Assembly (NCBI RefSeq): GCF_000970285.1 | Contig: NZ_CP009516.1 | Coordinates: 3,575,036-3,639,035 of the forward strand | Source: Methanosarcina horonobensis HB-1 = JCM 15518 | Lineage (GTDB): Archaea; Halobacteriota; Methanosarcinia; Methanosarcinales; Methanosarcinaceae | Direction of reading: 5' to 3' | DNA: 64,000 nucleotides | Part shown: positions 1-64,000 of the stretch, in pieces | How positions within the stretch are numbered: the stretch's first letter is position 1 | Layout of the letters: every line of letters begins with the position of its first letter | Translations under genes and position numbers: made by a program | The notes under the pieces: model-generated | The model's input: only the letters and a program-made list of their open reading frames with translations | What the model was told of the DNA's origin: nothing | Database searches by the model: none

Positions 1-1072
1 GCGTTACTCCTGCCAGGGAGTCTCTTTCAATCACAAGGAAAGTTCCTGAAGGTACCACATAATCCCCTATAGCCTGGAAAAGAATGGAATTTTCTCCGGA
101 TTTCAGGTAGTCTTTGATTTCTCTTACATCAATATCTAGATCAGGGTAAGGTTTGCCATTGCAGATTCCCGGAAACTTTTCCTCGTTGACCAGAAGAGTG
201 TTATCCTCCCAGTTCCCGGACTGAGTGATAGTCCAGAGAGTTGCGCTACGGAAAGGGAGCTGCAGGGTGGGCTTGAGCATTTCACATATCGTCTGGTCTG
301 GAGTAGTATAGTAAAGCGGATTATCATTTTCGTCCACCTGGGAATTGAGCATGTCAGCTCCTTCACTGACCCAGTATTCTATATATTTCCCATTCGGATC
401 CGTATATACGATAAGTAAACCTGCACCGTCGAAACAGACATAGGAAGCCCCAGAGCCTGTGTTTTCGAGATCTGTGACGAAAGTGCCCGAACCAGAAATG
501 CGGTCACTCACATCGTAAGCCCAGGTGCCTGTGGGATAATCATAAATGCCCCAACCTTTCCTGTCAGTGTATTCCCGTTCAGGTGTAAGCTCTTCCCCAT
601 TAAAGCTCAGTTTCATCTCAGGGTACCTGCCCTGGATTCCTTCGGCACTCCAGGTCCAGTAGGCATAAAGCCTTGCAAATTTCACAGTTGCTCCCTCAGG
701 CAGGTTGACATTGAGGTTCACGGAATAGATGTCTCCGGGGTAGACTTTTCCGCTGTAATAGCTATTGCCTACAGTATAATAGAGATCTCCCTGAACCGTA
801 TCATGGATATACAGTTCTAGAGGCTTGTCTGCTACATACCCGTTGTTCTCAGGAGACTGGGCCAGGGCAGGGGAAGCCAGCAGACAGCACAGCCCTGCTA
901 TCAGCCAAAATAAACCTGCCGCCAGATAGGGTATATTCCCTACCCTTCGGAATCCTTTATTCTCTTTTTTGTGCCTGTTTTTTGCTTCATTTTCCGGATT
1001 TATTTTCAGATAGTTTTTAATCCTACAGATCGTCCTTCGATTCTCTTTTTGCTTTATGCTTCCAGCCTGCAT
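1..1072 (-). CDS. Secreted DUF3344 protein (C-terminus outside window)
   Basis: The frame is open from an ATG at 1072 to the left window edge, giving 357 codons and no stop. The N-terminus is unusually long and basic (about 45 residues) before a hydrophobic signal segment ending SPALAQS. The mature part is a DUF3344 module with the family hallmarks ADKPLELYIHD, ARLYAYWTWSAEG, YPTGTWAYDVS, CFDGAGLLIVY and IEYWVSEGADML. It is most like the second DUF3344 module of the 46642-49443 protein. DUF3344 has no known function; the family is typical of secreted methanogen and haloarchaeal proteins. The gene is divergent from 1620-3407. The start is uncertain because no clear SD precedes it; there is no other Met before the signal segment. 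The product class is well supported, the function unknown. Confidence 0.85.
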   Translation of the reverse strand, partial: MQAGSIKQKENRRTICRIKNYLKINPENEAKNRHKKENKGFRRVGNIPYLAAGLFWLIAGLCCLLASPALAQSPENNGYVADKPLELYIHDTVQGDLYYTVGNSYYSGKVYPGDIYSVNLNVNLPEGATVKFARLYAYWTWSAEGIQGRYPEMKLSFNGEELTPEREYTDRKGWGIYDYPTGTWAYDVSDRISGSGTFVTDLENTGSGASYVCFDGAGLLIVYTDPNGKYIEYWVSEGADMLNSQVDENDNPLYYTTPDQTICEMLKPTLQLPFRSATLWTITQSGNWEDNTLLVNEEKFPGICNGKPYPDLDIDVREIKDYLKSGENSILFQAIGDYVVPSGTFLVIERDSLAGVT

Positions 1073-1619
1073 ATTCCGTCACCCGTCTGCAAAATTTCTC
1101 TGAAGATCTTTTCTAACAATATTGATCAGTACTCTAATGATTTTGACTAGCATGTAAATAGCATATTTGATGCATATAAATTCTTTTAAAAAATAAGTAT
1201 TTATTAACTTATAATCACATTAATTGTTATTATTTTGAAGCATAACTTTCAAATTTCAACTTAACAATCCACAAAAACCTGAACAATCCGTTATACAGAA
1301 CTCGAGGAAACAATTGACAGCATTCCATATTTTATTTCAATCAAATGTCCCACAAACGTCCGCAGTTTGCCGTAAGATGTGCCAGCTTAGTTATAGGTTT
1401 TTCAGCTTGATATGAAATTTCTATTTTTTTTATTATTTAATACAAGAGGAAAAAATAGTAACATTTAATAACTTTTACTTCGCTGTAATTATTTAATGAT
1501 ATGAAGCTCATTTAATGGGTTGTGCTTAAGAGTAAGAAATTTATCAAAATATAAAACTAGGAACAGTCTGAACTTCTCCTGAAGTTTAGTATTTTGATCT
1601 GGTAAGAAAGTGAACGGCT
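1073..1619. promoter_or_regulatory. Divergent intergenic region with archaeal TATA box
   Basis: This 547-base AT-rich spacer separates two divergent surface-protein genes. A minus-strand TATA-like box, AATTTATATGC, lies at 1172-1182 and would start transcription roughly 75 bases before the ATG at 1072. For the plus-strand gene no single box stands out; the region 1420-1500 is rich in A/T runs. No coding potential was seen. Confidence 0.4.
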
Positions 1620-3407
1620 ATGAAAACAGGTCACGTAAAAATAACCTTACTATTTATCCTCTTGTTCTCATTTTTACTCCTGATCTTTCCTGTCGAGGCC
1701 AGATATTCGTATGATGGAATACCCCTTACTCCGGACGCTCAGGGCACATTCAGGGGAGAGATCTATATCGACGGAGGGCATGGGCTTTCTTTTACGCCTT
1801 ACGCTCAAAAATTTGACGTGCCTGAAGGCGCTCTTCGCTGGGCTCGCCTGTACATAGGAGTCTGGGGAGGCACGGAAAACTATGAAGGCTGGGTCCAGCC
1901 TGAGTTTAACGGGCAGAGGCTTGAGAAGTTCCAGCTTGCCGGGGCCAATGACGAAAACGAGGATGTGTACTGTGCAGGCCATGGGGTTTACTGGGTTTCT
2001 TATGATGTAAGCAAGCTTACGAAAAACGGGGAAAATAATGTGGAGATCCTTACAAGCAGTGGCGAACCAGGGAACAAGCTGGACGGGAGAGTTTATGGGG
2101 CAGTGCTTGCCGCAGCCTGTGAAGACTCAAAAGCTCCTATGGTTTCCTACCAGCTCCTGAGCGGGAACGTAAACCTTCATGGAAAAGGCTGGAGTGGTAC
2201 TCTGGCAAATGTTAACGATAGAACAGACGTCAATTTCAGCTGCGGACAGGCTTTGAACAGCAAGGATGCCGCCAAACTTTCGGTAGTATACCTTACCGGG
2301 ACAAGAGGCCTGCCTAATTATCTGGAGTTCAACGGGGAAATGCTTGGAGTTCCACCTGAGTACTTGTCTGAGAGTTACGGCGGAAAAGCAATGGACATTG
2401 CCAATGAGGTGTGTTTTGATGCCTGCGGAGGCGAGGGTTTTTCTTCCAGTTACTTTGATATAGAGTATTTTGAAGTACTCGATTATTTGCAGGCCGACAA
2501 TTCCGTATCTTTTTTGAGAGGGCTTGACCTGGACGGAGACGGGGAAATCGGTATCCAGGAAGGAGAAGACTACCTGCACCCTGTCCTGGCAGCCCTGGTC
2601 CTGACATCTAAAAGTACCTCTTCCATACTTCCCGACCTCTACCCTGAGATCACAGTCCAGGAACAGGAGCTGGTCGATGAAATCCCTGCAGAGATTTCCT
2701 TTACAATAAACAACCCTGGAGGGATCTGCGAAGAGAACATTACGGTAAGTTTCAGGGTTGATGGGAGCGAGGTTTTAACTTTCCCTGTCAGGATGGAAGC
2801 TTCCGGAGTGTACAGGTCCGCATTCTCATGGCCTGCAGTCAAAGGGGAGCATCTGCTTGAACTCTCCGTGGACCCCGAAGACAGGATAAAAGAGTCGGAT
2901 AAGGAAAACAATGCCTGTACATTAAATGTCAGTGTCAGGTCAAAGCCTGATCTTTCGGTTTCCCTCGGAGAGCCCGTGAAAATTGAAGATCGGGAAGAAA
3001 CCGTCTCGGCTTCGGTAATCTTTCTCTCTTTCCTTTCCCTTTTTAGAGTACGGAGAAAAAAATCTCTTCCTCTGCTTTTACTTGCGGTACTCATGATAGC
3101 AGTTTTTAGCGGCTGTGTTGAGGAAACCCATGCAGCAGAAAAAGCAGCTTACTTAATTCCAGTAAAGATTACAAATAACGGAGAAGCTTCAGCCCGGGAC
3201 TTTGATGTAAACCTCTATCTTGATAGGAAAAGTGTCACAGTCCTGAATATTCCAGAACTGGCAGGCCAAAATTCAATTGAGGATAATATAAGGGTTGAGG
3301 CCCAGAAAGGGGAGCACACTCTCAGCGTGAAGGTAGATGAGCATAATAATACCATTGAGTCAAATGAGGATAACAATGAATTTGAAAAAAGCTGTTATTT
3401 TACTTAA
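1620..3407 (+). CDS. Secreted DUF3344-CARDB protein with internal membrane segment
   Basis: 595 residues. A signal peptide (about 1-27) is followed by a DUF3344 domain (about 30-330) with RWARLYIGVWGGTE, CAGHGVYWVSYDV and VNLHGKGWSG. A canonical EF-hand loop, DLDGDGEIGIQE, sits at residues 303-314 and is absent from the close paralogue at 6181. A CARDB domain covers about 340-438. A second CARDB begins near 442 but is broken by a block at 465-505: a short hydrophobic stretch, the basic RVRRKK, then a hydrophobic run ending in lipobox-like AVFSGC (Cys499). CARDB sequence resumes at about 511. The block looks like a C-terminal anchor tail joined to a lipoprotein signal peptide. The 3' end overlaps the next gene by 32 bases, so the pair is probably co-transcribed. 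Function is unknown; an extracellular binding or structural role is inferred. Confidence 0.88.
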   Translation: MKTGHVKITLLFILLFSFLLLIFPVEARYSYDGIPLTPDAQGTFRGEIYIDGGHGLSFTPYAQKFDVPEGALRWARLYIGVWGGTENYEGWVQPEFNGQRLEKFQLAGANDENEDVYCAGHGVYWVSYDVSKLTKNGENNVEILTSSGEPGNKLDGRVYGAVLAAACEDSKAPMVSYQLLSGNVNLHGKGWSGTLANVNDRTDVNFSCGQALNSKDAAKLSVVYLTGTRGLPNYLEFNGEMLGVPPEYLSESYGGKAMDIANEVCFDACGGEGFSSSYFDIEYFEVLDYLQADNSVSFLRGLDLDGDGEIGIQEGEDYLHPVLAALVLTSKSTSSILPDLYPEITVQEQELVDEIPAEISFTINNPGGICEENITVSFRVDGSEVLTFPVRMEASGVYRSAFSWPAVKGEHLLELSVDPEDRIKESDKENNACTLNVSVRSKPDLSVSLGEPVKIEDREETVSASVIFLSFLSLFRVRRKKSLPLLLLAVLMIAVFSGCVEETHAAEKAAYLIPVKITNNGEASARDFDVNLYLDRKSVTVLNIPELAGQNSIEDNIRVEAQKGEHTLSVKVDEHNNTIESNEDNNEFEKSCYFT

Positions 3408-4362
3408 TCTCCTGCTGCTCATCACTCCTGTCCAGGCTTCATATGCCGGAGATAAACCCCTCCAGACTGTCATTTATGACAAGCACCGTGGGGGTCTTGA
3501 CTTTTCTCTGGGGGACAGCAGATACAGCGGGGAGCTTGAATACAATGAAAGTTATCGGGTTAACTTTAGTGTCGAACCCCCTGCTGGGAGTTCCATAAAG
3601 GTTGCAAAGGCTTACGTTTACTGGGTCTGGAGCAAAAAAGGGCTTGAAGGTATCTATCCGGAATTTAATGTTTCTCTTGTAAATTCCGGCACTGTTGTGC
3701 CTCTTCAGGAGGAAAAGATGTATACGGACACCAAGGGCTTTGTCTCCAGGTACGACTTTTTTTCAGGCGCGCATGCTTATGACCTGAGCGGGGAAATTTC
3801 CGGACCAGGCAACTATGCTATTTCGCTTGTGAACACTGCCGAAGACGGAAGCACTTTTTGTGTACAGGGCATAGGACTTCTGCTCATTTATGAAGGTTCG
3901 GAGTTGCCGGTGATCGAATACTGGGTCAATGAAGGATGCGATATGCTGTATGCCGAATATGGGATTGATCCCGAAATGGCCACAACAACCGCTTACTTTG
4001 AGGGAGTTATCGACCCTGAGAATGTTGCAGATGCATACCTGATAACAGTTTCTCCTTCCGGAGGCTACAGTTCAGGTGCAGAAGCCCGGAACAGGCTTTT
4101 CTTTAATGAGAAGACCAGTCGTATTCCGGTCATTGGAGACCTCATACAGATCCTCTTCGGAGGGGGAAAAAGCTGGAAGAATATATACCAGACAAATGAA
4201 ACTGTCCAGGTAGCTCTGGACGAGAGACCTGTTGGAGCTTATCTGGAGTCAGCAGGGAATTTTGCCAGTGTGCAGGATAACGGAGACTACCTTCTGGTAA
4301 CAAATGCGATACTTCTAATTGAGTTAAAGGAATCCGAAAACTCCGAAAAGGGAGCTAATTGA
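3376..4362 (+). CDS. Secreted DUF3344 protein
   Basis: 328 residues from the ATG at 3376. A GAGG motif eight bases upstream, and the signal peptide that starts there (MNLKKAVILLNLL, cleavage after VQAS), favour this start over an ATG at 3337 that would add 13 non-signal residues. The whole mature protein is one DUF3344 module of the 'YTADKP' subtype: AGDKPLQTVIYDKHRGG, AYVYWVWSKKG, FCVQGIGLLLIYEG and IEYWVNEGCDMLYAEYG. There is no CARDB, dockerin or membrane anchor. The start lies inside the previous gene, suggesting translational coupling. It precedes an ABC ATPase by 33 bases in the same direction. The precise function is unknown. Confidence 0.87.
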   Translation: MNLKKAVILLNLLLLITPVQASYAGDKPLQTVIYDKHRGGLDFSLGDSRYSGELEYNESYRVNFSVEPPAGSSIKVAKAYVYWVWSKKGLEGIYPEFNVSLVNSGTVVPLQEEKMYTDTKGFVSRYDFFSGAHAYDLSGEISGPGNYAISLVNTAEDGSTFCVQGIGLLLIYEGSELPVIEYWVNEGCDMLYAEYGIDPEMATTTAYFEGVIDPENVADAYLITVSPSGGYSSGAEARNRLFFNEKTSRIPVIGDLIQILFGGGKSWKNIYQTNETVQVALDERPVGAYLESAGNFASVQDNGDYLLVTNAILLIELKESENSEKGAN

Positions 4363-4395
4363 CATTCTTAGAAAGGGTCAGGGAAGGGATCGTAA

Positions 4396-5079
4396 GTGAC
4401 TATCATTGAAACCAGAGATCTATCAAAGTATTACATTTTTGGTTCAGGTCTGCGTGTGGACGCTCTTAGAGAAGTGAATTTGAAAATTGAAGAAGGAGAA
4501 TTTGTTTCGTTCATGGGCCCTTCAGGATCCGGAAAATCCACCCTGCTTAATATTGTCGGATGCCTGGATAAACCCAGTTCTGGAACGGTCTTCATCAAGG
4601 GCACCGAAGTTGACTACAGAAATTCTTCCAGTATTGTCAGTCTGCACAGGCAGACAATAGGCTTTGTTTTTCAAGCTTTTAACCTGATTTCTACAATGAG
4701 CGCCATGGAGAATGTCTGCTACCCAATGCACTTCAACAGAACTTCCAGTTCCCTGCAGAAACAGAGGGCAACCGAGCTTCTTGACCTTGTCGGGCTCGGA
4801 GACCGGCTGAATCACCTGCCCTCAGAATTATCCGGAGGGGAACAGCAAAGAGTTGCCATAGCAAGGGCACTTGCGAACAGTCCCAGGCTTATTCTGGCAG
4901 ACGAGCCGACAGGAAACCTTGACTCAGATACCGGAAAAAAGATCGCTGACCTTATGAGAAAAATTAACCGGGAGCAAGGGGTAAGTTTTGTTATTACTAC
5001 CCATGACCCTGAAATGGCCAGGACTGCGGATCGAGTGGTAAAGCTAAAGGATGGAAAAATCGCTCCAGAGGCTTTTTAA
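4396..5079 (+). CDS. ABC transporter ATP-binding protein, MacB/LolD type
   Basis: 227 residues with a GTG start at 4396; a purine-rich GGGAAGGGATC precedes it. All nucleotide-binding motifs are present: Walker A GPSGSGKST (41-49), Q-loop Gln93, signature LSGGEQQ (145-151), Walker B LILADEPT (165-172) and switch His203. Length and sequence match the MacB/LolD/FtsE-like class, which normally pairs with FtsX-type permeases. Such pairs drive lipoprotein handling or export of peptides and macrolides. Here no permease follows; the next gene is convergent. It lies 33 bases behind two DUF3344 genes, so co-transcription is likely. Whether it serves these surface proteins is inference; its permease may be elsewhere or lost. 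Confidence 0.93.
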   Translation: MTIIETRDLSKYYIFGSGLRVDALREVNLKIEEGEFVSFMGPSGSGKSTLLNIVGCLDKPSSGTVFIKGTEVDYRNSSSIVSLHRQTIGFVFQAFNLISTMSAMENVCYPMHFNRTSSSLQKQRATELLDLVGLGDRLNHLPSELSGGEQQRVAIARALANSPRLILADEPTGNLDSDTGKKIADLMRKINREQGVSFVITTHDPEMARTADRVVKLKDGKIAPEAF

Positions 5080-5117
5080 GCCTATGCTTTTTACCTTTAG
5101 AGCCAGTACTCATTAAA

Positions 5118-5183
5118 AGCTGTGATCCATCCAGGCTTTTATCAAAGTGCAGGATGGATATCATTAAATCCTGGCTTTTTGAT
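5118..5183. terminator. Possible convergent terminator
   Basis: An imperfect inverted repeat, TGATCCATCC (5123-5132) with GGATGGATATCA (5152-5163), is followed by CCTGGCTTTTTGAT. It lies between the convergent ABC ATPase and ACT-domain genes. Termination is inferred from the position and T-run only. Confidence 0.3.
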
Positions 5184-5210
5184 TAACTCCTGTTGTGCAA
5201 AAACGAATTA

Positions 5211-5714
5211 TCAGTAAATGCTTACTCCTTTTACTGAAGGCAGGTTAAGAATATCATCAACAAGATCTCCGGGAACTTTGTGGTCGGTAATTATGGTGAG
5301 CCTGGGGTTGTCCGTAAGGTAAGGGTCGTCTGAGACAGCCTGGCGAATGCTTACATTGTGTCTGGAAATCAGGCCCGCAACTTCAGCAAGGATGCCAACA
5401 TGTGCGGCGTCTTCAGGAATAATAATGATTACCCCGAGCCCAAGAGCAGGAGCTACATCTCTAAGAAAAGGTATTGAATGGACGTTTTTAAATATGGTGC
5501 TAAGGAGCTCGTCGGAGACGATAGTCTTTGTGGTCGCGTCAACAACCCGTCTGTCAACTCCTGCTTCCTTTGCAAGCTGAGTATGTGCAATTTCGATACT
5601 TCCGGAAGTTACCTTACCTTCCTCATTCACCTGAAACCCGCGTTCAAAAAGTAATTTAAGAACTTTTGCCTGTGCAGGGTATTTCTCAAACTTGTTAAGT
5701 AGTGTCTGCCACAT
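5211..5714 (-). CDS. ACT-domain regulator of amino-acid metabolism (COG2150-like)
   Basis: 167 residues from the ATG at 5714. The frame extends upstream to 5795, but a TATA box at 5741-5750 would place the transcript start close to 5719, so the 5714 start fits best. The N-terminal half has a predicted helix-turn-helix (about 40-70, TQLAKEAGVDRRVVDATTK). Residues about 95-167 form an ACT domain (GVIIIIPEDAAHVGILAEVA, LISRHNVSIRQ, LTIITDHKVPGDLVDDI). The family is annotated as a predicted regulator of amino-acid metabolism in methanogens. Ligand and targets are not visible here. It is convergent with the ABC gene and divergent from 6181. Confidence 0.88.
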   Translation of the reverse strand: MWQTLLNKFEKYPAQAKVLKLLFERGFQVNEEGKVTSGSIEIAHTQLAKEAGVDRRVVDATTKTIVSDELLSTIFKNVHSIPFLRDVAPALGLGVIIIIPEDAAHVGILAEVAGLISRHNVSIRQAVSDDPYLTDNPRLTIITDHKVPGDLVDDILNLPSVKGVSIY

Positions 5715-5738
5715 ATAAACTAACTTTAAATTGAGTCT

Positions 5739-5750
5739 CCAAATATAAAG
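5739..5750 (-). promoter_or_regulatory. TATA box for ACT-domain regulator
   Basis: Read on the minus strand this is CTTTATATTTGG, a good archaeal TATA box. It is about 27 bases upstream of the ATG at 5714, implying an almost leaderless mRNA. This spacing decides the start codon. Confidence 0.6.
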
Positions 5751-5894
5751 CTTGCTGATTGGATTTGAAAAAGCAAAATTAACAGTAAACTGCACATATT
5801 TCCGCGGATACTTCTCCTATTGTCATAGGAATGAAGCAAATTCAAGTAGCTTAAAATTTTGAGTCATCCTTTATTTTTTCAAAATATCAGCTTA

Positions 5895-6060
5895 AGAAAG
5901 TGTAACTAAGAAAGTGTAACAGGAATTTTCCACTTTCCTTCAATTGAAACATCAAATCAATGATTTTGAAAACTCTAATTTTTTAAAAAATGAGTCTTAA
6001 GAAATGCCAAATTATCAAAAATAAAATAACATTAATTAGAAAAATTGATATATAGTTAAT
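5895..6060 (+). promoter_or_regulatory. Promoter region of DUF3344 gene 6181
   Basis: A tandem AAGAAAGTGTAAC pair lies at about 5893-5922. AATAACATTAAT follows at 6025-6036, then a TATA-like TTGATATATAG at 6045-6055. The AATAACATTAAT string recurs upstream of the TATA boxes in the 16-32 kb repeated promoter blocks. The mRNA would carry a leader of about 100 bases. Confidence 0.45.
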
Positions 6061-6180
6061 GCATAAAATATCACAAAATTTCAATTTTGTAGGAAAAAAT
6101 ATCCAGTTGGAATACATGGATGAATACCACAATAAATTACGAAAGCTTCTATCAATATCGCAAAAATCGCCAAAACTATA

Positions 6181-7905
6181 GTGAATGTGTCTAAAGAGAT
6201 GAAGAATTATATGTTATTAAAAAGCGAAAAACTGAGCAGGTTTTTCCTGTACTTTGCAGGAGTACTGATTTTTTTTACATATGTTTCTCCATGCCTGGCA
6301 ACTTACAACTTTGAAGGTAGCCCTGAACAGGACGAACTGATTGAAGTTACGTCAGGTACGATAAAAGGCGGTTTGTATATTGACGGGGGAGATGGACTTA
6401 AGAAAACACCTTACGTGCAGGAGTTCAACGTGCCAGGGGATTCCGTAGTCTGGGCAAAGATATATGTGGGAGTATGGGGAGGCACGGAAGCAAAAAAAGG
6501 AACTCTTGACCTTACAGTTGGCGGGAAAGAGTTCGAAAGTGTGGATCTGGAAGGCAAAGCAGACAAAGGGGACGATGAGGATCAGAATCCTGCTATCTAC
6601 TGTACTGGACATGGAGTTTACTGGATAGCTTATGACGTCAGCTCGAACATAAGTACCGGACCTTTAAAAGTAGAGGCGAAGACAAGCGGAGATATTGATG
6701 GAAGGATATATGGAATAATCCTTGCTGCAGCATATGAAGATAAAGAAGGGGAAGATACAAGATATTGGATTGAAGAAGGGAACATAAACCTTCATGGCAA
6801 AGGGTGGAGTGGGGATCTGGCGTCAACGCATGACGAAGCATATGCAGACTTCTCCGGAAAAGTGGACGTTGATAAGTACAAAACCGCAAACCTAGCTGTA
6901 GTATACCTTTGCGGCAGCCCTGGACTTGAAGATTCCCTTTACTTTAACGATGAACAGCTCTCCGATGGAGATAATAAAAATGACATAGCAAATTCAAAAA
7001 GTTATTTTGATTTCAAATTCTTTGATGTACTGGATATTCTTGCAGATGACGACAACGAACTAAAGTTTCAAAGAGATAATGAAGATTATTTGCATCCTGT
7101 ACTGGCAGTTCTGAGCCTGGGGACAGGAGAAGAAGGAAGCTCTGATCTGATAGTCTCGGGACTTACCGTTCCTTTACTCTATGCAGGGAAGGACAATACA
7201 ATAAAGGCAAACATAAAAAACATAGGAAAAGACCCTGCATATGGCTTTCAAGCAGCACTTTATGCTGATGACGAAATTGTATCCACAGTCCCTGTGTCTT
7301 CCCTTTCAGATGGAAAAAGTAAAACAATTGAGTTCAACTGGAAACCTGCCCGTGATGGGAAGCAGGCTCTGAAAGTATATGTCGACTATACGAACAAGAA
7401 GAAAGAACTATGTGAAGTAAACAACTGGAATACTCCCTTTCTTTCAAGGATCGTAGATCTGACTCCTCCTGAACTTGAAATAGAGTATCCGGAAGATGGA
7501 AAATCTGTAGATGCTGGATATCTTACAGTCAGCGGAACGGCTAAAGATACAAACCGGAACCTTACAGTAGAAGTTAACGGACAGAAAGCATTGCTAGCAG
7601 GAGAGAGCTGGAGTGCCAGTGTGCCAGTAGTTTCAGGCTCCAATACAATAGTTGTTTGTGCAGTCGACGGGGAAAACAATACTGCAAGGGAGCTCATTAT
7701 TGTTGACGGAAAAGCTTCATCCAGGTCCGAGTTCAAAAACTCCCTCGAAACCAATAATGAAACCGAACCTTATAATCAGACAGGGCAAATATTCAGGAAT
7801 TACGATAGTGAGATACAGGCAGACCTATCAGGATTTTGTGGAGAAATTGGGTTCATTGCTGCGGTTTTATATTTAAGACTCCGGAACCGGGGGAAACAGC
7901 CATGA
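6181..7905 (+). CDS. Secreted DUF3344-CARDB-Ig-like protein
   Basis: 574 residues with a GTG start; in-frame ATGs at 6199 and 6211 are possible alternatives and no SD settles it. The signal peptide ends near SPCLA (about 40). A DUF3344 domain (about 45-315) is the closest paralogue of the 1620 protein: VWAKIYVGVWGGTE, CTGHGVYWIAYDV, INLHGKGWSG. It lacks the EF-hand loop of that protein. A CARDB domain follows (about 322-420), then an Ig-like segment (about 427-510) with GYLTVSGTAKD and VVSGSNTIVV, as in bacterial surface beta-sandwiches. The extreme C-terminus has a short hydrophobic run (GEIGFIAAVLYLRL) and basic tail that could be a weak membrane anchor. The stop overlaps the next ATG (ATGA), so the two genes are translationally coupled. 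Confidence 0.88.
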   Translation: MNVSKEMKNYMLLKSEKLSRFFLYFAGVLIFFTYVSPCLATYNFEGSPEQDELIEVTSGTIKGGLYIDGGDGLKKTPYVQEFNVPGDSVVWAKIYVGVWGGTEAKKGTLDLTVGGKEFESVDLEGKADKGDDEDQNPAIYCTGHGVYWIAYDVSSNISTGPLKVEAKTSGDIDGRIYGIILAAAYEDKEGEDTRYWIEEGNINLHGKGWSGDLASTHDEAYADFSGKVDVDKYKTANLAVVYLCGSPGLEDSLYFNDEQLSDGDNKNDIANSKSYFDFKFFDVLDILADDDNELKFQRDNEDYLHPVLAVLSLGTGEEGSSDLIVSGLTVPLLYAGKDNTIKANIKNIGKDPAYGFQAALYADDEIVSTVPVSSLSDGKSKTIEFNWKPARDGKQALKVYVDYTNKKKELCEVNNWNTPFLSRIVDLTPPELEIEYPEDGKSVDAGYLTVSGTAKDTNRNLTVEVNGQKALLAGESWSASVPVVSGSNTIVVCAVDGENNTARELIIVDGKASSRSEFKNSLETNNETEPYNQTGQIFRNYDSEIQADLSGFCGEIGFIAAVLYLRLRNRGKQP

Positions 7906-9512
7906 ACAGAAAGATAAACAGAAAAAGTAGATTCTGTGCAGCTGTAGTTTTTTTCATTGCACTGTTTCTGCTCGCAAATCTTACATATGGATCTGAAAAC
8001 GAAGATGACTGGGATAATTTAACCGTTACACTCGGGCCTGAAAACTCCATCGTTTCGAAAGATGGATACTCCCTGGAGACACTGAAATTTGACGGATACG
8101 GCATGGTGTTGATTCAGGTCCTCAAAGACGACATCGTCCTCGGGGATATAGTCCTGGAAAATAACAGTTCGAACTGGTACTATATGGATAATAAAAATAT
8201 AAGGCTGAAAGCTTACAATATTACTGACCAGAGAACTCTTCCGATGTTTGGAAGTCTCTTTTCCCCAAAAGCTGAGATCACCTTTGAAACACAAAGAAAT
8301 ATTGAAGAGAACGTTATCCTTGAGCTTGATCTTGAGGCGGACAAAGACGAATACTTTCTCGGTGATGAGGTGATTGTTGATATGGACCTCAGAAACACTG
8401 GACTGGTGAAAGCCAAGGAAATAAAGCTGGAGTTAGATTCGGACGGGCTCCTTGTTAGGGAAGGGTGTCCGGAGAAAATAACCCTTAATAAAGGTTCAAA
8501 AAAGTCCTGTGAACTCAGATTTAAGTTTCCGGAGAAGGTAAAAGAAAATTATTCCATTAAGGTAAACGTAAACTGGAAAGATAGCTCTGGTGAACATTTT
8601 CTTTCCGAAACTGAGGAAATTGAGGTCGTCGAACCTCTGAAAATCTACAAAAACACAGGTTCAGAAGGGTTTTCAGGAAGCCCTGTTTATGTTACGCTTT
8701 CCGTAAAAAATATCCAGGACAGAGCAGTGAATGTCCGGCTGCTAGATCTGCTGCCAGCAACGTTCTCGATGATTAATAATACTTCTTCAGAGAGCAAATG
8801 CCTGGATCTGGATAGCTCTTCATGTTTAAGCTGGGAGTTTGTGCTGTCCCCGGAAGAAAAAAAGACTTTTTCTTATAGTATACTATCCGAACAACCTGGA
8901 GCCCACCGGGTTCCCCAGGCCCATGCATACTCGAATTTATGCGGGCAGCCATATACCGAAAGTTCCGATTCTGAGGATATAATCACTATATACGAAACTA
9001 TTTCGTACAGTCCATACAGCAACCACACTCTAACAGAAGTGACCCTTGAGTCAGGGAGTGACCTTTCAGCTTATCTGGACAGCAATGGATACGCTCTACT
9101 GGATATCCTGGTGGAAAATAACGCCCTCGATGCTTCTATATTTATTCCAAAAGGCACAAGGCTGCTTGATAGCCAGAAAGAGCCTCTAAAAGCAATATCA
9201 ATAGCAGAGGCAGACCAGCCTCTCCTCCCAGGCACTCTATACCTGGCAGGGAAATATTATTATAGACTTGAGCCCGAAGGTGCAGAGTTCGACTCTGATG
9301 TCAGGCTCAGTATGGGCCTCAATGACTCAATAGAAGGAAACTTCCCATCCATATACCTCTCTGAAGATAACTCTACGTGGACTATGGTTGATAGTACCCT
9401 TAGTGAAAATGAAAACAGGATTTCAGCCAGGATTACTAACTTTTCTGTGTATGCAGCCCTTGCACAACCTCCGGCGGCAGTAGAATTGTACGTTGACCTG
9501 GTTTCCTCATAA
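7902..9512 (+). CDS. Secreted S-layer-like (COG1361-type) beta-sandwich protein
   Basis: 536 residues from the ATG at 7902, which overlaps the upstream stop as ATGA; CCGGGGG precedes it. The frame is open upstream to 7836, but that would bury the signal peptide (MNRKINRKSRFCAAVVFF, cleavage near TYGS). The N-terminal region (TVTLGPENSIVSKDGYSLE) resembles the S-layer-associated fold of methanogen surface proteins. The middle has COG1361-type repeats with DKDEYFLGDEVIVDMDLRNTG. The C-terminal part reads ENRISARITNFSVYAAL, typical of the last strands of such proteins. It then stops abruptly at YVDLVSS with no CTERM or membrane helix. It may act with the DUF3344-CARDB protein encoded just before it. 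Function is unknown. Confidence 0.85.
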   Translation: MNRKINRKSRFCAAVVFFIALFLLANLTYGSENEDDWDNLTVTLGPENSIVSKDGYSLETLKFDGYGMVLIQVLKDDIVLGDIVLENNSSNWYYMDNKNIRLKAYNITDQRTLPMFGSLFSPKAEITFETQRNIEENVILELDLEADKDEYFLGDEVIVDMDLRNTGLVKAKEIKLELDSDGLLVREGCPEKITLNKGSKKSCELRFKFPEKVKENYSIKVNVNWKDSSGEHFLSETEEIEVVEPLKIYKNTGSEGFSGSPVYVTLSVKNIQDRAVNVRLLDLLPATFSMINNTSSESKCLDLDSSSCLSWEFVLSPEEKKTFSYSILSEQPGAHRVPQAHAYSNLCGQPYTESSDSEDIITIYETISYSPYSNHTLTEVTLESGSDLSAYLDSNGYALLDILVENNALDASIFIPKGTRLLDSQKEPLKAISIAEADQPLLPGTLYLAGKYYYRLEPEGAEFDSDVRLSMGLNDSIEGNFPSIYLSEDNSTWTMVDSTLSENENRISARITNFSVYAALAQPPAAVELYVDLVSS

Positions 9513-10096
9513 TTTGGTGGTTGTCCACCATCCTTAGCTCGTTTTCTATCAAATCCTATAAAATGTTCTTCCCAGAAATTGCAAAAAAGAGAAAAATTGA
9601 GAGCTGTTAGATGTGTAAAAACTCACACGTAGAAGTCTCAAAACTCAAAAGTAGAAGTCTCAGTTTTTCTTTATATTCTTTTTGCTCTTTTCTGCCGAAC
9701 TTCAAGCAAGTAGATGGCATATGTTAGACGTATAACGAAAAACCTTTTTTGCAGTCCAAGCAAACCAGGAAAAGTCTGGTAATAGGAAGCAGTGAGTTCA
9801 ATAACGCCGATCAGGTAAAGATGTTATTGACATTACGGGTTTTTTACCTAATAGCTACAGAAATGTCAATATTGAAACTGCGGAACGAATAGATAGAAGC
9901 AGGATTAAGTGTCAGTATTATTTCACTCCTCGAGCCGGATTGTGTATTCAGATAATGGATCACATTGCAAAAATGTTTTTAAATAGAGAAAAAAGAGAAA
10001 TGGGGGAACAGGGAAGTTTTCTTTATTTTCCCTTCGTTTTTTCTTTCCTTTTTCCCTCCATATTTTCTTCTTCTCCTTTTTTCTTTCCTTTTTCTT
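9513..10096. other. Intergenic region with short ORF remnants
   Basis: No convincing gene. Between about 9715 and 9980 three overlapping frames each hold short open stretches (one reads GKDVIDITGFLPNSYRNV), as if an old gene had decayed, but no family is recognisable. The right end, 9970-10096, is the purine/pyrimidine-biased 3' tail of the 10097 gene. It holds GGGAA..TTCCC and long T-runs, resembling the tails at 18780-18861 and 36165-36271. Confidence 0.4.
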
Positions 10097-13000
10097 TTAA
10101 ATCATTGCAAACATCCGCACTACGTCATCAAAGTCGATCCTCCCGTTCCCGTTGAAGTCGAAGTACTCCACCGGCATGTTTTCCTCTATCCAGTCCATGT
10201 TGTGGAAGTACGCCACTATATCTACGAAGCTGAACTCCCCGTTTCCGGTGAGGTCTTCATAGAACCCGTCTCCGTCAAGGTCCTGAGGGGCATATTCCTG
10301 ATCCGGCAGGGGAGACAGAAGGGTCACTTCAATTCTTCCTGTTAAAAATGCCGGCTCTATGATGTTTCCTGAATCGTCATCCAGACGTTTAACCCCTATC
10401 GAAAGGTTCGCAGATCCTTTCTTCTTTCCGGAAACAGTTAGGGTGGCGAGCACAACATCTGTTGCTCCTGCCTTAACAGTATCTTCCCCGTCAACAGTCT
10501 TCAGGTAGATAGAAGTCCCTGGCAGAGAAGAATTCTCAGTAATCAGACCCCAGGAAGGATACTCTATATCAACTATCTCGGCAACAGTCGGGTCGTCAAT
10601 AGCAACGGTAAGGTTGTAGCCTGAAAGACCTTCTGGGAAATTACTGGCAACGACATTTATCTCAATAGATTCGTTTTCTGAGACAGAGGAGTTTTCCGGG
10701 TCAAAATAGAGAGTAACAGTTGACCCGGAAGCTCCGGAAACTTCTATGTAATCCGATTTTAACTCGAAGTCCTTCCCAGCAGCATTTTCCACAGTCAGGT
10801 TTACAGTGTAATTTCCGGCTGCATTATAGGTATGCGAGGGATTCTGATCGGTAGCACTGGTACCGTCACCGAAGTCCCAGAACCACGAGGTCGGTATACC
10901 TGTGGACTGATCGGTGAACTGTACCGTAAGTGGGACATCTCCGCTCGTCATATTTACGGCAAAATCCGCAACCGGAGTCGTCGATGCCGCCGAAACTGTT
11001 ACCATTACCGTCATCGCGTTATTTGTCTCATCTGACTCGGCGATCTCATTTTCTGGATCTACAGTTACCTTAAGGTTGTAGTCACCTGCTGATTCCGGCA
11101 TCCACGAGAAACTGACCTCTGCGCTGCTCCCTGATGCAATACCTGATACAGACTGCGTATCCACAACTGTGCCGTTTACTGAAAGGGTCGTGTTAAAAGC
11201 ATCTTCTGCATTGCCTGGACCGGTGTTGTTAATTGTAGCGCTGATGGTGCAGGGAGAGTTCGAGGTAATTCTGGATGGTTGAGTTATGGCAGTGGGGATG
11301 AGATCAGGAATTAAATCTGCCAGAACTGCAGTGTTCTCATAAGCATATGAGATGCCATTCGTTGCACCTATTAGTAGGTCGTAATCTCCGTCACCATCAA
11401 GGTCAGCTAAACATGGATAAGCACTTGACGTACTGGGCGCATCCCATGTCGTTTTCCTCGTCCAGACTGGACTGTTTTTAGTTCCTGTGTTCTCGTAGGC
11501 ATATCCTGCACCACTCGAACGGCCTATTAGTAGGTCATAGTCCCCATCGCCGTCCAGATCAGCTAAACATGGTGCTGCATTACTTCCTATGTCAGGTACA
11601 TCCCATTCAGGTTTTCTCGTCCACACCGGGCTGTTAGTAGTCCCGGTGTTCTCATAACTATATGAAAAACCATCTGAAGCACCGACCAGCAGGTCATAGT
11701 CTTCATCACCGTCTAGGTCAGCCAAACATGGTGCTGCTCTACTTCCTATGTCAGGAGCATCCCATTCAATTTTTCTTGTCCACACTGGACTGCTTGGAGT
11801 CCCTGTGTTCTCATAACCATATGCGTTACCACTATATTCCCCTATTAGTAAGTCATAGTCTCCGTCGCCGTCAAGGTCAGCTAAACGTGGAAATGCATAA
11901 TATCCTGTGCTGGGAGCATCCCATTCAATTTTTCTTGTCCACACTGGACTGCTTGGAGTCCCTGTGTTCTCATAACCATATATATTACCATTATATTCCC
12001 CTATTAGTAAGTCGTAATCTCCATCGTCATCAAGGTCGGCTAGGGTGGGAGATGCACGATCTCCCGAACTATCCGATATGTCGGGTACGTTCCATTCCGA
12101 TTTAGCTATCCAGATAGGCCCAATTGATGCTGGACCTGTGACATTGATGTGTCCTGTTTTTGTAGTGGAGTTGTTTCCAGCTATATTTGTCGCTGTGAAT
12201 TTGACGCTATAGGTGCCGATCTTAGTGAAGGTATGTGTGGGATTTTGGCTGGTTGAAGTAGTACCATCACCAAAGTCCCAGAGCCATGAGGTAGGCGACC
12301 CTATTGACGCGTCCGTGAACGTGACAATAAGAGGCGCATCGCCGGAAGTAGGTGTTGCCGTGAAATCTGCAACTAGTGGATTGACAACAATGTACCTAGT
12401 TTTCGTCTCTGAGTCGTTCCCACCTGCATTGGCGACCGTGAGTTTCACAGTATAGTTCCCTATGTTGGTATAGGTGTAGGTGGGATTCTGTACGTTACTG
12501 TCCACTACTCCATCATTGTCGAAGTCCCACATCCAGGAAGTAGGTGAGTTAGCGGACAGGTCGATGAAGGTAACCGTAAGGGGGGCATCGCCGGAGGTTT
12601 TGCCCGCACTGAAATCAGCGACTGGAGAAGCTGCTGAAGTCGTACCGACGAGTACATTTAGTATATTATTGTCCTTATTCGACTCTACCACTATATTTTC
12701 CGGGTCTGCAACCACGCTCAACGAGTAGATATCTGTGCTGCCGTCAGGTGTCCAGTGAAGATCAACTGTCGTGTTGCTTCCGATTATTAACTCAGAAGCA
12801 GGCTGCGTATCTACAACCTTACCGTCCACCATGAGCGATACATTAAAAGACTGAGAGTTATTGCTACCCTTATTCTCGATAGTTGCAGTCATGGTGTTGT
12901 TTATGTTTGCAGTCACAGCAGAAGGAGTGAGGCTCACTGGCACAAGGTCAGGAGATTTAGACACAATTGAAAGGCCGTGAAATACCACAGAACAATATGT

Positions 13001-13744
13001 ATCACTTCCCCTTGACACAAGAACGGTCTGGTTCTCAGGCACAAGAGACCCCTGCACATTATCCCAGCGAATATAATTGAAATATTCATCACTTACAGAT
13101 TCGGTTGCACCTGGAAGAGAATTCCCATTCAGATCCTCATAATTGAACCCTGTAAGGTGAGTTGAATACAGGCTTGCATTCTGTACATCAGCAAGGTCTA
13201 CAGTCCCGTTGAAGTATGTGGTAGAATTCGGGACATCATATCCCAGAAAGTCAGCATAATGCATCCAGTCGCAGCCTTCTGCAACCCAGTATTCTACTTG
13301 TGGCTTAGTTTCGTTTTTCAGTATGACTACAAGAGTACTGCCGTATTGTCTGCCGTCACCCCAAGATACTGAATTGACCGTTGCAGTATTCACTTTCCCG
13401 GGATGTAGGTAATCTGTGACATCATAGGGTATCCAAGTCACACCCATATCAGTCGAATAGTAAGATGGGTTGGCCGGGAATAAGTGTCCATTGAATGTTG
13501 TGGTTATGGTATCATGGGTAGACTGGCCAGCCCAGACTCCTACATAATATCGCGCAAAAACAACAGTACCGTTTGGTACGTTAAAATTGTTTATAGAATC
13601 TTTAGAAGCCCAGTTTGCTATAGATGATACATACATCTCACCCCGCACTGTGTCGTGTGCTATTGTGGGTAAAGCCGAGGCGGTGCCGGCAAAAAGGAAT
13701 ATTACCAGTATAGAGAATATATATTTAGCGTGTTTGAATGTCAT
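10097..13744 (-). CDS. Giant dockerin surface protein: DUF3344-CARDB-PKD-VCBS-cohesin-dockerin
   Basis: 1215 residues; start ATG 13744 with AAGGTGA upstream. In order: signal peptide (ends GTASA, about 25), DUF3344 (25-265), CARDB (270-370), two PKD domains (375-455, 458-537), five VCBS/FG-GAP repeats (about 545-800, ADLDGDGDYDLLIG), CARDB (810-905), PKD (910-990), cohesin-like domain (about 995-1130, [18 protein letters not shown]) and a C-terminal dockerin. The dockerin carries two Ca-binding loops, [12 protein letters not shown] and [16 protein letters not shown] repeats are Ca-dependent beta-propeller blades often linked to adhesion. No membrane anchor is visible, so retention at the surface by dockerin-cohesin pairing is inferred. 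The last 728 bases of its coding end are identical by eye to those of 36272. The gene stands alone, 1 kb from its upstream neighbour. Confidence 0.92.
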   Translation of the reverse strand: MTFKHAKYIFSILVIFLFAGTASALPTIAHDTVRGEMYVSSIANWASKDSINNFNVPNGTVVFARYYVGVWAGQSTHDTITTTFNGHLFPANPSYYSTDMGVTWIPYDVTDYLHPGKVNTATVNSVSWGDGRQYGSTLVVILKNETKPQVEYWVAEGCDWMHYADFLGYDVPNSTTYFNGTVDLADVQNASLYSTHLTGFNYEDLNGNSLPGATESVSDEYFNYIRWDNVQGSLVPENQTVLVSRGSDTYCSVVFHGLSIVSKSPDLVPVSLTPSAVTANINNTMTATIENKGSNNSQSFNVSLMVDGKVVDTQPASELIIGSNTTVDLHWTPDGSTDIYSLSVVADPENIVVESNKDNNILNVLVGTTSAASPVADFSAGKTSGDAPLTVTFIDLSANSPTSWMWDFDNDGVVDSNVQNPTYTYTNIGNYTVKLTVANAGGNDSETKTRYIVVNPLVADFTATPTSGDAPLIVTFTDASIGSPTSWLWDFGDGTTSTSQNPTHTFTKIGTYSVKFTATNIAGNNSTTKTGHINVTGPASIGPIWIAKSEWNVPDISDSSGDRASPTLADLDDDGDYDLLIGEYNGNIYGYENTGTPSSPVWTRKIEWDAPSTGYYAFPRLADLDGDGDYDLLIGEYSGNAYGYENTGTPSSPVWTRKIEWDAPDIGSRAAPCLADLDGDEDYDLLVGASDGFSYSYENTGTTNSPVWTRKPEWDVPDIGSNAAPCLADLDGDGDYDLLIGRSSGAGYAYENTGTKNSPVWTRKTTWDAPSTSSAYPCLADLDGDGDYDLLIGATNGISYAYENTAVLADLIPDLIPTAITQPSRITSNSPCTISATINNTGPGNAEDAFNTTLSVNGTVVDTQSVSGIASGSSAEVSFSWMPESAGDYNLKVTVDPENEIAESDETNNAMTVMVTVSAASTTPVADFAVNMTSGDVPLTVQFTDQSTGIPTSWFWDFGDGTSATDQNPSHTYNAAGNYTVNLTVENAAGKDFELKSDYIEVSGASGSTVTLYFDPENSSVSENESIEINVVASNFPEGLSGYNLTVAIDDPTVAEIVDIEYPSWGLITENSSLPGTSIYLKTVDGEDTVKAGATDVVLATLTVSGKKKGSANLSIGVKRLDDDSGNIIEPAFLTGRIEVTLLSPLPDQEYAPQDLDGDGFYEDLTGNGEFSFVDIVAYFHNMDWIEENMPVEYFDFNGNGRIDFDDVVRMFAMI
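10164..10891 (-). repeat. 728-base block identical to 36339-37066
   Basis: This covers the dockerin, the cohesin-like domain and part of the last PKD domain. Reading the two stretches side by side I found no difference, while sequence on either side diverges at once. The partner copy is in gene 36272. Confidence 0.8.
11330..12110 (-). repeat. Five VCBS/FG-GAP-coding tandem repeats
   Basis: About 155-165-base direct repeats encode five copies of a blade with the core CLADLDGDGDYDLLIG followed by YENTGT and PVWTRK. Adjacent copies at 11740-11840 and 11920-11990 are almost identical in DNA, which indicates recent internal duplication. Only this gene in the window has them. Confidence 0.85.
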
Positions 13745-14773
13745 TATTCGTCACCTTTGGGTTGATCAACTAAAAAAGAAGAGAAACTGTCTTGTCAGGT
13801 TCCCTTTGCTAAGAATATTATTTTTCTTCTTTCCAAAGCCTGTACAGTTGTAGGAACTCTCAGAGTTCGCTATGTGCTTGTACCGTCTTTAGAACTCTGT
13901 GATTCTATCAAGTCAAATTCAGTGATGGAACAATACTTCATCAGAGGGATGACACTGATTGCATATTTTGCGGTGTAGATCCATGAATTTGTCCTGAATC
14001 AACAGGACATTGAAATACAGGCTAATCCTTCTGATTAATTGATATTAAGTCTAGGTGTGTGTAAGCTTTTACAGTGCAGTAATAGTCGTAATCTGCTGCA
14101 TAGAAGCTATTTTAAGTAGGAAGTTGCACAGCTGAGAGTTCACATATTTCTAAGAATTGTCGCAGATTTTATTAAATATCATCTCCTTTGATATTAAAAT
14201 TAAATTAGAGCATATTTTTCCATAGGTCTCCTATTTGTAAAAGGGATTACTGTCATAACACAACTATTTTAAAAAAGAAGTACGAAGTATTTAAATTTTG
14301 TTAAATAATAAGATTTGTATTAAATTATATATGAATTTAGTAACACAAAATTGAAGAGTAATAACGCATAAAGTATGACTTATCTTTAATAAAAGTCGAG
14401 TACTCGTCCGCTAAAAGGGCAGTCTTTCGCCAAAAAAGAAGATTCCAGTTTTCCAACTGAGGTTCAAGTTTTCTCGTGCCGCTTCAATTCGAAAATCAAA
14501 AAAAGAAATGGGAAAGTGAGCCGCCTTATTCCTAGCTTCGTACTGGATGCGATCGTCCTTTTCTTATTCCTAAAAATTCGCAGTCATCCTGAGCCCTGAT
14601 AGTCGTGAGATTATCTGTCGGGAAGATGTTTTTGGCCACTTTCTGTAACCTTCAGTAGCTATAAGATCAGCAAGATATCACTACCAAAGATCCCTTTTCT
14701 TGCTGAAAAATCGATTAATTCGACTGTTACTCTTACTGTGAAATCCTCCATATTTTGGAAGTGGAAAACCTGT
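13745..14773 (-). promoter_or_regulatory. Long leader/spacer upstream of 10097 gene
   Basis: No gene is evident in these 1029 bases. Two perfect short inverted repeats suggest a folded minus-strand leader: CAGAGTTC (13861-13868) with GAACTCTG (13892-13899), and TGTCCTG (13990-13996) with CAGGACA (14003-14009). AT-rich sequence at 14200-14350 could hold the minus-strand promoter, including AATACAAAT read on that strand. The part 14400-14770 shows no recognisable element. Confidence 0.35.
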
Positions 14774-15811
14774 TTAAGTAGTTGTTGTATTCACCAGTAG
14801 AAACGCATTAGCTGCTTGCATCTGAGTGTCAGTGTTGTAGTTGTTATCGTTCAGTCCATTTTGCATTTTCGCTTCATTGTCGGTTGCAAGGTAGCTTGTG
14901 ACATCCGTAGTAGTCCATGAAAAATCAGCATATGGGTTTGCATTCCATAATCCTTCCCAAGACCCCGAGGAGAAGCTATTGAAGTACAGCTTGTTATAGG
15001 GCGTACCGCCAGATGGAACAACAGTGGTCAGAGTTGCAGACTCCACGTTATTTGTATTCACGTTAGTGAAATCCGCAACGCACTGGGCATCACTCGGTTT
15101 TATCCCATATGTCCAACTACTGCCTGTCCATTTGACATATGTCACGTCACACCCCTCATCAATATAGTAATATTTATTAGTACCGCCTGACTGATTGTAA
15201 AGTGTAAGAAGCCCCACGGCCTGAATATTGAAAGAACATTTGTCATCACCATCGGTATCGCCGTCGTCACCATTGTAAGGTTCGGCATTTGTAACTTTCA
15301 CAACATATGTCTTAGAGGGATCAGTTGCATCAACGTAACTGGTAACATCATAAGCACATGTTCCACTTGGATAATCATATCCACTGGCTTCTTTTTGGTC
15401 TGTATAGTGATCAGTGGGTGCACCAAGATCAAGTCCATTAAAGACTACATTCATATTTGCTTCCATGCCAGTGTTTGAGGAACTGTTTGTGTCGTTCAGA
15501 TAACTCCACGTATAGTACACGTAAAGCTTTGCACTGTGATTTGTTGCCCCATCTGGTAGACCTGGCTGGAGCTGAACATAAAAACTATCGCCCGTACTTG
15601 TTGTAGAATTGTAGTTCCATAACTTCGGACTGTAAGAACTGTTGCCTATAGTGTAGTTCATGCCGCCTGTGACCATTCCGTTCATTATTTCAGTCAGCGG
15701 CTTGTCTGCCGTATAATCAGCAGCCGCTGGTAACACTGTCAAAACCAGCGCCGTGCACAGGAATAGCATAGCCATCCCGATGTGTAAATTTATATCGGAT
15801 TTTCTTATCAT
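14774..15811 (-). CDS. Secreted single-domain DUF3344 protein
   Basis: 345 residues; ATG at 15811 with GAGGT upstream. The signal peptide (MIRKSDINLHIGMAMLFLC, cleavage near AAAD) is followed by a DUF3344 domain filling the rest: YTADKPLTEIMNGMVTGG, KLYVYYTWSYL, YPSGTCAYDVTSYV and YYIDEGCDVTYVKW. It has a Thr/Asn-rich surface, with many N-x-S/T sites suiting glycosylation, and a DGDDGDTDGDD-like acidic stretch (about 170) that may bind calcium. It ends directly after the domain (AFLLVNTTTT) with no anchor. The gene is alone on the minus strand with a long structured leader. Function is unknown. Confidence 0.87.
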   Translation of the reverse strand: MIRKSDINLHIGMAMLFLCTALVLTVLPAAADYTADKPLTEIMNGMVTGGMNYTIGNSSYSPKLWNYNSTTSTGDSFYVQLQPGLPDGATNHSAKLYVYYTWSYLNDTNSSSNTGMEANMNVVFNGLDLGAPTDHYTDQKEASGYDYPSGTCAYDVTSYVDATDPSKTYVVKVTNAEPYNGDDGDTDGDDKCSFNIQAVGLLTLYNQSGGTNKYYYIDEGCDVTYVKWTGSSWTYGIKPSDAQCVADFTNVNTNNVESATLTTVVPSGGTPYNKLYFNSFSSGSWEGLWNANPYADFSWTTTDVTSYLATDNEAKMQNGLNDNNYNTDTQMQAANAFLLVNTTTT

Positions 15812-16720
15812 TTTCTCAATACCTCTTTAATTTTTTTATTTTTAATTTATTTTACATGATTTATATTGCGGGCTGTTCCGCATTTTAGTAAAACATCAAT
15901 TGTACTATTCCATTCTCGGACGGCTTTGAGGGCCGCAGAGCGATGCTTTCCAGTAAGTTTAATATGGATGGAAATAATACAATGAGAGCCTGGAAAAGGA
16001 TATATTATATCGTTCTCCAGGGTTGGCCTCGACGGTTTTTGGTAGAAACTGCCGAGCGATACTGTGCAAGAGTCTGGAAAATCACTCCTTATCGTCGTTT
16101 TCCAGGCTCTTTCTGTCCAATAACTCAATCACCTTTTCTGGATATTTCAGATGATTAATCATCGGAAGTCTCTCTCATTATCCTGGATTACCTGATACTG
16201 GCCGGCAGGTGCCTTTGCAGGTCAGGCTCCGGATTTTTTTACTTGTCCCACTTTTGGACTCCACTTCTCTCCAACATAATAGTAATTTTTTGTTACCTAT
16301 TTAAAGTTATTTCAAATATTTTGTTATTTTTTAAGTTATTTGTCGAATTAAATGTTAATTATTTTGTTTTTTTTATTATCAAGATTTATCAGAAGTTCGA
16401 AATTTGTTTTATATTTATTTGATATTGGTAGGCAGTTTTTCGTTAACTTGAGCCTCATGTCTATAAAAAAGTATCCTGTTTCCAGCATTGATATTTTTGA
16501 ATAACCTGTGTGATATTCATTGCAAAGTTTACTATAATGTTAATTACGAAAGTTATACTATATTATTTTGAATAAATATAATGATTAAGCCGTGAGATGC
16601 CAGCTGTTTGCAATTATATCCCAGGAATTAGACGTAGTGCATATTAGTATGTAATTATATATTAGTATTAAATAAGATAGATATTCTAATTAATCACATT
16701 TCATGTTATTTAAATTAACA
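15812..16720 (-). promoter_or_regulatory. Structured leader of DUF3344 gene 14774
   Basis: A perfect 13-base inverted repeat, AGAGCCTGGAAAA (15985-15997) with its complement at 16098-16110, encloses about 100 bases and would form a long stem in the leader. Minus-strand sequence near 15935-15955 (TACTGGAAAGCATCGCTC) resembles 21405-21425 upstream of the 18862 gene (TACTGGACAGTGTCTCTC). The rest (16270-16720) is AT-rich and without genes. A 93-codon minus ORF across the stem is probably not translated. Confidence 0.4.
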
Positions 16721-16734
16721 AAAGTATTAAATAT
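16721..16734 (+). promoter_or_regulatory. Repeated promoter block copy P1
   Basis: AAAGTATTAAATAT, the TATA-like core shared with copies at 22381, 28299, 29211, 30486 and 31865. It reads to the right. What it drives is unclear; the next plus-strand ORF begins at 16803. Confidence 0.4.
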
Positions 16735-16802
16735 TATGGAAGCGTATTATAGTTCTCATTTTCGATTTAGTTTGACTGAGAATACAAAACAAAAACGATA
16801 AT

Positions 16803-17123
16803 TTGCCCTGTATATTGCTAATTTACCGCGAAAGTTTTTGGTTGACAGGTTACTGGATGACAGGACTTTATTATACAATTCAAGTCTTTTTTCATGTTTT
16901 CTTTCCGTTTTTCTTGCTTTTTTATCCGCTCAAGTTGCTGTTGAGATGGCAGCGTTATGGGCTTCTGGGTGCGCTTTGTGCGGTTGACTTTGTGGTTATG
17001 CTTCCTCATCCAATAATACAGGAATTTATAAGCGACATGAAGCTCATTGGCTATTTATTTTGTACTCTTGCCCTGTTGATAGTGCTTGAAGAATTCTGTT
17101 TCGTCGGCTTTGGGAGAAAATAG
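16803..17123 (+). CDS. Possible small membrane protein
   Basis: A 106-codon TTG-started frame is strongly hydrophobic, with two to three potential membrane helices (YYTIQVFFHVFFPFFLLFY, LGALCAVDFVVML, LIGYLFCTLALLIVL). It follows promoter-like copy P1 by about 70 bases but lacks an SD, and its last 69 bases overlap the antisense HTH gene. The hydrophobicity may only mirror a purine-rich minus-strand tail. No family is recognised. It is reported as a possibility only. Confidence 0.2.
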   Translation: MPCILLIYRESFWLTGYWMTGLYYTIQVFFHVFFPFFLLFYPLKLLLRWQRYGLLGALCAVDFVVMLPHPIIQEFISDMKLIGYLFCTLALLIVLEEFCFVGFGRK

Positions 17124-17420
17124 TGATCCTAGAAGTGGAGGCAGACCTATCTCGTTATGAATCCCAGGCTTTTTAAGCGAGAAGCCCAGAGCTTTAGCTA
17201 TTTCTTTGTCTTTCTTTCCTTCAGCATACAGCCGCTTGAACTCCTTGAAATCGAAAACCGTTTTTTTACGAAGTTGATTTGGAGTTAAGCCTAGTTCGCT
17301 CCTGATCTTAGACAAAGTATACCTCGATAAGCCAAGAATTTTGCATATTTTCCTGTCACTCAGTCCTTCGGTATAGAGCCACTTGAATGAATCGAGGTCA
17401 ACATTGACTTTTGCTCCCAT
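17055..17420 (-). CDS. Small protein with two helix-turn-helix repeats
   Basis: 121 residues from the ATG at 17420. A longer start at 17453 abuts the TATA box TTTATATATATATG, so the transcript should begin downstream of it and use 17420. Two similar segments follow each other: FKWLYTEGLSDRKICKILGL (about 12-31) and FKRLYAEGKKDKEIAKALGF (about 61-80), each a resolvase-type helix-turn-helix. The protein is thus probably DNA-binding. No catalytic domain is present, so it is not itself a recombinase. It lies beside the type A and B RNA elements and is the only regulator-like gene in the 16-22 kb stretch. Its targets are unknown. Confidence 0.6.
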   Translation of the reverse strand: MGAKVNVDLDSFKWLYTEGLSDRKICKILGLSRYTLSKIRSELGLTPNQLRKKTVFDFKEFKRLYAEGKKDKEIAKALGFSLKKPGIHNEIGLPPLLGSLFSPKADETEFFKHYQQGKSTK

Positions 17421-17454
17421 ACACAGTCCCCAAAAATTGCCGCAATTGTTCATA

Positions 17455-17467
17455 TATATATAAAACT
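17455..17467 (-). promoter_or_regulatory. TATA box for HTH protein
   Basis: On the minus strand the sequence reads TTTTATATATATA, about 35-45 bases before the ATG at 17420. A start near 17434 would leave a leader of about 14 bases. Confidence 0.5.
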
Positions 17468-17529
17468 AGCATTCACATTAAATATTACTAATATTTAATA
17501 AAATAACACTAAATCATCTTAACATAACA

Positions 17530-17770
17530 GAAAATAGTAGATATGAAGTCTTCATACAGATCTTTACGGAAGCGTTTCTAATAAAAGAAACGTCTCCTGA
17601 GATTTGAGCAGTTTGATGCCTGAAGTTCTCCATCTGTAGAAAAAGAGAAACAGGCGGGGACTAACGGCATGGGCGAAGCCGTGTAATTCTCTCATTCTCA
17701 ATATCGAATCTTTTCTGAAATCTTTTCTGACTATCGCCTGAGAACTGCCAGCGTTTTTGAATTATTAAGA
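17530..17770 (+). ncRNA. Type A structured element, copy 1
   Basis: Promoter-like GAAAATAGTAGATAT (17530-17544) is followed by CATACAGATCTTT and then hairpin 1, GCGTTTC (17572-17578) with GAAACG (17587-17592). A second stem around TTCTCC..CTGT / ACAG..GGGGA follows, then CTAACGGC-loop-GCCGTG with the loop GGGCGAA. A homologue at 22381-22650 changes both strands of the first two stems in step, the mark of a conserved RNA fold. No conserved reading frame joins the copies. Orientation is inferred from the promoter block. Function is unknown; a mobile-repeat origin is not excluded. Confidence 0.45.
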
Positions 17771-17877
17771 TCAATCAAATTACTATGTTACTGTCAATAG
17801 CTCAGATGTAATATCTAATTTACTCGTTTAGTAATATAATTTTTAAATTATGTAATATTACATATCACAAAATTAAT

Positions 17878-18070
17878 AGGAAATGTTAAATAGAAGCTCG
17901 TCATACATATATCATTTAAAAAATCATCCAAAAGCCTCAAAAAAGCCTCAAAAATGTCTCAAAAAAGCTTCAAAAACAGAAACACCCCTCAAATCGATTA
18001 GCTAGACTTCCAACCTCTGGAATTCCTCACCTGTAAACGCGGCGGGCGGGGAATTTCAGATACAACTCGT
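17878..18070 (+). ncRNA. Type B structured element, copy 1
   Basis: Promoter-like AGGAAATGTTAAATA (17878-17892) and TCATACATAT are followed by CCCCTCAAATCGATTAG and CAACCTCTGG. The hallmark hairpin is AATTCCTCACCTG (18021-18033) with CGGGCGGGGAATT (18043-18055). Three other copies at 29.3, 30.6 and 32.0 kb keep the stem while exchanging bases. It is followed by a decayed NikR-like gene on the other strand. Confidence 0.45.
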
Positions 18071-18189
18071 TTTCTATCATTGAAGGCAGGGGTTAACCAG
18101 AAAAGAATTCTGGACCTCTGCCCAATTCTCTCTGCCCTGTAAATCTTCTCTGGTATGTGGAAAGGTTAGATATTCTCATTTGGTGCTAC

Positions 18190-18550
18190 AGTTGTTAGTT
18201 TTGAAAATTATACTCCTTTAAGGGCTATTATAGCCCCGGCAAGCTCCGTAATTTCCTGACCATTACCATCCAGAACTATCAGTTCAAAACCCTCTTCATG
18301 ACCAAGGTAAAGGTGTACAGAATACCTTATCAGGTGAGAATAATGGTGCTGGATATCTGTCAGGGATTTGAAAGCTCGCGTTTTGTGCGACCGTAAATAA
18401 CTGCAATCGTCCCAATGCGATGACCTTTAATATCACCCATCCATTCGTAATAGGTAGTATAACTCGTGATGGCATCTCTTATGGCTTCCGAACGTGAAGG
18501 ATAGCCTCTCTTTTGATAATTTCATCAAATATTCCTCTGAAATTTTGCGG
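18190..18550 (-). pseudogene. NikR-like regulator, truncated and frameshifted copy
   Basis: Minus-strand sequence closely matches the intact gene at 29530-29952: FDEIIKR, then after a one-base loss in an A-run [10 protein letters not shown], the [21 protein letters not shown] segment (in pieces) and EITELAGAI. The first ~19 codons are missing; another single-base loss lies near 18370 (18368-18372) in the stretch corresponding to GLSNSLTD. The stop-bearing end reaches about 18190. It is fused head-on to a fragment of a cohesin-anchor gene. Confidence 0.8.
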
Positions 18551-18754
18551 TCGGAGTATAACCTGAAAGTCCATCAGACAGACTATCAACATCCAGGAAC
18601 AACTCACAGCTTTCCCGACCTCCGGGGAGATTTCCCCTGATGGACTAATTATAAGTGATGGAGAAGTCCCTATAAGCCAAATGCAGACCCAGGCCAAAAA
18701 AAGGATCGCAAAAGCTAAAAGTATCGATACAAAAATTCCGGATATTTCAGGCAA
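18551..18754 (-). pseudogene. Cohesin-anchor gene fragment (relic of 35282-type gene)
   Basis: A TTG at 18754 behind GAGGTGG starts a frame whose first 50 codons match the 35282-36151 protein: signal peptide MPEISGIFVSILLAFAILF and SPSGEISPEVGK. A frameshift then occurs in the CELFL region; in another frame the DNA still reads like LDVDSLSDGLSG. It breaks off after about 65 codons and runs into the NikR relic. Its position right behind a dockerin gene mirrors the intact pair 36272 > 35282, so it is the remains of a duplicated operon. Confidence 0.8.
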
Positions 18755-18774
18755 CAGACCACCTCACTTAAAAA

Positions 18775-18861
18775 TTTTTTTAAAATAGAGAAAAGGGAAA
18801 AAATGTAGGAAAATATAAGGAAGTTTTCATTATTTTCCCTTCGTTTTTTCTTTCTTTTTCT
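18775..18861 (-). terminator. 3' tail of dockerin gene 18862
   Basis: AAGGGAAAA..TTTTCCCTT flanks an AT-rich loop, and long A/T runs follow on the minus strand. Similar tails follow genes 10097 and 36272, so the tail was copied together with the gene end. Confidence 0.45.
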
Positions 18862-21120
18862 TTAAATCATTGCAAACATACGCACTACATCATCAAAGTC
18901 GATCCTCCCGTTCCCGTTGAAGTCTAAGTACTCCACCGGCATGTTTTCCTCTATCCAATCCATGTTGTGGAAGTAAGCCACTATATCCACGAAACTGAAT
19001 TCCCCGTTTCCGGTGAGGTCTTCATAGAACCCGTCTCCGTCAAGGTCCTGAGGGGCATATTCCTGGTCCGGCAGAGGAGACAGAAGAGTCACTTCAATTT
19101 TTCCTGTCAAAAGAGCTGGCTCTATCGGGTCTCCGGAATCATCATCAAGACGGGAAACTCCGATAGAAAGGTTTGCAGATCCTTTTTCCTTTCCAGAAAT
19201 TGTAAGAGTAGCAAGCACAACATCCGCTGCATCTGCCATAACAGTATTATTCCCGTCAACAGTCTTCAGGTAGATAGAAGTCCCGGGCAGGGAAGAATTC
19301 TCAGTAATCAGAGCCCAGGAAGGATACTTGATATCCACTATCTCAGCAACAGCCGGATCGTCTATAGCAACGGTCAGGTTGTAGCCTGAGAAACCTGCAG
19401 GGAAATTACTGGCAACGATACTTATTTCAGTAGATTCTTTTTTGTTAACAGAGGAATTTGAAGGGTCGAAATAGAGAGTAACTGTTGACCCGGAATCTTC
19501 AGAAACTTCTATGTAATCTGTTTTTAACTCAAAGCCCATGCCAGCGGCGTTTTCCACAGTCAGGTTTACCGTGTAAGTACCGGCTGATGCGTATGTATGA
19601 GAGGGGTTCTGCTCAGTTGAGTTAGCTCCGTCCCCGAAGTCCCAGAACCACGAGGTCGGTATACCTGTGGACTGATCGGTAAAATTAACTGCGAGAGGTG
19701 CAGTACCATTCGTAATATCTGCAATGAAAGCAGCAACGGGTTCAGGTTCTACAGGTGCAGAAGATACAGTGATGTAATCAGTTTTCACCTCGGAATCGCT
19801 TCCTCCAGCATTTGAAACCATAAGACTAACTGTGTAGTTACCGGCCGATTCATATGTATACGAGGGATTTTGCTCAGTTGAATCCACAGTACCGTCATTA
19901 TTAAAGTCCCAAGAATAGGACGAAACAATGCCTGTTGACTGGTCGGTGAAGTTAACTGTTAAAGGTACATCTCCAGCAGTAGGTGCCGCAGTGAAGTTGG
20001 CAATCGGAGCTTCAGGTACTGGTTCGCTAACTACAATGTACTCGGTCTTTACTTCGGAATCGCTTCCTGCTACATTTGCAACCGTAAGGTTGACAGTGTA
20101 GTTACCGGCCGCATTATAGGTATGCGAGGGGTTCTGCTCAGTTGAATCAACAGTTCCGTCGTTATCAAAGTCCCATGAATAGGACGAAACAATGCCTTTG
20201 GAGTGGTCGATGAAGTTGACTGTCAACGGTGCATTGCCTGATGTCACGTCTGCGGAGAAGTTGGCAACAGGTATTGATGGAAGCACTGTTATGTAATCGG
20301 CTTTCACTTTCGGTGTCCAGCCATCATATTTTACAATCACATCGTAAGTGCCGGGTTTGGTGTAGGTATGGATGATGTTGAAATTAGGTGAGTAATCGTA
20401 TGTCCCATCACCATCCACATCCCAGGCCCACATGTTCCAGTACTCAGGAGCCAGACCAGAAACGTTTCCCGTGAACTCTACAGTGAGAGGGACGGTTCCT
20501 TCAGTCACATTTGCTGTGAAATCCGGAGATGGGTAGATTACAGTGATATAGTCAATTTTCAGCTCGGAATCGCTTCCTGCTGAGTTGGTAACCGTAAGTT
20601 TCACAGAGTGTCTACCTTCATCAGTATAGATGAATTTTGGGTTCTGCTCCGTAGAATCCACGTCACCGTCATTGTCAAAGTCCCATTTCCAGGTATCCAG
20701 AGATCCGGTCGAGCTGTCTGTGAACTGCACTGTCAGAGGTCCGACTCCTGAAGTAATGTCTGCAGAGAAGCCGGCAACAGGGGCTGAAAGTAGTGGTTCA
20801 CTTACAGATATGTACCCAGTCTTCACTTCTGAATCGCTTCCACCTGCATTGCTTACAGTAAAGTTAACTATATAAGTTCCTTCAGTTGAGTAGGTATGCG
20901 AGGGATTCTGCTCAGTTGAGTTTGTTCCGTCCCCAAAGTTCCATGCCCAACCAGTTGCATTGGTAGATATGTCGGTGAATTGCACGGTCAGGGGTGCAGG
21001 GCCACTGGTGGTGTTAGCAGTAAAGTTTGCGACTGGTCCAACTGTCGTCACATCTGCTGACGCCAGTTCGGTCATGCACATCAGTGCAGCGATACAGAGA
21101 ATCAGAAATATTCGTTTCAT
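18862..21120 (-). CDS. Dockerin surface protein: six PKD domains-cohesin-dockerin
   Basis: 752 residues; ATG at 21120 after GGAGTGA. A signal peptide (MKRIFLILCIAALMCMT, cleavage near LASA) leads into six PKD domains, each opening with PVANFTA-like and closing with SEVKTDYI-like strands: about 27-108, 113-198, 200-284, 287-370, 374-458 and 463-545. The third is divergent. Then come a cohesin-like domain (about 550-685, [18 protein letters not shown]) and the C-terminal dockerin with [12 protein letters not shown] and [15 protein letters not shown] strings usually act as rigid stalks, so the protein looks like a spacer carrying an adapter pair. Its C-terminal 265 codons are nearly identical to those of 22881. 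Downstream lies the wreck of its former cohesin-anchor partner. Confidence 0.92.
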   Translation of the reverse strand: MKRIFLILCIAALMCMTELASADVTTVGPVANFTANTTSGPAPLTVQFTDISTNATGWAWNFGDGTNSTEQNPSHTYSTEGTYIVNFTVSNAGGSDSEVKTGYISVSEPLLSAPVAGFSADITSGVGPLTVQFTDSSTGSLDTWKWDFDNDGDVDSTEQNPKFIYTDEGRHSVKLTVTNSAGSDSELKIDYITVIYPSPDFTANVTEGTVPLTVEFTGNVSGLAPEYWNMWAWDVDGDGTYDYSPNFNIIHTYTKPGTYDVIVKYDGWTPKVKADYITVLPSIPVANFSADVTSGNAPLTVNFIDHSKGIVSSYSWDFDNDGTVDSTEQNPSHTYNAAGNYTVNLTVANVAGSDSEVKTEYIVVSEPVPEAPIANFTAAPTAGDVPLTVNFTDQSTGIVSSYSWDFNNDGTVDSTEQNPSYTYESAGNYTVSLMVSNAGGSDSEVKTDYITVSSAPVEPEPVAAFIADITNGTAPLAVNFTDQSTGIPTSWFWDFGDGANSTEQNPSHTYASAGTYTVNLTVENAAGMGFELKTDYIEVSEDSGSTVTLYFDPSNSSVNKKESTEISIVASNFPAGFSGYNLTVAIDDPAVAEIVDIKYPSWALITENSSLPGTSIYLKTVDGNNTVMADAADVVLATLTISGKEKGSANLSIGVSRLDDDSGDPIEPALLTGKIEVTLLSPLPDQEYAPQDLDGDGFYEDLTGNGEFSFVDIVAYFHNMDWIEENMPVEYLDFNGNGRIDFDDVVRMFAMI

Positions 21121-21389
21121 CTTTCATTCACTCCACATTTCGGAAATTTTCGCCCATAAATCTTGTGACTGTGGCCTTTTTCAGCAGGATCGGAAGGGGG
21201 TTGTTCGGGATTAAATCACAGTTATTTTGTAGCTCTTCTAACTGAGGGGGAAATCTCCCAATAATAAAAAATAAAAAAATTTGCTATATATGTCCAAAAA
21301 CTTGGATCTGCGTTATATGGTGTTTTTCAGATCAGTCCAAATTATTTAATTTAAATTACTCTGTACTCGTAGCTGTAAATTTCTATCTT

Positions 21390-21790
21390 CGACGATTTTA
21401 TGAGGGGGATCGCCGAGAGACACTGTCCAGTAAAGGCGTACAAAATGTACAAAATCGTACAAAGGAGAGCCTGTAAGCAGGGCTTCTTTTAATTTATTTT
21501 ATCTTTAATTCTGGGTTTTTCATACTATCCGATTAGCCTTTTTGGCTGATCGATAACCGGTTATCTCCCACTGGCCTTGCTTTTCTAATCAGGAATTGCA
21601 TAGTGTATTTTCCAGTTAGTCGGCTGGCTTTTTTACGACCTATCAGCACAATATCGTTTTTATACCCATCCAGTACAAAAACGAGAATCTTACTTAAAAT
21701 GGAAAAGTAATGACTCCATATTCTGAAAACCAAACCTGTATGAATATATAATATATTTTACCACAACTTTTTTCCCCGGTTGTAAGAAGT
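21390..21790 (-). ncRNA. Type D leader element, copy 1
   Basis: This is a conserved region 270-670 bases upstream of gene 18862. It holds the hairpin GATTAGCC (21531-21538) with GGCTGATC (21544-21551), the palindrome GATAACCGGTTATC, the segment GCTTTTCTAATCAGGAATT, CCAG..CTGG and, at the far end, TTTTTCCCCGGTT. All recur in order at 27490-27780. A minus-strand TATA-like run (ATATATTATATATTC) sits at about 21737-21755. A 66-codon ORF here is not conserved in the second copy, so RNA rather than protein is favoured. A cis-acting leader is inferred. Confidence 0.4.
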
Positions 21791-22370
21791 CTAGCTGCAA
21801 AGTCAGTGGTAGCGTTTGCAAAGTTACAACAGATCTATAATACTCGGATATCCGCTCCGGCTGTACATCAGCTGTTGAAAAAGTTACAACAAACCATATG
21901 ACTTTTCAGATAGACTCTAAAAGTACGGATGTGTTAATAATATTTAATATTTTGTTATTGTATATGCAATTATTTTTATATTATAGTAATTAATTATGCT
22001 TTAATTTATTTTATCTTATATTAGTTATGATTAATTTGAACAAAAATCACATTCTTTGCTTATTCTCTGGCTAGCTTTCGGATATTCAAATTGGAAACGA
22101 TAATTTTTTCTGACGTGGGACTGATCGATCTTGGTTCTGGAAACTTCTTTTTTTCTACCCGTCTACCTTTTTTACATTGAAAAAAAGCATCATTGAAGGT
22201 TGTCAAATAAATTAGTTCATTTTCATATACAGGAAAAAGAATAACTCTCAAATAAGGGATAATACCATCAATCGTTTTCGTTGGTTGATTACAATACAGA
22301 ACTTAAAATATAAATTATTTGATGTTATTTATTATTAATTATACAAATGAAAATAACACTTAATTAGATT
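21791..22370. other. AT-rich spacer
   Basis: Nothing recognisable. It holds a near-repeat AAGTTACAACA at about 21822 and 21879, and a 63-codon minus ORF with no family resemblance that was not accepted. Confidence 0.4.
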
Positions 22371-22380
22371 GACATAATGG

Positions 22381-22650
22381 AAAGTATTAAATATAATGTA
22401 TCCATACATATCTTTCAGAAGCATTTCTAAATCCAGAAATGCCTTCTGAGATTATGAGCAGTTTAATACCGAAGGTTTCCTGCCTGCAGAAGAAGTTGAA
22501 GGCAGGTAGGAAGCTAACGGCGTAGGGCGAAGCCAGATAAATTGTCCATTGCCCAATATCGAATATTTTCTGTAATCTTTTCTGAAGTATTTTCTGGCTC
22601 TCGCCTGAAAACTGTCGAGGATCTAAGTTTTTAAGGTTATTTGGTTTGAC
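22381..22650 (+). ncRNA. Type A structured element, copy 2 (with promoter block P2)
   Basis: AAAGTATTAAATATA (22381-22395) and CCATACATATCTTTC precede hairpin GCATTTCT (22421-22428) / AGAAATGC (22435-22442). The next stem pairs TTCC-GCCTGC with GGCAGG-GGAA, and is followed by GCTAACGGC, the loop GGGCGAA and GCC. Relative to copy 1 the stems differ by paired changes (GCG/CG- to GCA/TGC; CTGT/ACAG to CTGC/GCAG). It ends near GAAAACTGTCGAGG, matching GAGAACTGCCAGCG in copy 1. It lies downstream of the convergent gene 22881 with no ORF of its own. Confidence 0.45.
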
Positions 22651-22811
22651 CGAATGGGTCAGTTACTATCAACTTCTTATCAGATGCTAACAAAAGACTG
22701 GTATGTTTGAATTTTCACATTCAGGGACTTAACTTCATTGAGTCCTGAAATGATTTCGCAGATTCAAAACTATTTGAAAGTTCGATACACAATATAATAA
22801 CTGCAGGAAAT

Positions 22812-22862
22812 TTGCAAAATTGAGGGGAAATTTGAGAAATTTTTCTCAATTCCCTTCATTTT
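22812..22862 (-). terminator. Terminator of dockerin gene 22881
   Basis: Nested inverted repeat TTGAGAAA..TTTCTCAA inside GGGGAAAT..ATTCCC, 20 bases beyond the stop codon, flanked by T-rich sequence. Position and shape suit a transcript end. Confidence 0.45.
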
Positions 22863-22880
22863 ATCATTTTTTCTCCTCAC

Positions 22881-24704
22881 TTAAATCATTCCAAACATCC
22901 ACACTACATCATCAAAGTCGATCCTCCCGTTCCCGTTGAAGTCGAAGTACTCCACCGGCATGTTTTCTTCTATCCAATCCATGTTGTGGAAGTAAGCCAC
23001 TATATCTACGAAACTGAACTCTCCGTTTCCTGTAAGGTCTTCATAAAGCCCATCTCCGTCAAGGTCCTGAGGGGCATATTCCTGGTCCGGCAGAGGAGAC
23101 AGAAGAGTCACTTCAATTTTTCCTGTCAAAAGAGCTGGCTCTATCGAGTCTCCGGAATCATCATCAAGACGGGAAACTCCGATAGAGAGGTTTGCAGATC
23201 CTTTTTCCTTTCCAGAAATTGTAAGAGTAGCAAGCACAACATCCGCTGCATCTGCCTTAACAGTATTATTCCCGTCAACAGTCTTCAGGTAGATAGAAGT
23301 CCCGGGCAGGGAAGAATTCTCAGTAATTAGAGCCCAGGAAGGATACTCTATATTAACTATCTCGGCAACAGCCGGATCGTCGATAGCAACGGTCAGGTTG
23401 TAGCCTGAGAAACCTGCAGGGAAATTACTGGCAACGATACTTATTTCAGTAGATTCTTTTTTGTTAACAGAGGAATTTGAAGGGTCGAAATAGAGAGTAA
23501 CTGTTGACCCGGAATCTTCAGAAACTTCTATGTAATCTGTTTTTAACTCAAAGCCCATGCCAGCGGCGTTTTCCACAGTCAGATTTACCGTGTAAGTACC
23601 GGCTGATGCGTATGTATGAGAGGGGTTCTGCTCAGTTGAGTTAGCTCCGTCCCCGAAGTCCCAGAACCAGGAAGTTGGAGAACCTGTAGATTCATCCGTG
23701 AAGCTGACTGTTAAAGGCACATCTCCGGATATCGGTGATGCTGCGAATGCAGCAACGGGAGCAACAGGACCGCTGCCGCCAAAGTAGTTTTCAAAGGGCT
23801 GCATCAGGGGGTAGTTATCGGCTCCAAGGTTGTCAGGGAGGACATAAGGGGTATCGCCAATTCCGTCACCGTTGGTATCTGTGCCTGCGTAGTCAGACCA
23901 GTAATTCCCCATGTAACCAGTGTATGTCTTGCTGGAGTAGGTGTATTTGATGGGGGTAGTGGAATTCCAGTATGTTAACGCAGGTGCTGTGGTTCCACTG
24001 TATATTGTTGGGATGTTGTTTATAAAATTATTAAGATATATTGTATTTACTTCAACTGTTTTATAAAATTCGATAGAATAGTTGTTGGAACTAATGGTAT
24101 TTCTGGTTATTGTAGTGTTTGCAGCTCCAGAAAATAGAAAAATTCCCGCTCCTTTATTGTTACTGAATGTATTATTTGATATCATACAATTTCTCTTTTC
24201 TATTGTAAGGGGGGAATATGTACCGGCACTATTCGAAACGATATTGTTTTCGAATGTTAGGTTATCACAATATGCATCTATGCCTTTTGCCTGAGTTTGT
24301 CCATTAATTATACAATCTCTAATAGTTATGTCCGAACAAATTATAGAAGCAGTACCAGGGAGTACTCTATTTACTTTTATGTTTATTCCTTCAAGAACAA
24401 TTCCAGTTGCAACTCCAGAACTATCTGAAAACCTTATTTCATTACCTGGGGTATTGGGGGCGACTGTTACGACATCAGCGCTTTCTCCTATTATATTTAT
24501 ATTTGGCTTATTAACAGTGAAACCGAGGTATGTCCCTGAATAAACAAAAATTGTATCTCCAGAAGAAACGCTGTTAACAGCAGTTTGTATGTCCGCGAAA
24601 TCTGCTCCACCACTGTCGTCGACGTACCAGACCTTTGCTTCTGCAGGTATTATTACTATTGTGCAAAGAAGTAGAAATAAAAGTAGAAAGATATTTCTAT
24701 TCAT
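22881..24704 (-). CDS. Beta-helix surface protein: NosD-type repeat-PKD-cohesin-dockerin
   Basis: 607 residues from the ATG at 24704, preceded by GGGATGAT; it starts the signal peptide [14 protein letters not shown] (cleavage near PAEA). Longer in-frame starts up to 24842 add a polar, non-signal extension and are unlikely. Residues about 25-300 form a right-handed parallel beta-helix of the NosD/pectate-lyase type: [18 protein letters not shown] at the start, then [33 protein letters not shown] and [20 protein letters not shown]. Such helices commonly bind or cut polysaccharide, but no catalytic set can be assigned. One PKD (about 318-400), a cohesin-like domain and a dockerin follow. It is the only possible carbohydrate-active member of the dockerin set. 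Confidence 0.9.
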
Positions 24705-24837
24705 CGATATCATCCCATAAGTCAAATTGTCACATTCAAAATCATATTTTTGATTTAACACTAACTTTGGCCTTGTCCGTGAGTTATTATAATCTGAAAA
24801 GCCGGGAATATTCCCGAAGTTTGGAAATAATTCATTA

Positions 24838-25463
24838 GTCATCGGTTAAAGAGTTTTATTTCCTGAAAGCTATCGATTTTGCATTTCAAGTATGCATCAA
24901 ATGTTGGACTTTTTACAGGAAATCGATACCTTGTTCTAGTCCACAGTATGTTTACATATCTGTTAGTTTTCAATCCTTCATACTGTTATTGAAATCACAA
25001 ATAAGGGATATTTGGCTGCTTGAGCAATGGGCAAAGTTAATATTTTTTTTCAAGCAGCAGTCATTTTGCTTTTTATATCACCTCTTTAAAATAATTAATT
25101 TAGTCTAAAATTTTCTATAACTTCACTAGAAAGAATGTCACAAAATCAATATTTTTAAAACATGATTTATCGGAACAGCTATTTAAATTTTATTAAATAT
25201 TACAATTAATGTTTAATTAAATATTAAAAAATAGCAAAAAATTATCATTTTGTATTATATAATAAATTTCTTTGCCATTTAATACTAAAAATTATGAGTC
25301 AGGATAAGCGAAAGTAAGTTGATACGCTTAACCAAAAGATACAGAATAAAGCTGTTAGCTCACTCAATATAAGAAGCTTGCAAATGTTCAGCTCTAGAAT
25401 AAATATCAAAATAGACAAAAGTCTAAAATTCACATCTTTTGTCATCGGTTAACGAATTTTATG
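24838..25463. repeat. Two-copy direct repeat in spacer
   Basis: GTCATCGGTTAAAGAGTTTT (24838-24857) recurs as GTCATCGGTTAACGAATTTT (25440-25459), 600 bases apart. Between them is AT-rich sequence without genes. This could be a protein-binding site or the ends of a lost insert; neither is proven. Confidence 0.35.
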
Positions 25464-25665
25464 CACAACTTCGAATACCACATATAGCGATTTTCCAACA
25501 GAATTCTCTTAGATGTTGCATAAAAAATAACATTTTTTGACGTTTTGTTCCTTAACCGAATCCAAATGAAATTCACATCATTATTACAGAATGTTAGGTA
25601 AAATCACAACCTTCGAAAAAATTAAGACTTGCACTTGATTTTGCACATCAAAGCATAAGTCCTAA

Positions 25666-25715
25666 CACAAAAAAGAGAGGTTTTATTAAATTTTATTAAA
25701 CCTCTCTTTTTTGTG
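25666..25715 (-). terminator. Strong hairpin terminator of gene 25828
   Basis: A perfect 18-base stem, CACAAAAAAGAGAGGTTT (25666-25683) with its exact complement at 25698-25715, and a 14-base AT loop. It ends in T-rich sequence on the minus strand 113 bases beyond the stop at 25828. Confidence 0.6.
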
Positions 25716-25827
25716 TATCTGTTTATATTTTTCAAATAATATTATATACCTGGGTTTCCACATTTTAAACGCAGATTTCTAGTTCCACTAATATATCAAG
25801 GCGTATTCTTGAAATTAGAGCCTCATT

Positions 25828-27393
25828 TTATATGTTTACTGGGCGTAACACCAATTTTACATAATCTGTATATATTTCACTGGTGCTTTCAAAATCAGTT
25901 TTACTGTTCTGTTTCGCCAAGATAGTTATTAATTTTGTGTCGTCACTGATGTAATCATCAAGACTAGATGTTTTTTCTCCGGTCAGAGTCTGCTCGGTTG
26001 CATCGTTACAGCTGTCTAATTCTTCATAGGCGCCAGCCCCATCATTTGCAGAGTAGTTCCAAATGTAGAGAGTGACACCATTTCCTGCATTATTCAAACC
26101 TTTGCCGTTCCATGTTACGTTGATCGCATCGAAAGCAGATGCATTGGAACAGCAACTAACATTGAACTCAAACCGGTGTGCTGCATAGTAATCAATATCA
26201 GCCGAATTATCTCTGAACTGACCGTCGTCATATTTAATCAGGTTATAATCAGCGGTGTTAAATGGAACGTTTGGATCATCGCTGGTGCTCGGCGGGTTTG
26301 AATCGGTCTGGTACTTGTACGCAAACATACATATCCCTGCTCTCCCCAGCGTGTTGTTGCTGAAGTCGTAGATATAGGATTCATCCTCTACGGTCAGCAG
26401 AGCAAGCGGGATCTTGAAGTAGCCACTGTATAGTGGTCTGTCATCTTCTTCGTTCCGCCCGTACGTCATGTAACTGTTGCTTCCACCGGAAATTAAGCTT
26501 GTGACGTCCCAGTTCTGCCACTGGAAGTATGAACCCTGGTGAGGATTGGCCCAGGTCAGCTGATCATCACTGTTGAAAGTATAGTTCCCGTTAAAACTCG
26601 AAAGGGGAAGAACAGTAAGGTTTGCTTCTCCAGGAGTATAAACGGCAGACGTATCGAAGGTGGTGTTCCCAGTATAAGGATACCCTTCATCATCTGTCTT
26701 ATACGAGTCCGTGTCATGGCCCTGGTTCACCCAGTAATGAGTTACGTTACAGGATTCACAGGCCTGGTTATTGTATGCCACCACCAGAATGATCGCCTTT
26801 ACACGGCCATCGAGTGGCTGAGTGTCGTCCGGCTTACTCACGTTCACTAGAGTTAAGACATCTGATGAGGTGATATAATCACTCACGTCATACCAGATCA
26901 GGAAATCACTCGTCACGCGGTTACAGTGGTCATTTATCCAGATCGGACCCTGACCATCCCATACTCCATTGTTATAGGGGAATACGTAGTTCGTGTTCAT
27001 AATTTCGGAGCCAAGGGTCACATAGTTTACGCCATCCCCGTCCCCGTCAAACTTTGTAGTGACTTTCAGGGGGTAATTGTTTTCCATATGTCCAATATAG
27101 GCGTCTACATAGAGCCTTGCCCATGCGATATCATCTGGGTCACACGGTAAGGTGGAGCCCCATGTAATCGATGGATCATACGCAGAATCAAACCCGGGAT
27201 AAGCATCAAACCACAGGTCTCCGGTTACTGTCCCGTATGTCCCGTTCGCAGTTGTTAGGTTAATTCCTCCTAGGTACGGGTCTGCTGCGGCAGGAGAGGC
27301 GATTGCAAATAAAAGCACAAGTGCACCTAAGGGGAGAAGGGGGACGATCGGCGTAGTGCCGCCTTTACTGATCGAATTTATATTCTGAAACAT
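25828..27393 (-). CDS. Secreted DUF3344 protein with C-terminal beta domain
   Basis: 521 residues; ATG at 27393 behind a perfect GGAGG eight bases away. A signal peptide (GALVLLFAIASPAAAD) leads into a DUF3344 domain of the YLGGINLTT subtype (about 38-345): AWARLYVDAYIGHMENN, NDHCNRVTSDFLIWYDVSDY, GRVKAIILVVAYNN, HYWVNQGHDTDSY. It matches the N-terminal modules of 36272, 41966 and 46642. Residues about 350-521 make a separate beta-rich domain (FEFNVSCCSNASAFDAINVT) ending VKLVLRPVNI, which I do not recognise. There is no anchor or dockerin. It carries a type D leader upstream and a strong terminator downstream, so it is monocistronic. Confidence 0.88.
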   Translation of the reverse strand: MFQNINSISKGGTTPIVPLLPLGALVLLFAIASPAAADPYLGGINLTTANGTYGTVTGDLWFDAYPGFDSAYDPSITWGSTLPCDPDDIAWARLYVDAYIGHMENNYPLKVTTKFDGDGDGVNYVTLGSEIMNTNYVFPYNNGVWDGQGPIWINDHCNRVTSDFLIWYDVSDYITSSDVLTLVNVSKPDDTQPLDGRVKAIILVVAYNNQACESCNVTHYWVNQGHDTDSYKTDDEGYPYTGNTTFDTSAVYTPGEANLTVLPLSSFNGNYTFNSDDQLTWANPHQGSYFQWQNWDVTSLISGGSNSYMTYGRNEEDDRPLYSGYFKIPLALLTVEDESYIYDFSNNTLGRAGICMFAYKYQTDSNPPSTSDDPNVPFNTADYNLIKYDDGQFRDNSADIDYYAAHRFEFNVSCCSNASAFDAINVTWNGKGLNNAGNGVTLYIWNYSANDGAGAYEELDSCNDATEQTLTGEKTSSLDDYISDDTKLITILAKQNSKTDFESTSEIYTDYVKLVLRPVNI

Positions 27394-27489
27394 ATTTTAC
27401 TCCTCCTGGGTACTAAACCCAGAATTTTTGATTTTTTTAATATGACTTAACCCAAGCTCTGCTTTTTAAATCACATAACCTTCTCCTGA

Positions 27490-27780
27490 GATTGGATTAT
27501 GCGTTGAAATTAAAGCGCATAAGCTACAGGTTTTAATTTTAAGATCACAAGCATCTTAGCTGGCAGATTTACGGAATTAAGCTTACGCGTTTAATTTCAG
27601 GAACTCAGGCCCGATTAGCCTTCTCAGCTGATCGATAACCGGTTAATCCGTCACCGGCCCTGCTTTTCTAATAAGGAATTACATAGCGTATTTTCCAAGA
27701 TTAGGTCGCTGGTCTTTTTACGACAGGTCAACATCATAACATTTTCACGTACTCACCATTTTTCCCCGGTTAAAGAATAA
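27490..27780 (-). ncRNA. Type D leader element, copy 2
   Basis: It contains GATTAGC (27613-27619) / GCTGATC (27627-27633), GATAACCGGTTAATC, GCTTTTCTAATAAGGAATT, the CCA..TGG segment and TTTTTCCCCGGTT, in the same order as 21531-21785. Single-base insertions between copies break any reading frame, supporting RNA. It lies 100-390 bases upstream of gene 25828. A minus-strand TATA-like AAATTTATATGC is at about 27784-27795, just beyond the conserved block. Confidence 0.45.
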
Positions 27781-27967
27781 TCCTCCAGTATTGCATATAA
27801 ATTTTGTTATGAAATAAGAGTTATAGTTACAAATTACATATTTATTGTTAATTATATAACTAAAATTAATACCAAATACTAAACATCGATTTATCTACCA
27901 CATAAATAATTCAATTCTGGGATGATGTTTAGAAGTCAAATTTGAAAAATATAATTTTCTTAAATCT

Positions 27968-28180
27968 TCATTTTGAGAATTTTACTCCTTCAAGGGCCAT
28001 TATAACCCCGGTAAGCTCTGTGACTTCTCCGCCATTCGTCCAGAACGTCACTTTAAGGCAGGTTTCATGATCAAAATAGATAGCACTGAAGACCTTAGAG
28101 ATTCGAGTATTCATGCTGGATATCTACAGGGATCCCGAAGACCGTGCTTTGTGTGATTTTAGATAATTGAGACTGTTCTG
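27968..28180 (-). pseudogene. NikR-like regulator relic
   Basis: Minus-strand fragments match the C-terminal metal-binding half of the NikR-like genes: FDHETCLKV (keeping the ligand-type Cys), GGEVTELTGVIMALEGVKF and, upstream, parts of DIQHEYS. Frameshifts separate the pieces and no start or HTH half is recognisable. Confidence 0.65.
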
Positions 28181-28298
28181 AATAGGTTCATTTAAGTTAT
28201 TCAGAAAATCAACAGAAAATTAAAAAGATTGATATTAACAGATGATTTAGTAACATAAAAATAATCAAACATAACACTAGATTTTATAAAAAAGATAG

Positions 28299-28575
28299 AA
28301 AGTATTAAATAATATGTAGTTGTATATGCGTGCTGCATGGCTGGTATAAACATATAGACAACCAGTTACAAATGCATAAGCTAAAGGTCCTTACTTTTAA
28401 AACAACATCTCACGTGACAAAGCCATAAATTTAGATTTATGCGTTTGAGTCTGGAACTCGGGATAAATCAACCTGCTCCAGTTGAGACATATCATCTGTA
28501 TACCACACCAGCCATTCTTTTCTAACGAGCTAGAGTAACAGTTTTTCAACATTTGGCTGGCCTTTTACATGGCAT
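28299..28575. ncRNA. Type D-like element, copy 3, beside promoter block P3
   Basis: AAAGTATTAAATAA (28299-28312) is followed by sequence homologous to 27495-27725: GCATAAGCTAAAGG, TTTATGCGTTTGAGT, GGAACTCGGGAT, TTCTTTTCTAACGAG and GGCTGGCCTTTTAC. The central hairpin has different bases but the same form, TCAAC (28468-28472) with GTTGA (28481-28485), versus ATTAGC/GCTGAT in the other copies. No gene lies directly downstream on either strand, so this is an orphan copy and its strand is uncertain. Confidence 0.35.
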
Positions 28576-28699
28576 CAGGCAAGAAAGTGTTATTTGCACT
28601 TCAAAAAATCTTGAGGATTCTCACCTTTATAGATATTATGAGAATTCTCAAATGAAGGCACTAAAATATAAAAAATAATTAGACCTTTTTGTTTGGGCC

Positions 28700-28826
28700 T
28701 ATTGTTATAGGCTTTGAGAATTTTACTCCTTTGAGGGCTTTTATAGCCTCTGCAAGCTCTGTAATTTCCTGACCGTTACCATCCAGGACTATCAGTTCAA
28801 AACCCTTTTTATGGCCAAGGATTACA
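28700..28826 (-). pseudogene. NikR-like regulator relic (C-terminal piece)
   Basis: The minus strand encodes [20 protein letters not shown] and [14 protein letters not shown], matching the last 45 residues of the 29530 protein at about 85-90 percent. The rest of the gene is gone; sequence identity stops abruptly at about 28826. Confidence 0.7.
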
Positions 28827-28919
28827 AAAATAAAGGTAAATCAGGGGCTATTAATACTGATTATCCTGATACGAAGGTTTATACTGCCTTCTCTTAGAGG
28901 GTGTCTTAAAATTAAATTT

Positions 28920-29150
28920 TAGTCTATGATCAGGATAAGACTTAAGCATTTGAATTGAAAAACAGTAGTATTAAACCGTTAAATGCCTAAAATGTGATTT
29001 GAAGCCTGATGTCTAATGTTTTTGATTTTATACATCGGGCAAGTAAGTCTGATGTAACAGATTTACGGTTTAATTTGAAATTAGCAGTGTCCGCTATCCA
29101 AATATAGAAAAATGGTTTGAGCTTTAAGACAATCTCGTAGAGAATTTATT
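28920..29150. other. Spacer without gene
   Basis: Some phrases (AGATTTACGG, TTTAATTT) echo the type D elements, but alignment is weak. No ORF or clear hairpin supports a call. Confidence 0.3.
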
Positions 29151-29170
29151 TCTTCCAGTAAGTAATACAA

Positions 29171-29460
29171 ATTTTAAATACAATAACACTAAATATTATT
29201 AAAATTATGAAAAGTATTAAATACATGTTCGACATACATAGTTATGTCCAAAAGACCAAAAAACAGACACAACCCCAGAAACAGACACGCCTCCTAAATT
29301 TGTGTACGACCCATTGAACTCTGAGAACTCCTCACCTGTAAATGCGGGCAGGTGGGGAGTTTCAGATGTAACTCGTTTCCGATAGGTGTCCAAAAAAGAG
29401 GAGAAGAAATAATAAAAACTCTGAGCCTCTGCCTGATTAATTTTTTTCTGGTGCAATCTT
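29171..29460 (+). ncRNA. Type B structured element, copy 2 (with promoter block P4)
   Basis: AATACAAATTTTAAATA and AATAACACTAAAT lead to AAAGTATTAAATAC (29211-29224), then GACATACATAG. The body has CGCCTCCTAAAT, GTGTACGAC, AACTCTGAG and the hairpin AACTCCTCACCTG (29326-29338) / CAGGTGGGGAGTT (29349-29361), followed by TCAGATGTAACTCGTTT as in copy 1. It runs tail-to-tail into the NikR-like gene ending at 29530. A 79-codon minus ORF over it is not conserved in other copies. Confidence 0.5.
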
Positions 29461-29529
29461 TTCTTGTACGTCTGGTAAAAAACGTTAGTTTTTTTGGAAT
29501 CAGTTTATATTTTTGAGTTCATGAAAAAG

Positions 29530-29952
29530 TCAGACCTTTTTGTTTGGGTCTACTGTAGTGAGTTTTGAGAATTTCACTCCTTTAAGGGCTATTATAGCCC
29601 CGGCAAGCTCCGTAATTTCCTGACCATTACCATCCAGAACTATCAGTTCAAAACCCTCTTCATGACCAAGGTAAAGGTGTACGGAATACCTTATCAGGTG
29701 AGAATAATGGTGCTGGATATCTGTCAGGGAATTTGAAAGCCCGCGTTTTGTGCGATCGTAAATAATTGCAATCGTCCCTACACGATGACCTTTAATATCA
29801 CCCATCCATTCATAATAGGTAATATAACTCGTGATGGCATCTCTTATGGCTTCCGAACGTGAAGGATAACCTCTCTTTTTGATAATTTCATCAAATTCAT
29901 CCAGGAGGGCATCAGGAAGGGAAACACCTATCCTCATCAATTCTGCTTCCAT
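29530..29952 (-). CDS. NikR-like ribbon-helix-helix regulator lacking two Ni ligands
   Basis: 140 residues from the ATG at 29952 (an upstream ATG at 29979 would overlap the promoter). Residues 5-45 form a ribbon-helix-helix DNA-binding domain ([33 protein letters not shown]). Residues 55-134 form the ACT-like tetramerisation and metal domain ([33 protein letters not shown]). By alignment with E. coli NikR ligands His76, His87, His89 and Cys95, this protein has His81 and His92, but Tyr94 and Gly100. The square-planar nickel site is therefore broken. It may sense another metal or act without one. A perfect palindrome just upstream suggests autoregulation. It is convergent with type B copy 2. 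Confidence 0.88.
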
Positions 29953-29977
29953 TGTATCACGTAGTAATAGTAAATTC

Positions 29978-30012
29978 ATATATAATATAATAGTTTACTA
30001 AAAATTAGTAAA
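29978..30012 (-). promoter_or_regulatory. Palindromic operator candidate for NikR-like gene
   Basis: TTTACTAAAAATTAGTAAA (29994-30012) is a perfect 7-5-7 palindrome. A third half-site, TAGTAAA, lies at 29978-29984. The TATA-like TATATTATATATG lies between them. NikR-family proteins bind paired half-sites, so this is a plausible self-binding site. Confidence 0.45.
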
Positions 30013-30119
30013 ATTTATTTGCATTATAATACATTAGTAATTATTAGTAGTACTATATATGCTTAGCACTTAATAGCAAATATGCAAGAGTTAGAGATTA
30101 TAAAAAACATTGCTGATCG

Positions 30120-30430
30120 ATCTTTATGAAGATTAGTTCTCTCGGATCTGAAAAGATCTTCTATTCATCATTAGATACGCAATTATCATTACAATTTACA
30201 CTTCAATTCAAGCACAATATTCTGGAACCTGAAAAATGGAATAGCATCTAATCAAAGGTCATATTGGCAATTCAAATCTGCAAAATGCTCTTTAATCACA
30301 ACGAATTGATACAGATGCGTCAGTTTCTGGTTTTTAGAGTCACAAAAAATTGAAATCGATCAAGATTATTGATGGATTAAGCCTAACATGAGCATTTATA
30401 ACATATTTCCTTAGAGAGTGTATTTTCCTT
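30120..30430. other. Spacer without gene
   Basis: AT-rich sequence between the NikR-a promoter and the next promoter block. A weak direct pair, GATCGATCTTTATGAAGATTAG and GATCTTCTATTCATCATTAG, is seen but no gene or clear RNA. Confidence 0.3.
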
Positions 30431-30665
30431 CTGGGCAGTAATACAAATTTTAAATATAATAACATTAAATATCAGATAAATTAACAAAAATATTAAATAC
30501 TTGTTCAACATACTTATGTCTACCGAAAGACATCAAAACCGACGCGCCTCCTAAATCGTGTACGGCATACAACTCCGGGAATTCCTCACCTGTAAGGCAG
30601 GCAGGTGAGGAGTTTGGAGTGCAGGCACAGATCAAGAAAAAGTCTGATCCTCTTTTCAACAAATA
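30430..30665 (+). ncRNA. Type B structured element, copy 3 (with promoter block P5)
   Basis: AATACAAATTTTAAATA, AATAACATTAAAT and AAAAATATTAAATAC (30486-30500), then AACATACTTATG. The body has CGCCTCCTAAATCG, TGTACGGC, AACTCCGG and the hairpin AATTCCTCACCTG (30580-30592) / CAGGTGAGGAGTT (30602-30614). The loop is shorter than in copy 1. It ends near CTGATCCTCTTTTC, before the convergent NikR-like gene. Confidence 0.5.
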
Positions 30666-30793
30666 TTTCTCATAAATCTTTTCTTCATATATGCAACAAG
30701 ACGATAAGGAAAGTCTGTCGTGATATTCTAGAAAATGATATCTGCCAAATGCAGAGAATGATCAAAATTAAATCTGAATAATCAAGACTAACT

Positions 30794-31318
30794 TCACCCA
30801 TTTTTCAAATTTGATTTTATTAAGGCTCCAAAACATTGATTCATATCTCCGATGGAAAAATCAGATATTCCATTCAAGTCAGATATCCTATTCAAGTCAG
30901 ATATTTCATTTGAATTCACAATTATGATCTTCGAGAATTTTACCCCTTTGAGAGCCGTCATAGATTTAGCAAGCTCTACCATTTCTTTGCCGTCCCCCTC
31001 CAGAACAACTACTTCAAAACAATCTTCATGACCGAGGTGAACATGCACAGAAGATCTTATCAGGTAAGAATAGTGATGCTGGATATCTGCCAGGGTATTT
31101 GAAAGCCCACGCTTTGTGTGGTCATAAGTAAATGCAATTGTTCCTACACAATGGCCTTGAATATCATTCATCAATTCGTAACTGGAAATATAACTCCGGA
31201 TAGCATCTCTTATACCTTCTGAGCGGGAAGAATATCCTCTTTTTTCGATAGCCTCATCAAATTTACCAAGAAGTGTATCCGGAAGGGAAATTCCTATTCT
31301 CATAAGTTCTGTTTCCAT
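30794..31318 (-). CDS. NikR-like nickel-type regulator with complete ligand set
   Basis: 174 residues from the ATG at 31318; an ATG four codons earlier is an alternative. Ribbon-helix-helix at 5-45 ([31 protein letters not shown]), then the metal domain with His81, His92, His94 and Cys100 ([20 protein letters not shown]). These match E. coli NikR ligands 76, 87, 89 and 95, so nickel sensing is likely. In methanogens nickel is needed for F430 and hydrogenase/CODH; which genes it controls is not visible. A tail after residue 134, including a six-residue repeat ([15 protein letters not shown]) and ending IKSNLKNG, is absent from the 29530 paralogue. It is convergent with type B copy 3. Confidence 0.88.
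30861..30914. repeat. Three 18-base tandem repeats in NikR-like gene tail
   Basis: TCAGATATTCCATTCAAG and two variants follow head to tail. They encode the repeated ISDLN(R/G) residues in the C-terminal extension, so the tail probably grew by slippage. Confidence 0.75.
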
Positions 31319-31339
31319 TATATTATCCACCAGGTGTTC

Positions 31340-31400
31340 TCAAATACAGGTTGAGGATATTACTTTAGTTATTGTATGTAATACTATATACATTTTTTTA
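31340..31400 (-). promoter_or_regulatory. Promoter and operator candidate of nickel-type regulator
   Basis: On the minus strand, ATGTATATAGTATTACATAC contains a GTAT..ATAC inverted pair and a TATA-like TGTATATAG. GTAT/ATAC half-sites recall the known NikR operator halves, but the spacing is shorter. It is 50-75 bases upstream of the ATG. Confidence 0.35.
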
Positions 31401-31566
31401 CGTAGTACCTAATGATAGAAAAGTCTGGTGCAGGAAAAATAACCAGTTATAACTGATTAACGATTAAAGTAATGTCAGAATAATTTCTCAAATATGTATT
31501 TTTGAAAAGATCTTCAGTATAAGATTTAATTTTCTCATGTAGTGACAAGGAATATCGAGAGTTCCG

Positions 31567-31752
31567 TCACTGCCATTCCGTCCCCCAATACAACATATCC
31601 TGAAAATTTATAGAAAGAAGATACGAAACTTTACTAAAAGTCACCTTGGTGATTTCGAATCCGCGTAAAAACTTAGTATAATAACCGATATGGATATGAT
31701 CAGAGCCTTGATTGAAAGTTAAATGAAAATTGGAGTCAATTAAGGGAATCAC
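31567..31752 (-). pseudogene. Possible NikR-like relic
   Basis: A 61-codon frame contains SDHIHIGYYTKF and ITKVTFSKV, which resemble SVHVHLGH and LKGVKFSKI of the neighbouring regulator in the right order. Similarity is low and the rest does not match. The call leans on the unit order seen elsewhere. Confidence 0.3.
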
Positions 31753-31811
31753 TTTTGTTATGTTTAATATTAACAGTATATAATCTTTTCATAAAGAAGA
31801 AGGTTATTCCT

Positions 31812-32045
31812 TGATTATAATACGAATTTTAAATTTAATAACATTAGATCATATGAAATTAAAGAAAAGTATTAATAAAAGTTTATTGTACATACATATG
31901 CTTATACGAACAGACATAAAAATAGAAAATACCTCCCAAACCTATTAATCGAACTTGCAACTCTGGAATTCCTTACTGCAAGTGCAGGCAGGTTAGGAAT
32001 CCCAGGTGCAAGGGAAAGATAAAAATGTTGGTTCTCTTCTCAATT
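31812..32045 (+). ncRNA. Type B structured element, copy 4 (with promoter block P6)
   Basis: AATACGAATTTTAAATTT, AATAACATTAGAT and AAAAGTATTAATA (31865-31877), then TACATACATATG. The body has ACCTCCCAAACC, AACTTGCAACTCTGG and the hairpin GGAATTCCTTAC (31965-31976) / GGTTAGGAATCCC (31991-32003), the most diverged stem but still paired. No intact regulator gene follows it. Confidence 0.45.
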
Positions 32046-32798
32046 GAAGTTTTACCATTTTCCATAAAATTCCTTATTTTTCAATAATATTTGATAGGAA
32101 CATCTATTTCGTAAAAAAAATTGCTTAAGACAGTTTAAAATTAATTTAATGTAATATTATGTCAGTAATTTAATTAAAGAGATTTTTAATCACACTATAG
32201 GGAAAAAAGCCTTATTTGAATTTTAAACACATAATTAATATTTATAATTTTATGCGATTTGTAGAAAAAGATTATATTAAATGTTAATTTTTTAAACATA
32301 TATAACATTAATTAGGTTCTCATTACTGGATTACATATTCAGCGGCATTTAACGGTGCTATTTTAAAGGCACTAAACGTAATTTTTTGACCAAATAAGTA
32401 ATTATAGGCCATTTTTTTGCATTTAAAGCATTATTGTCAATTTTGGCAAAACCTCAATTAAATCTTTTTGATTTTTTAACGATTATTTGGAAAGTTATCA
32501 GTGTTTTAAGATTTTTAGGATCTGTCTCTGATAAGGAGATTAATCCTGAGGAGCAAACTTTGACCGCTATCAAATACGATAAGAGCAAGTTACTTGCTAC
32601 CCTGACTAGTTTATGTTCAAGAATTGAAGGGCAGATCCCAGAAATAAACAGTTACTGTAAAGGATATTTCCAAGAATAAAAAGATGAAAATTAGACGAAG
32701 GGGATGAAAATTAGACGAATATGTGTTAGATAAAAATAAATAAGTCGAATAAATAAAAAGATTAATTTTCAAAAAAAGAAAGGAGGAAAACAGCCTTA
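32046..32798. other. AT-rich spacer with a doubtful 81-codon plus ORF
   Basis: A TTG-started frame at 32434-32679 encodes a charged polypeptide (GSVSDKEINPEEQTLTAIKY) of no recognised family. Base composition there is less AT-rich than the surroundings, so a decayed or small real gene is possible. The rest shows no feature. Confidence 0.3.
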
Positions 32799-35255
32799 TT
32801 AGGCTGCTTCCGCCCAGAAGATTATCTTTCCTGTTTTAGTCCCAGTCTCTGCATAGTCAGACGGAACCTGTAGAGACACAGCCGCATTTTCCTGGCTGTT
32901 CTTTCCTATCACTTTCAAATATTTATCCCAAATCTGGGAGTCCAGTAACAGTCCATGGCTGAAGATCGTCTCTTCAGTAGAAGAATCGTCTACTTTAGCT
33001 GTAACATTTACGTCGCAGGTTCCTTTGTTTTTGATACTGAGATTCTGAGGCTCGCTGGTTTTTCCAGGTGACAGTTCCCCGAAATCGAGGGCTGAAGGGC
33101 AGACCTCAATGGAAACTACCGGAACAATCTTGACAGTGAGGGAAACCGTAGCAGAAGAGCCGTTGCCCTGGTTCCCTGAGGACTCCGTGACCGTAACATA
33201 ATCCTCAAGAGCGTTATTTGTCTCGTCCGATTCGGTTATTGCATCTTCGGAATCCACATATACCGCAATACTGTAATCTCCAGACTCAACTGGTGTCCAC
33301 CAAAAACTGACCTTTTCACTGCTACCTGATGCAAGACCTGATACGGTCTGAGTATCCACAACCGTGCCGTTTACTGAAAGAGTCATATTAAAGGCTCCCG
33401 CGTAGCCCACACCGGTGTTATTAATAGTGGCGCCGATGTTGCATGAGGTATTTGCAGTAATTTTGGACGGAGGAGTGAGGGCAGAAACGACAAGATCTGG
33501 ATATTCCTCCTGAGTAGACGATCCGGTTACCGTAATATAATCGGTCTTCACCTCGGAATCGCTTCCATTTGCACCGGTAACCGTGAGGTTAACCGTATAG
33601 TTTCCAACTGTTGCATACGTATGTGAGGGATTCTGCTCAGTTGAATCCACAATGCCGTCATTGTTAAAGTCCCAGGCATAGGAAGAAACAGAACCTGTAG
33701 ACTCATCCGTGAAATTGACAGTGAGAGGAGCAGTGCCAGAAGTCGGTATTGCTGTGAACGCAGCAACCGGAGCTTCAGGAACTAATTCGCTTACAACAAT
33801 ATACCCGACCTTTACCTCGGAATCACTTCCTGATGCATTTGTAACAGTAAGGCTGACGGTGTAGTTACCGGCTGAAGTATATGTGTGCAAGGGGTTCTGA
33901 TCAGTGGCGTTGGTACCGTCACCAAAGTCCCAGAGCCAGGATATTGGAGAACCTGTGGATTGATCCGTGAAATTAACAGTAAGAGGGACAGTACCACTCG
34001 TTACATCTGCAGTGAAAGCAGCAACTGGTTCAGATTCTGTAGGCGTAGATGATTCCGATACAGTGATATAATCAGTCTTTACCTCAGTATTGCTCCCACC
34101 TGCACTTGTAGTAACCGTGAGATTTACAGTGTATGTTCCAGGTGAGGCATATGTGTGTGAAGGGTTCTGCTCTGTACTGTCGATAGAATCATCGTTATCA
34201 AAGTCCCAGGCCCAGGCAGTTATGCCTTCTCCACTTGACTCATCAGTAAACTGGACAGTCAGAGGAGCATCACCGGAAGTAGGAGTTGCAGTGAAGTCGG
34301 CAACAGGCAGAATTGAAGAACTCTGGACCTTAACACTTGACGCTTCGGAAATGGCATCTATATGACTGCCTGAGTCATCATCCAGGCGTTTGAAAGTGAG
34401 GGAAATGTCACTTTCTCCCGGGGCTTCAGCCACAAAAGTGACATTTGCCAGAAGGACATCTTCATCGCCCGGCTGGATGTTGGAGTTATCTACTGCCCTC
34501 AGATTAACATAAGAGGCAGGCATACTGGAGTTTTCGGAAATGGCAGCCCAGGAAGGAAATTCCACATTCGTGAACTTTCCAACAGCCGGGTTATCGAGGG
34601 TGAGGTTAAGGTCATAGCCTGAAAGACCTCCTGGGAATTTATCCGCCCTGATCTCAAAGATTTGAGATGCGCCCAAAGAAAGAGTAGATTCTGCGGGGAG
34701 AATCGAAACAATCGGATTGTCCGAGTTCCCTGCGGTCTTCCCTACAGTTAGTTTTGCTTCCAGGATAGTGACAGAAATCGTATTTTCGGAATCATCATCA
34801 AACCGGTTAACGAATACAGTGAGATTTGCTTTCCCAGAAGCAAGGGATTCTACAGTCACCTTGCCTAAAAAGACATCTGAAGCTCCTGCATTTACCTTTT
34901 CTGTCAGATCAACGGCTTTGATCTGGACAGAACCCGCCGGAAGACTTGAACTATTATTCAAACTTGACCAGGAAGGGAACTCCACTCCCGTTATCCGGGC
35001 AACCGAAGGGTCGCTTATGCTGAGAGTCAGGTTGTATCCCGAAAGCCCGGAAGGTGCCTGGTCAAGATAAAGGTTCAGACTTTCTACGGAGCCAATATCT
35101 GAAAAGACAGATTCCTGGGGCACAAAATAGAGTTCTTCACAGGCAGCCACACTCACTCCAAGGCTGAACAGGAGCAGAAGAACTGCAAAGCTTCCCAGTA
35201 AGTGTCCTGTAAACTTTTTCCCTGTTACTGTAAACTTTTTTCTTGTTAGTTTCAT
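32799..35255 (-). CDS. Two-cohesin scaffold-like protein: cohesin x2-PKD x3-CARDB-WAEAA module
   Basis: 818 residues from the ATG at 35255, which has GGAAAGG upstream; an ATG at 35270 is an alternative. A signal peptide ends near SVAAC. Two cohesin-like domains follow (about 25-175 and 180-320), each with LSGYNLTL/LSGYDLNL, SDPSVARI/DNPAVGKF, EFPSW and DDDS motifs. Then come three PKD domains (325-580), a CARDB domain (588-690) and the C-terminal module (about 705-818) beginning VSLTVKIVPVVSI and ending IIFWAEAA. It has no dockerin, so it can offer cohesins without carrying an adapter of its own. It is 26 bases downstream of the PGF-CTERM cohesin gene, so certainly in the same operon. A scaffoldin-like role is inferred. 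Confidence 0.92.
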   Translation of the reverse strand: MKLTRKKFTVTGKKFTGHLLGSFAVLLLLFSLGVSVAACEELYFVPQESVFSDIGSVESLNLYLDQAPSGLSGYNLTLSISDPSVARITGVEFPSWSSLNNSSSLPAGSVQIKAVDLTEKVNAGASDVFLGKVTVESLASGKANLTVFVNRFDDDSENTISVTILEAKLTVGKTAGNSDNPIVSILPAESTLSLGASQIFEIRADKFPGGLSGYDLNLTLDNPAVGKFTNVEFPSWAAISENSSMPASYVNLRAVDNSNIQPGDEDVLLANVTFVAEAPGESDISLTFKRLDDDSGSHIDAISEASSVKVQSSSILPVADFTATPTSGDAPLTVQFTDESSGEGITAWAWDFDNDDSIDSTEQNPSHTYASPGTYTVNLTVTTSAGGSNTEVKTDYITVSESSTPTESEPVAAFTADVTSGTVPLTVNFTDQSTGSPISWLWDFGDGTNATDQNPLHTYTSAGNYTVSLTVTNASGSDSEVKVGYIVVSELVPEAPVAAFTAIPTSGTAPLTVNFTDESTGSVSSYAWDFNNDGIVDSTEQNPSHTYATVGNYTVNLTVTGANGSDSEVKTDYITVTGSSTQEEYPDLVVSALTPPSKITANTSCNIGATINNTGVGYAGAFNMTLSVNGTVVDTQTVSGLASGSSEKVSFWWTPVESGDYSIAVYVDSEDAITESDETNNALEDYVTVTESSGNQGNGSSATVSLTVKIVPVVSIEVCPSALDFGELSPGKTSEPQNLSIKNKGTCDVNVTAKVDDSSTEETIFSHGLLLDSQIWDKYLKVIGKNSQENAAVSLQVPSDYAETGTKTGKIIFWAEAA

Positions 35256-35281
35256 GGTAAACCTTTCCATAAAAAGTTCAT

Positions 35282-36151
35282 TTATTTTCTTCTCATTTTG
35301 CTCGATTTCGGGTGAATTACCGTAAATATAATGAAGACTGATATCGAATAGATGAATCCGAACCCTGGAAGGGTACTTTTTCCGGCATCTATGCCTTTGG
35401 TATTTCCACTTTCATCTGCTTCTTCTCCAGAATTTACGGAATTCTCCGGTTTTTTAGAAGTTTCGGAACTTGAGATTTCGACATCATTTCCTAAAGAGGA
35501 GTTTTCATCAGCGGAGCTTTTCATTTCCTCTGTGGTTTTGTTTCCGATTTTTTTGTTCTCGGTTTCTTGCATTACGGAAATGGAGCTGTTGTCAGATTGT
35601 CCCCCAGAATCCGAAGTCTTAGAACCATCGCCGGCAGATGCGTTTTCTCCTACCTCAACGGTTTGTTCTTCCGAATATTCCGCTCCATCGAGCATGATTG
35701 TGTTTTCTAAGTCGTCATCCATTCTGGATACCGTGACGGTGATTCCGGTAGAGCCGCCTTTGAGTCCTTTCAAGGTGAGGACTGCAAGTTCCGCATCGTT
35801 AGCCCCTTTTCCTATGGCTTCCTGGAGGTCTACTGCTTTCAACCGTACAGAAGAGGCCGGAAGTTCAGATACATCTGTCAAGGTCGCCCACTCAGGGAAG
35901 CTAACGGCCTGTATTTCAGCAACATCCGGGCTATCCAGTTCCACAGTCAGGTTGTATCCTGAAAGCCCGTCAGGCAGGTTATCCACACTCAGAAACAGTT
36001 CACAGCTTTCACCGGCTCCCAGGGAGATTTCACCTGACGGCTCGGTTATAAGTAATGGAGAGGCCCCAGCAAGCCCTGTGCAGGTCCAGGCCGAAAAAAA
36101 GACCGCAAAGGCTAAGAGTATCGATATAAAAATTTCGGATTTTTCGGGCAA
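35282..36151 (-). CDS. PGF-CTERM-anchored cohesin protein
   Basis: 289 residues with a TTG start at 36151, set by an extended SD (GAGGTGAT) at seven bases' spacing. Signal peptide MPEKSEIFISILLAFAVFF (cleavage near AGAS), then one cohesin-like domain (about 32-165, LSGYNLTVELDSPDVAEI, SFPEW, SRMDDD). Residues 166-258 are a Ser/Asn/Glu-rich, low-complexity linker, as expected for a glycosylated stalk. The C-terminus is a textbook PGF-CTERM: LPGFG (from 261), a hydrophobic stretch (FIYSISVFIIFTVI) and a basic end (KMRRK). PGF-CTERM proteins are processed by archaeosortase A and lipid-anchored. This makes it the likely cell-surface receptor for dockerin proteins such as the one encoded 120 bases upstream. 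Confidence 0.93.
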   Translation of the reverse strand: MPEKSEIFISILLAFAVFFSAWTCTGLAGASPLLITEPSGEISLGAGESCELFLSVDNLPDGLSGYNLTVELDSPDVAEIQAVSFPEWATLTDVSELPASSVRLKAVDLQEAIGKGANDAELAVLTLKGLKGGSTGITVTVSRMDDDLENTIMLDGAEYSEEQTVEVGENASAGDGSKTSDSGGQSDNSSISVMQETENKKIGNKTTEEMKSSADENSSLGNDVEISSSETSKKPENSVNSGEEADESGNTKGIDAGKSTLPGFGFIYSISVFIIFTVIHPKSSKMRRK

Positions 36152-36164
36152 CGGATCACCTCAT

Positions 36165-36271
36165 AAAAAGTTTTTCAAAAGGGAGAAAAGGAAAAACGGA
36201 GAGAACATAAGCAAGTTTTCTCTATTTTCCCTTCGTTTTTTCTTCCTTTTTTCTTTCCTTTTTCTCCTTAA
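36165..36271 (-). other. Spacer between dockerin and cohesin-anchor genes
   Basis: It contains GGGAGAAAA..TTTTCTC..TTTTCCC runs, homologous to the tails at 9990-10096 and 18775-18861. It may attenuate transcription within the operon; at 18.8 kb the same spacer separates the decayed pair. Confidence 0.4.
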
Positions 36272-39200
36272 TCAGATCATTGCAAACATACGCGCTACAT
36301 CATCAAAATCGATCCTGCCATTTCCGTTGAGGTCGAAGTACTCCACCGGCATGTTTTCCTCTATCCAGTCCATGTTGTGGAAGTACGCCACTATATCTAC
36401 GAAGCTGAACTCCCCGTTTCCGGTGAGGTCTTCATAGAACCCGTCTCCGTCAAGGTCCTGAGGGGCATATTCCTGATCCGGCAGGGGAGACAGAAGGGTC
36501 ACTTCAATTCTTCCTGTTAAAAATGCCGGCTCTATGATGTTTCCTGAATCGTCATCCAGACGTTTAACCCCTATCGAAAGGTTCGCAGATCCTTTCTTCT
36601 TTCCGGAAACAGTTAGGGTGGCGAGCACAACATCTGTTGCTCCTGCCTTAACAGTATCTTCCCCGTCAACAGTCTTCAGGTAGATAGAAGTCCCTGGCAG
36701 AGAAGAATTCTCAGTAATCAGACCCCAGGAAGGATACTCTATATCAACTATCTCGGCAACAGTCGGGTCGTCAATAGCAACGGTAAGGTTGTAGCCTGAA
36801 AGACCTTCTGGGAAATTACTGGCAACGACATTTATCTCAATAGATTCGTTTTCTGAGACAGAGGAGTTTTCCGGGTCAAAATAGAGAGTAACAGTTGACC
36901 CGGAAGCTCCGGAAACTTCTATGTAATCCGATTTTAACTCGAAGTCCTTCCCAGCAGCATTTTCCACAGTCAGGTTTACAGTGTAATTTCCGGCTGCATT
37001 ATAGGTATGCGAGGGATTCTGATCGGTAGCACTGGTACCGTCACCGAAGTCCCAGAACCACGAGGTAGGTGTGCCTGTAGACTGGTCCGTGAAATTGACA
37101 GTGAGAGGGGCAGTACCGCCAGTTACATCAGCAGTGAAAGCAGCAACGGGTTCAGGTTCTACAGGTGCAGAAGATACAGTGATGTAATCAGTTTTCACCT
37201 CGGAATCGCTTCCTCCAGCATTTGAAACCATAAGACTAACTGTGTAGTTACCGGCCGATTCATATGTACACGAGGGATTCTGCTCAGTTGAGTCCACAGT
37301 GCCGTCATTATTAAAGTCCCAGGAGTAGGAAGAGACTGAACCAGTTGACGCATCGGTGAACTGAACCGTGAGCGGAGCATCGCCAGAAGTGGGTACTGCA
37401 GTAAAGTCTGCAACCGGTGCAGTCTCTAGGTATTCAGCCATGAGAATTGTATTCATAGCATACATGCTGTCGCCAGAGGAGCCATTCAGGTAACTCAGTA
37501 GGCGTGCGGTATCAGTGCCATCATGAATGGCTCCGGTCACATCGTAAGAAGAGAAACCCATCTGCGGATTTGATAGATAATCACTCCAGAAACCTGGGTA
37601 CTCCTGGTTGTTGAAATAGAATTTACTCTTTCCAACATCGCTTGCACTGGCCAGGATGGCTATTGCAGTAGCTTTCGAAACACCCGAGGCATTCACACCG
37701 CTGAAAGACGCATAAGCTGTGGCCTCGTCGCTGGTTACTGCATAGCTATTCCCTGCTGCGAGAATATCGAACTCATCGTTGATCCAGATCTTTCCCGTTT
37801 TTCCTGCAGGGTCGTGGTAGACAACGACCATGTACGCTCCCCACATAGCATAATCATTGCTAGCCTCAGGGGTGATGGTAATACTGTTTCCTGAGGAGTT
37901 AAACAGTGACGTTACGTTGTAGACATAAAGCCCATATGGGTAATTGTACATGCCATAACTCTTTTGATCCTTGTAGGTGGCAATCGGAGTTACGGTATTG
38001 CTGTTGAACGACATTGTAAATGCCGGGTCAGTTCCCATCTTATTGTAGCTGTACGCCTGGTAGAGCCGAGCGCTTACAACCGTTGTTCCTGCAGGGATTG
38101 GCAGGTTCGTTGATGACCATGTATATGTTTTGGCAGTCCAGTTTGCTGAATTATATGCCGTGTTTCCGGCTGAGTAAACAATCCCATGCCTTCCTTCAAA
38201 CGTAGCCTGCGTTGTTATATCGTTCCCACCGGTGTACCTCTTGCCCTTGTACCCATTATTGACAACAGTTTTTGTGAGGGTCATTGAGTTGTTAGTTTCA
38301 TCGAACTCGGAAACCTCATTATTAGAGTCTGCAGTGACCGTAATCTCCACGCTGTCTCCTAAGGTTCTAAGAGCAGAGTCCGTTATTGTAAGTGTAGTAT
38401 TTGCTCCAACTGCAAGACCGCCAGTAGCTACATTTGTATCGACACCATTAATGGTGAATTTGACCGTAAAGTTTCCAGAATCAGCCGCACCTATATTCGT
38501 AACAGTTGCCGCTATGGTATTTGTCTCATTTGCAAAAATCTCGCCAACATTCGGGGCGATTGCTGAAACAATGAGATCAGACTTCGAAGACCCATTGACA
38601 ACAATGTATCCTGTCTTTACTTCAGAATCACTTCCACCTGATCCAGTAACTGTAAGGTTGACAGTATATGTTCCAGGTTCGCTGTAAGTATACGAAGGAC
38701 TCTGTACGTTACTGTCTACAATTCCATCATTATCAAAGTCCCAGGCATATGAGGATACAGTACCAGTTGAAGCGTCAGTGAACTGAACATCAAGAGGGAC
38801 CGTTCCGCTGGTCGGGTCTGCAGTGAAATTTGCTACCGGTGCAGATTCCTGTTCTGCCTGGTATTCAACAACAAGTATCTGCTGGAGTGCGTCCATGCCT
38901 CCGCTAGTTGTGCTCTGGATGCCGAACTCGTTCACTGTTTCAGTGATATAGTTTGTTGCATTAAAGACCAAGGGACTTGCAGTGTTGGAACTTCCCATCC
39001 ATGCATTGGTTGCCACGGTATTTCCGTTGAAAAGCAGGTTTCCTTCATCGGGTCCTGCACTTCCTGCAAAACTGTACAGCATAGCGTTCACGACATTAGT
39101 CTTGTCAATAGTCATGCCGGTGAAAGGAACGTATGCAATAGCCTCTTCTGGAGTGGTCCCATAACTGGACTCAGATAACCCAAGCTCATCGCACTCTTCG

Positions 39201-41158
39201 TTAATGAAGATCTGCTTCCTGGTTTCATTAGAGTTCCTGTAGACCACGACAAGAGTGCTGGGATACAGTGCGACTTTGCCGTAAAGGTCATTATTTCCAT
39301 CGTAGGGAACCGTAACAAGGCTGTTTTCGGATGAGCTAAACTTGTCGGTTACATCGTAGACACAGAGCCCATATTCATAGTCAGCGTACCCGCCAAAATT
39401 ACTCCAATCCCTGTAGAGAATTCCGTTTCCTGTTGAGAGGTTTCCGTTCTCTATTATGTTCCCGTTGAAGTTAATGTTCAGCCACGGATACCCACCGGGT
39501 GTCTGGTCCCAGTTGTAGGCGAAATAAAGGAGGGCCTTTTCTATAGTTGAACCAGCAGGAATCGGAAGGTCGCTTGCACTCCATGTTTCGGTCCTGCCGG
39601 AACCCCAGCCTCCAACTCCTTTATAGGCAGATTCAGGCTGTGTGGAATACAAAAGGTTACCATGGAGATCAAAGGTATTTTTAGTAGTGATATTGCTCCC
39701 GCCTTCCCAGTAGATGCCTTTGCCCTTATACCCGTTGTATTTGACCAGTTTCGCCGCACTGCTCTTGTTGTTGTTGGCCTCGTTGGTTTCAGGGATAAGG
39801 TTATCCGGATCAACGCGTGCTGTGTAGGTCACCGTGTCGCCTTCAAGATTGCGTATGGTCGGGTCGATCAGGGTTACAGTGGTCTGTGCCCCGCTCCCGA
39901 GAGACGCGATGGTTGTCGTGTTTGCGGGAACCGTACCATTGGAAACGTCGCTTGCATACAGGGCGACCTGGATATTGGTGGCGGTTTCAGGCCCGCTGTT
40001 TTTGATATTGGTGATCTTCACCGAGTTTTGTTCCCTGGAAAAGACCGCACTGGCAGGTACAGGGTTCACAATGCTGGCGATGGTGAGGTCAACCTGGGGC
40101 GTCTGTTCGATTTGACTTTTTACCACAAGGAAAGCGAGCGGGATCTTGTAGAATGCTGCAGTGCCGGTACCTGGCAGGTATCTAGCATAGGCAAACATGA
40201 CACTGCTGCTGCCGGAGACAGAAGAGGTCACGTCCCATGAATCAATCCCTGAGTAGTCACCCTGCGCATCTGCGACCCTATCAAGCCCTATGTTTGTAAA
40301 TGACCCGGTCTTTGCAGATGCATCGAAGTTATTATCTGATGTTGGGAAACCGTAGTAGCCATTGTTACTTGCCATGTAATCAGCGGTGAGCTTGGCCGAT
40401 GTGATGCCGGAAAGCCCGCTGGTGTCAAATGTGGTTGTTCCAACGGCAACTTCACCCAGGTTATCCTCAGTATAGTAAGTGCAGGCGTCATGCCCCTCAT
40501 TCACCCAGTAAGTTGTCTGGGTTGTGGAGGCGGGGTCGTCGTATGCAACAACCAGCGTCACTACCTTTATCCGGCCATCATAGGAACCCGTGGAGTCAAC
40601 TTTCACCTTGATAGTATCCTCCCCAGCCTGGACCAGGTTAGTAACATCGTACCAGCTCAGGTAGTCACTTGTCACTCGGTTGGTATGGTCATTGAGCATC
40701 AGATAAGGTTCCCCGGTGCCGTGCCCTGCAAACTCGCTGTTGTCATTGCCGCCATCGCCATAGTCCCCACCCTGAAGGTAGATGAAGGGCTGTCCTTCGT
40801 CAGTTTCTGTCCAGGTGTTGTCCCAGGTCCCGTCGTTATCCCAGTCAACACTGGTGGTGTAGGTGATTTTCTTTGCATCCTGCATATGGCCGCAGTAGCT
40901 GGAGACATAGAGCCGGGCCCATTTTACCCGTCCGGATTCCGCCACAGCAGCTGCCGGCAGGGTAAACGTCCTGTCTACAGCATTAGAAAATCCTGTTGAC
41001 GGAGGGTTTCCGGAGATATAAAGGTCGCCGGTCACTGTCCCAGTCTGAACTGTAGTCAATGGGAGACCACCGACCCAGTCATCTGCAGCTCCTATGCCTG
41101 TAAACAGGACAAAGCATAGAACTGCTGAGATCCATAAAAATGAAGGTTTCCTGTTCGT
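36272..41158 (-). CDS. Giant dockerin protein with three DUF3344 modules; ACG start
   Basis: 1628 residues if started at the ACG at 41158, seven bases after GGAGG. No ATG, GTG or TTG lies in frame between a TAA at 41180-41182 and a TTG at 41059, which is beyond the signal peptide. Order: signal peptide (n-region NRKPSF, cleavage near GIGAA), DUF3344 (26-345), CARDB (350-448), DUF3344 (450-705), PKD (715-795), CARDB (800-890), DUF3344 (892-1125), two PKD (1128-1305), cohesin-like (1310-1450), and dockerin loops [12 protein letters not shown] and [12 protein letters not shown] at the C-terminus. DUF3344 marks include GRIKVVTLVVAYDDP and YWVNEGHDACTYYT. It heads the operon with the cohesin anchor and the two-cohesin protein. 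The N-terminal 980 bases are almost identical to those of 41966 and the last 728 to 10097. Confidence 0.9.
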   Translation of the reverse strand, partial: TNRKPSFLWISAVLCFVLFTGIGAADDWVGGLPLTTVQTGTVTGDLYISGNPPSTGFSNAVDRTFTLPAAAVAESGRVKWARLYVSSYCGHMQDAKKITYTTSVDWDNDGTWDNTWTETDEGQPFIYLQGGDYGDGGNDNSEFAGHGTGEPYLMLNDHTNRVTSDYLSWYDVTNLVQAGEDTIKVKVDSTGSYDGRIKVVTLVVAYDDPASTTQTTYWVNEGHDACTYYTEDNLGEVAVGTTTFDTSGLSGITSAKLTADYMASNNGYYGFPTSDNNFDASAKTGSFTNIGLDRVADAQGDYSGIDSWDVTSSVSGSSSVMFAYARYLPGTGTAAFYKIPLAFLVVKSQIEQTPQVDLTIASIVNPVPASAVFSREQNSVKITNIKNSGPETATNIQVALYASDVSNGTVPANTTTIASLGSGAQTTVTLIDPTIRNLEGDTVTYTARVDPDNLIPETNEANNNKSSAAKLVKYNGYKGKGIYWEGGSNITTKNTFDLHGNLLYSTQPESAYKGVGGWGSGRTETWSASDLPIPAGSTIEKALLYFAYNWDQTPGGYPWLNINFNGNIIENGNLSTGNGILYRDWSNFGGYADYEYGLCVYDVTDKFSSSENSLVTVPYDGNNDLYGKVALYPSTLVVVYRNSNETRKQIFINEECDELGLSESSYGTTPEEAIAYVPFTGMTIDKTNVVNAMLYSFAGSAGPDEGNLLFNGNTVATNAWMGSSNTASPLVFNATNYITETVNEFGIQSTTSGGMDALQQILVVEYQAEQESAPVANFTADPTSGTVPLDVQFTDASTGTVSSYAWDFDNDGIVDSNVQSPSYTYSEPGTYTVNLTVTGSGGSDSEVKTGYIVVNGSSKSDLIVSAIAPNVGEIFANETNTIAATVTNIGAADSGNFTVKFTINGVDTNVATGGLAVGANTTLTITDSALRTLGDSVEITVTADSNNEVSEFDETNNSMTLTKTVVNNGYKGKRYTGGNDITTQATFEGRHGIVYSAGNTAYNSANWTAKTYTWSSTNLPIPAGTTVVSARLYQAYSYNKMGTDPAFTMSFNSNTVTPIATYKDQKSYGMYNYPYGLYVYNVTSLFNSSGNSITITPEASNDYAMWGAYMVVVYHDPAGKTGKIWINDEFDILAAGNSYAVTSDEATAYASFSGVNASGVSKATAIAILASASDVGKSKFYFNNQEYPGFWSDYLSNPQMGFSSYDVTGAIHDGTDTARLLSYLNGSSGDSMYAMNTILMAEYLETAPVADFTAVPTSGDAPLTVQFTDASTGSVSSYSWDFNNDGTVDSTEQNPSCTYESAGNYTVSLMVSNAGGSDSEVKTDYITVSSAPVEPEPVAAFTADVTGGTAPLTVNFTDQSTGTPTSWFWDFGDGTSATDQNPSHTYNAAGNYTVNLTVENAAGKDFELKSDYIEVSGASGSTVTLYFDPENSSVSENESIEINVVASNFPEGLSGYNLTVAIDDPTVAEIVDIEYPSWGLITENSSLPGTSIYLKTVDGEDTVKAGATDVVLATLTVSGKKKGSANLSIGVKRLDDDSGNIIEPAFLTGRIEVTLLSPLPDQEYAPQDLDGDGFYEDLTGNGEFSFVDIVAYFHNMDWIEENMPVEYFDLNGNGRIDFDDVARMFAMI
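40117..41095 (-). repeat. ~980-base block nearly identical to 44665-45643
   Basis: Constant offset 4548. Only a handful of single-base differences are seen (for example CACTCGG/CACCCGG and GTCGCCGG/GTCACCGG). It encodes the N-terminal DUF3344 module of both giant genes. Downstream modules of the two genes are clearly more diverged. Confidence 0.8.
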
Positions 41159-41500
41159 AAATTTTCCTCCTGTACCGTATTAGAGAAAGAGTTCCAGAGG
41201 TGTGTAACAGTCCCTATCAAAGAAGTAACAGTAATCCAACCAGAAATCAACCTGTTTCAAAAAATAATACCAAATTTTTGTCATTGTGATTTTAAGAATC
41301 TTGTAATGTATTTTCAACAAGATAGCATTAAATTATTCCTTTATCTTATAGAACCCTCTTTGACAGATTGCCTTCTCAAAAATGCTCTACAACTTCTTCC
41401 CATTTATGCTTAAATATTATTACTAATTAATATTTTATTAACAACATTTCAGATATATCAATCTTTCTAAATGTGTCTTAAAGATACAAAAGTTCATATT
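41159..41500 (-). promoter_or_regulatory. Conserved leader of ACG-start gene 36272
   Basis: GGTACAGGAGGAAAATTT ends it at the ACG. Upstream are GGGAAGAAGTTGTAGAG (about 41390) and AAAGATTGATATATCTGAAA (about 41451-41470), both repeated before 41966 and, more weakly, 46642. The latter includes the likely minus-strand TATA box. The mRNA leader is about 280 bases. Confidence 0.5.
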
Positions 41501-41965
41501 TGTATATACGACAAATGGCAATTTTAGTGCATTTAAGTCCTTTTTACTCAATCTGTTACTCTAAAAATTTAGAAAAATTTCATTTTTCAGCAATCGTTTA
41601 TTGGTTCATTTGTTTCATTATTAAGCAAGGGATTAGTTTAATAATTATTAATATTATTAATTTAAGTAATAACATTAAACTACCATTGCATAAGGAAATT
41701 TGGCTTAAAAAGTAAAAATAATAAGTAAAAAATAGCTATTAAGCTCATCTAGAACTGAAAATCTGACAATATGATACACCGTTGATCTATTCAAAAAAAA
41801 GTAGTTACAACTCTCTTTACAATTTCCTTCCCATCCAAAATATGTCTTCCCCCAGTAAGTAATGTATATCTTGAATTTAATAATATTTAATATTCCTAAA
41901 GAAAAACAATATTAAATATAAAAATTCTTATGCCTTTATTTAAAAAATAAAAAGAAACAGCCTTA
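41501..41965. other. AT-rich spacer with partial promoter-block copy
   Basis: CCCAGTAAGTAATG (from about 41850) and AAACAATATTAAATATA (about 41905-41921) resemble blocks P4-P6, but no type A or B body follows; gene 41966 ends just beyond. A 71-codon plus ORF (41500-41715) looks fortuitous. Confidence 0.35.
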
Positions 41966-44900
41966 TTAGGCTGCTTCTGCCCAGAAAATGAGACTTCCCT
42001 GGAATTGCCCTGTAGACGAGTAGTTTAACGGTAGATCAAGCTGAGCTTCGGAGGTTACCGAATTTTTTGCAGCTATGATCTTACTGTAGCTGGACCAGAT
42101 GCTTTGATCAAGCAAGAGCCCAGTTTTGAAAGGACCGTTTTCCTGGTCATCCACTTCGGCAGTAACCTTTATACTGGTGCCTCCGTTATTCTGGAGAGTA
42201 AGGGGCAAAGACTCACTCGGCGTTCCCGGAGAGACTATTCCGAAATCGACCGAATTCGGAGAGACAGTCAGGGAAATTGCAGGAATGATTTTCACTTTAA
42301 GTGATACCGTTGAAGAGGAACCTGAGCCCGAAGAAGCTACTTTCGCCTGCTGGATAATCTCTGCGTCCGTGCAGCCATCTTTGCTGGCCGTTGCAGTAAT
42401 TGTTCCTTCACAGCTTGCATTTACCGCAAGTACAACCGTTCCGTTCGCATCAGTTGTTCCCGAACCTGTAGCACAACCGCTCAGATTTACAAATGCTCCT
42501 TCAACAGGGAAATCGTCACTTGTTACAGTATACGTAACATCGGTTTCCTCTTCCACAGTCACATTAAGGGTACTTGCAGAGAGAGAAAGGGCAGGGGTGA
42601 CAGGCGTTTCATTTTCAGACACCGCCTGCTGGATAAGCTCTGCGTCCGTGTAGCCGTCTTTGCTAGCCTCTGCAGTAATAGCTCCTTTAGAGCTTGCATT
42701 TACCGCAAGTACAACAGTTCCGTCCGCATCAGTTGTCCCCGAACCTGTAGCACAACCGCTCAAGTTAACAAGTGCCCCTTCAACAGGGGAATCGTCACTT
42801 GTTACGGTATACGTAACATCGGTTTCCTCTCCCACAGTCACATTAAGGGTGCTTGCAGAGAGAGAAAGTGCAGGAGTGACAGAAGTTCTATCCTTAACAA
42901 CAATATATTCGGTCTTCACCTCAGAATCACTGCCTTCAGATCCGTTTACAGTTAAGTTGACAGAGTAATTACCCGCAGTTTCATAGATATACGATGGGTT
43001 CTTTTCCTCGCTGTCGATAGTGCCGTCATTATTAAAGTCCCAGGCATAGGAAGAGATAGTACCGGCAGATTTATCGGTGAACTGGACAGTCAGTGGAGCA
43101 TCTCCAGAGGTAGGAGTTGCCAAAAAGTCAGCCACTGGCGTAGCAGATGCAGATCCCTCATATTCAATAACAAGTATCTGCTGGAGTGCGTCCATGCCTC
43201 CGCTAGTCGTGCTCTGGACTCCCGCCTCGTTTCCGGTTTCATTGATGTAGTCTGTAACATCAAAGACTAAGGGGCTTCCTGAATTGGAACTTCCCATCCA
43301 TGCATTGGTTGCCACGATGTTTCCGTTGAAAAGCAAGTTTCCTTCATCGGGTCCTGCACTTCCGGCAAAACTGTACAGCACAGCATTTGTGACCTTATCC
43401 ACGTCAATGGACATGTCGGTGAAAGGAGCGTATGCAGTAGCCTCTTCAGGAGTGGTCCCATAATTGGATTCAGACAAACCAAGCTCGTCGCATTCTTCAT
43501 TAATGAAGATCTGCTTCCGGGTTTCATTAGCGTTTTCGTAGACCACTACAAGGGTGCTGGGATACAGTGCGTTTTTGTTTTCACCAACAGATGTCATGAC
43601 AAGGTTGTTTCCTGAAGAGCTAAACTTATCGGTTACATCGTAGACATAGAGCCCGTATTCATAGTCAGCGTACCCGCCAAAATTGCTCCAGTCCCTGTAG
43701 AGGGTTCCGTTTCCTGTTGAGATGTTGCCGTTATCAAGGGTGTTCCCATTGAAGTTAATGTTCAGCCACGGATATCCGCCGGGCGTCTGGTCCCAGTTGT
43801 AGGCGACATAAAGGAAGGCCTTTTCTATTGTGGAGCCACTCGGGACCGGAAGGTCGCTTGCACTCCAGCTTTCTGTCCGGGTCTCCCAGCCGACAGATTG
43901 GTAAGCAGAATCAGGCTGTGTGGAGTACAAAAGGTTCCCCTGGAGGTCATACGTATGTTGGGTAGTGATATTGCTTCCGCCTTCCCAGTAGATACCTTTG
44001 CCTTTATAGCCGTTGTATCTGACCTCTTTGGCTGCACTGCTCTTGTTGTTGTTGGTCTCGTCGGTTTCAGCGATAAGGTTGTCAGGGTCAACGACAGCAG
44101 TGTAGGTAACAGTACCGCCTTCAAGGTTGCGGATAGTAGGGTCGATCAGGGTTACTGTGGCCGTCTCTTCGCTTGCAAGGGATGCAATCGTTGTCGTGTT
44201 TACTGGAACCGTTCCACTGGATACGTCGCTTGCATACAGGGCGATTGAAATGTTGGTAAGGGTGGCAGTTCCGGTGTTCTTGACATTGTTAACTTTCACA
44301 GTATTTGCTTCCCTGGCAAAGATCGCAGAAGCAGGAACGGTGTTGACGAGCCCTGAGATGGTGAGGTCGTTCGTCGTCACCTGAGTCGCTTGAGTTACGG
44401 TTATGTAGTTTGTCTTCACCTCGAAGTCGCTTCCATCTGCGTTCGTGACTGTGAGGTTGACAGAGTAGGTTCCTGCAGCCCCATAGGTATACAGGGGATT
44501 TTGCTGAGTGCTGTCGACAGTCCCGTCATTATCAAAGTCCCAGGCATAGGAAGAAACAGTCCCTGTTGATGCATCGGTAAACTGGACCTCAAGGGGAGCA
44601 GTGCCGCTTGTTACACTTGCCAAAAAGTCTGCCACAGGCGGCTGGGAAACCGTTTCAATCGGGCTTTTTACCACAAGGAAAGCGAGCGGGATCTTGTAGA
44701 ATGCTGCAGTGCCGGTACCTGGCAGGTATCTAGCATAGGCAAACATGACACTGCTGCTGCCGGAGACAGAAGAGGTCACGTCCCATGAATCAATCCCTGA
44801 GTAGTCACCCTGCGCATCTGCGACCCTATCAAGCCCTATGTTTGTAAATGACCCGGTCTTTGCAGATGCATCGAAGTTATTATCTGATGTTGGGAAACCG

Positions 44901-45718
44901 TAGTAGCCATTGTTACTTGCCATGTAATCAGCGGTGAGCTTGGCCGATGTGATGCCGGAAAGCCCGCTGGTGTCAAATGTGGTTGTTCCAACGGCAACTT
45001 CACCCAGGTTATCCTCAGTATAGTAAGTGCAGGCGTCATGCCCCTCATTCACCCAGTAAGTTGTCTGGGTTGTGGAGGCGGGGTCGTCGTATGCAACAAC
45101 CAGCGTCACTACCTTTATCCGGCCATCATAGGAACCCGTGGAGTCAACTTTCACCTTGATAGTATCCTCCCCAGCCTGGACCAGGTTAGTAACATCGTAC
45201 CAGCTCAGGTAGTCACTTGTCACCCGGTTGGTATGGTCATTGAGCATCAGATAAGGTTCCCCGGTGCCGTGCCCTGCAAACTCGCTGTTGTCATTGCCGC
45301 CATCGCCATAGTCCCCACCCTGAAGGTAGATGAAGGGCTGTCCTTCGTCAGTTTCTGTCCAGGTGTTGTCCCAGGTCCCGTCGTTATCCCAGTCAACACT
45401 GGTGGTGTAGGTGATTTTCTTTGCATCCTGCATATGGCCGCAGTAGCTGGAGACATAGAGCCGGGCCCATTTTACCCGTCCGGATTCCGCCACAGCAGCT
45501 GCCGGCAGGGTAAACGTCCTGTCTACAGCATTAGAAAATCCTGTTGACGGAGGGTTTCCGGAGATATAAAGGTCACCGGTCACTGTCCCAGTCTGAATTG
45601 TAGTCAATGGGATACCACCGACCCAGTCATCTGCAGCTGCGGCGCCTGTAAACAGAGTAAGGCAGACTCCACTGCTCAAAATCAGAGTTAACAATATAAA
45701 AATTAATTTCTTGTTCGT
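41966..45718 (-). CDS. Giant DUF3344 surface protein with WAEAA C-terminal module; ACG start
   Basis: 1250 residues from the ACG at 45718, seven bases after GGAGG; this gives a perfect signal peptide (n-region NKKLIFILL, cleavage after GAAAA). A TTG at 45829 would add 37 residues in front of it and lacks an SD. Modules: DUF3344 (28-348), PKD (360-440), CARDB (448-545), DUF3344 (548-800), PKD (808-890), two Big-type Ig repeats (900-1080, LSASTLNVTVGEETDVTYTV and a near-identical second copy, each with LSGCATGSGTTD), and the terminal module (about 1090-1250) ending SLIFWAEAA. There is no dockerin or cohesin, in contrast to its paralogue 36272. How it is held at the surface is unknown. It is transcribed alone, 0.8 kb from each neighbour. 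Confidence 0.9.
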   Translation of the reverse strand, partial: TNKKLIFILLTLILSSGVCLTLFTGAAAADDWVGGIPLTTIQTGTVTGDLYISGNPPSTGFSNAVDRTFTLPAAAVAESGRVKWARLYVSSYCGHMQDAKKITYTTSVDWDNDGTWDNTWTETDEGQPFIYLQGGDYGDGGNDNSEFAGHGTGEPYLMLNDHTNRVTSDYLSWYDVTNLVQAGEDTIKVKVDSTGSYDGRIKVVTLVVAYDDPASTTQTTYWVNEGHDACTYYTEDNLGEVAVGTTTFDTSGLSGITSAKLTADYMASNNGYYGFPTSDNNFDASAKTGSFTNIGLDRVADAQGDYSGIDSWDVTSSVSGSSSVMFAYARYLPGTGTAAFYKIPLAFLVVKSPIETVSQPPVADFLASVTSGTAPLEVQFTDASTGTVSSYAWDFDNDGTVDSTQQNPLYTYGAAGTYSVNLTVTNADGSDFEVKTNYITVTQATQVTTNDLTISGLVNTVPASAIFAREANTVKVNNVKNTGTATLTNISIALYASDVSSGTVPVNTTTIASLASEETATVTLIDPTIRNLEGGTVTYTAVVDPDNLIAETDETNNNKSSAAKEVRYNGYKGKGIYWEGGSNITTQHTYDLQGNLLYSTQPDSAYQSVGWETRTESWSASDLPVPSGSTIEKAFLYVAYNWDQTPGGYPWLNINFNGNTLDNGNISTGNGTLYRDWSNFGGYADYEYGLYVYDVTDKFSSSGNNLVMTSVGENKNALYPSTLVVVYENANETRKQIFINEECDELGLSESNYGTTPEEATAYAPFTDMSIDVDKVTNAVLYSFAGSAGPDEGNLLFNGNIVATNAWMGSSNSGSPLVFDVTDYINETGNEAGVQSTTSGGMDALQQILVIEYEGSASATPVADFLATPTSGDAPLTVQFTDKSAGTISSYAWDFNNDGTIDSEEKNPSYIYETAGNYSVNLTVNGSEGSDSEVKTEYIVVKDRTSVTPALSLSASTLNVTVGEETDVTYTVTSDDSPVEGALVNLSGCATGSGTTDADGTVVLAVNASSKGAITAEASKDGYTDAELIQQAVSENETPVTPALSLSASTLNVTVEEETDVTYTVTSDDFPVEGAFVNLSGCATGSGTTDANGTVVLAVNASCEGTITATASKDGCTDAEIIQQAKVASSGSGSSSTVSLKVKIIPAISLTVSPNSVDFGIVSPGTPSESLPLTLQNNGGTSIKVTAEVDDQENGPFKTGLLLDQSIWSSYSKIIAAKNSVTSEAQLDLPLNYSSTGQFQGSLIFWAEAA

Positions 45719-46060
45719 AAATTTTCCTCCTGTACGTCCTGGAGAAAAAAATTCCAGAGCTATGTACACAACAGTTCCTACTAGGGAAGTAACAGAAACC
45801 CAATAGTTTTCAAAAAAAAATTGTTTCAATTATGAGCTGGAAAAATACTCATAGTTAATTTTTAAGCCAGGTAGCGCTGGATTATTCCCTTTTCTGATAG
45901 GATTACCTTTTGCAGATTACATCTAGAATTATTTTCTCCATAACTTCTTCCCAATTTAGGTCTAATTATTAATACTAATAATCATTTTATTAACAAATTT
46001 TCAGATATATTAATCTTTCTAAATGCTTTTTGAATGGATAAAAATTATCATTTATGAGGA
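45719..46060 (-). promoter_or_regulatory. Conserved leader of ACG-start gene 41966
   Basis: It holds CGTACAGGAGGAAAATTT before the ACG, CTGGAATTTTTTTCTCC upstream, GGGAAGAAGTTATGGAG at about 45938-45954 and AAAGATTAATATATCTGAAA at about 46000-46020. The same blocks occur in order before 36272 and 46642. Confidence 0.5.
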
Positions 46061-46641
46061 TTAAGTAGCAATTTAGCAGTGTTCAAAGCTTTAAACTTAA
46101 TTCGGAAATCATTCGGAACATATCTTTTTTGAATAATTATTCACGCCGGAAAATACTCACATTTTTTAAATACGATAGTCTATTTTCAACACAATTGCTG
46201 CGAAAAATTTGGAAAAAACATGCACTCTCTATATTTGATGGCTAATATGACTATTTATTAAACCAATTATCAAGTCATTTGCATAATTATTATTAATATT
46301 TTAAAATAAAATAGCAATATTTAGCAATAAAATAATTATTAGAAATTAACTTAAAAGAATTACTATTAAAAAATTAATCATAAATAACCATGAATTCAAT
46401 ATAAAATCTTTTGGGTTTTAAGAATAACAACTCCTTATAAGGCCAGAAAAAAACAAACATTTTTCTTAAGAATGAGGATCCCTAATAATTTTTAGATTCC
46501 AACCTTTCTTACGAATCCCTGTTTCCTCAGGATACAGGCATGAAAATTACCCTAAAAAAACAAAGCTTTTTCTGGTTAGGATTATAACTTCTTTCTGATT
46601 CTCACGATATCCCAAATAGAAAATTATAAAAAGCAGCCTTG
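46061..46641. other. AT-rich spacer
   Basis: No gene, hairpin or repeat of note. It lies between the leader of 41966 and the 3' end of 46642. Confidence 0.4.
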
Positions 46642-49443
46642 TCAGGCTGCTTCTGCCCAGAAAAGAAGGCTTCCCCGGAATTGACCTGTCGACGGGTAGT
46701 TTGCCGGAAGGGCAAGCTGAGCTTCGGAGGTTACCGAACTTTCTGCAGCTATGACCTTACTGTAGCTGGACCAGATGCTGTTATCAAGCAGAAGCCCAGT
46801 TTCGAAAGGACCGGCCTCCTGGTCATCCACTTCAGCGGTCACTTTCATACTGGTGTCTCCATTATTCTGGAGAGTCAGGGGCAAGGACTCACTCGGTGTC
46901 CCCAGGGAGACTGTTCCGAAATATAGAGAATTCGGGGAGACCGTCAGGGAAACTGCAGGAATGAGATTTACCTCGAGCGATACCGTTGCAGGAGAACCGG
47001 ATCCAGAAGAGGAGGATTCTACCGCCTGCTGGGTAAGCTTTGCACGGGTATAGCCGTCTTTGCTGGCCTCTGCAGTAATAGCTCCTTTAGAGCTTGCATT
47101 TACCTCAAGTACAACCGTTCCGTTCACATCAGTTGTTCCCGAACCTGTAGCACAGCCACTCAAGTTAACAAGTGTCCCTTCAACAGGGGAATCGTCACTT
47201 GTTACGGTATACGTAACATCGATTTCCTCTCCCACGGTCACATTAAGGGTACTTGCAGAGAGAGAAAGGGCAGGGGTGACGGTTGCTCCATCTTTATAAC
47301 TGATAACAAGGATTGCATTTGAAGGAGCCAGATAGTCGCCATTGTTGTCCGTAACTAAGGGAGGTATTATCCTTGCCCTGTTGTTTTCGGCCAGAAGATA
47401 GGTTTCGACAGACCGTGCTTCATCGATGTCCAGATCAGAATAGGGTGTCGAGTCATAAATTCCTGAAGTGTTCATTTCATTGAATTCTAGAGATATACCA
47501 ACATGCCCCCCGGACTGGACTGTAGTCCAGAGGCGGGCCTCGTCTACACTGCTGAGATCTATGGACCCTTCAAACGGAATTTCTACGGTAGCTTCCTCTG
47601 GAGTAAGACCACCTGAAGTACTCATCGTACTTACCATGTCGCAGCCTTCGTTGATCCAGTATTCGATTTCCTCCCCAGAGGAGTCTTCATATACTACAAG
47701 CAGGGCAATCCCGTCAAAACAGACAAAGTTTCCGTTATCACTATGAGTGTTTGTGACCACTGTAGTATAAGTTCCGCTTCCGGTCACTAGCCCTGTTACG
47801 TCATAAGCCCAAGTCCCTGTCGGGTAGTCATATTGTGAGCCCCAGCCTTTCTGATCTTCGTACTCGGCTTCAGGAGTTAGAGGGCTACCTTCAAACTGCA
47901 GACTCATGGAAGGAATAACTCCAGTAGTATCTGTTGCACTCCATGTCCAGAAGTTGTAGAGCCGGGCAAACTTCACAGTTGCTCCTTCAGGAAGCTCCAG
48001 GGAGTGGCTTACGCCGTATGTATCTCCGGAAAATACCTTACTACTGTAGCTGCTGTTTCCATAATCATAAATAACGTTTCCTTTAACCATACCATGGGCA
48101 TAGGTTTCAAGAGGATTATCACCAACGTATCCGTTATGCAGCACCTCCTGTGTCTTACTCAGTGCATTATTTTTTGCGTCCGTATCGCTCATGGTAGAAC
48201 CTGGGCTGATAACTGCCCTGAGGATATAATCCTTTATTTCTTCCGGCTTCCATAAAAAATCAACCGTTTCGGTAGCACCATTTGCAAGTCCGGGAACCTG
48301 CTTACTTTCAATAAGGATGCCATCTGAATAAAGTTCGATGTCAAAACTGTCTGCTTTCTCTGGCCCGTTGTTTATTACAGTAACGCTTACTGTATTGTTC
48401 AGGTTGTCCCAGGCTCTGGCAAAACCATTGTGCGAGATTTTTACCGTCTGTACACTCAGATCAGTTGAAGACATTTCTCCGCTGTTACCAGAGGTTTCAT
48501 TAGAGGTATTATCACCGGGGTCACCAGAAGATGATGTCGTGTATTCGGTTGTCAGAATGCCAAGGGCACATTTATAGAATGCAGCATTCCGGTCATATGT
48601 CAAGGTATTTTTGCCGGTAGATTCTAAATAATCTTTAACATCCCATGCATCGGACCCACAGTAAGTTCCCTGCGACGTGCCTGAGGCGAGATTATTACCA
48701 TTAAAAGTGTATGCTCCATCCGTGCTTGCCATGTGCACAACTGTGAGTTCTGCATCAACCAGGGAAGAATCTTCCGGCAAATCTGCCTCAAAATCTGTGC
48801 TTCCCACATAAGTTTCACCCTGATAATCTTCAACATAATAAGTGTCCGCGTCATGTCCGCGGTTGATCTGGTACCAGATCTTGTTCCCACTGCCATCATT
48901 ATAAGCCACAACAAGGGTTATCAGTTTTATCCGTCCGTCAAAGGAACTATCGAGAGGTGCCGTGCTTACTACAGCTGTATTTTCCCCAGCTTCGATAAGG
49001 CTCGTGACATTATAATACATCATATAGTCACTGGTTACCCTGTTTACATGGTCATTTACTTGGACGTATGCTTCCCCGTCATTGCCCCCGTCGACAATGA
49101 AATGAAAAGGAACATTCAGAGTTTCGTTTCCAAGGGTCATACCGTTGAAGCTAACGTTTGCGGTTCCCGAGTAATTATTTTGCATGTGACCACAATATAC
49201 GGTAGTGAGCAGCATTGCCCATTCGACTTTGGCATTATCTGGAAGGGTAAATGTCTGATCTATTGTTTTTGCATCATTAATTCCCTGATCCGCTGTTCCG
49301 TAATAGCTATCAACATAGACACCACCGTCTACTGTTCCACTCTGGACAGAGGTGAGAGGAATTCCGCCTACGTAATTATCAGCAAGGCAGACTCCGCTGC
49401 TCAGAGTCAACGTTAACAGTATCAAAATTAGTTTTCTGGTCGT
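46642..49443 (-). CDS. DUF3344-CARDB-DUF3344-Big surface protein with WAEAA module; ACG start
   Basis: 933 residues from the ACG at 49443, seven bases after GGAGG. It gives an n-region TRKLILILL and cleavage near CLAD; the in-frame TTG at 49425 has no SD and loses the basic n-region, and a TAG lies in frame upstream at about 49480. Modules: DUF3344 of the YVGGIPLTS subtype (22-300), CARDB (320-415), a second DUF3344 of the ADKPLE-like subtype (420-690, KFARLYNFWTWSA, CFDGIALLVVYED), one Big-type Ig repeat (695-790) and the terminal module (about 800-933) ending LLFWAEAA. It thus joins the two DUF3344 subtypes in one chain. It is not linked to a cohesin or dockerin. Confidence 0.9.
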   Translation of the reverse strand, partial: TTRKLILILLTLTLSSGVCLADNYVGGIPLTSVQSGTVDGGVYVDSYYGTADQGINDAKTIDQTFTLPDNAKVEWAMLLTTVYCGHMQNNYSGTANVSFNGMTLGNETLNVPFHFIVDGGNDGEAYVQVNDHVNRVTSDYMMYYNVTSLIEAGENTAVVSTAPLDSSFDGRIKLITLVVAYNDGSGNKIWYQINRGHDADTYYVEDYQGETYVGSTDFEADLPEDSSLVDAELTVVHMASTDGAYTFNGNNLASGTSQGTYCGSDAWDVKDYLESTGKNTLTYDRNAAFYKCALGILTTEYTTSSSGDPGDNTSNETSGNSGEMSSTDLSVQTVKISHNGFARAWDNLNNTVSVTVINNGPEKADSFDIELYSDGILIESKQVPGLANGATETVDFLWKPEEIKDYILRAVISPGSTMSDTDAKNNALSKTQEVLHNGYVGDNPLETYAHGMVKGNVIYDYGNSSYSSKVFSGDTYGVSHSLELPEGATVKFARLYNFWTWSATDTTGVIPSMSLQFEGSPLTPEAEYEDQKGWGSQYDYPTGTWAYDVTGLVTGSGTYTTVVTNTHSDNGNFVCFDGIALLVVYEDSSGEEIEYWINEGCDMVSTMSTSGGLTPEEATVEIPFEGSIDLSSVDEARLWTTVQSGGHVGISLEFNEMNTSGIYDSTPYSDLDIDEARSVETYLLAENNRARIIPPLVTDNNGDYLAPSNAILVISYKDGATVTPALSLSASTLNVTVGEEIDVTYTVTSDDSPVEGTLVNLSGCATGSGTTDVNGTVVLEVNASSKGAITAEASKDGYTRAKLTQQAVESSSSGSGSPATVSLEVNLIPAVSLTVSPNSLYFGTVSLGTPSESLPLTLQNNGDTSMKVTAEVDDQEAGPFETGLLLDNSIWSSYSKVIAAESSVTSEAQLALPANYPSTGQFRGSLLFWAEAA

Positions 49444-49790
49444 AAATTTTCCTCCTGTACTGGGTTTCGAGAAAAAAATTCCTGAGTTCTATGCCAATCA
49501 GTTCCTGATAGAGGGATAACAGGAATCAAAGGTGTTGCCAGAAAATCAGAATAAATAAATTTTCATTATTCTTTAGTAAAAAATATTTAATGCCCCTATT
49601 TTGTGGTAGATGGAAGATCGAATAATTCCTGCCTCCGATAGGATTCATTTATACATATGTCTCTTAAACATCTTTTTCTCATAAAATCTTCCCAGTTAAT
49701 GCTTAATATTTAATACGAACATGTATATTATTCATAAATTATCCAATATATTAACCTTTCTGCCAATCATCCAGATTAATTATATTCTAA
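49444..49790 (-). promoter_or_regulatory. Conserved leader of ACG-start gene 46642
   Basis: It contains GTACAGGAGGAAAATTT before the ACG, TCAGGAATTTTTTTCTCG, CTGGGAAGATTTTATGAG (about 49685) and AAAGGTTAATATATTGGAT (about 49750-49768). These correspond to blocks in the 41.2-41.5 and 45.7-46.0 kb leaders with moderate divergence. Confidence 0.45.
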
Positions 49791-50251
49791 TTATTACATT
49801 AAGTGATATGTAAAATGTCACGTATTAAGGTATTAAATATCGAAAATAATACTTATTACAAACCTATTTATGCTTCAGAACTTTTAGCTGTAATCTATAA
49901 ACTGAGTAAATGAAAAAAAGTAAAAATCTTGTATTAATTTATTTTTACTAAATATTAATATTTGTTTAGAAAATAACAATTTTTAATAATTATTTTACTC
50001 ACATATTGATTAAAATGTTAAAAATAAAAAATAAATTACATTTAAAGATGGCATTTTATCCAGATATAAGATAGCAGAGAAGGGCAAAAATCTTTTAAAG
50101 GCTTGTAAATTTACCTTGGCCAAATTTTGTGATTTAACTGCATTAAAAAATATAGTCATTTAGCGGTTGCAAAACATAAAGCTCATTTATTCATGTATTA
50201 TTCTTTCTCGTACCTCCTTACTGTTCATCAATTATCGCCTACGTTAGCTTG
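49791..50251. other. AT-rich spacer
   Basis: It separates divergent genes 46642 and 50252. It is rich in TAAATATTAATA-type runs; no element or gene can be singled out. Confidence 0.4.
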
Positions 50252-51106
50252 ATGTACCTGCAGAATAAGAATCTGTGTATGGAAGAATTCAGTTCGGGCA
50301 GTAAGCAAAAGCCTCAAAAAACAAAGTATCAGCTCATTCTTATTGATGCCCTTAAAAAAGAAATCGAAATAGCCCGCAGGCTTGATCCTGAAAAACTTGC
50401 AGCCGAAATAGAAAAAACAGGTTTTTCCTGTCAGTATTGCGGAAAGTGCTGCAGACGAGCTTTTGGAGACAACAGAGTAGTTTTAACCCCAAAAGAAATT
50501 GAAAAAATTCAGGAGTACACTGGATTTTCAAAACTTGAGGTTGCAGGTCCTCTTATTCCTGATGCCTGCCAGTTTGAAGAATACGGAGACGAGGAAGAAG
50601 ATAGGGATAGAAAAATTTCTTCCGGACTATCAAAAATATCAGAAACAGGCGAAGAAACGTTCTCGGAACTCTCCAATCTGTTTGAGCTTCTGAAGGAAGA
50701 CATAGATTCGGAAGGAAATATCCATACCTACGGCTGGATGCTCAGGCGGAAAAGAAACGGAGATTGCATTTTTCTTGAAAAAGACACAAACCGATGCAGA
50801 ATATATCCTGTGCGCCCGATGCTCTGCAGCACCTACCCATTTTACATTGAGGGGCTCAAACTGTATACCTGTGAATGTGAAGAAGGACTCGGAGATCATA
50901 TTTCTGCTGAAGAGAGCCTAAAGCTTGCAGAGACTCTGCTTTCCAGATACATTTTGGAACTCGAAGACACACTTGCCATGTACGAAAAATATGAGGATTT
51001 CGAGAGATCGGAAAAAGGTAGGGAGATTGCCAGAAATAGTCTGGAAAAAGGAACGTGTATCTACATAGTCCATGACAGTAAAGGAATTACAAAAATTATT
51101 GATTGA
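50252..51106 (+). CDS. YkgJ-type cysteine-cluster protein (CxxCxxCC)
   Basis: 284 residues from the ATG at 50252; an adjacent TTG at 50249 and an ATG at 50279 are alternatives, as no SD is clear. Residues 60-67 read CQYCGKCC, the signature of the YkgJ/UPF0153 family. A second part about 105 residues later reads CIFLEKDTNRCRIYPVRPMLCSTYP, giving the four further cysteines typical of the family, which is thought to bind zinc or an iron-sulfur cluster. An acidic insertion (EEYGDEEEDRDRK, about 110-125) lies between them. The C-terminal third is helical. The biochemical role of the family is unsettled. It stands alone upstream of the homoaconitase-family gene. Confidence 0.88.
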   Translation: MYLQNKNLCMEEFSSGSKQKPQKTKYQLILIDALKKEIEIARRLDPEKLAAEIEKTGFSCQYCGKCCRRAFGDNRVVLTPKEIEKIQEYTGFSKLEVAGPLIPDACQFEEYGDEEEDRDRKISSGLSKISETGEETFSELSNLFELLKEDIDSEGNIHTYGWMLRRKRNGDCIFLEKDTNRCRIYPVRPMLCSTYPFYIEGLKLYTCECEEGLGDHISAEESLKLAETLLSRYILELEDTLAMYEKYEDFERSEKGREIARNSLEKGTCIYIVHDSKGITKIID

Positions 51107-51416
51107 GCTGTGAGATTTAAGAAGGTCTCTGTGATTCCTGATAACTGATAAATTGGCGGAGCTATTGGCGCCCAGAAAGAATCATACGGCTTTCCTTTTC
51201 CGCGCCGCGCTGGTCTGGTGCCCGCCTGCAAACCAGTAAGAAGACCAATCTGCAAAATAGCACCTCAGTTAAGAGAGACAAAGTCCAGAAAAAGTCTCAC
51301 TGGCCTGAGGTAACAATTTATTTGCTGATACAAAACTCTTCTACTCTGTCCTGAACTCTATTTTTGTCCTGAATCATCAATTAAATTTATTTATTAGAAA
51401 GCGCCAGTTATTCCCC
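51107..51416 (+). promoter_or_regulatory. Structured spacer before homoaconitase-family gene
   Basis: Two imperfect long-range stems are visible: TGGTCT (51211-51216) with AGACCA (51242-51247) around CTGGT/ACCAG, and ACCTCAG (51262-51268) with CTGAGGT (51305-51311) around GAGAC/GTCTC. They could be a terminator for 50252 plus a leader for 51417. A GC-rich stretch (CGCGCCGCGC) at about 51201 is unlike the surroundings. Confidence 0.35.
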
Positions 51417-52712
51417 ATGACCGGAATGTCTGGTAGTGACAATCGCCCGATGACCGTTTCGGAGAAGATCTTTTCGAAGGCCTCCGGAACTCCCGTGAAA
51501 GCCGGGGATTTCGTACTGGCAAACATAGACCTGGCAATGACCCACGACATCACAGGTCCGCTGGCAGTCCAGGGCTTTTACGAAATCATGAGAGATGAAG
51601 AAGAAAAGAAAGTATGGGATCCGAGCAAAATTGTAATTATATTCGATCACCAGGTCCCTGCGGACTCAATTAATGCCGCACAAAACCATATTATGCTCAG
51701 GAAGTTTTCACAAGAGCAGGGTATTTTAAATTATGATGTTTATGAAGGAGTCTGCCACCAGGTCCTGCCGGAAAAAGGGCATGTATTGCCAGGAGACCTG
51801 ATTGTGGGCTCTGACTCCCATACCTGTGCATACGGGTCTCTGGGGGCATTTTCTACCGGCATAGGATCCACTGACATGGCAGCCGTTTTTGCTACAGGCA
51901 AACTCTGGTTCAGAGTTCCGGAGACTTTCCGTTTTGAAGTAGAAGGCAAACTGCCAAAGCGCGTTTATTCCAAAGACCTTATCCTGCACCTAATAGGAGA
52001 CGTAGGGGTAGAAGGTGCCAGATATATGGCAGCCGAATATGCAGGTTCGACAATCCGCTCCCTTTCTATCCCCGAGCGCATGACCATGTCCAACATGGCA
52101 ATTGAGATGGGAGGAAAAGCAGGGATTATAGAAGCCGATGAGGTTACTGAAGCATACCTCAAAGAGCGCGTTCCAGGCTACAAGCTTGATCCGTACTGGA
52201 AGTCCGATGAAGGCGCAAAATACCTGGATGTCAGGCACTACGATGTCTCTGACCTTGAACCCCAGATTGCCTGCCCGCATAATGTTGATAACGTAAAGCC
52301 GGTAAGCGAGGTTGAAGGCACGAAACTTGACCAGATCTTTATGGGCTCCTGCACTAACGGCAGATTTGAAGACATCAAGATAATGGCCGATATTATGGGC
52401 AATGAACCGGTTGCAAAAGGTTTGCGCCTCCTTGTCGTGCCTGCTTCAAAAACCGAGTATATGAAATTGCTGAAAACCGGATATATTGAAAAGCTCATGA
52501 ATGCCGGTGCAATCATAGAAGCACCCTGCTGCGGACCATGCATGGGCGGTTCTTTCGGCCTCCTTGGTCCGGGAGAAGTCGGGCTTGCAACCTCTAACCG
52601 CAACTTCAAGGGAAGAGAAGGAAGTGCAGAATCTTTTGTTTACCTTTCTTCCCCTGCAACTGCAGGAGCTTCCGCCCTTACAGGAGAAATCACAGACCCC
52701 AGGAAGGTTTAA
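51417..52712 (+). CDS. Homoaconitase/3-isopropylmalate dehydratase large subunit
   Basis: 431 residues, the usual length for the single large-subunit class of archaea. Fe-S ligands are present as [12 protein letters not shown] and CCGPCMGG, and substrate-site motifs as [18 protein letters not shown] and [10 protein letters not shown]. The enzyme isomerises 3-isopropylmalate (leucine path) or homocitrate-type acids (coenzyme B path); the specificity is set by the small subunit, which is not in this window, so I do not choose between LeuC and HacA. The start at 51417 is the first ATG; 51426 and 51450 are possible. hisE follows in the same direction after 78 bases. Confidence 0.93.
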
Positions 52713-52790
52713 AACCCTCCTGTTTTTACTTCTTTTTAATTTTCAAATCAATCAGTAATAACCTAATATTTATATAAAACAGGTGTTCGA

Positions 52791-53105
52791 ATGCCGGAGG
52801 CTGACCTATCCATTTTAAACAGGGTGTATGAGATCATCCTGAACCGGAAAGAAAACTACGACGAAAATTCATATGTCTGCAAACTTTTAAACCACCGCAA
52901 AGGCATGAACAAGATTCTCGAAAAGGTTGGAGAGGAATCCATTGAAACCATCCTTGCAGTCAGAAACGAAGATCATAAAGAAATCGTTTCGGAGAGCTCG
53001 GACCTGATCTTCCATCTGCTGGTATTGCTTGCAGCAAATAATGTTACTCTTGATGAAATCGCAGCTGAGCTAAGTGCCAGGCACGAAAAAATGAAAAGAG
53101 ACTGA
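52791..53105 (+). CDS. hisE: Phosphoribosyl-ATP pyrophosphatase
   Basis: 104 residues, the normal size for stand-alone HisE. It hydrolyses phosphoribosyl-ATP to phosphoribosyl-AMP in the second step of histidine synthesis, in the cytoplasm. The MazG-like metal and substrate motif is intact: [14 protein letters not shown] followed by [13 protein letters not shown]. HisI is not fused and not nearby. It is co-directional with the homoaconitase-family gene, with its own TATA-like ATATTTATATAAA at about 52767-52779 just upstream, so it may be separately transcribed. Confidence 0.95.
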
Positions 53106-53281
53106 AAGAAATGCCTCAAGAAGACAAAGATTTAAAGGAACAGACAGGACATGAAGAGATAGATATTAAAGGACTCAAAAAGAGTAGTAAAAGAGATTGA
53201 GAGGGTTTGAAGCTCCTTAACTTCTGTCCTTCGGTCTGGCATTCCCTTAACTGAATTGCAGTTTCAATAAACTGCAAGTCT

Positions 53282-54157
53282 TCAATACACAGCGAGTTCA
53301 TTCAGTACATCGGTTTTTGACAAGGTTCCTTTGGGAACTCCGTTGATTGTTACAATAAGCCTTCCTACGTTATATTTATGGAAGAGTTTTACGACATCAT
53401 AGAGCTGCATGTCTCCGTCAACGGTTATCAGCTCTTTCGTCATTATGTCCTTAACCTTTACATTTGGTTTTCCCTGGGCAATGGCATGTGCGATATCGGT
53501 ATAGGTGATTATCCCTACAATTTTTCCTTTATCTTCCACAGGAGCTCCATGTACATTATTCCGGATAAAAAGTCTTGTTGCTTCCTGGATGCTGGCGTTC
53601 ATGTTAACAAGGAGCGGAGGATACTTCATATAATGCTTGACATGCTTTTTAGGCAGGGAGATCATTTCTGTGATATTAAAAAGGATTGAATTATTAGTGT
53701 CATCCCTTCCCGTAACCTCACCACGGATTATCAGGCGGTTTACCGGTGTCGGCCCTACCTGAAGCTTGTCATCCATTACAAAATCCCTGATATTTCCTAT
53801 TACTCTTATTACCCCGTTGCAGGCGTCGGGATTCCGGACGGTCGTAAAGCTTATTTCTGCAGCTGTTGCCCCGTTAACTATTACGTTGTTTCTGTAGAGA
53901 GGAACTACGGATTCATTTTTTAGCTGCTGAATGCGTAAAGAATCATACGCTGCCCCTGTCGGTTTATATCCTCCTTTCGGCCCGGGGACCCCCTCAACCA
54001 GGCCAAGAGCTTTTAATAACTGCATCTGGTTGCGGACAGTTCCAGGATTCCTCTGGATAACTTCGGCAATTTCTTCCCCTTTAATTGCCCTATCTTTTTG
54101 CCGCTGAAGATTGATTAATGCAATGATAATGTCTTTTTGAATCGGAGTAAGTTCCAT
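53282..54157 (-). CDS. HTH regulator with twin CBS domains (COG2524-like)
   Basis: 291 residues; ATG at 54157 after GGTGG. The N-terminal winged helix (about 1-75) reads GEEIAEVIQRNPGTVRNQMQ and GLVEGVPGPKGGYKPTGAAY, resembling Rrf2/MarR-like folds. A middle beta region (80-170) follows. Two CBS domains come last (about 175-230, NNVHGAPVEDKGKIVGIITY; 236-290, YNVGRLIVTINGVPKG). CBS pairs bind adenine nucleotides, so the protein probably reads energy or nucleotide state to control transcription. The family is archaeal and its target genes are unknown. It is convergent with hisE and divergent from NOG1. Confidence 0.9.
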   Translation of the reverse strand: MELTPIQKDIIIALINLQRQKDRAIKGEEIAEVIQRNPGTVRNQMQLLKALGLVEGVPGPKGGYKPTGAAYDSLRIQQLKNESVVPLYRNNVIVNGATAAEISFTTVRNPDACNGVIRVIGNIRDFVMDDKLQVGPTPVNRLIIRGEVTGRDDTNNSILFNITEMISLPKKHVKHYMKYPPLLVNMNASIQEATRLFIRNNVHGAPVEDKGKIVGIITYTDIAHAIAQGKPNVKVKDIMTKELITVDGDMQLYDVVKLFHKYNVGRLIVTINGVPKGTLSKTDVLNELAVY

Positions 54158-54677
54158 ACTACCACCATCAATTTCATATACCTTGTATCAGGATGATGTA
54201 TAACATCTATACATCGAGAATAGTTAGATCGTCTTATTTACCATAATTAATGATTATAAATTCCTAATACAAATTACAATTACAAATATAAATAAAGTCC
54301 GGTTCTGCTAAGAAATATGGCTGGTTTTATATCTGCATTTAAGTTATTATAATTTGGAATTAAATATAATTTATAAATGAAACCTGGTAGACAAGAGTTA
54401 CGACATTATTGTTAATTATGGAACGAATAAAAATAAATTAAACAGTACTTTGTAGACAACCGTATTATTATGGAAAAATGGTGTTTTAAGGATAAACATA
54501 TGTTTTGCAGTATATAATATCTCTCTTAACTGAGTTCAATGATCCAAATCGAGTTAAAGAAACTCCGCTAAGAAGTTTTTGCCAAATATTTACTTGCGGA
54601 CTTTAGATTTTTCTGTTAGATTTCTCCGATCAGAAAAACCTTTATATAGATTAAAAGAGCCCCCAGAGGGTTAGAAA
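54158..54677 (+). promoter_or_regulatory. Divergent spacer; TATA box of NOG1 gene
   Basis: A good TATA box, CCTTTATATAGA, is at 54639-54650, about 30-35 bases before the ATG at 54678, so the mRNA is nearly leaderless. The rest is AT-rich with no gene. Confidence 0.6.
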
Positions 54678-55709
54678 ATGATGATTTTTGAGAAAATTCA
54701 CACAGTTCCTACTTCCGAGGAGTTAACCAATAAAGCATTTAAACGGGCAGCAAGAGCTATGTCCGGGAAAACTATTGATGGGAGGGACAGCCGTCTTAGA
54801 GCCAATGAGTCCATGGTACTGACGGCTGCAAATATTTTCACGGATAACCTTGCAAATATAGTCAGGCGATTCCCGAGTTTCGAACAATTACCCAGATTCT
54901 ATTATGAACTGACAGACATCCTTGTAGGCGTAGAGAAACTCAAGATGTCCCTTGCATCTGTGGACTGGGCAAGCAGAAAAATTCATGAAGTTGCAAGGAG
55001 CTATGTAGGAAAAATCCGGGACTCGGACATTCCGGAACCTGTAAGAAAAGAAGCTTTCGGCAGGCTTGCATCCATAATCAATTCCATCAATAAGGACCTC
55101 CTCTTTCTGAACGAAGCCAGAAACATTCTCAGAAAACTCCCTGATGTTCAGGACGAGCCAACGATTGTAATCGCGGGCTATCCCAATGTGGGAAAGTCGA
55201 GCTTTGTTTCAAAAATTACCGGTGCAACCCCTGAAATCGCTCCTTATCCTTTCACAACAAAAGGTGTAACTATAGGTCACTTTACACGGGATGGAGTCCG
55301 CTATCAGGTTATGGACACACCCGGTCTTCTTGACCGCCCCATGGCTGAGAGAAACGATATTGAGCGGCAGGCAATTACCGCAATCCACTATCTGGACGCA
55401 GTTGTAATGTTCATAATTGACCCGAGTGAGAGCTGCGGATATGAGATTGAAGACCAGAAACGCCTGCTTGCAGAAATCAGGGAGAACTTTAACCTTCCCC
55501 TGCTTGTGGTCGCCAATAAAGCTGACAGGCCGGAGTTCACTAAAACGGATGAGGTCGAGCTGAACATGTCCACAATTACAGGAGAAGGAATCGAAAATGT
55601 AATGGACAGGCTTCTGGAGATGATTGAAGAAAAACGCCTTAGGTCTTCAGAAGAGCAGTCTTTAGAAAAACAACTTTCAGAAGAGCCGGATGGGGAATCT
55701 TCTCTCTGA
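54678..55709 (+). CDS. NOG1-family ribosome-assembly GTPase
   Basis: 343 residues. The helical NOG1 N-terminal domain (1-160; GRDSRLRANES) precedes a circularly normal GTPase core: G1 GYPNVGKSS (167-175), G2 PFTTKG (191-196), G3 DTPG (213-216) and G4 NKAD (280-283). This matches COG1084, archaeal homologues of eukaryotic NOG1, which act in large-subunit assembly; the archaeal role is inferred from that. The C-terminal ~25 residues are Glu/Ser-rich and variable. The start may be 54678 or the adjacent ATG at 54681. It is convergent with the CcdA-like gene, 19 bases away. Confidence 0.95.
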   Translation: MMIFEKIHTVPTSEELTNKAFKRAARAMSGKTIDGRDSRLRANESMVLTAANIFTDNLANIVRRFPSFEQLPRFYYELTDILVGVEKLKMSLASVDWASRKIHEVARSYVGKIRDSDIPEPVRKEAFGRLASIINSINKDLLFLNEARNILRKLPDVQDEPTIVIAGYPNVGKSSFVSKITGATPEIAPYPFTTKGVTIGHFTRDGVRYQVMDTPGLLDRPMAERNDIERQAITAIHYLDAVVMFIIDPSESCGYEIEDQKRLLAEIRENFNLPLLVVANKADRPEFTKTDEVELNMSTITGEGIENVMDRLLEMIEEKRLRSSEEQSLEKQLSEEPDGESSL

Positions 55710-55728
55710 CTTTTTATCTAACCTGTGT

Positions 55729-56667
55729 TCAGACTATCCTGAGCTGCATCAGCAGGGCAAGTGTGATAAGTATCAGCCCTGTTGTCAGCCGTATTTCCAC
55801 CCTTCTTCTTTCTCTGAACTCAGTAACTTTTGTAGGGCTTAGTCCGAAGGCGAGTAAAAGCCCGAGGCAAACTACAGGCAAAAGAAGTCCAAGATTGTAA
55901 ATTCCCATGTATACTATTCCTCTTGCTACATCTGTTCTTAATGCCAGCATACTCAGGATCGAAAGATAGATTGCCCCGACGCAGGGAGCTTTGACCAGGG
56001 AAAACATACCCCCTGCAAGGAAGGACAGAAGCAGGAGATTCTTTTCACCCATTCGGCTCATAAAGTCCTTAAGGGATTTCGGGGTCCTGAAGGTAGATTT
56101 TGCATGTGTCCTCAGCCAGTAGGCATCATAGATATGCCAGAGCCCGAGCAGGGCAGTCAGCAGGATAGTAATTACCGAAAAATGCATCCTGAGGTGAGGC
56201 ATGAGATTGACAGTGCTCAAAATGCTTAACCCTGCAAACATATACATGGTGAAGACTCCAGTAGAGAAGCCAAGAGTGATTTTGAGCATTTCTTTTTTCC
56301 CTCCTCCCTGCTGGGCCAGGGTAACAGAGGCCAGAAAAGCCATTACTGCAAGCAGGCAAGGATTAAAACCGGCAAGGATACCTGCAGCCAGTACTAAGAA
56401 AGGGCTCATTCTCTCAAGGTGTTTACTTTTTCCTTCCCTGCTTCCTGTAAGAGGATACCCGGATTCAGGGGAAAAGAAAAAAGTAGGGGCTTCGATGGTC
56501 TCCTGAAAAAAAATTTCGATTGTGTTCAAATTTCCGTAAAAATATCCGGTTGATCCGCCTCCTGCCGAAAAGCTCGAACCGGAAGCAGGGCTCAGTAACA
56601 GCAAAATAGATATAAAAACAAGAGTTCCTTTGGTTACAGGCAGCGGACACATTAATTGCTTTTTCAT
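55729..56667 (-). CDS. CcdA-like membrane thiol-disulfide transporter
   Basis: 312 residues; ATG at 56667 after GAGAGGT. A signal-like segment (1-30) and a polar outer region (31-85) come before the membrane part. The transmembrane core (about 88-312) has six to seven helices and the paired cysteines of the DsbD/CcdA family: GFNPCLLAVMAFLAS in one half and KAPCVGAIYLS in the other. CcdA carries electrons from cytoplasmic thioredoxin across the membrane, for cytochrome c maturation or other disulfide reduction. The extra N-terminal outer region is not usual for minimal CcdA. The electron acceptor is not encoded nearby. Confidence 0.88.
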   Translation of the reverse strand: MKKQLMCPLPVTKGTLVFISILLLLSPASGSSFSAGGGSTGYFYGNLNTIEIFFQETIEAPTFFFSPESGYPLTGSREGKSKHLERMSPFLVLAAGILAGFNPCLLAVMAFLASVTLAQQGGGKKEMLKITLGFSTGVFTMYMFAGLSILSTVNLMPHLRMHFSVITILLTALLGLWHIYDAYWLRTHAKSTFRTPKSLKDFMSRMGEKNLLLLSFLAGGMFSLVKAPCVGAIYLSILSMLALRTDVARGIVYMGIYNLGLLLPVVCLGLLLAFGLSPTKVTEFRERRRVEIRLTTGLILITLALLMQLRIV

Positions 56668-57081
56668 ACCTCTCTTCCGAAGCTATTTTTGCAGAAACAT
56701 TCAGAAATTCCTCTTATGGATGGTATCCCTTTAGAGAACATGATTCTTCGATACGGACAGTTTTCATCAATAAATAGAAATTACTTTTGGGGTGTTCTGG
56801 TTGGAAGGTTTTGATCAGAAAAATGCTCAGTGCAAAATATTACTGGTTAACGTGTAGTGGAACAGCTGCAAAAAGCTTTTTTCTATATATCAGGGTATCT
56901 GGATACCTCGATATAAATTTTCCCAAAGTTAACAGCATTATTCTGAAACGAGTTAATTGAATAAAAATAAAAGTGCAGGAAAGAAAAGAATACAGAGAAA
57001 GAAGTGAATGCAAAGAAAAGTGAAAAGAGAAAATAGAAAAAGGAAGAAAAAAGAAAAAAGAAGCTCCTCTTTAACTTTAAG
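56668..57081. other. Spacer between CcdA-like gene and insertion element
   Basis: No gene. The right part (56960-57065) is almost pure purine on the plus strand (GAAAAGA-type runs), right up to the element's left end. Confidence 0.4.
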
Positions 57082-58419
57082 GCGTGAAGTCCCCTTCCTC
57101 GGAGCGAAGCGACAGGTGGGGGATGAAAGCCGTCAACTTCACTATATTAAGTTTAACAAAACCTATATATTTCTTTAAAACGCATAATGTATAGTATGTT
57201 AAAAGCCTACAAATATCGAATCTACCCTAGCAAAAAACAAAAGGAAATGATACAAGTTCATTTTGGTGCATGTAGATTTGTCTATAACTGGGCTTTAGAA
57301 CAAAAGATAAAAACTTATGAACAAACTAGGAAATCAATATCGAGGTTTGATTTACAGCACATTTTAGTCCATGAGGTAAAACCTTCTAACAAATGGTTGA
57401 AAGAAGCTAATTCACAGGCTCTACTTGCCTCTTTAGTAAATGTAGAATCAGCATTTACGAAATTCTTTAGAGAGAAATCCGGATTTCCTAAGTTCAAGTC
57501 TAAGAAAAATCCGGTTCAATCATATCAAATGCCTCAACATTATGCGGTAGATTTTGAGAAGCAGATAATTAAGCTTCCTAAAATAGGTGAAGTTAAAACC
57601 ATACTTCATAGAAGGTTTGAAGGCAAACTTAAAACCGCAACAATTTCAAGATCAAGTACAGGAAAATATTATATCAGTATCCTTGTAGATAATGAAAAAG
57701 ATATTCCTGAAAAGCAGAACTTTTCAGAATCAACTACAATAGGTATTGATGCAGGCATCAAAGATTTTGCAGTTCTATCAAATGGAGAAAAGGTTGAAAA
57801 TCCAAAATACCTTGAAAATTCTCTAAAAAGAATGAAAGCTCTCCAAAAAAGAGTATCGAGAAAAGTTAAAGGCTCTAAGAATAGGAATAAGGCTAGACAG
57901 CATCTTTCAAAAATCCATGAAACTATTAGCAATCAGAGAAATAATTTCCAGCATCAACTCTCTTTCAGACTGATTAGCGAGAACCAAGCTATTGCGCTGG
58001 AAACTCTGAATGTTAAAGGTATGGTAAAAAATCATTGTCTGGCTCAATCTATTTCAGATGCTTCGTTGAGTAGTTTTGTAACAAAATTAGAGTATAAAGC
58101 TGAATGGTTGGGAAAAACCATTTTACGAATAGGAAGATTTGAGCCATCTTCTAAATTATGCAATGTTTGTGGGCATCACAATTCTAATCTAACTCTTGAT
58201 GTTAGAGAGTGGACGTGTCCTGATTGCAAAACAAAGCATGACAGAGACATAAATGCTGCAATCAATATCAAAAAGTTCTCTTCAAGATCAAAATCTTATA
58301 GTTATCTGACACCTATGGAACGCAGGGGATGAGCTTGTGGACTTGCGAACGGTAGTTCGAGGGATGAAGCAAGAAGCCCCTTCCTCGCTTTCATCAGAAA
58401 GCAGGGAGGGGTAGTTCAC
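57082..58419 (+). mobile_element. IS1341-type (IS200/IS605 family) element
   Basis: The left end has a subterminal hairpin: GTGAAGT (57084-57090) with ACTTCAC (57136-57142), enclosing CCCCTTCC / GGTGGGGG. The right end has CCCCTTCCTCGCTTTC with GAAAGCAGGGAGGGG (58377-58411) and finishes GTAGTTCAC at 58419, the typical terminus. Only tnpB is present; the TnpA Y1 transposase is absent, so movement would need TnpA in trans. The right end stops six bases from the stop codon of the aminotransferase gene. Exact left boundary is uncertain by a few bases. Confidence 0.85.
57187..58332 (+). CDS. tnpB: TnpB RNA-guided endonuclease
   Basis: 381 residues from 57187; the ATG at 57196 (MLKAYKYRIYPSKKQ) is equally likely. 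All catalytic parts are intact: RuvC Asp188 (IGIDAGIKDFA), Glu272 (AIALETLNVKG) and Asp354 (HDRDINAAIN), with a zinc ribbon of Cys325, Cys328, Cys344 and Cys347. TnpB proteins, ancestors of Cas12, cut DNA guided by an omega-RNA transcribed from the element's right end, which helps retain the element after excision. The gene overlaps the start of that RNA. Full length and no frameshift suggest it is still active. Confidence 0.95.
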   Translation: MYSMLKAYKYRIYPSKKQKEMIQVHFGACRFVYNWALEQKIKTYEQTRKSISRFDLQHILVHEVKPSNKWLKEANSQALLASLVNVESAFTKFFREKSGFPKFKSKKNPVQSYQMPQHYAVDFEKQIIKLPKIGEVKTILHRRFEGKLKTATISRSSTGKYYISILVDNEKDIPEKQNFSESTTIGIDAGIKDFAVLSNGEKVENPKYLENSLKRMKALQKRVSRKVKGSKNRNKARQHLSKIHETISNQRNNFQHQLSFRLISENQAIALETLNVKGMVKNHCLAQSISDASLSSFVTKLEYKAEWLGKTILRIGRFEPSSKLCNVCGHHNSNLTLDVREWTCPDCKTKHDRDINAAINIKKFSSRSKSYSYLTPMERRG

Positions 58420-58440
58420 TAGACTTAGAGCACTTTTTCC
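58325..58440 (+). ncRNA. Omega-RNA (reRNA) of TnpB with guide
   Basis: The conserved 3' structure of IS200/IS605 omega-RNA is seen: GAACGGTAGTTCGAGG, then the terminal stem CCCCTTCCTCGCTTTC / GAAAGCAGGGAGGGG and GTAGTTCAC. The guide is the flanking DNA from 58420 on, which here is the 3' end of the aminotransferase gene. Boundaries are inferred from family knowledge. Confidence 0.6.
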
Positions 58441-59537
58441 ATGATGCTCAGGGCTTTTTCGATATCTTTCATTGAAGCCGCATAGGAAATTCTTATGTAG
58501 CCGTCACCCGCGCTTCCAAAGGCTGTTCCCGGGACTACGACAACACCGTTTGAGATCATTTTTGAGGCGACCTCTGCGGAGTTTGAGACTCTCGGGAAGG
58601 CATAGAAAGCTCCTTTAGGAAGAGCGCATTCCATCCCGAGTTCATTGAGCCCTTTTACAAGCACGTCCCTGCGTTTCCTGAATTCTTCACGCATGACATT
58701 GATAGAATCTTTTGGTCCGGTAACTGCAGCGTAAGCAGCTTTCTGGGCAATTGAGTTTGCACAGGCCTGTACGTACTGGTGCACTTTAAGCATCTGGGCA
58801 ATGTACTCTTTTCTTGCTGCGAGGTATCCGAGTCTCCAGCCTGTCATAGCATAGCTTTTTGAAGTCGCGTTTACAGTAATCACATTATCCGAATAGCTGG
58901 CAGGGCTTACATGTTCGCCTTCGTAAATAAAGTACTCGTAAACCTCGTCAGAAATGATGGTTATATTGTGGTCATCTGCAATCTCGGCAAGGGCTTTGAT
59001 ATCTGCCCTGCTTGAAACAGCGCCTGTAGGGTTGGACGGGGAATTAAGGATAATGGCTTTTGTCTTAGGAGTAATTCTCTCAAGCACGGAGTCCGGCTTC
59101 ATGGTAAGGTCTTCCGCAAGAGGTACACTTACTACTTTTCCGTTCAGGATTTCAGTCAGGGCGTTGTAGGACACAAATCCGGGATTTGAGATAAGAACCT
59201 CGTCTCCGGTATTGAGGAGGGCTGCAAGGGCAACAGTAAGGGCTTCAGAGGCTCCTGAAGTCACAATTATTTCCTGAGGAGAGACCGAAAAACCGTTTTC
59301 TTCCTGGAATTTATGGCTCAGGGCTCCCCTCAGTTCAGGGATTCCGGGACCTACGGTATATCCGGTAAAACCTTCATTTATGGCTTTAATTGCTGCGGCT
59401 TTTATGTGTTCAGGGGTATCGAAATCGGGCTGTCCGAGCCCGAGATTGATGGCGTTTGAGCCTGCAGCTTCGAAAATCTTTCTGATTCCGGATGTATCTA
59501 TCCGGGAGACGTTTTCTGAAAACTTAATTTCCTTCAA
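58425..59537 (-). CDS. Class I/II PLP-dependent aminotransferase
   Basis: 370 residues with a TTG start at 59537, fixed by GGAGG seven bases upstream; the ATG in between is out of frame and stops at once. Fold-type I motifs: NLGLGQPDFDTP, SGASEALTVAL, NSPSNPTGAVSS, DEVYEYFIYEG and the PLP-lysine site ATSKSYAMTGWRLGY (around residue 230). The closest subgroup is archaeal aspartate/aromatic aminotransferases; the amino-acid preference cannot be read from sequence. An insertion element ends six bases beyond its stop, leaving the coding region intact but probably replacing its terminator. Confidence 0.93.
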   Translation of the reverse strand: MKEIKFSENVSRIDTSGIRKIFEAAGSNAINLGLGQPDFDTPEHIKAAAIKAINEGFTGYTVGPGIPELRGALSHKFQEENGFSVSPQEIIVTSGASEALTVALAALLNTGDEVLISNPGFVSYNALTEILNGKVVSVPLAEDLTMKPDSVLERITPKTKAIILNSPSNPTGAVSSRADIKALAEIADDHNITIISDEVYEYFIYEGEHVSPASYSDNVITVNATSKSYAMTGWRLGYLAARKEYIAQMLKVHQYVQACANSIAQKAAYAAVTGPKDSINVMREEFRKRRDVLVKGLNELGMECALPKGAFYAFPRVSNSAEVASKMISNGVVVVPGTAFGSAGDGYIRISYAASMKDIEKALSIMEKVL

Positions 59538-59679
59538 ATCATTCCCTCCTTCAGTCCCTGCAAATTACATACCATAAATCCTGCTTTTTTGCCTTAACAT
59601 GTTATTGTAACGATTATTTTAAGCCATTATTTAAAAATCAGCCCATTGTCCACTATCGATTGTTCAATAACTACTACCT

Positions 59680-60294
59680 TTATTCGATATTTGTGTGCCT
59701 TGACTTGAGTTCTGCTTCTGAAGCACCTGTAAGTGTAATCAACTGGGCAATTATTGAGTCCAGGAAGACAAGGGAGGTAATTTCAAAAGCAGTGCCCAGG
59801 GGAGGCAGATTCTTGTAATCTCCTCTCATATTTTTTTCGAGGTAGCCGCCTGCATCATGATCGTTTTTCGTCTTGCTCGGAAGGATCATTGCAATATCAG
59901 AGATTCTGCCGAGGGTAGACTCCTTTTTGGAGGTGACGGTTATAAGGGTTGAGCCTATATCCTTTACAATTTTCCCCAGGTCTGCTATGGAACGGGTTTC
60001 TCCAGAACCTGAAATAGCAATCACAACATCCTGTTGCCGGACAGCCGGGGTGGTGGTTTCTCCTACAACGTATACTGTGAATCCGAGGTGCATCAGTCTC
60101 ATTGCAAAAGCTTTGGCAACAAGCCCGGACCGGCCTGCCCCCATTACAAAGACTCTTTCCCCTTCCAGAATCTCCTGAAGCATACTTATTATAGCTTCGC
60201 GGTCAAGTACCTTAATTACCTCATTGAGGTTTTCCGCTATAAGTTCCATTGATAAAATTACATCTTTGCAGTCTTTTACCTGATCTTTTTTCAT
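59680..60294 (-). CDS. hxlB: 6-phospho-3-hexuloisomerase
   Basis: 204 residues from the ATG at 60294, which has GGAG seven bases upstream; a longer frame to 60330 lacks support. It is a SIS-domain protein with VMGAGRSGLVAKAFAMRL, the sugar-phosphate site AISGSGETRS and TSKKESTLGRISD. In methanogens PHI interconverts hexulose-6-phosphate and fructose-6-phosphate, working with hexulose-6-phosphate synthase in formaldehyde fixation or in making ribulose-5-phosphate in place of the oxidative pentose path. The synthase gene is not adjacent. It is probably monocistronic. Confidence 0.93.
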   Translation of the reverse strand: MKKDQVKDCKDVILSMELIAENLNEVIKVLDREAIISMLQEILEGERVFVMGAGRSGLVAKAFAMRLMHLGFTVYVVGETTTPAVRQQDVVIAISGSGETRSIADLGKIVKDIGSTLITVTSKKESTLGRISDIAMILPSKTKNDHDAGGYLEKNMRGDYKNLPPLGTAFEITSLVFLDSIIAQLITLTGASEAELKSRHTNIE

Positions 60295-60576
60295 ATGAGT
60301 TCTCCAAAAAGCATTGAGTTGAGTTCTCAATGACTAATAATAATAACTTTTTATTTACTTCTACCGGATAACTGAGAATAATCTCAAAACACTGGAATGT
60401 CGAAAACTGGCGGAGTTTCTGAGACAACTAACTATACAGTATTACTGGAACTACCGAGACTAAAACTCCTGAAATCCTTTCCAGATAACCTTTTTCCGTT
60501 TTCTTAAACTTATTGGTAGGGATTTCAGGACAAATTTCTGGAAGCTTCTGTTTTATCCTGCTGCTGTGCCTGCCCA

Positions 60577-61089
60577 TCATCGGCTTGTTTGCTGCTCAGT
60601 TTTATAATTAATAGCTTTTAGTTCCCAGCTGTCGATACTATTTCTGAATTCCTGGTAAAGCCGCTGTATATCGCAGTCACTCCCGTTCCAGTAGAAATCC
60701 TTTCGTACCTCCCCTTTCTGGAGTTCTTCAAGTACAAACCTGGACAAATGGAAGAGAGCTTTTTTGTTGGAAAAGGGAATGCTGTAATTTACGCGATAAC
60801 CGCCGGCTGTTTTACCGTAGGACACAAGGATATATCCTTTACTTTCATATTCCGTGATCTCATCAAAGTCGCAGATTATCTCAAACTCGTGAACAGTAGA
60901 CGGATCTACCTTTGAAATACCAATGAGTACCTGCGCTATGATATAATCAGGAACCTTTCGTCCGAACCATACTGCAATTTTCCCGTAGGTACAGACTACG
61001 TCAACGTCGTTCCTGCCCATCTCAAAGGAGCCTAGGGACTGGGGAGGGGATAGTTTTGCTTCCAGGTCTTGGGTCTTTTGGGCACACAT
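60577..61089 (-). CDS. Conserved protein of unknown function in GTPase operon
   Basis: 170 residues from the ATG at 61089, 13 bases after the DUF2073 stop; a GTG at 61128 would overlap that gene by 26 bases and is less likely. It is soluble and mixed alpha/beta, with DVDVVCTYGKIAVWFGRKVP, VDPSTVHEFEIICDFDEI and FSNKKALFHLSRFVLEEL. No Walker motif, zinc site or membrane helix was found and I do not recognise the family. It is the third gene of the Era-like GTPase operon, so a role linked to that GTPase is likely but unproven. Confidence 0.75.
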   Translation of the reverse strand: MCAQKTQDLEAKLSPPQSLGSFEMGRNDVDVVCTYGKIAVWFGRKVPDYIIAQVLIGISKVDPSTVHEFEIICDFDEITEYESKGYILVSYGKTAGGYRVNYSIPFSNKKALFHLSRFVLEELQKGEVRKDFYWNGSDCDIQRLYQEFRNSIDSWELKAINYKTEQQTSR

Positions 61090-61102
61090 TGTTTCCACTT
61101 CG

Positions 61103-61471
61103 TTACTTACTTGCAGAGACAAGTGCACTAATTAGATTCCTGTCCTTTTTAAGGGTTTTGAGCTGGTTTGCGGGCCCTATAACCGTAAGTCTCTTGCTGC
61201 TCTGTTTTTTGAAAAACTTTCCCAGCAAAGAGGCGTCGGCATTTGCAGGGTAGCTCTGCATCTCGATTCCAGAAAACACGTCCGGCTGAATTGCTGACAT
61301 TGTCATCTCAATGAGTTTCGCTTCCTCCATAGGGTTAAGACCCTTTTCAAGCACAAGGATTTTGCCTTTTCGCACCTCGTCGATTATATACCGGACTTTT
61401 TCCATGGAAGCCATCTGAGATATCTTGGCTTCAGATACAAGATCAAGTTGGATTCCCTGCATTTGGATCAC
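61103..61471 (-). CDS. DUF2073 family protein
   Basis: 122 residues; ATG at 61471 overlaps the preceding stop (ATGA), so translation is coupled to the GTPase. It matches the archaeal DUF2073 family, with GIQLDLVSEAKISQMASMEK, VLEKGLNPMEEAKLIEMTM and FKKQSSKRLTVIGPANQLKT (in pieces). No catalytic motif is known. The family occurs next to the Era-like GTPase throughout Euryarchaeota, which suggests a regulatory or complex partner. Confidence 0.88.
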   Translation of the reverse strand: MIQMQGIQLDLVSEAKISQMASMEKVRYIIDEVRKGKILVLEKGLNPMEEAKLIEMTMSAIQPDVFSGIEMQSYPANADASLLGKFFKKQSSKRLTVIGPANQLKTLKKDRNLISALVSASK

Positions 61472-62109
61472 CCGAACTGTTTGGCCAGAGCTTCGTAGAA
61501 TGAGTCCATTCCCACCCCTTCAAGCGCCGAGACAGGTACCATGGGATGTTGAGGGAAGGCTTCCTTTATAACTCCGGGGTCAGCGTCAGGAAGGTCTACC
61601 TTATTTGCTACGATGAGAAGCGGAAGGTTTCTGGCTTCCATGTTTCCTATAACAGTTACATTGACCTGAGTATAGGGATTTTCTGTAGAATCCATAACCA
61701 GTATGACTCCGTCAAGGTCATCCAGCCATTTGACAGCCTCAATTACGCCCTCTGTTGCTTCTTTGGATCTTTTCTTTGATTCGACATCACTCATTCCCTG
61801 TTCCATAAAGTCGTGGAAGTCGATCTTCGTTGCAAGCCCGGGAGTGTCAACAATATCAAGACTGATAGTGTGCCCGTTAGTCTCAATAGTAACTCCGTTT
61901 CTCCTTTTTGCATGCCTGGTCTCGTGGGCGATGTGTGAAACCGAGCCCATGGTTTCCTCGCTTCCGACCCAGTCCCTGAGGATACGGTTACTGAGGGTTG
62001 TCTTGCCTGCATTGGGGGGGCCGTAGATGCCGATACATGCTCCTTTTTTCTTGAAGAGTTTATTGAATATTTTTGAAAAGCTTACCTTAAATCGTTTTAT
62101 CATATTCAT
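61468..62109 (-). CDS. Era-like GTP-binding protein
   Basis: 213 residues from the ATG at 62109, chosen because GGAGG lies six bases upstream; an upstream in-frame start at 62142 lacks an SD. A short basic N-terminus (IKRFKVSFSKIFNKLFKKK) precedes the G domain: G1 GPPNAGKTT (30-38), G3 DTPG (88-91) and G4 NKVD (near 170). Era-type GTPases act in small-subunit assembly in bacteria, but this archaeal version lacks the KH domain, so RNA binding by the same means is not expected. It heads a three-gene operon with DUF2073 and an unknown protein. Confidence 0.9.
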   Translation of the reverse strand: MNMIKRFKVSFSKIFNKLFKKKGACIGIYGPPNAGKTTLSNRILRDWVGSEETMGSVSHIAHETRHAKRRNGVTIETNGHTISLDIVDTPGLATKIDFHDFMEQGMSDVESKKRSKEATEGVIEAVKWLDDLDGVILVMDSTENPYTQVNVTVIGNMEARNLPLLIVANKVDLPDADPGVIKEAFPQHPMVPVSALEGVGMDSFYEALAKQFG

Positions 62110-63302
62110 GGCTTCCCTCCATTGGGAAAAGCATAACACCAAAGGATTTCTCGGATTGCTTTCCTGTATGGATTACTGGTGTTTTCGTGACCTTTTTATT
62201 TAATTGATCATAGCATATAAATAATTTCCATTTGTTAAGCTGTGGGAATCGGAGAAATTGGAGATACTGACTTCTCCTTTTCAGTATACCTGGGATAAAC
62301 AGCAGACCTGGGTCTTTCTATATAAAAAATAGAAAGTGCCTGCGTGAAATAACACCAGAATATAAATAAATTACTTCATATCGCCTGATTCCCGCAGAAA
62401 TTTAACAAAAAGTTTTTGATAAAGAAAATGTTCAGCCTGTCTGTAACTCATTTCCTATTGTCTGTAACTCATTTCCTATTGTCTGTAACTCATTTCCTAT
62501 TAAATTTTTATGTTTTTACTGATTTTCAGTACTTTCCTTTATATCTTTTCCTATTTTTATTCATCATATCTTAAAAATATAAATGATCACTATCCTGTTA
62601 AGGATTTTGCAGGCATCATTTATTAAATTCTCTTCCTGTTTTCTTGTTACCGTAGTTCGAAAAACCTGACCTGCTGAGCCTTAGTCCCTTGTCTTAACTC
62701 ACCGCATACATACACCAGTGTTACTCTGTTACTCTACGCAGTTTCTGATGAGTAGTTCTAAGAATGCTTTCAATAGAGTCCCTCCAGAATTTTTTTGCTA
62801 ATCGGGAAATTCAAGGTTGACTATTTACTCTTTTTTAGGGTTTTAATTGTATATTTACTTTATTTATTCAATTAAGAAGATTATATATGAGAATAGATTA
62901 CATTATATATGAGAATAGACTACCTTAGTCCCCTGATACCTAAAAAAAGGATTTTTTACTTCTTTCAAAAGTAGAACATTCTTTTATTAAAAAATCAATT
63001 TACCGGTTTTAAAAGAAGACAGGAGAAAGTATAGTGTTTTTTAAGAAAAATCAATTCTGTTTAGAGAAACAACTTATATTTTGAAGGCTTTTTTGTTAGA
63101 TCTTATTGTTTTCTCTTAACAGGGCTTAGGGATCATTATTACCTGGCTGATAGACAGGCTAAAGCTTCTACAGCGCAAAGGTAGAAAAACTGGAGATTCT
63201 ACTTTGGTGCCCTTGAGTAATATTAACAGATTAAATAGGAATTGCTAACAGGAACTTCTGGATTTCTTTCTCTTCAGGAGTATACTCACTTAAGGAGTAT
63301 AT
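62110..63302. other. Long spacer with short tandem repeats
   Basis: No gene in 1.2 kb. It holds three tandem copies of TCTGTAACTCATTTCCTATTG (62440-62501), two copies of ATTATATATGAGAATAGA (62880-62919), and two of AGGAGTATATTCACTTA-like sequence (63276-63310) at the phoU-like stop. Confidence 0.6.
62440..62501. repeat. Three tandem 21-base repeats
   Basis: Units at 62440-62460, 62461-62481 and 62482-62501 are identical apart from the last base of the third. The number of units is too small and there is no spacer, so it is a minisatellite, not a CRISPR. Confidence 0.85.
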
Positions 63303-64000
63303 TCACTTATCCTTTATTGCCGAATTTATAGCTATTTCAGCTATGTTAGAGCCAAGGTCTCCTATTCTTGAGAGGCTGTCTACTATAGTCCCGAGAGATA
63401 TCATGGTTTTGTGGGACTCAAGTTTAAGAATTGACGCATGCAGTTCAGTTACACGTAAACGCATACCATCGATACTGTCAATTACCTGGTTTGCAAGAGA
63501 AGTATCGGAGTTATACAGGGCATCCACCGCCTGCTCAACCAGTCCCATATACGTACTGCTAAGGTTCTCTATGACTTCCATTACATCTTTCCTCACAGGC
63601 TCCTGAATTTTTGATGCAACATTTGCTATCCTCTGGGAGTGATCTGCTATTCTTTCAATAGGACCTGCTGCCATTCTGAAGTCATGATATTCATCTATAC
63701 TTGTTTCAGAAGAGTCGGGCATTCTTCCTCCGCAGAGAATGGAACGGAACTGCTTGGAAATCAGAAGGCACAACCTGTCAACTTCATCATCCCTCTGGCT
63801 AACATCGAGAGCAAGGTCGTGGTCAGCAGTTTTGAGGGCTCTTATGGCATCCTTTTGCATGGAACCCGTAATCAGGAACATCCTGTGTATGCCTTTTTTA
63901 ATATGGAGTTCATTGGGATTGAGAAGATCCTGGATGACCACACAGTTTGAGCTTTCTTCAATAATTTCAGGTCCTATCAGCTTGTAACAGACTTTTCTAA
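63303..64000 (-). CDS. PhoU-family protein (N-terminus outside window)
   Basis: The frame runs open to the right window edge, adding about 19 codons (KLIGPEIIEESSNCV) before the GTG at 63941, so that GTG is not the true start. PhoU-like helical repeats are seen: RMFLITGSMQKDAIRALKTA, DDEVDRLCLLISKQFRSIL, AAGPIERIADHSQRIANVAS and DSLSRIGDLGSNIAEIAI, with the E/R-x-x-D metal-type motifs of the family. Archaeal members often have an AbrB-like DNA-binding domain in front; that part would lie outside. It probably regulates phosphate uptake or related signalling. No Pst genes are visible here. Confidence 0.88.
   Translation of the reverse strand, partial: RKVCYKLIGPEIIEESSNCVVIQDLLNPNELHIKKGIHRMFLITGSMQKDAIRALKTADHDLALDVSQRDDEVDRLCLLISKQFRSILCGGRMPDSSETSIDEYHDFRMAAGPIERIADHSQRIANVASKIQEPVRKDVMEVIENLSSTYMGLVEQAVDALYNSDTSLANQVIDSIDGMRLRVTELHASILKLESHKTMISLGTIVDSLSRIGDLGSNIAEIAINSAIKDK

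Follow-up and report, generated by a model that had tools for sequence, protein, structure and literature searches.

INTRODUCTION

The described systems that come closest to the locus studied here are the clostridial cellulosome and the cohesin and dockerin proteins of other archaea. In the clostridial cellulosome (type I/II, X-dockerin dyads), cargo carries a C-terminal dockerin with a further module beside it, a cohesin is anchored, and stem-loops have been found to set the stoichiometry in C. cellulolyticum (PMC4423207, PMC10311766). Among archaea, cohesins and dockerins are already known from Archaeoglobus fulgidus, from ANME and from M. maripaludis (PMC11452385 for the last), and archaeal cohesin-dockerin pairs have been reported as verified specific binders (work cited in PMC9012536). 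The ANME surveys (PMC9012536, PMC5244752) describe surface proteins with multi-cohesin-plus-dockerin chains and propose that these take part in cell contact and in attachment to the envelope. How non-anchored giant proteins are retained on the archaeal surface is a largely open question.

We analysed a window of 64,000 nucleotides (G000:C1:3575036-3639035) from the complete 5.02-Mb genome of Methanosarcina horonobensis HB-1, which holds an island of cohesin (COH) and dockerin (DOC) modules. The island is like the clostridial cellulosome in its presumed plug-and-socket logic, in the C-terminal dockerin of its cargo, in its putatively anchored cohesin and in having a module beside the dockerin (best Foldseek chains, 3kcp_A and 4fl4_C), but its candidate anchor is a PGF-type archaeal tail and the cohesin itself occupies the place beside the dockerin. 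The label "cellulosome-like," given to the locus in an earlier note, holds for the plug-and-socket logic only; no catalytic cellulase domain was detected in the cargo proteins scanned. With the non-cellulosomal cohesin of A. fulgidus (2xdh) the island cohesin shares its fold (Z 15.4, 3.5 A over 132 residues), an archaeal host and the lack of a cellulose context; sequence identity is only about 16-18%, however, and the island cohesin is fused to a dockerin, belongs to a receptor-cargo operon and is missed by PF00963. The ANME proteins are likewise archaeal surface proteins, and some ANME loci belong to the same COH/DOC family (L076, L087), but the surveys rest on library domain annotation and are not known to describe the anchored-receptor operon or the dyad. 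Finally, a canonical Pfam locus in the same genome (G000:C1:2621843-2622657; L001, L002), where a cohesin protein with a PGF tail adjoins a dockerin stretch, matches PF00963 and PF00404 and is another locus and another sequence family. What is new, then, is a divergent COH family, a coh-doc dyad that serves as a cassette at the C-terminus, and a conserved anchor operon, on none of which a publication was found in the open-access literature (most subscription journals lay outside the scope of the search). Standard domain models miss most of its cohesins, which is apparently why the system had escaped notice.

RESULTS AND DISCUSSION

Three-gene operon in a cohesin-dockerin island

Open reading frames confirmed the coordinates and the minus-strand order of the three genes described previously, namely 36272 (dockerin), 35282 (cohesin and PGF tail) and 32799 (two cohesins). 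The first gap is 120 bp, as had been stated, and the second is 11 or 26 bp, depending on the ATG chosen. The features of the operon and of the other cargo genes are as follows.

36272..41179, minus strand: cargo gene of the type X-COH-DOC; three DUF3344, three CARDB and three PKD, then cohesin and dockerin
36488..36898, minus strand: cohesin module of the dyad type in the 36272 protein (family profile and fold)
36275..36496, minus strand: dockerin tail at the C-terminus of the 36272 protein; a pair of 12-residue Ca-loop motifs and an extra DxDGDGxYED loop
35282..36151, minus strand: receptor candidate 35282; signal peptide, one N-terminal cohesin, Ser/Glu-rich linker, PGF, TM and basic tail
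35639..36061, minus strand: cohesin module of the anchor-tailed 35282 protein (family profile)
35285..35377, minus strand: PGF-type C-terminal sorting/anchor tail of 35282 (TLPGFGFIYSISVFIIFTVIHPKSSKMRRK), assigned by motif and also present in orthologues
32799..35270, minus strand: operon gene 3; two N-terminal cohesins, three PKD, CARDB and a C-terminal "FWAEAA" domain
34731..35144, minus strand: cohesin 1 of 32799 (family profile)
34314..34718, minus strand: cohesin 2 of 32799 (family profile)
32786..32811, minus strand: terminator-like hairpin at the operon end; a near-identical stem follows 41966 at 41953-41978
10097..13744, minus strand: cargo protein 2; DUF3344, CARDB, PKD and FG-GAP, then COH (10313-10723) and DOC (10100-10321)
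18862..21120, minus strand: cargo protein 3; six PKD, then COH (19078-19488) and DOC (18865-19086)
22881..24842, minus strand: cargo protein 4; NosD-type beta-helix and PKD, then COH (23097-23507) and DOC (22884-23105)

Since terminator-like hairpins follow both 32799 and the preceding gene 41966, these three appear to be transcribed as a single unit. Family profiles counted 7 copies of the COH family and 4 DOC tails genome-wide, and because all of them sit in the island of a 5.02-Mb genome, their clustering goes beyond chance. All 15 DUF3344 domains of the genome also fall inside the same island (G000:C1:3569923-3624412, that is, window 2-49377 plus upstream sequence), where an ABC ATPase gene (4396-5079) sits amid the DUF3344 genes.

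The product of 32799 has two cohesins and, set against a cellulosomal scaffoldin, carries no CBM, dockerin or anchor, so that its earlier designation as a possible scaffold is unsupported. Its C-terminal domain of ~115 aa, ending in FWAEAA, is common to the proteins at 32799-35270, 41966-45829 and 46642-49425, finds no confident match in Pfam and may be another attachment or assembly tail.

Identity of the cohesin and dockerin modules

PF00963, the Pfam cohesin model, gave zero matches among the island proteins, and the scores of PF00404 (dockerin) lay below its cut-off. Family profiles were therefore built, and it is through these and through the fold, not through the Pfam search that had been recommended as a check, that both the cohesin modules and the C-terminal dockerin tails are supported. 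The five COH modules of the window that were aligned match over ~137 residues and have the motifs LSGYN, PSW and LDDDSG in common. An AlphaFold (AF2) model of the coh-doc dyad, built on an alignment of 36 natural sequences, reached a pLDDT of 95.1 and a pTM of 0.81. Its best PDB matches in Foldseek were cohesins or cohesin-X-dockerin chains (3kcp_A, E 8.8e-11; 2xdh, 9.0e-10), and structural alignment with VIA-align gave a Z of 15.5 to 6kgd_A and 15.4 to 2xdh; by all three methods the module has the nine-strand jelly-roll fold of cohesins. A dyad profile run against PDB sequences also retrieved a dockerin (2y3n_B, 2.4e-5) and a cohesin (5lxv_A, 2.7e-4). The five-row COH profile retrieved nothing from the PDB sequences and deeper alignments did match; a single-sequence PDB search with the genome's canonical cohesin found no match either.

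When family members were scanned singly at E<=0.01, Cohesin was the commonest Pfam match of the COH set, with weak matches to PF00963 in 5 of 32, and Dockerin_1 (PF00404) that of the DOC set, with 25 of 32. The PF00963 threshold is a limit of the library, not a structural criterion for a cohesin. As in a type I dockerin (about 60-70 aa), the DOC tail has two 12-residue Ca loops, each followed by a helix in the model; the first and last Asp of both loops (D24..D35 and D56..D67) are invariant across 32 rows, and the extra DxDGDGxYED loop lies upstream of them.

Dyad tail on interchangeable cargo

The further dockerin-tailed proteins reported at 10097, 18862 and 22881 are present, with PKD, CARDB, FG-GAP (VCBS-like), NosD/beta-helix and DUF3344 modules. 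All four dockerin proteins, 36272 included, carry one cohesin immediately N-terminal of the dockerin, a module absent from the earlier note, whose presence changes the possible topologies. The tails of the four are very alike and their bodies differ, so within the island the plug module stays constant while the cargo is interchangeable. A second genome of the same genus (G149; 5,751,492 bases) has COH-DOC tails on PQQ propellers, beta-helices and BspA-type LRRs. Across the loci compared, 137 of 138 DOC modules end <=12 aa from the C-terminus. Receptor-type and dyad-type cohesins cluster apart, the nearest neighbour belonging to the same class in 101 of 116 cases (shuffles: mean 58, maximum 84).

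That the cargo is made of adhesin-like modules instead of cellulases, as first proposed, was borne out by Pfam scans, which detected no catalytic glycoside hydrolase (cellulase or hemicellulase) domain in the island cargo and five relatives. DUF3344 has been placed among predicted-adhesin clusters of ambiguous function (PMC9210967). Its model (pLDDT 82.6) resembles two jelly rolls, as in carbohydrate-active proteins, with a best Z of 11.4 to the beta-sandwich region of GH86 and 9.7 to PNGase F. An enzymatic role was considered and set aside, given that these matches span half-domains only and leave the function unsettled. The cargo modules thus point to adhesion, and display would serve adhesion or cell-envelope interactions.

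Putative anchor tail of 35282

The earlier note had placed an anchored receptor in the operon. An anchor-like tail is indeed found on 35282, where a PGF motif, a TM segment and a basic end are retained in several orthologues, although the PGF-CTERM model, TIGR04126, gave no match to it. The genome encodes archaeosortase A (E 4.7e-80). Among Methanomicrobiales, many COH genes lack a clear TM tail.

Conserved gene order and co-occurrence

The three-gene order [X-COH-DOC][COH + PGF tail][COH...] recurs in G149 (two copies) and in Methanococcoides-type genomes, with G093 and M. seepicolus among the genomes that have it. A two-gene order, with a DOC cargo followed by a COH protein that often bears a C-terminal anchor, extends to other Methanosarcinaceae, ANME, Archaeoglobaceae, Methanomicrobiales and haloarchaea. 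For COH genes without DOC, a same-strand DOC gene lay <=1.2 kb upstream in 56 of 61 cases and downstream in 3 of 61; many of these loci were retrieved via DOC motifs, which biases the presence of DOC and leaves its side and strand unbiased. Such wide conservation of the receptor-cargo order fits mutual binding. In several Methanosarcina (L058-L063) and Methanomicrobiales loci, the COH gene next to a DOC-only cargo is a separate one, as in the canonical arrangement of receptor and cargo.

At E<=1e-10, COH was carried by 109 of the 391 genomes sampled from the phylum (about 28%), 60 of these carriers being without any PF00963 match. Both modules were found in 96 genomes, COH only in 13, DOC only in 9 and neither in 273; the corresponding numbers of genera were 49, 4, 2 and 77. 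Frequent fusion of COH and DOC into a single chain makes part of this co-occurrence automatic.

Probable receptor-cargo surface display and its alternatives

Folds, confinement to the island, gene order, co-occurrence and the C-terminal position of the dockerin are observed. Together they make non-cellulosomal receptor-cargo surface display the best reading, and one that we regard as probable; secretion, lipid anchoring and cohesin-dockerin binding are the steps that we infer. Secreted cargo with exchangeable modules (DUF3344, PKD, beta-helix and FG-GAP; PQQ propellers and LRRs in relatives) would end in a Ca-loop dockerin. Beside the lead cargo, 35282 would supply a short secreted protein with an N-terminal cohesin, a disordered-looking linker and a PGF-type tail, which archaeosortase A would presumably cleave, linking the protein to a membrane lipid. 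Each cargo dockerin would then plug into the 35282 cohesin in a Ca-dependent manner, so that cargo without an anchor of its own would be retained on the cell surface and one receptor gene could serve many cargoes; the window has four COH-DOC proteins versus one anchored COH gene, and G149 has 23 versus two, along with two COH-COH genes. The dyad cohesin may play a supporting part, as the X module does in X-dockerin dyads, or provide a further socket, and 32799, with its two cohesins, might act as a bridge or a branch point. If this is true, a divergent cohesin-dockerin family present in 109 of 391 genomes would constitute a general mechanism of retention, and its pairs could provide new orthogonal archaeal parts for protein assembly.

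The main rival, which we judge unlikely, is a self-assembling fibre, in which each dockerin would plug into the dyad cohesin of the next subunit and the resulting head-to-tail chains would be tethered by the anchored cohesin, with the two cohesins of 32799 as a branch point or cap. It draws on the cohesin that every island dockerin protein has of its own, whose full fold is predicted to be kept, on COH-COH-DOC and COH-DOC-COH-DOC proteins in other loci, and on G149, which encodes 23 COH-DOC proteins. The DOC-only cargo of other Methanosarcina and of Methanomicrobiales, however, indicates that the dyad cohesin is dispensable, and the separate clades of receptor and dyad cohesins suggest that the two may differ in partners or that the dyad cohesin has lost binding.

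More doubtful is that the modules do not pair at all, the cohesin being a beta-sandwich spacer and the Ca-loop tail binding S-layer, glycan or membrane, or capping the protein. Some genomes carry a strong DOC without COH, or the reverse (in G161 and a few others, DOC was present and no COH was detected), and Pfam matches in the COH/DOC proteins are mostly to EF-hand and PKD families. Against this stand the genus-level co-occurrence (49 with both versus 6 with a single module), the strict DOC-then-COH gene pairs from Methanosarcina to haloarchaea and the existence of unfused DOC and COH pairs in operons.

Start of gene 36272 and decayed copies

The gene boundary at 41158 given earlier is not a canonical start codon. 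The frame of 36272 reaches 41179 and contains no ATG, GTG or TTG before the signal peptide, its earliest in-frame start being a TTG at 41059; a 4-base deletion lies upstream, relative to the region before the paralogue 41966 (window 41060-41320). This copy may be damaged, may use a rare-codon start or may contain a sequence error. Two decayed copies lie beside cargo gene 18862.

18540..18754, minus strand: decayed duplicate of the anchor-tailed cohesin gene; 59% identity to residues 1-56 of 35282, then frame shifted
18169..18557, minus strand: decayed NikR copy after the anchor remnant; 88-92% identical to the NikR at 29530, frame broken

Both are downstream of 18862 and mirror the main operon. 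Here the cargo was kept and the anchor lost, which fits one receptor for several cargoes. That the whole island is decaying and the system non-functional in this strain, its lead cargo gene deprived of a start and the other copies reduced to remnants, is very improbable. The missing canonical start of 36272, its 4-base deletion and the remains of anchor and NikR genes at 18169-18754 and 27971-28831 speak for it. Against it, long intact frames are seen for the remaining cargo genes, for the anchor gene and for 32799, and the related genes of G149 are long open frames and amplified.

Spacer hairpin and NikR neighbours

Three further elements adjoin the genes.

36160..36271, minus strand: spacer hairpin in the cargo-anchor gap; an AGGTGAT ribosome-binding site adjoins the TTG start at its downstream end
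30794..31330, minus strand: second NikR-type regulator, the nearest gene downstream of the operon
29530..29979, minus strand: NikR-type nickel-responsive regulator downstream of the operon

A long purine/pyrimidine hairpin was predicted in 6 of 6 homologous cargo-anchor spacers folded (z -1.5 to -5.8), and the AGGTGAT site is invariant in these spacers. The hairpin of the window outdoes shuffled sequences by a modest margin (z -1.85; 12 of 200 shuffles did equally well), and its role therefore rests on recurrence in relatives. It recalls the intergenic stem-loop of the cip-cel operon (PMC4423207, PMC10311766) and might be a parallel to the stem-loops that set stoichiometry there.

NikR also adjoins the coh operon in G149. 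General nickel regulation of the system, considered on account of these neighbours, was set aside, as NikR is not adjacent in G134, G136, G093 and G096. On Methanoperedens plasmids, NikR and Co/Ni transporters occur close to DUF3344 genes (PMC9674854). Remnants of NikR were found in the island at 18169-18557, 28682-28831 and 27971-28081.

It is tempting, and in our estimate quite unlikely, to combine these elements: every cargo would be both plug and socket and would assemble into receptor-tethered fibres, the hairpin would set a high cargo-to-anchor ratio, and NikR may tie expression in Methanosarcina to nickel. Such fibres would be an archaeal analogue of a polymerising scaffoldin without the scaffoldin.

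Other members of the family

In two Methanococcoides-type operons (L044, 9885-12512; L045, 412-2772), gene 3 encodes one cohesin, PQQ-like repeats and a C-terminal helical-repeat pair, which resembles a dockerin without Ca loops and is a possible adaptor. COH and DOC modules of the family, including a COH-DOC-COH-DOC arrangement, were also found in bacterial MAGs (L096 and L097, Bipolaricaulota; L127, a Spirochaetes MAG), which suggests inter-domain transfer or a binning error.

Follow-up and report, generated by a model that had tools for sequence, protein, structure and literature searches.

The window analysed here, a stretch of 64,000 nucleotides from Methanosarcina horonobensis HB-1, carries on its minus strand three paralogous genes for large proteins, P1, P2 and P3, in which an ACG codon stands where translation would be expected to begin. 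P1 (CDS 36272-41158, 1628 aa) encodes a secreted surface protein with three DUF3344, two CARDB and three PKD domains, P2 (CDS 41966-45718, 1250 aa) has two DUF3344, one CARDB and two PKD domains, and P3 (CDS 46642-49443, 933 aa) has two DUF3344 domains and one CARDB domain. The DUF3344 assignment (PF11824) comes with scores of 441-621 bits for the three proteins against a gathering cut-off of 27. At the C-terminus of P1 (36272-36700), a cohesin-like segment followed by a dockerin-like EF-hand repeat can be made out by eye, neither of which was given by Pfam.

The ACG codons lie at 41156-41158 (P1), 45716-45718 (P2) and 49441-49443 (P3), each preceded on the same strand by the Shine-Dalgarno (SD) sequence AGGAGG, at 41166-41171, 45726-45731 and 49451-49456, respectively. 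In all three genes GGAGG is followed after 7 nt by ACG and then by a predicted signal peptide (approximately 41084-41158 in P1, 45632-45718 in P2 and 49381-49443 in P3), as an earlier note on this DNA had described. The in-frame translations from ACG begin with TNRKPSFLWISAVLCFVLFTGIGAADDW in P1, TNKKLIFILLTLILSSGVCLTLFTGAAAADDW in P2 and TTRKLILILLTLTLSSGVCLADNY in P3, the first letter representing the ACG codon itself, and a basic n-region with a hydrophobic core behind it is recognisable by eye right after the start in these three as well as in all other family members.

The window contains the string shared by the three leaders, CAGGAGGAAAATTTACG, three times and no more, always on the minus strand (41156-41172, 45716-45732 and 49441-49457), while shuffled sequences gave an expectation of 0.22 matches with up to three mismatches and none of 100 shuffles reached three. 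The identical block common to P1-P3 is 21 nt long (GTACAGGAGGAAAATTTACGA; minus strand, 41155-41175 in P1 with ends good to one base, about 45715-45735 in P2 and about 49440-49460 in P3). The observation that this string is unchanged although its flanks have diverged was confirmed, as P1 and P2 share 64% identity upstream and 59% downstream of the identical block. In the DNA for the mature region, on the other hand, P1 and P2 share a stretch that is 99% identical (509/513 nt), and such a stretch beside far more diverged leaders and signal peptides suggests recent gene conversion. A mobile DNA element at the leader was considered and rejected because the M. horonobensis genome holds no further exact copies of the string; the nearest sites elsewhere in it are one with two mismatches and ATG in an unrelated short open reading frame, and one with three mismatches inside a gene.

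Outside the window, GGAGGAAAATTTACG has exact matches in two other genomes of the genus, and a looser search retrieved the leader from many more. In the resulting collection of the DUF3344 family, ACG occupies the start position in 25 genes from 11 Methanosarcina genomes, one of which we take to be that of M. acetivorans C2A, and SD, spacer, ACG and signal peptide are all present in these genes. The comparison with orthologues that the earlier note had proposed gave ACG in 11 genomes and ATG in one clade and in outgroups. ATG-bearing orthologues combined with a sequence error had been named beforehand as evidence against the ACG start; such orthologues do exist, but the conservation of ACG across 11 genomes excludes a sequencing error. 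The motif AGGAGG-N7-ACG as such is not enriched in the M. horonobensis genome, with 23 matches against 52 for a reversed control, so that it is conservation and not the motif alone which carries the case. Judged from this conservation and from the ATG that some orthologues have at the identical spot, ACG is very probably the initiation codon of the three genes.

Other positions at which translation could begin have to be weighed against this. In P1, an in-frame TAA lies 7 codons upstream of ACG, and in agreement with what had been claimed for this gene, no ATG, GTG or TTG occurs from that TAA to at least codon 30, the first NTG, a TTG at 41059, lying past the end of the signal peptide. P3 is free of NTG upstream back to the stop and has TTG at codons 7 and 12 inside the hydrophobic core, and the open frame of P2 extends upstream over TTG/GTG codons at -37 and -17, a long way from the SD. 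Most family members have a TTG at codon 7 or 9, as would be needed if the genes were poorly expressed or decaying, with a true start at TTG or later and ACG as the product of drift after the loss of ATG. This is highly improbable given that P1 and a second gene (G023_a) contain no NTG inside the signal peptide, that a TTG start would remove the basic n-region, that frames as long as about 2400 codons are uninterrupted and that ACG is more conserved than four-fold degenerate sites.

Translation could also begin upstream or in another frame and reach the open reading frame by extension or frameshifting, in which case ACG would be an internal threonine codon. The heptamer AAATTTA is of the slippery type, a few members have an NTG in open frame 17-46 codons upstream, and in nine of the 25 genes, which fall into two groups, ATG or TTG stands one codon before ACG and may serve as an alternative start there. 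Yet the heptamer is not conserved (AAGATTG, AATATTC and AAAAGTT occur in its place), and ten members have in-frame stops 6-15 codons upstream with no NTG in between; in 10 of the 25 ACG genes (P1 and nine others), NTG is lacking from the upstream stop to codon 6. Furthermore, one M. acetivorans copy has a spacer of 8 nt, which implies that the frame ahead of ACG is not preserved, P1-P3 have no long upstream frame ending near the start, and orthologues carry ATG exactly at the ACG codon. The codon preceding ACG varies among TTT, TTC, TTA, TTG, CTT, GTT, TCT and ATG, as expected of an untranslated spacer. With no conserved heptamer and no upstream open reading frame found, an upstream start or frameshift is largely refuted and must be regarded as extremely improbable.

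The origin of the ACG codon can be traced through the orthologues that lack it. Four of them, forming one supported clade (G003_c, G004_b, G005_b and G025_b), read ATG AAT AGA/AGG AAA (MNRKLILILLTLILSSGVC) where the others read ACG AAT AGA AAA, behind an SD that is AGGAGG in three of the four and GGGAGA in one. ATG is also found at the identical position in a further Methanosarcina gene (G021, GGTGGGAAATTTATGAATCGAAAG) and in an ANME-2 relative used as outgroup (GGAGGTAAATCATGAAAAGA), and the remaining DUF3344 outgroups within the genus begin with ATG. With ATG in the outgroups and in one clade, ACG thus derives from ATG and has reverted once in subfamily B. Three start-codon changes in all are required on the tree, which fits either two origins of ACG or a single origin moved between two subfamilies by a leader cassette. 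Several within-genome pairs have leader and signal-peptide DNA that is 69-92% alike compared with 42-56% for the mature parts, and this higher similarity, which extends to proteins with a quite different mature part, supports the cassette; ACG has probably spread together with a re-used leader and signal peptide. At four loci (L029, L038, L046 and L039) this ACG leader, together with the signal peptide, stands before another kind of mature part that looks CARDB-like by eye, as would fit a cassette put to repeated use.

Selection on the start codon was addressed with a protein tree of 25 genes, on which the middle base of the start codon was compared with 31 four-fold degenerate columns. The middle base (C) changed once, compared with 2-7 changes (mean 4.7) in the 31 columns, on a tree with a total length of 10.8 substitutions per four-fold site; 31 columns are few, and gene conversion between paralogues may slow change, yet it would affect the comparison columns too. 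If ATG were simply better, it could have been restored by a single transition in many lineages, and ACG therefore seems to be kept. That ACG limits expression, one of the two possibilities raised in the earlier note, is plausible, and perhaps ACG is kept because a lower or conditional rate of initiation suits giant surface proteins.

Conditional initiation could be achieved by the leader itself if ACG were weak by design and a hairpin of the upstream CUUUCUCU tract with the SD acted as a riboregulator, which would add to decoding of ACG by the ordinary initiator tRNA and not replace it. Pyrimidine tracts predicted to pair with the SD are present on the minus strand in P1 (CTTTCTCT, 41182-41189, 7/8 pairs), P2 (TTTTCTCC, 45741-45748, 8/8) and P3 (TTTTTTCT, 49470-49477, 8/8). 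In most members the minimum-energy fold has the SD paired within a stem, pairing of SD and tract averages 7.4 of 8 pairs against 6.1 after shuffling of the upstream 40 nt, and the outer pair has changed from C-G to U-A in four sequences. RNAalifold, however, gave no consensus structure, and although 91% of the stem cells are paired, covariation does not rise above that of shuffled alignments (138 of 500 were as high). The stem is absent from several rows, and the ATG clade retains this leader. As leader and stem are equally present in that clade, the hairpin does not explain ACG, and a riboregulated leader is a tentative and rather unlikely addition.

Non-NTG starts are not confined to DUF3344 proteins, and in the other families, too, such codons nearly always follow a strong SD. 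Two other AGGAGG-N7-ACG matches in the M. horonobensis genome are start-like and conserved, namely those of AblB, the beta-lysine N-acetyltransferase (TIGR03827; G000:C1:562850-563179, minus strand; loci L253-L265), and of a TPR protein (G000:C1:2846224, plus strand; loci L266-L285). Five genomes have ACG at the orthologous start of AblB, another five have GCG and three have ATG. A strong SD precedes the codon in every case (AAGGAGG nearly throughout), and all but one have a stop 4 codons upstream; one of the ACG genomes has no NTG in codons 2-70. Variation in AblB is flat across codon positions upstream of the start and third-position-biased past it. Termination-reinitiation was rejected for this gene since a gap of about 70 nt separates its start from the end of the preceding gene. 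The TPR protein starts 7-8 nt past AGGAGG; about ten genomes, M. acetivorans among them, have ACG there, two have ATA, one has GTG and two have ATG.

A sample of 864 kb from the M. horonobensis genome led to two more families. One is a SAM methyltransferase (L160:3555, plus strand; loci L198-L217) whose start is ATT in M. horonobensis, whereas seven congeners have ATA and twelve have ATG; the copy in one genome (G019, L212) has an in-frame TAA at codon 5 and is possibly a pseudogene. The other comprises surface proteins of the NosD-like beta-helix type (L160:1923, plus strand; loci L241-L252), which carry a signal peptide and across the genus apparently start mostly at ATA. This sample contains 52 stop-bounded frames behind a strong SD, of which 47 begin with NTG, four with ATT, ATA or ACG, and one with TCT, which is probably spurious. 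SD-spaced ACG seemed enriched in the sample (17 versus 6), but some sites were counted twice and the genes of the window itself were among them; of the rest, several have an NTG close by or sit deep within a frame. Probable ATT starts were also seen in a mannose-1-phosphate guanylyltransferase-like (sugar-nucleotide pyrophosphorylase-like) gene at L150:14332 (plus strand) and in a short gene without assigned function at L164:4025 (plus strand), and a probable ATA start in a glycosyltransferase-like gene at L147:7697 (minus strand).

The alternative suggestion of the earlier note, that decoding here is unusual, is thus upheld insofar as non-NTG starts recur in at least four other families, but the trait belongs to Methanosarcina and not to the three genes alone. 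A peculiarity of these paralogues is not supported, with 25 genes of the DUF3344 family and further families sharing such starts. A broader proposal would be a genus-wide relaxed or assisted start selection, with ACG (even GCG), AUA and AUU as selected starts of whole families and possibly with C-to-U editing creating AUG or GUG at ACG and GCG starts; we give this even odds. As an explanation of the ACG codons, C-to-U editing of the mRNA is very improbable, and editing of this kind is not known from archaea. It would resemble that of plant plastids, with ACG becoming AUG and GCG becoming GUG ahead of translation. The alternatives ATG, ACG and GCG at the AblB start are exactly those which C-to-U changes turn into AUG or GUG, and editing is known to create the starts of plastid rpl2, psbL and ndhD (PMC9845219). 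The ATA and ATT starts of other Methanosarcina families cannot be mended in this way, however, and, as judged by eye, SD and spacing are all that the surroundings of the C have in common between families.

The reading that accounts best for these observations, to which we assign a probability of roughly 0.8, is that ACG is a genuine start accepted as a near-cognate codon by the ordinary initiator Met-tRNA, with a near-perfect SD as compensation. AGGAGG 7 nt upstream would position the 30S subunit on ACG, the anticodon CAU would be accepted despite one mismatch, and the protein would presumably have an N-terminal methionine ahead of its basic n-region and signal peptide. In line with this, a pattern search of the M. 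horonobensis genome found only CAU-type initiator anticodon stems, and the pair that was fetched was identified as tRNA-Met (CAU) by ARAGORN. A variant initiator tRNA with a CGU anticodon, sought as GGGCTCGTAACCC, was not found in the same genome (G000), and the match in another genome (G006) is not a tRNA. Methanosarcina would likewise tolerate ACG, AUA and AUU as starts in unrelated genes, and the DUF3344 family would have passed from an ancestral ATG to ACG, followed by spread on the cassette and later retention. The GCG start of AblB in five genomes is not easily explained by near-cognate decoding and counts against it. In archaeal initiation complexes, aIF1 is thought to promote the rejection of poor codon-anticodon pairing (PMC6412873; PMC8211752). 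According to Belinky et al. (2017, PMC5622118), prokaryotic genes with a sub-optimal start codon tend to have a stronger SD in compensation, and the strong SD beside ACG agrees with this tendency. The simplest account is direct use of ACG by Met-tRNA with help from the SD.

Non-AUG initiation is known, as are ACG starts in plastids, where they are edited (PMC9845219). No report of archaeal ACG starts came up in a search of open-access text, which does not prove their absence from the literature. If true, an ACG start that is genus-wide, apparently selected and shared by several families of archaeal genes would be new. It would also be of practical concern, as gene finders limited to ATG, GTG and TTG would truncate or miss such proteins; P1 called from an NTG would begin past its signal peptide and look cytoplasmic. 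Conserved ACG starts in a genetically tractable archaeon would make the fidelity of start selection, with aIF1, aIF2 and SD strength as its determinants, directly testable, and ribosome-profiling and RNA reads of M. mazei (PMC11456600) already exist and may contain the answer.

Among known systems, the AUU start of bacterial infC is an example of near-cognate, non-NTG initiation in prokaryotes. The Methanosarcina starts resemble it in being one-mismatch codons which are conserved across species and dependent on an SD; they differ in that the mismatch of ACG is at the middle base, that giant archaeal surface proteins and several families are concerned, and that feedback by an initiation factor is not evident. 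The plastid starts of rpl2, psbL and ndhD (PMC9845219) share the presence of ACG where relatives have ATG, but those are edited to AUG, whereas in Methanosarcina ATA and ATT starts co-occur. Belinky et al. (2017, PMC5622118) catalogued start switches in 36 groups of closely related prokaryotes, where sub-optimal starts likewise go with a stronger SD; they describe switches among AUG, GUG and UUG, with a handful to CUG and AUU, and ACG is not mentioned in the main text. Finally, P1-P3 are like other DUF3344 (PF11824) surface proteins of Methanosarcina and other methanogens in domain content and signal peptide, but the outgroups start with ATG, and among the proteins sampled the ACG start is confined to a subset from Methanosarcina.
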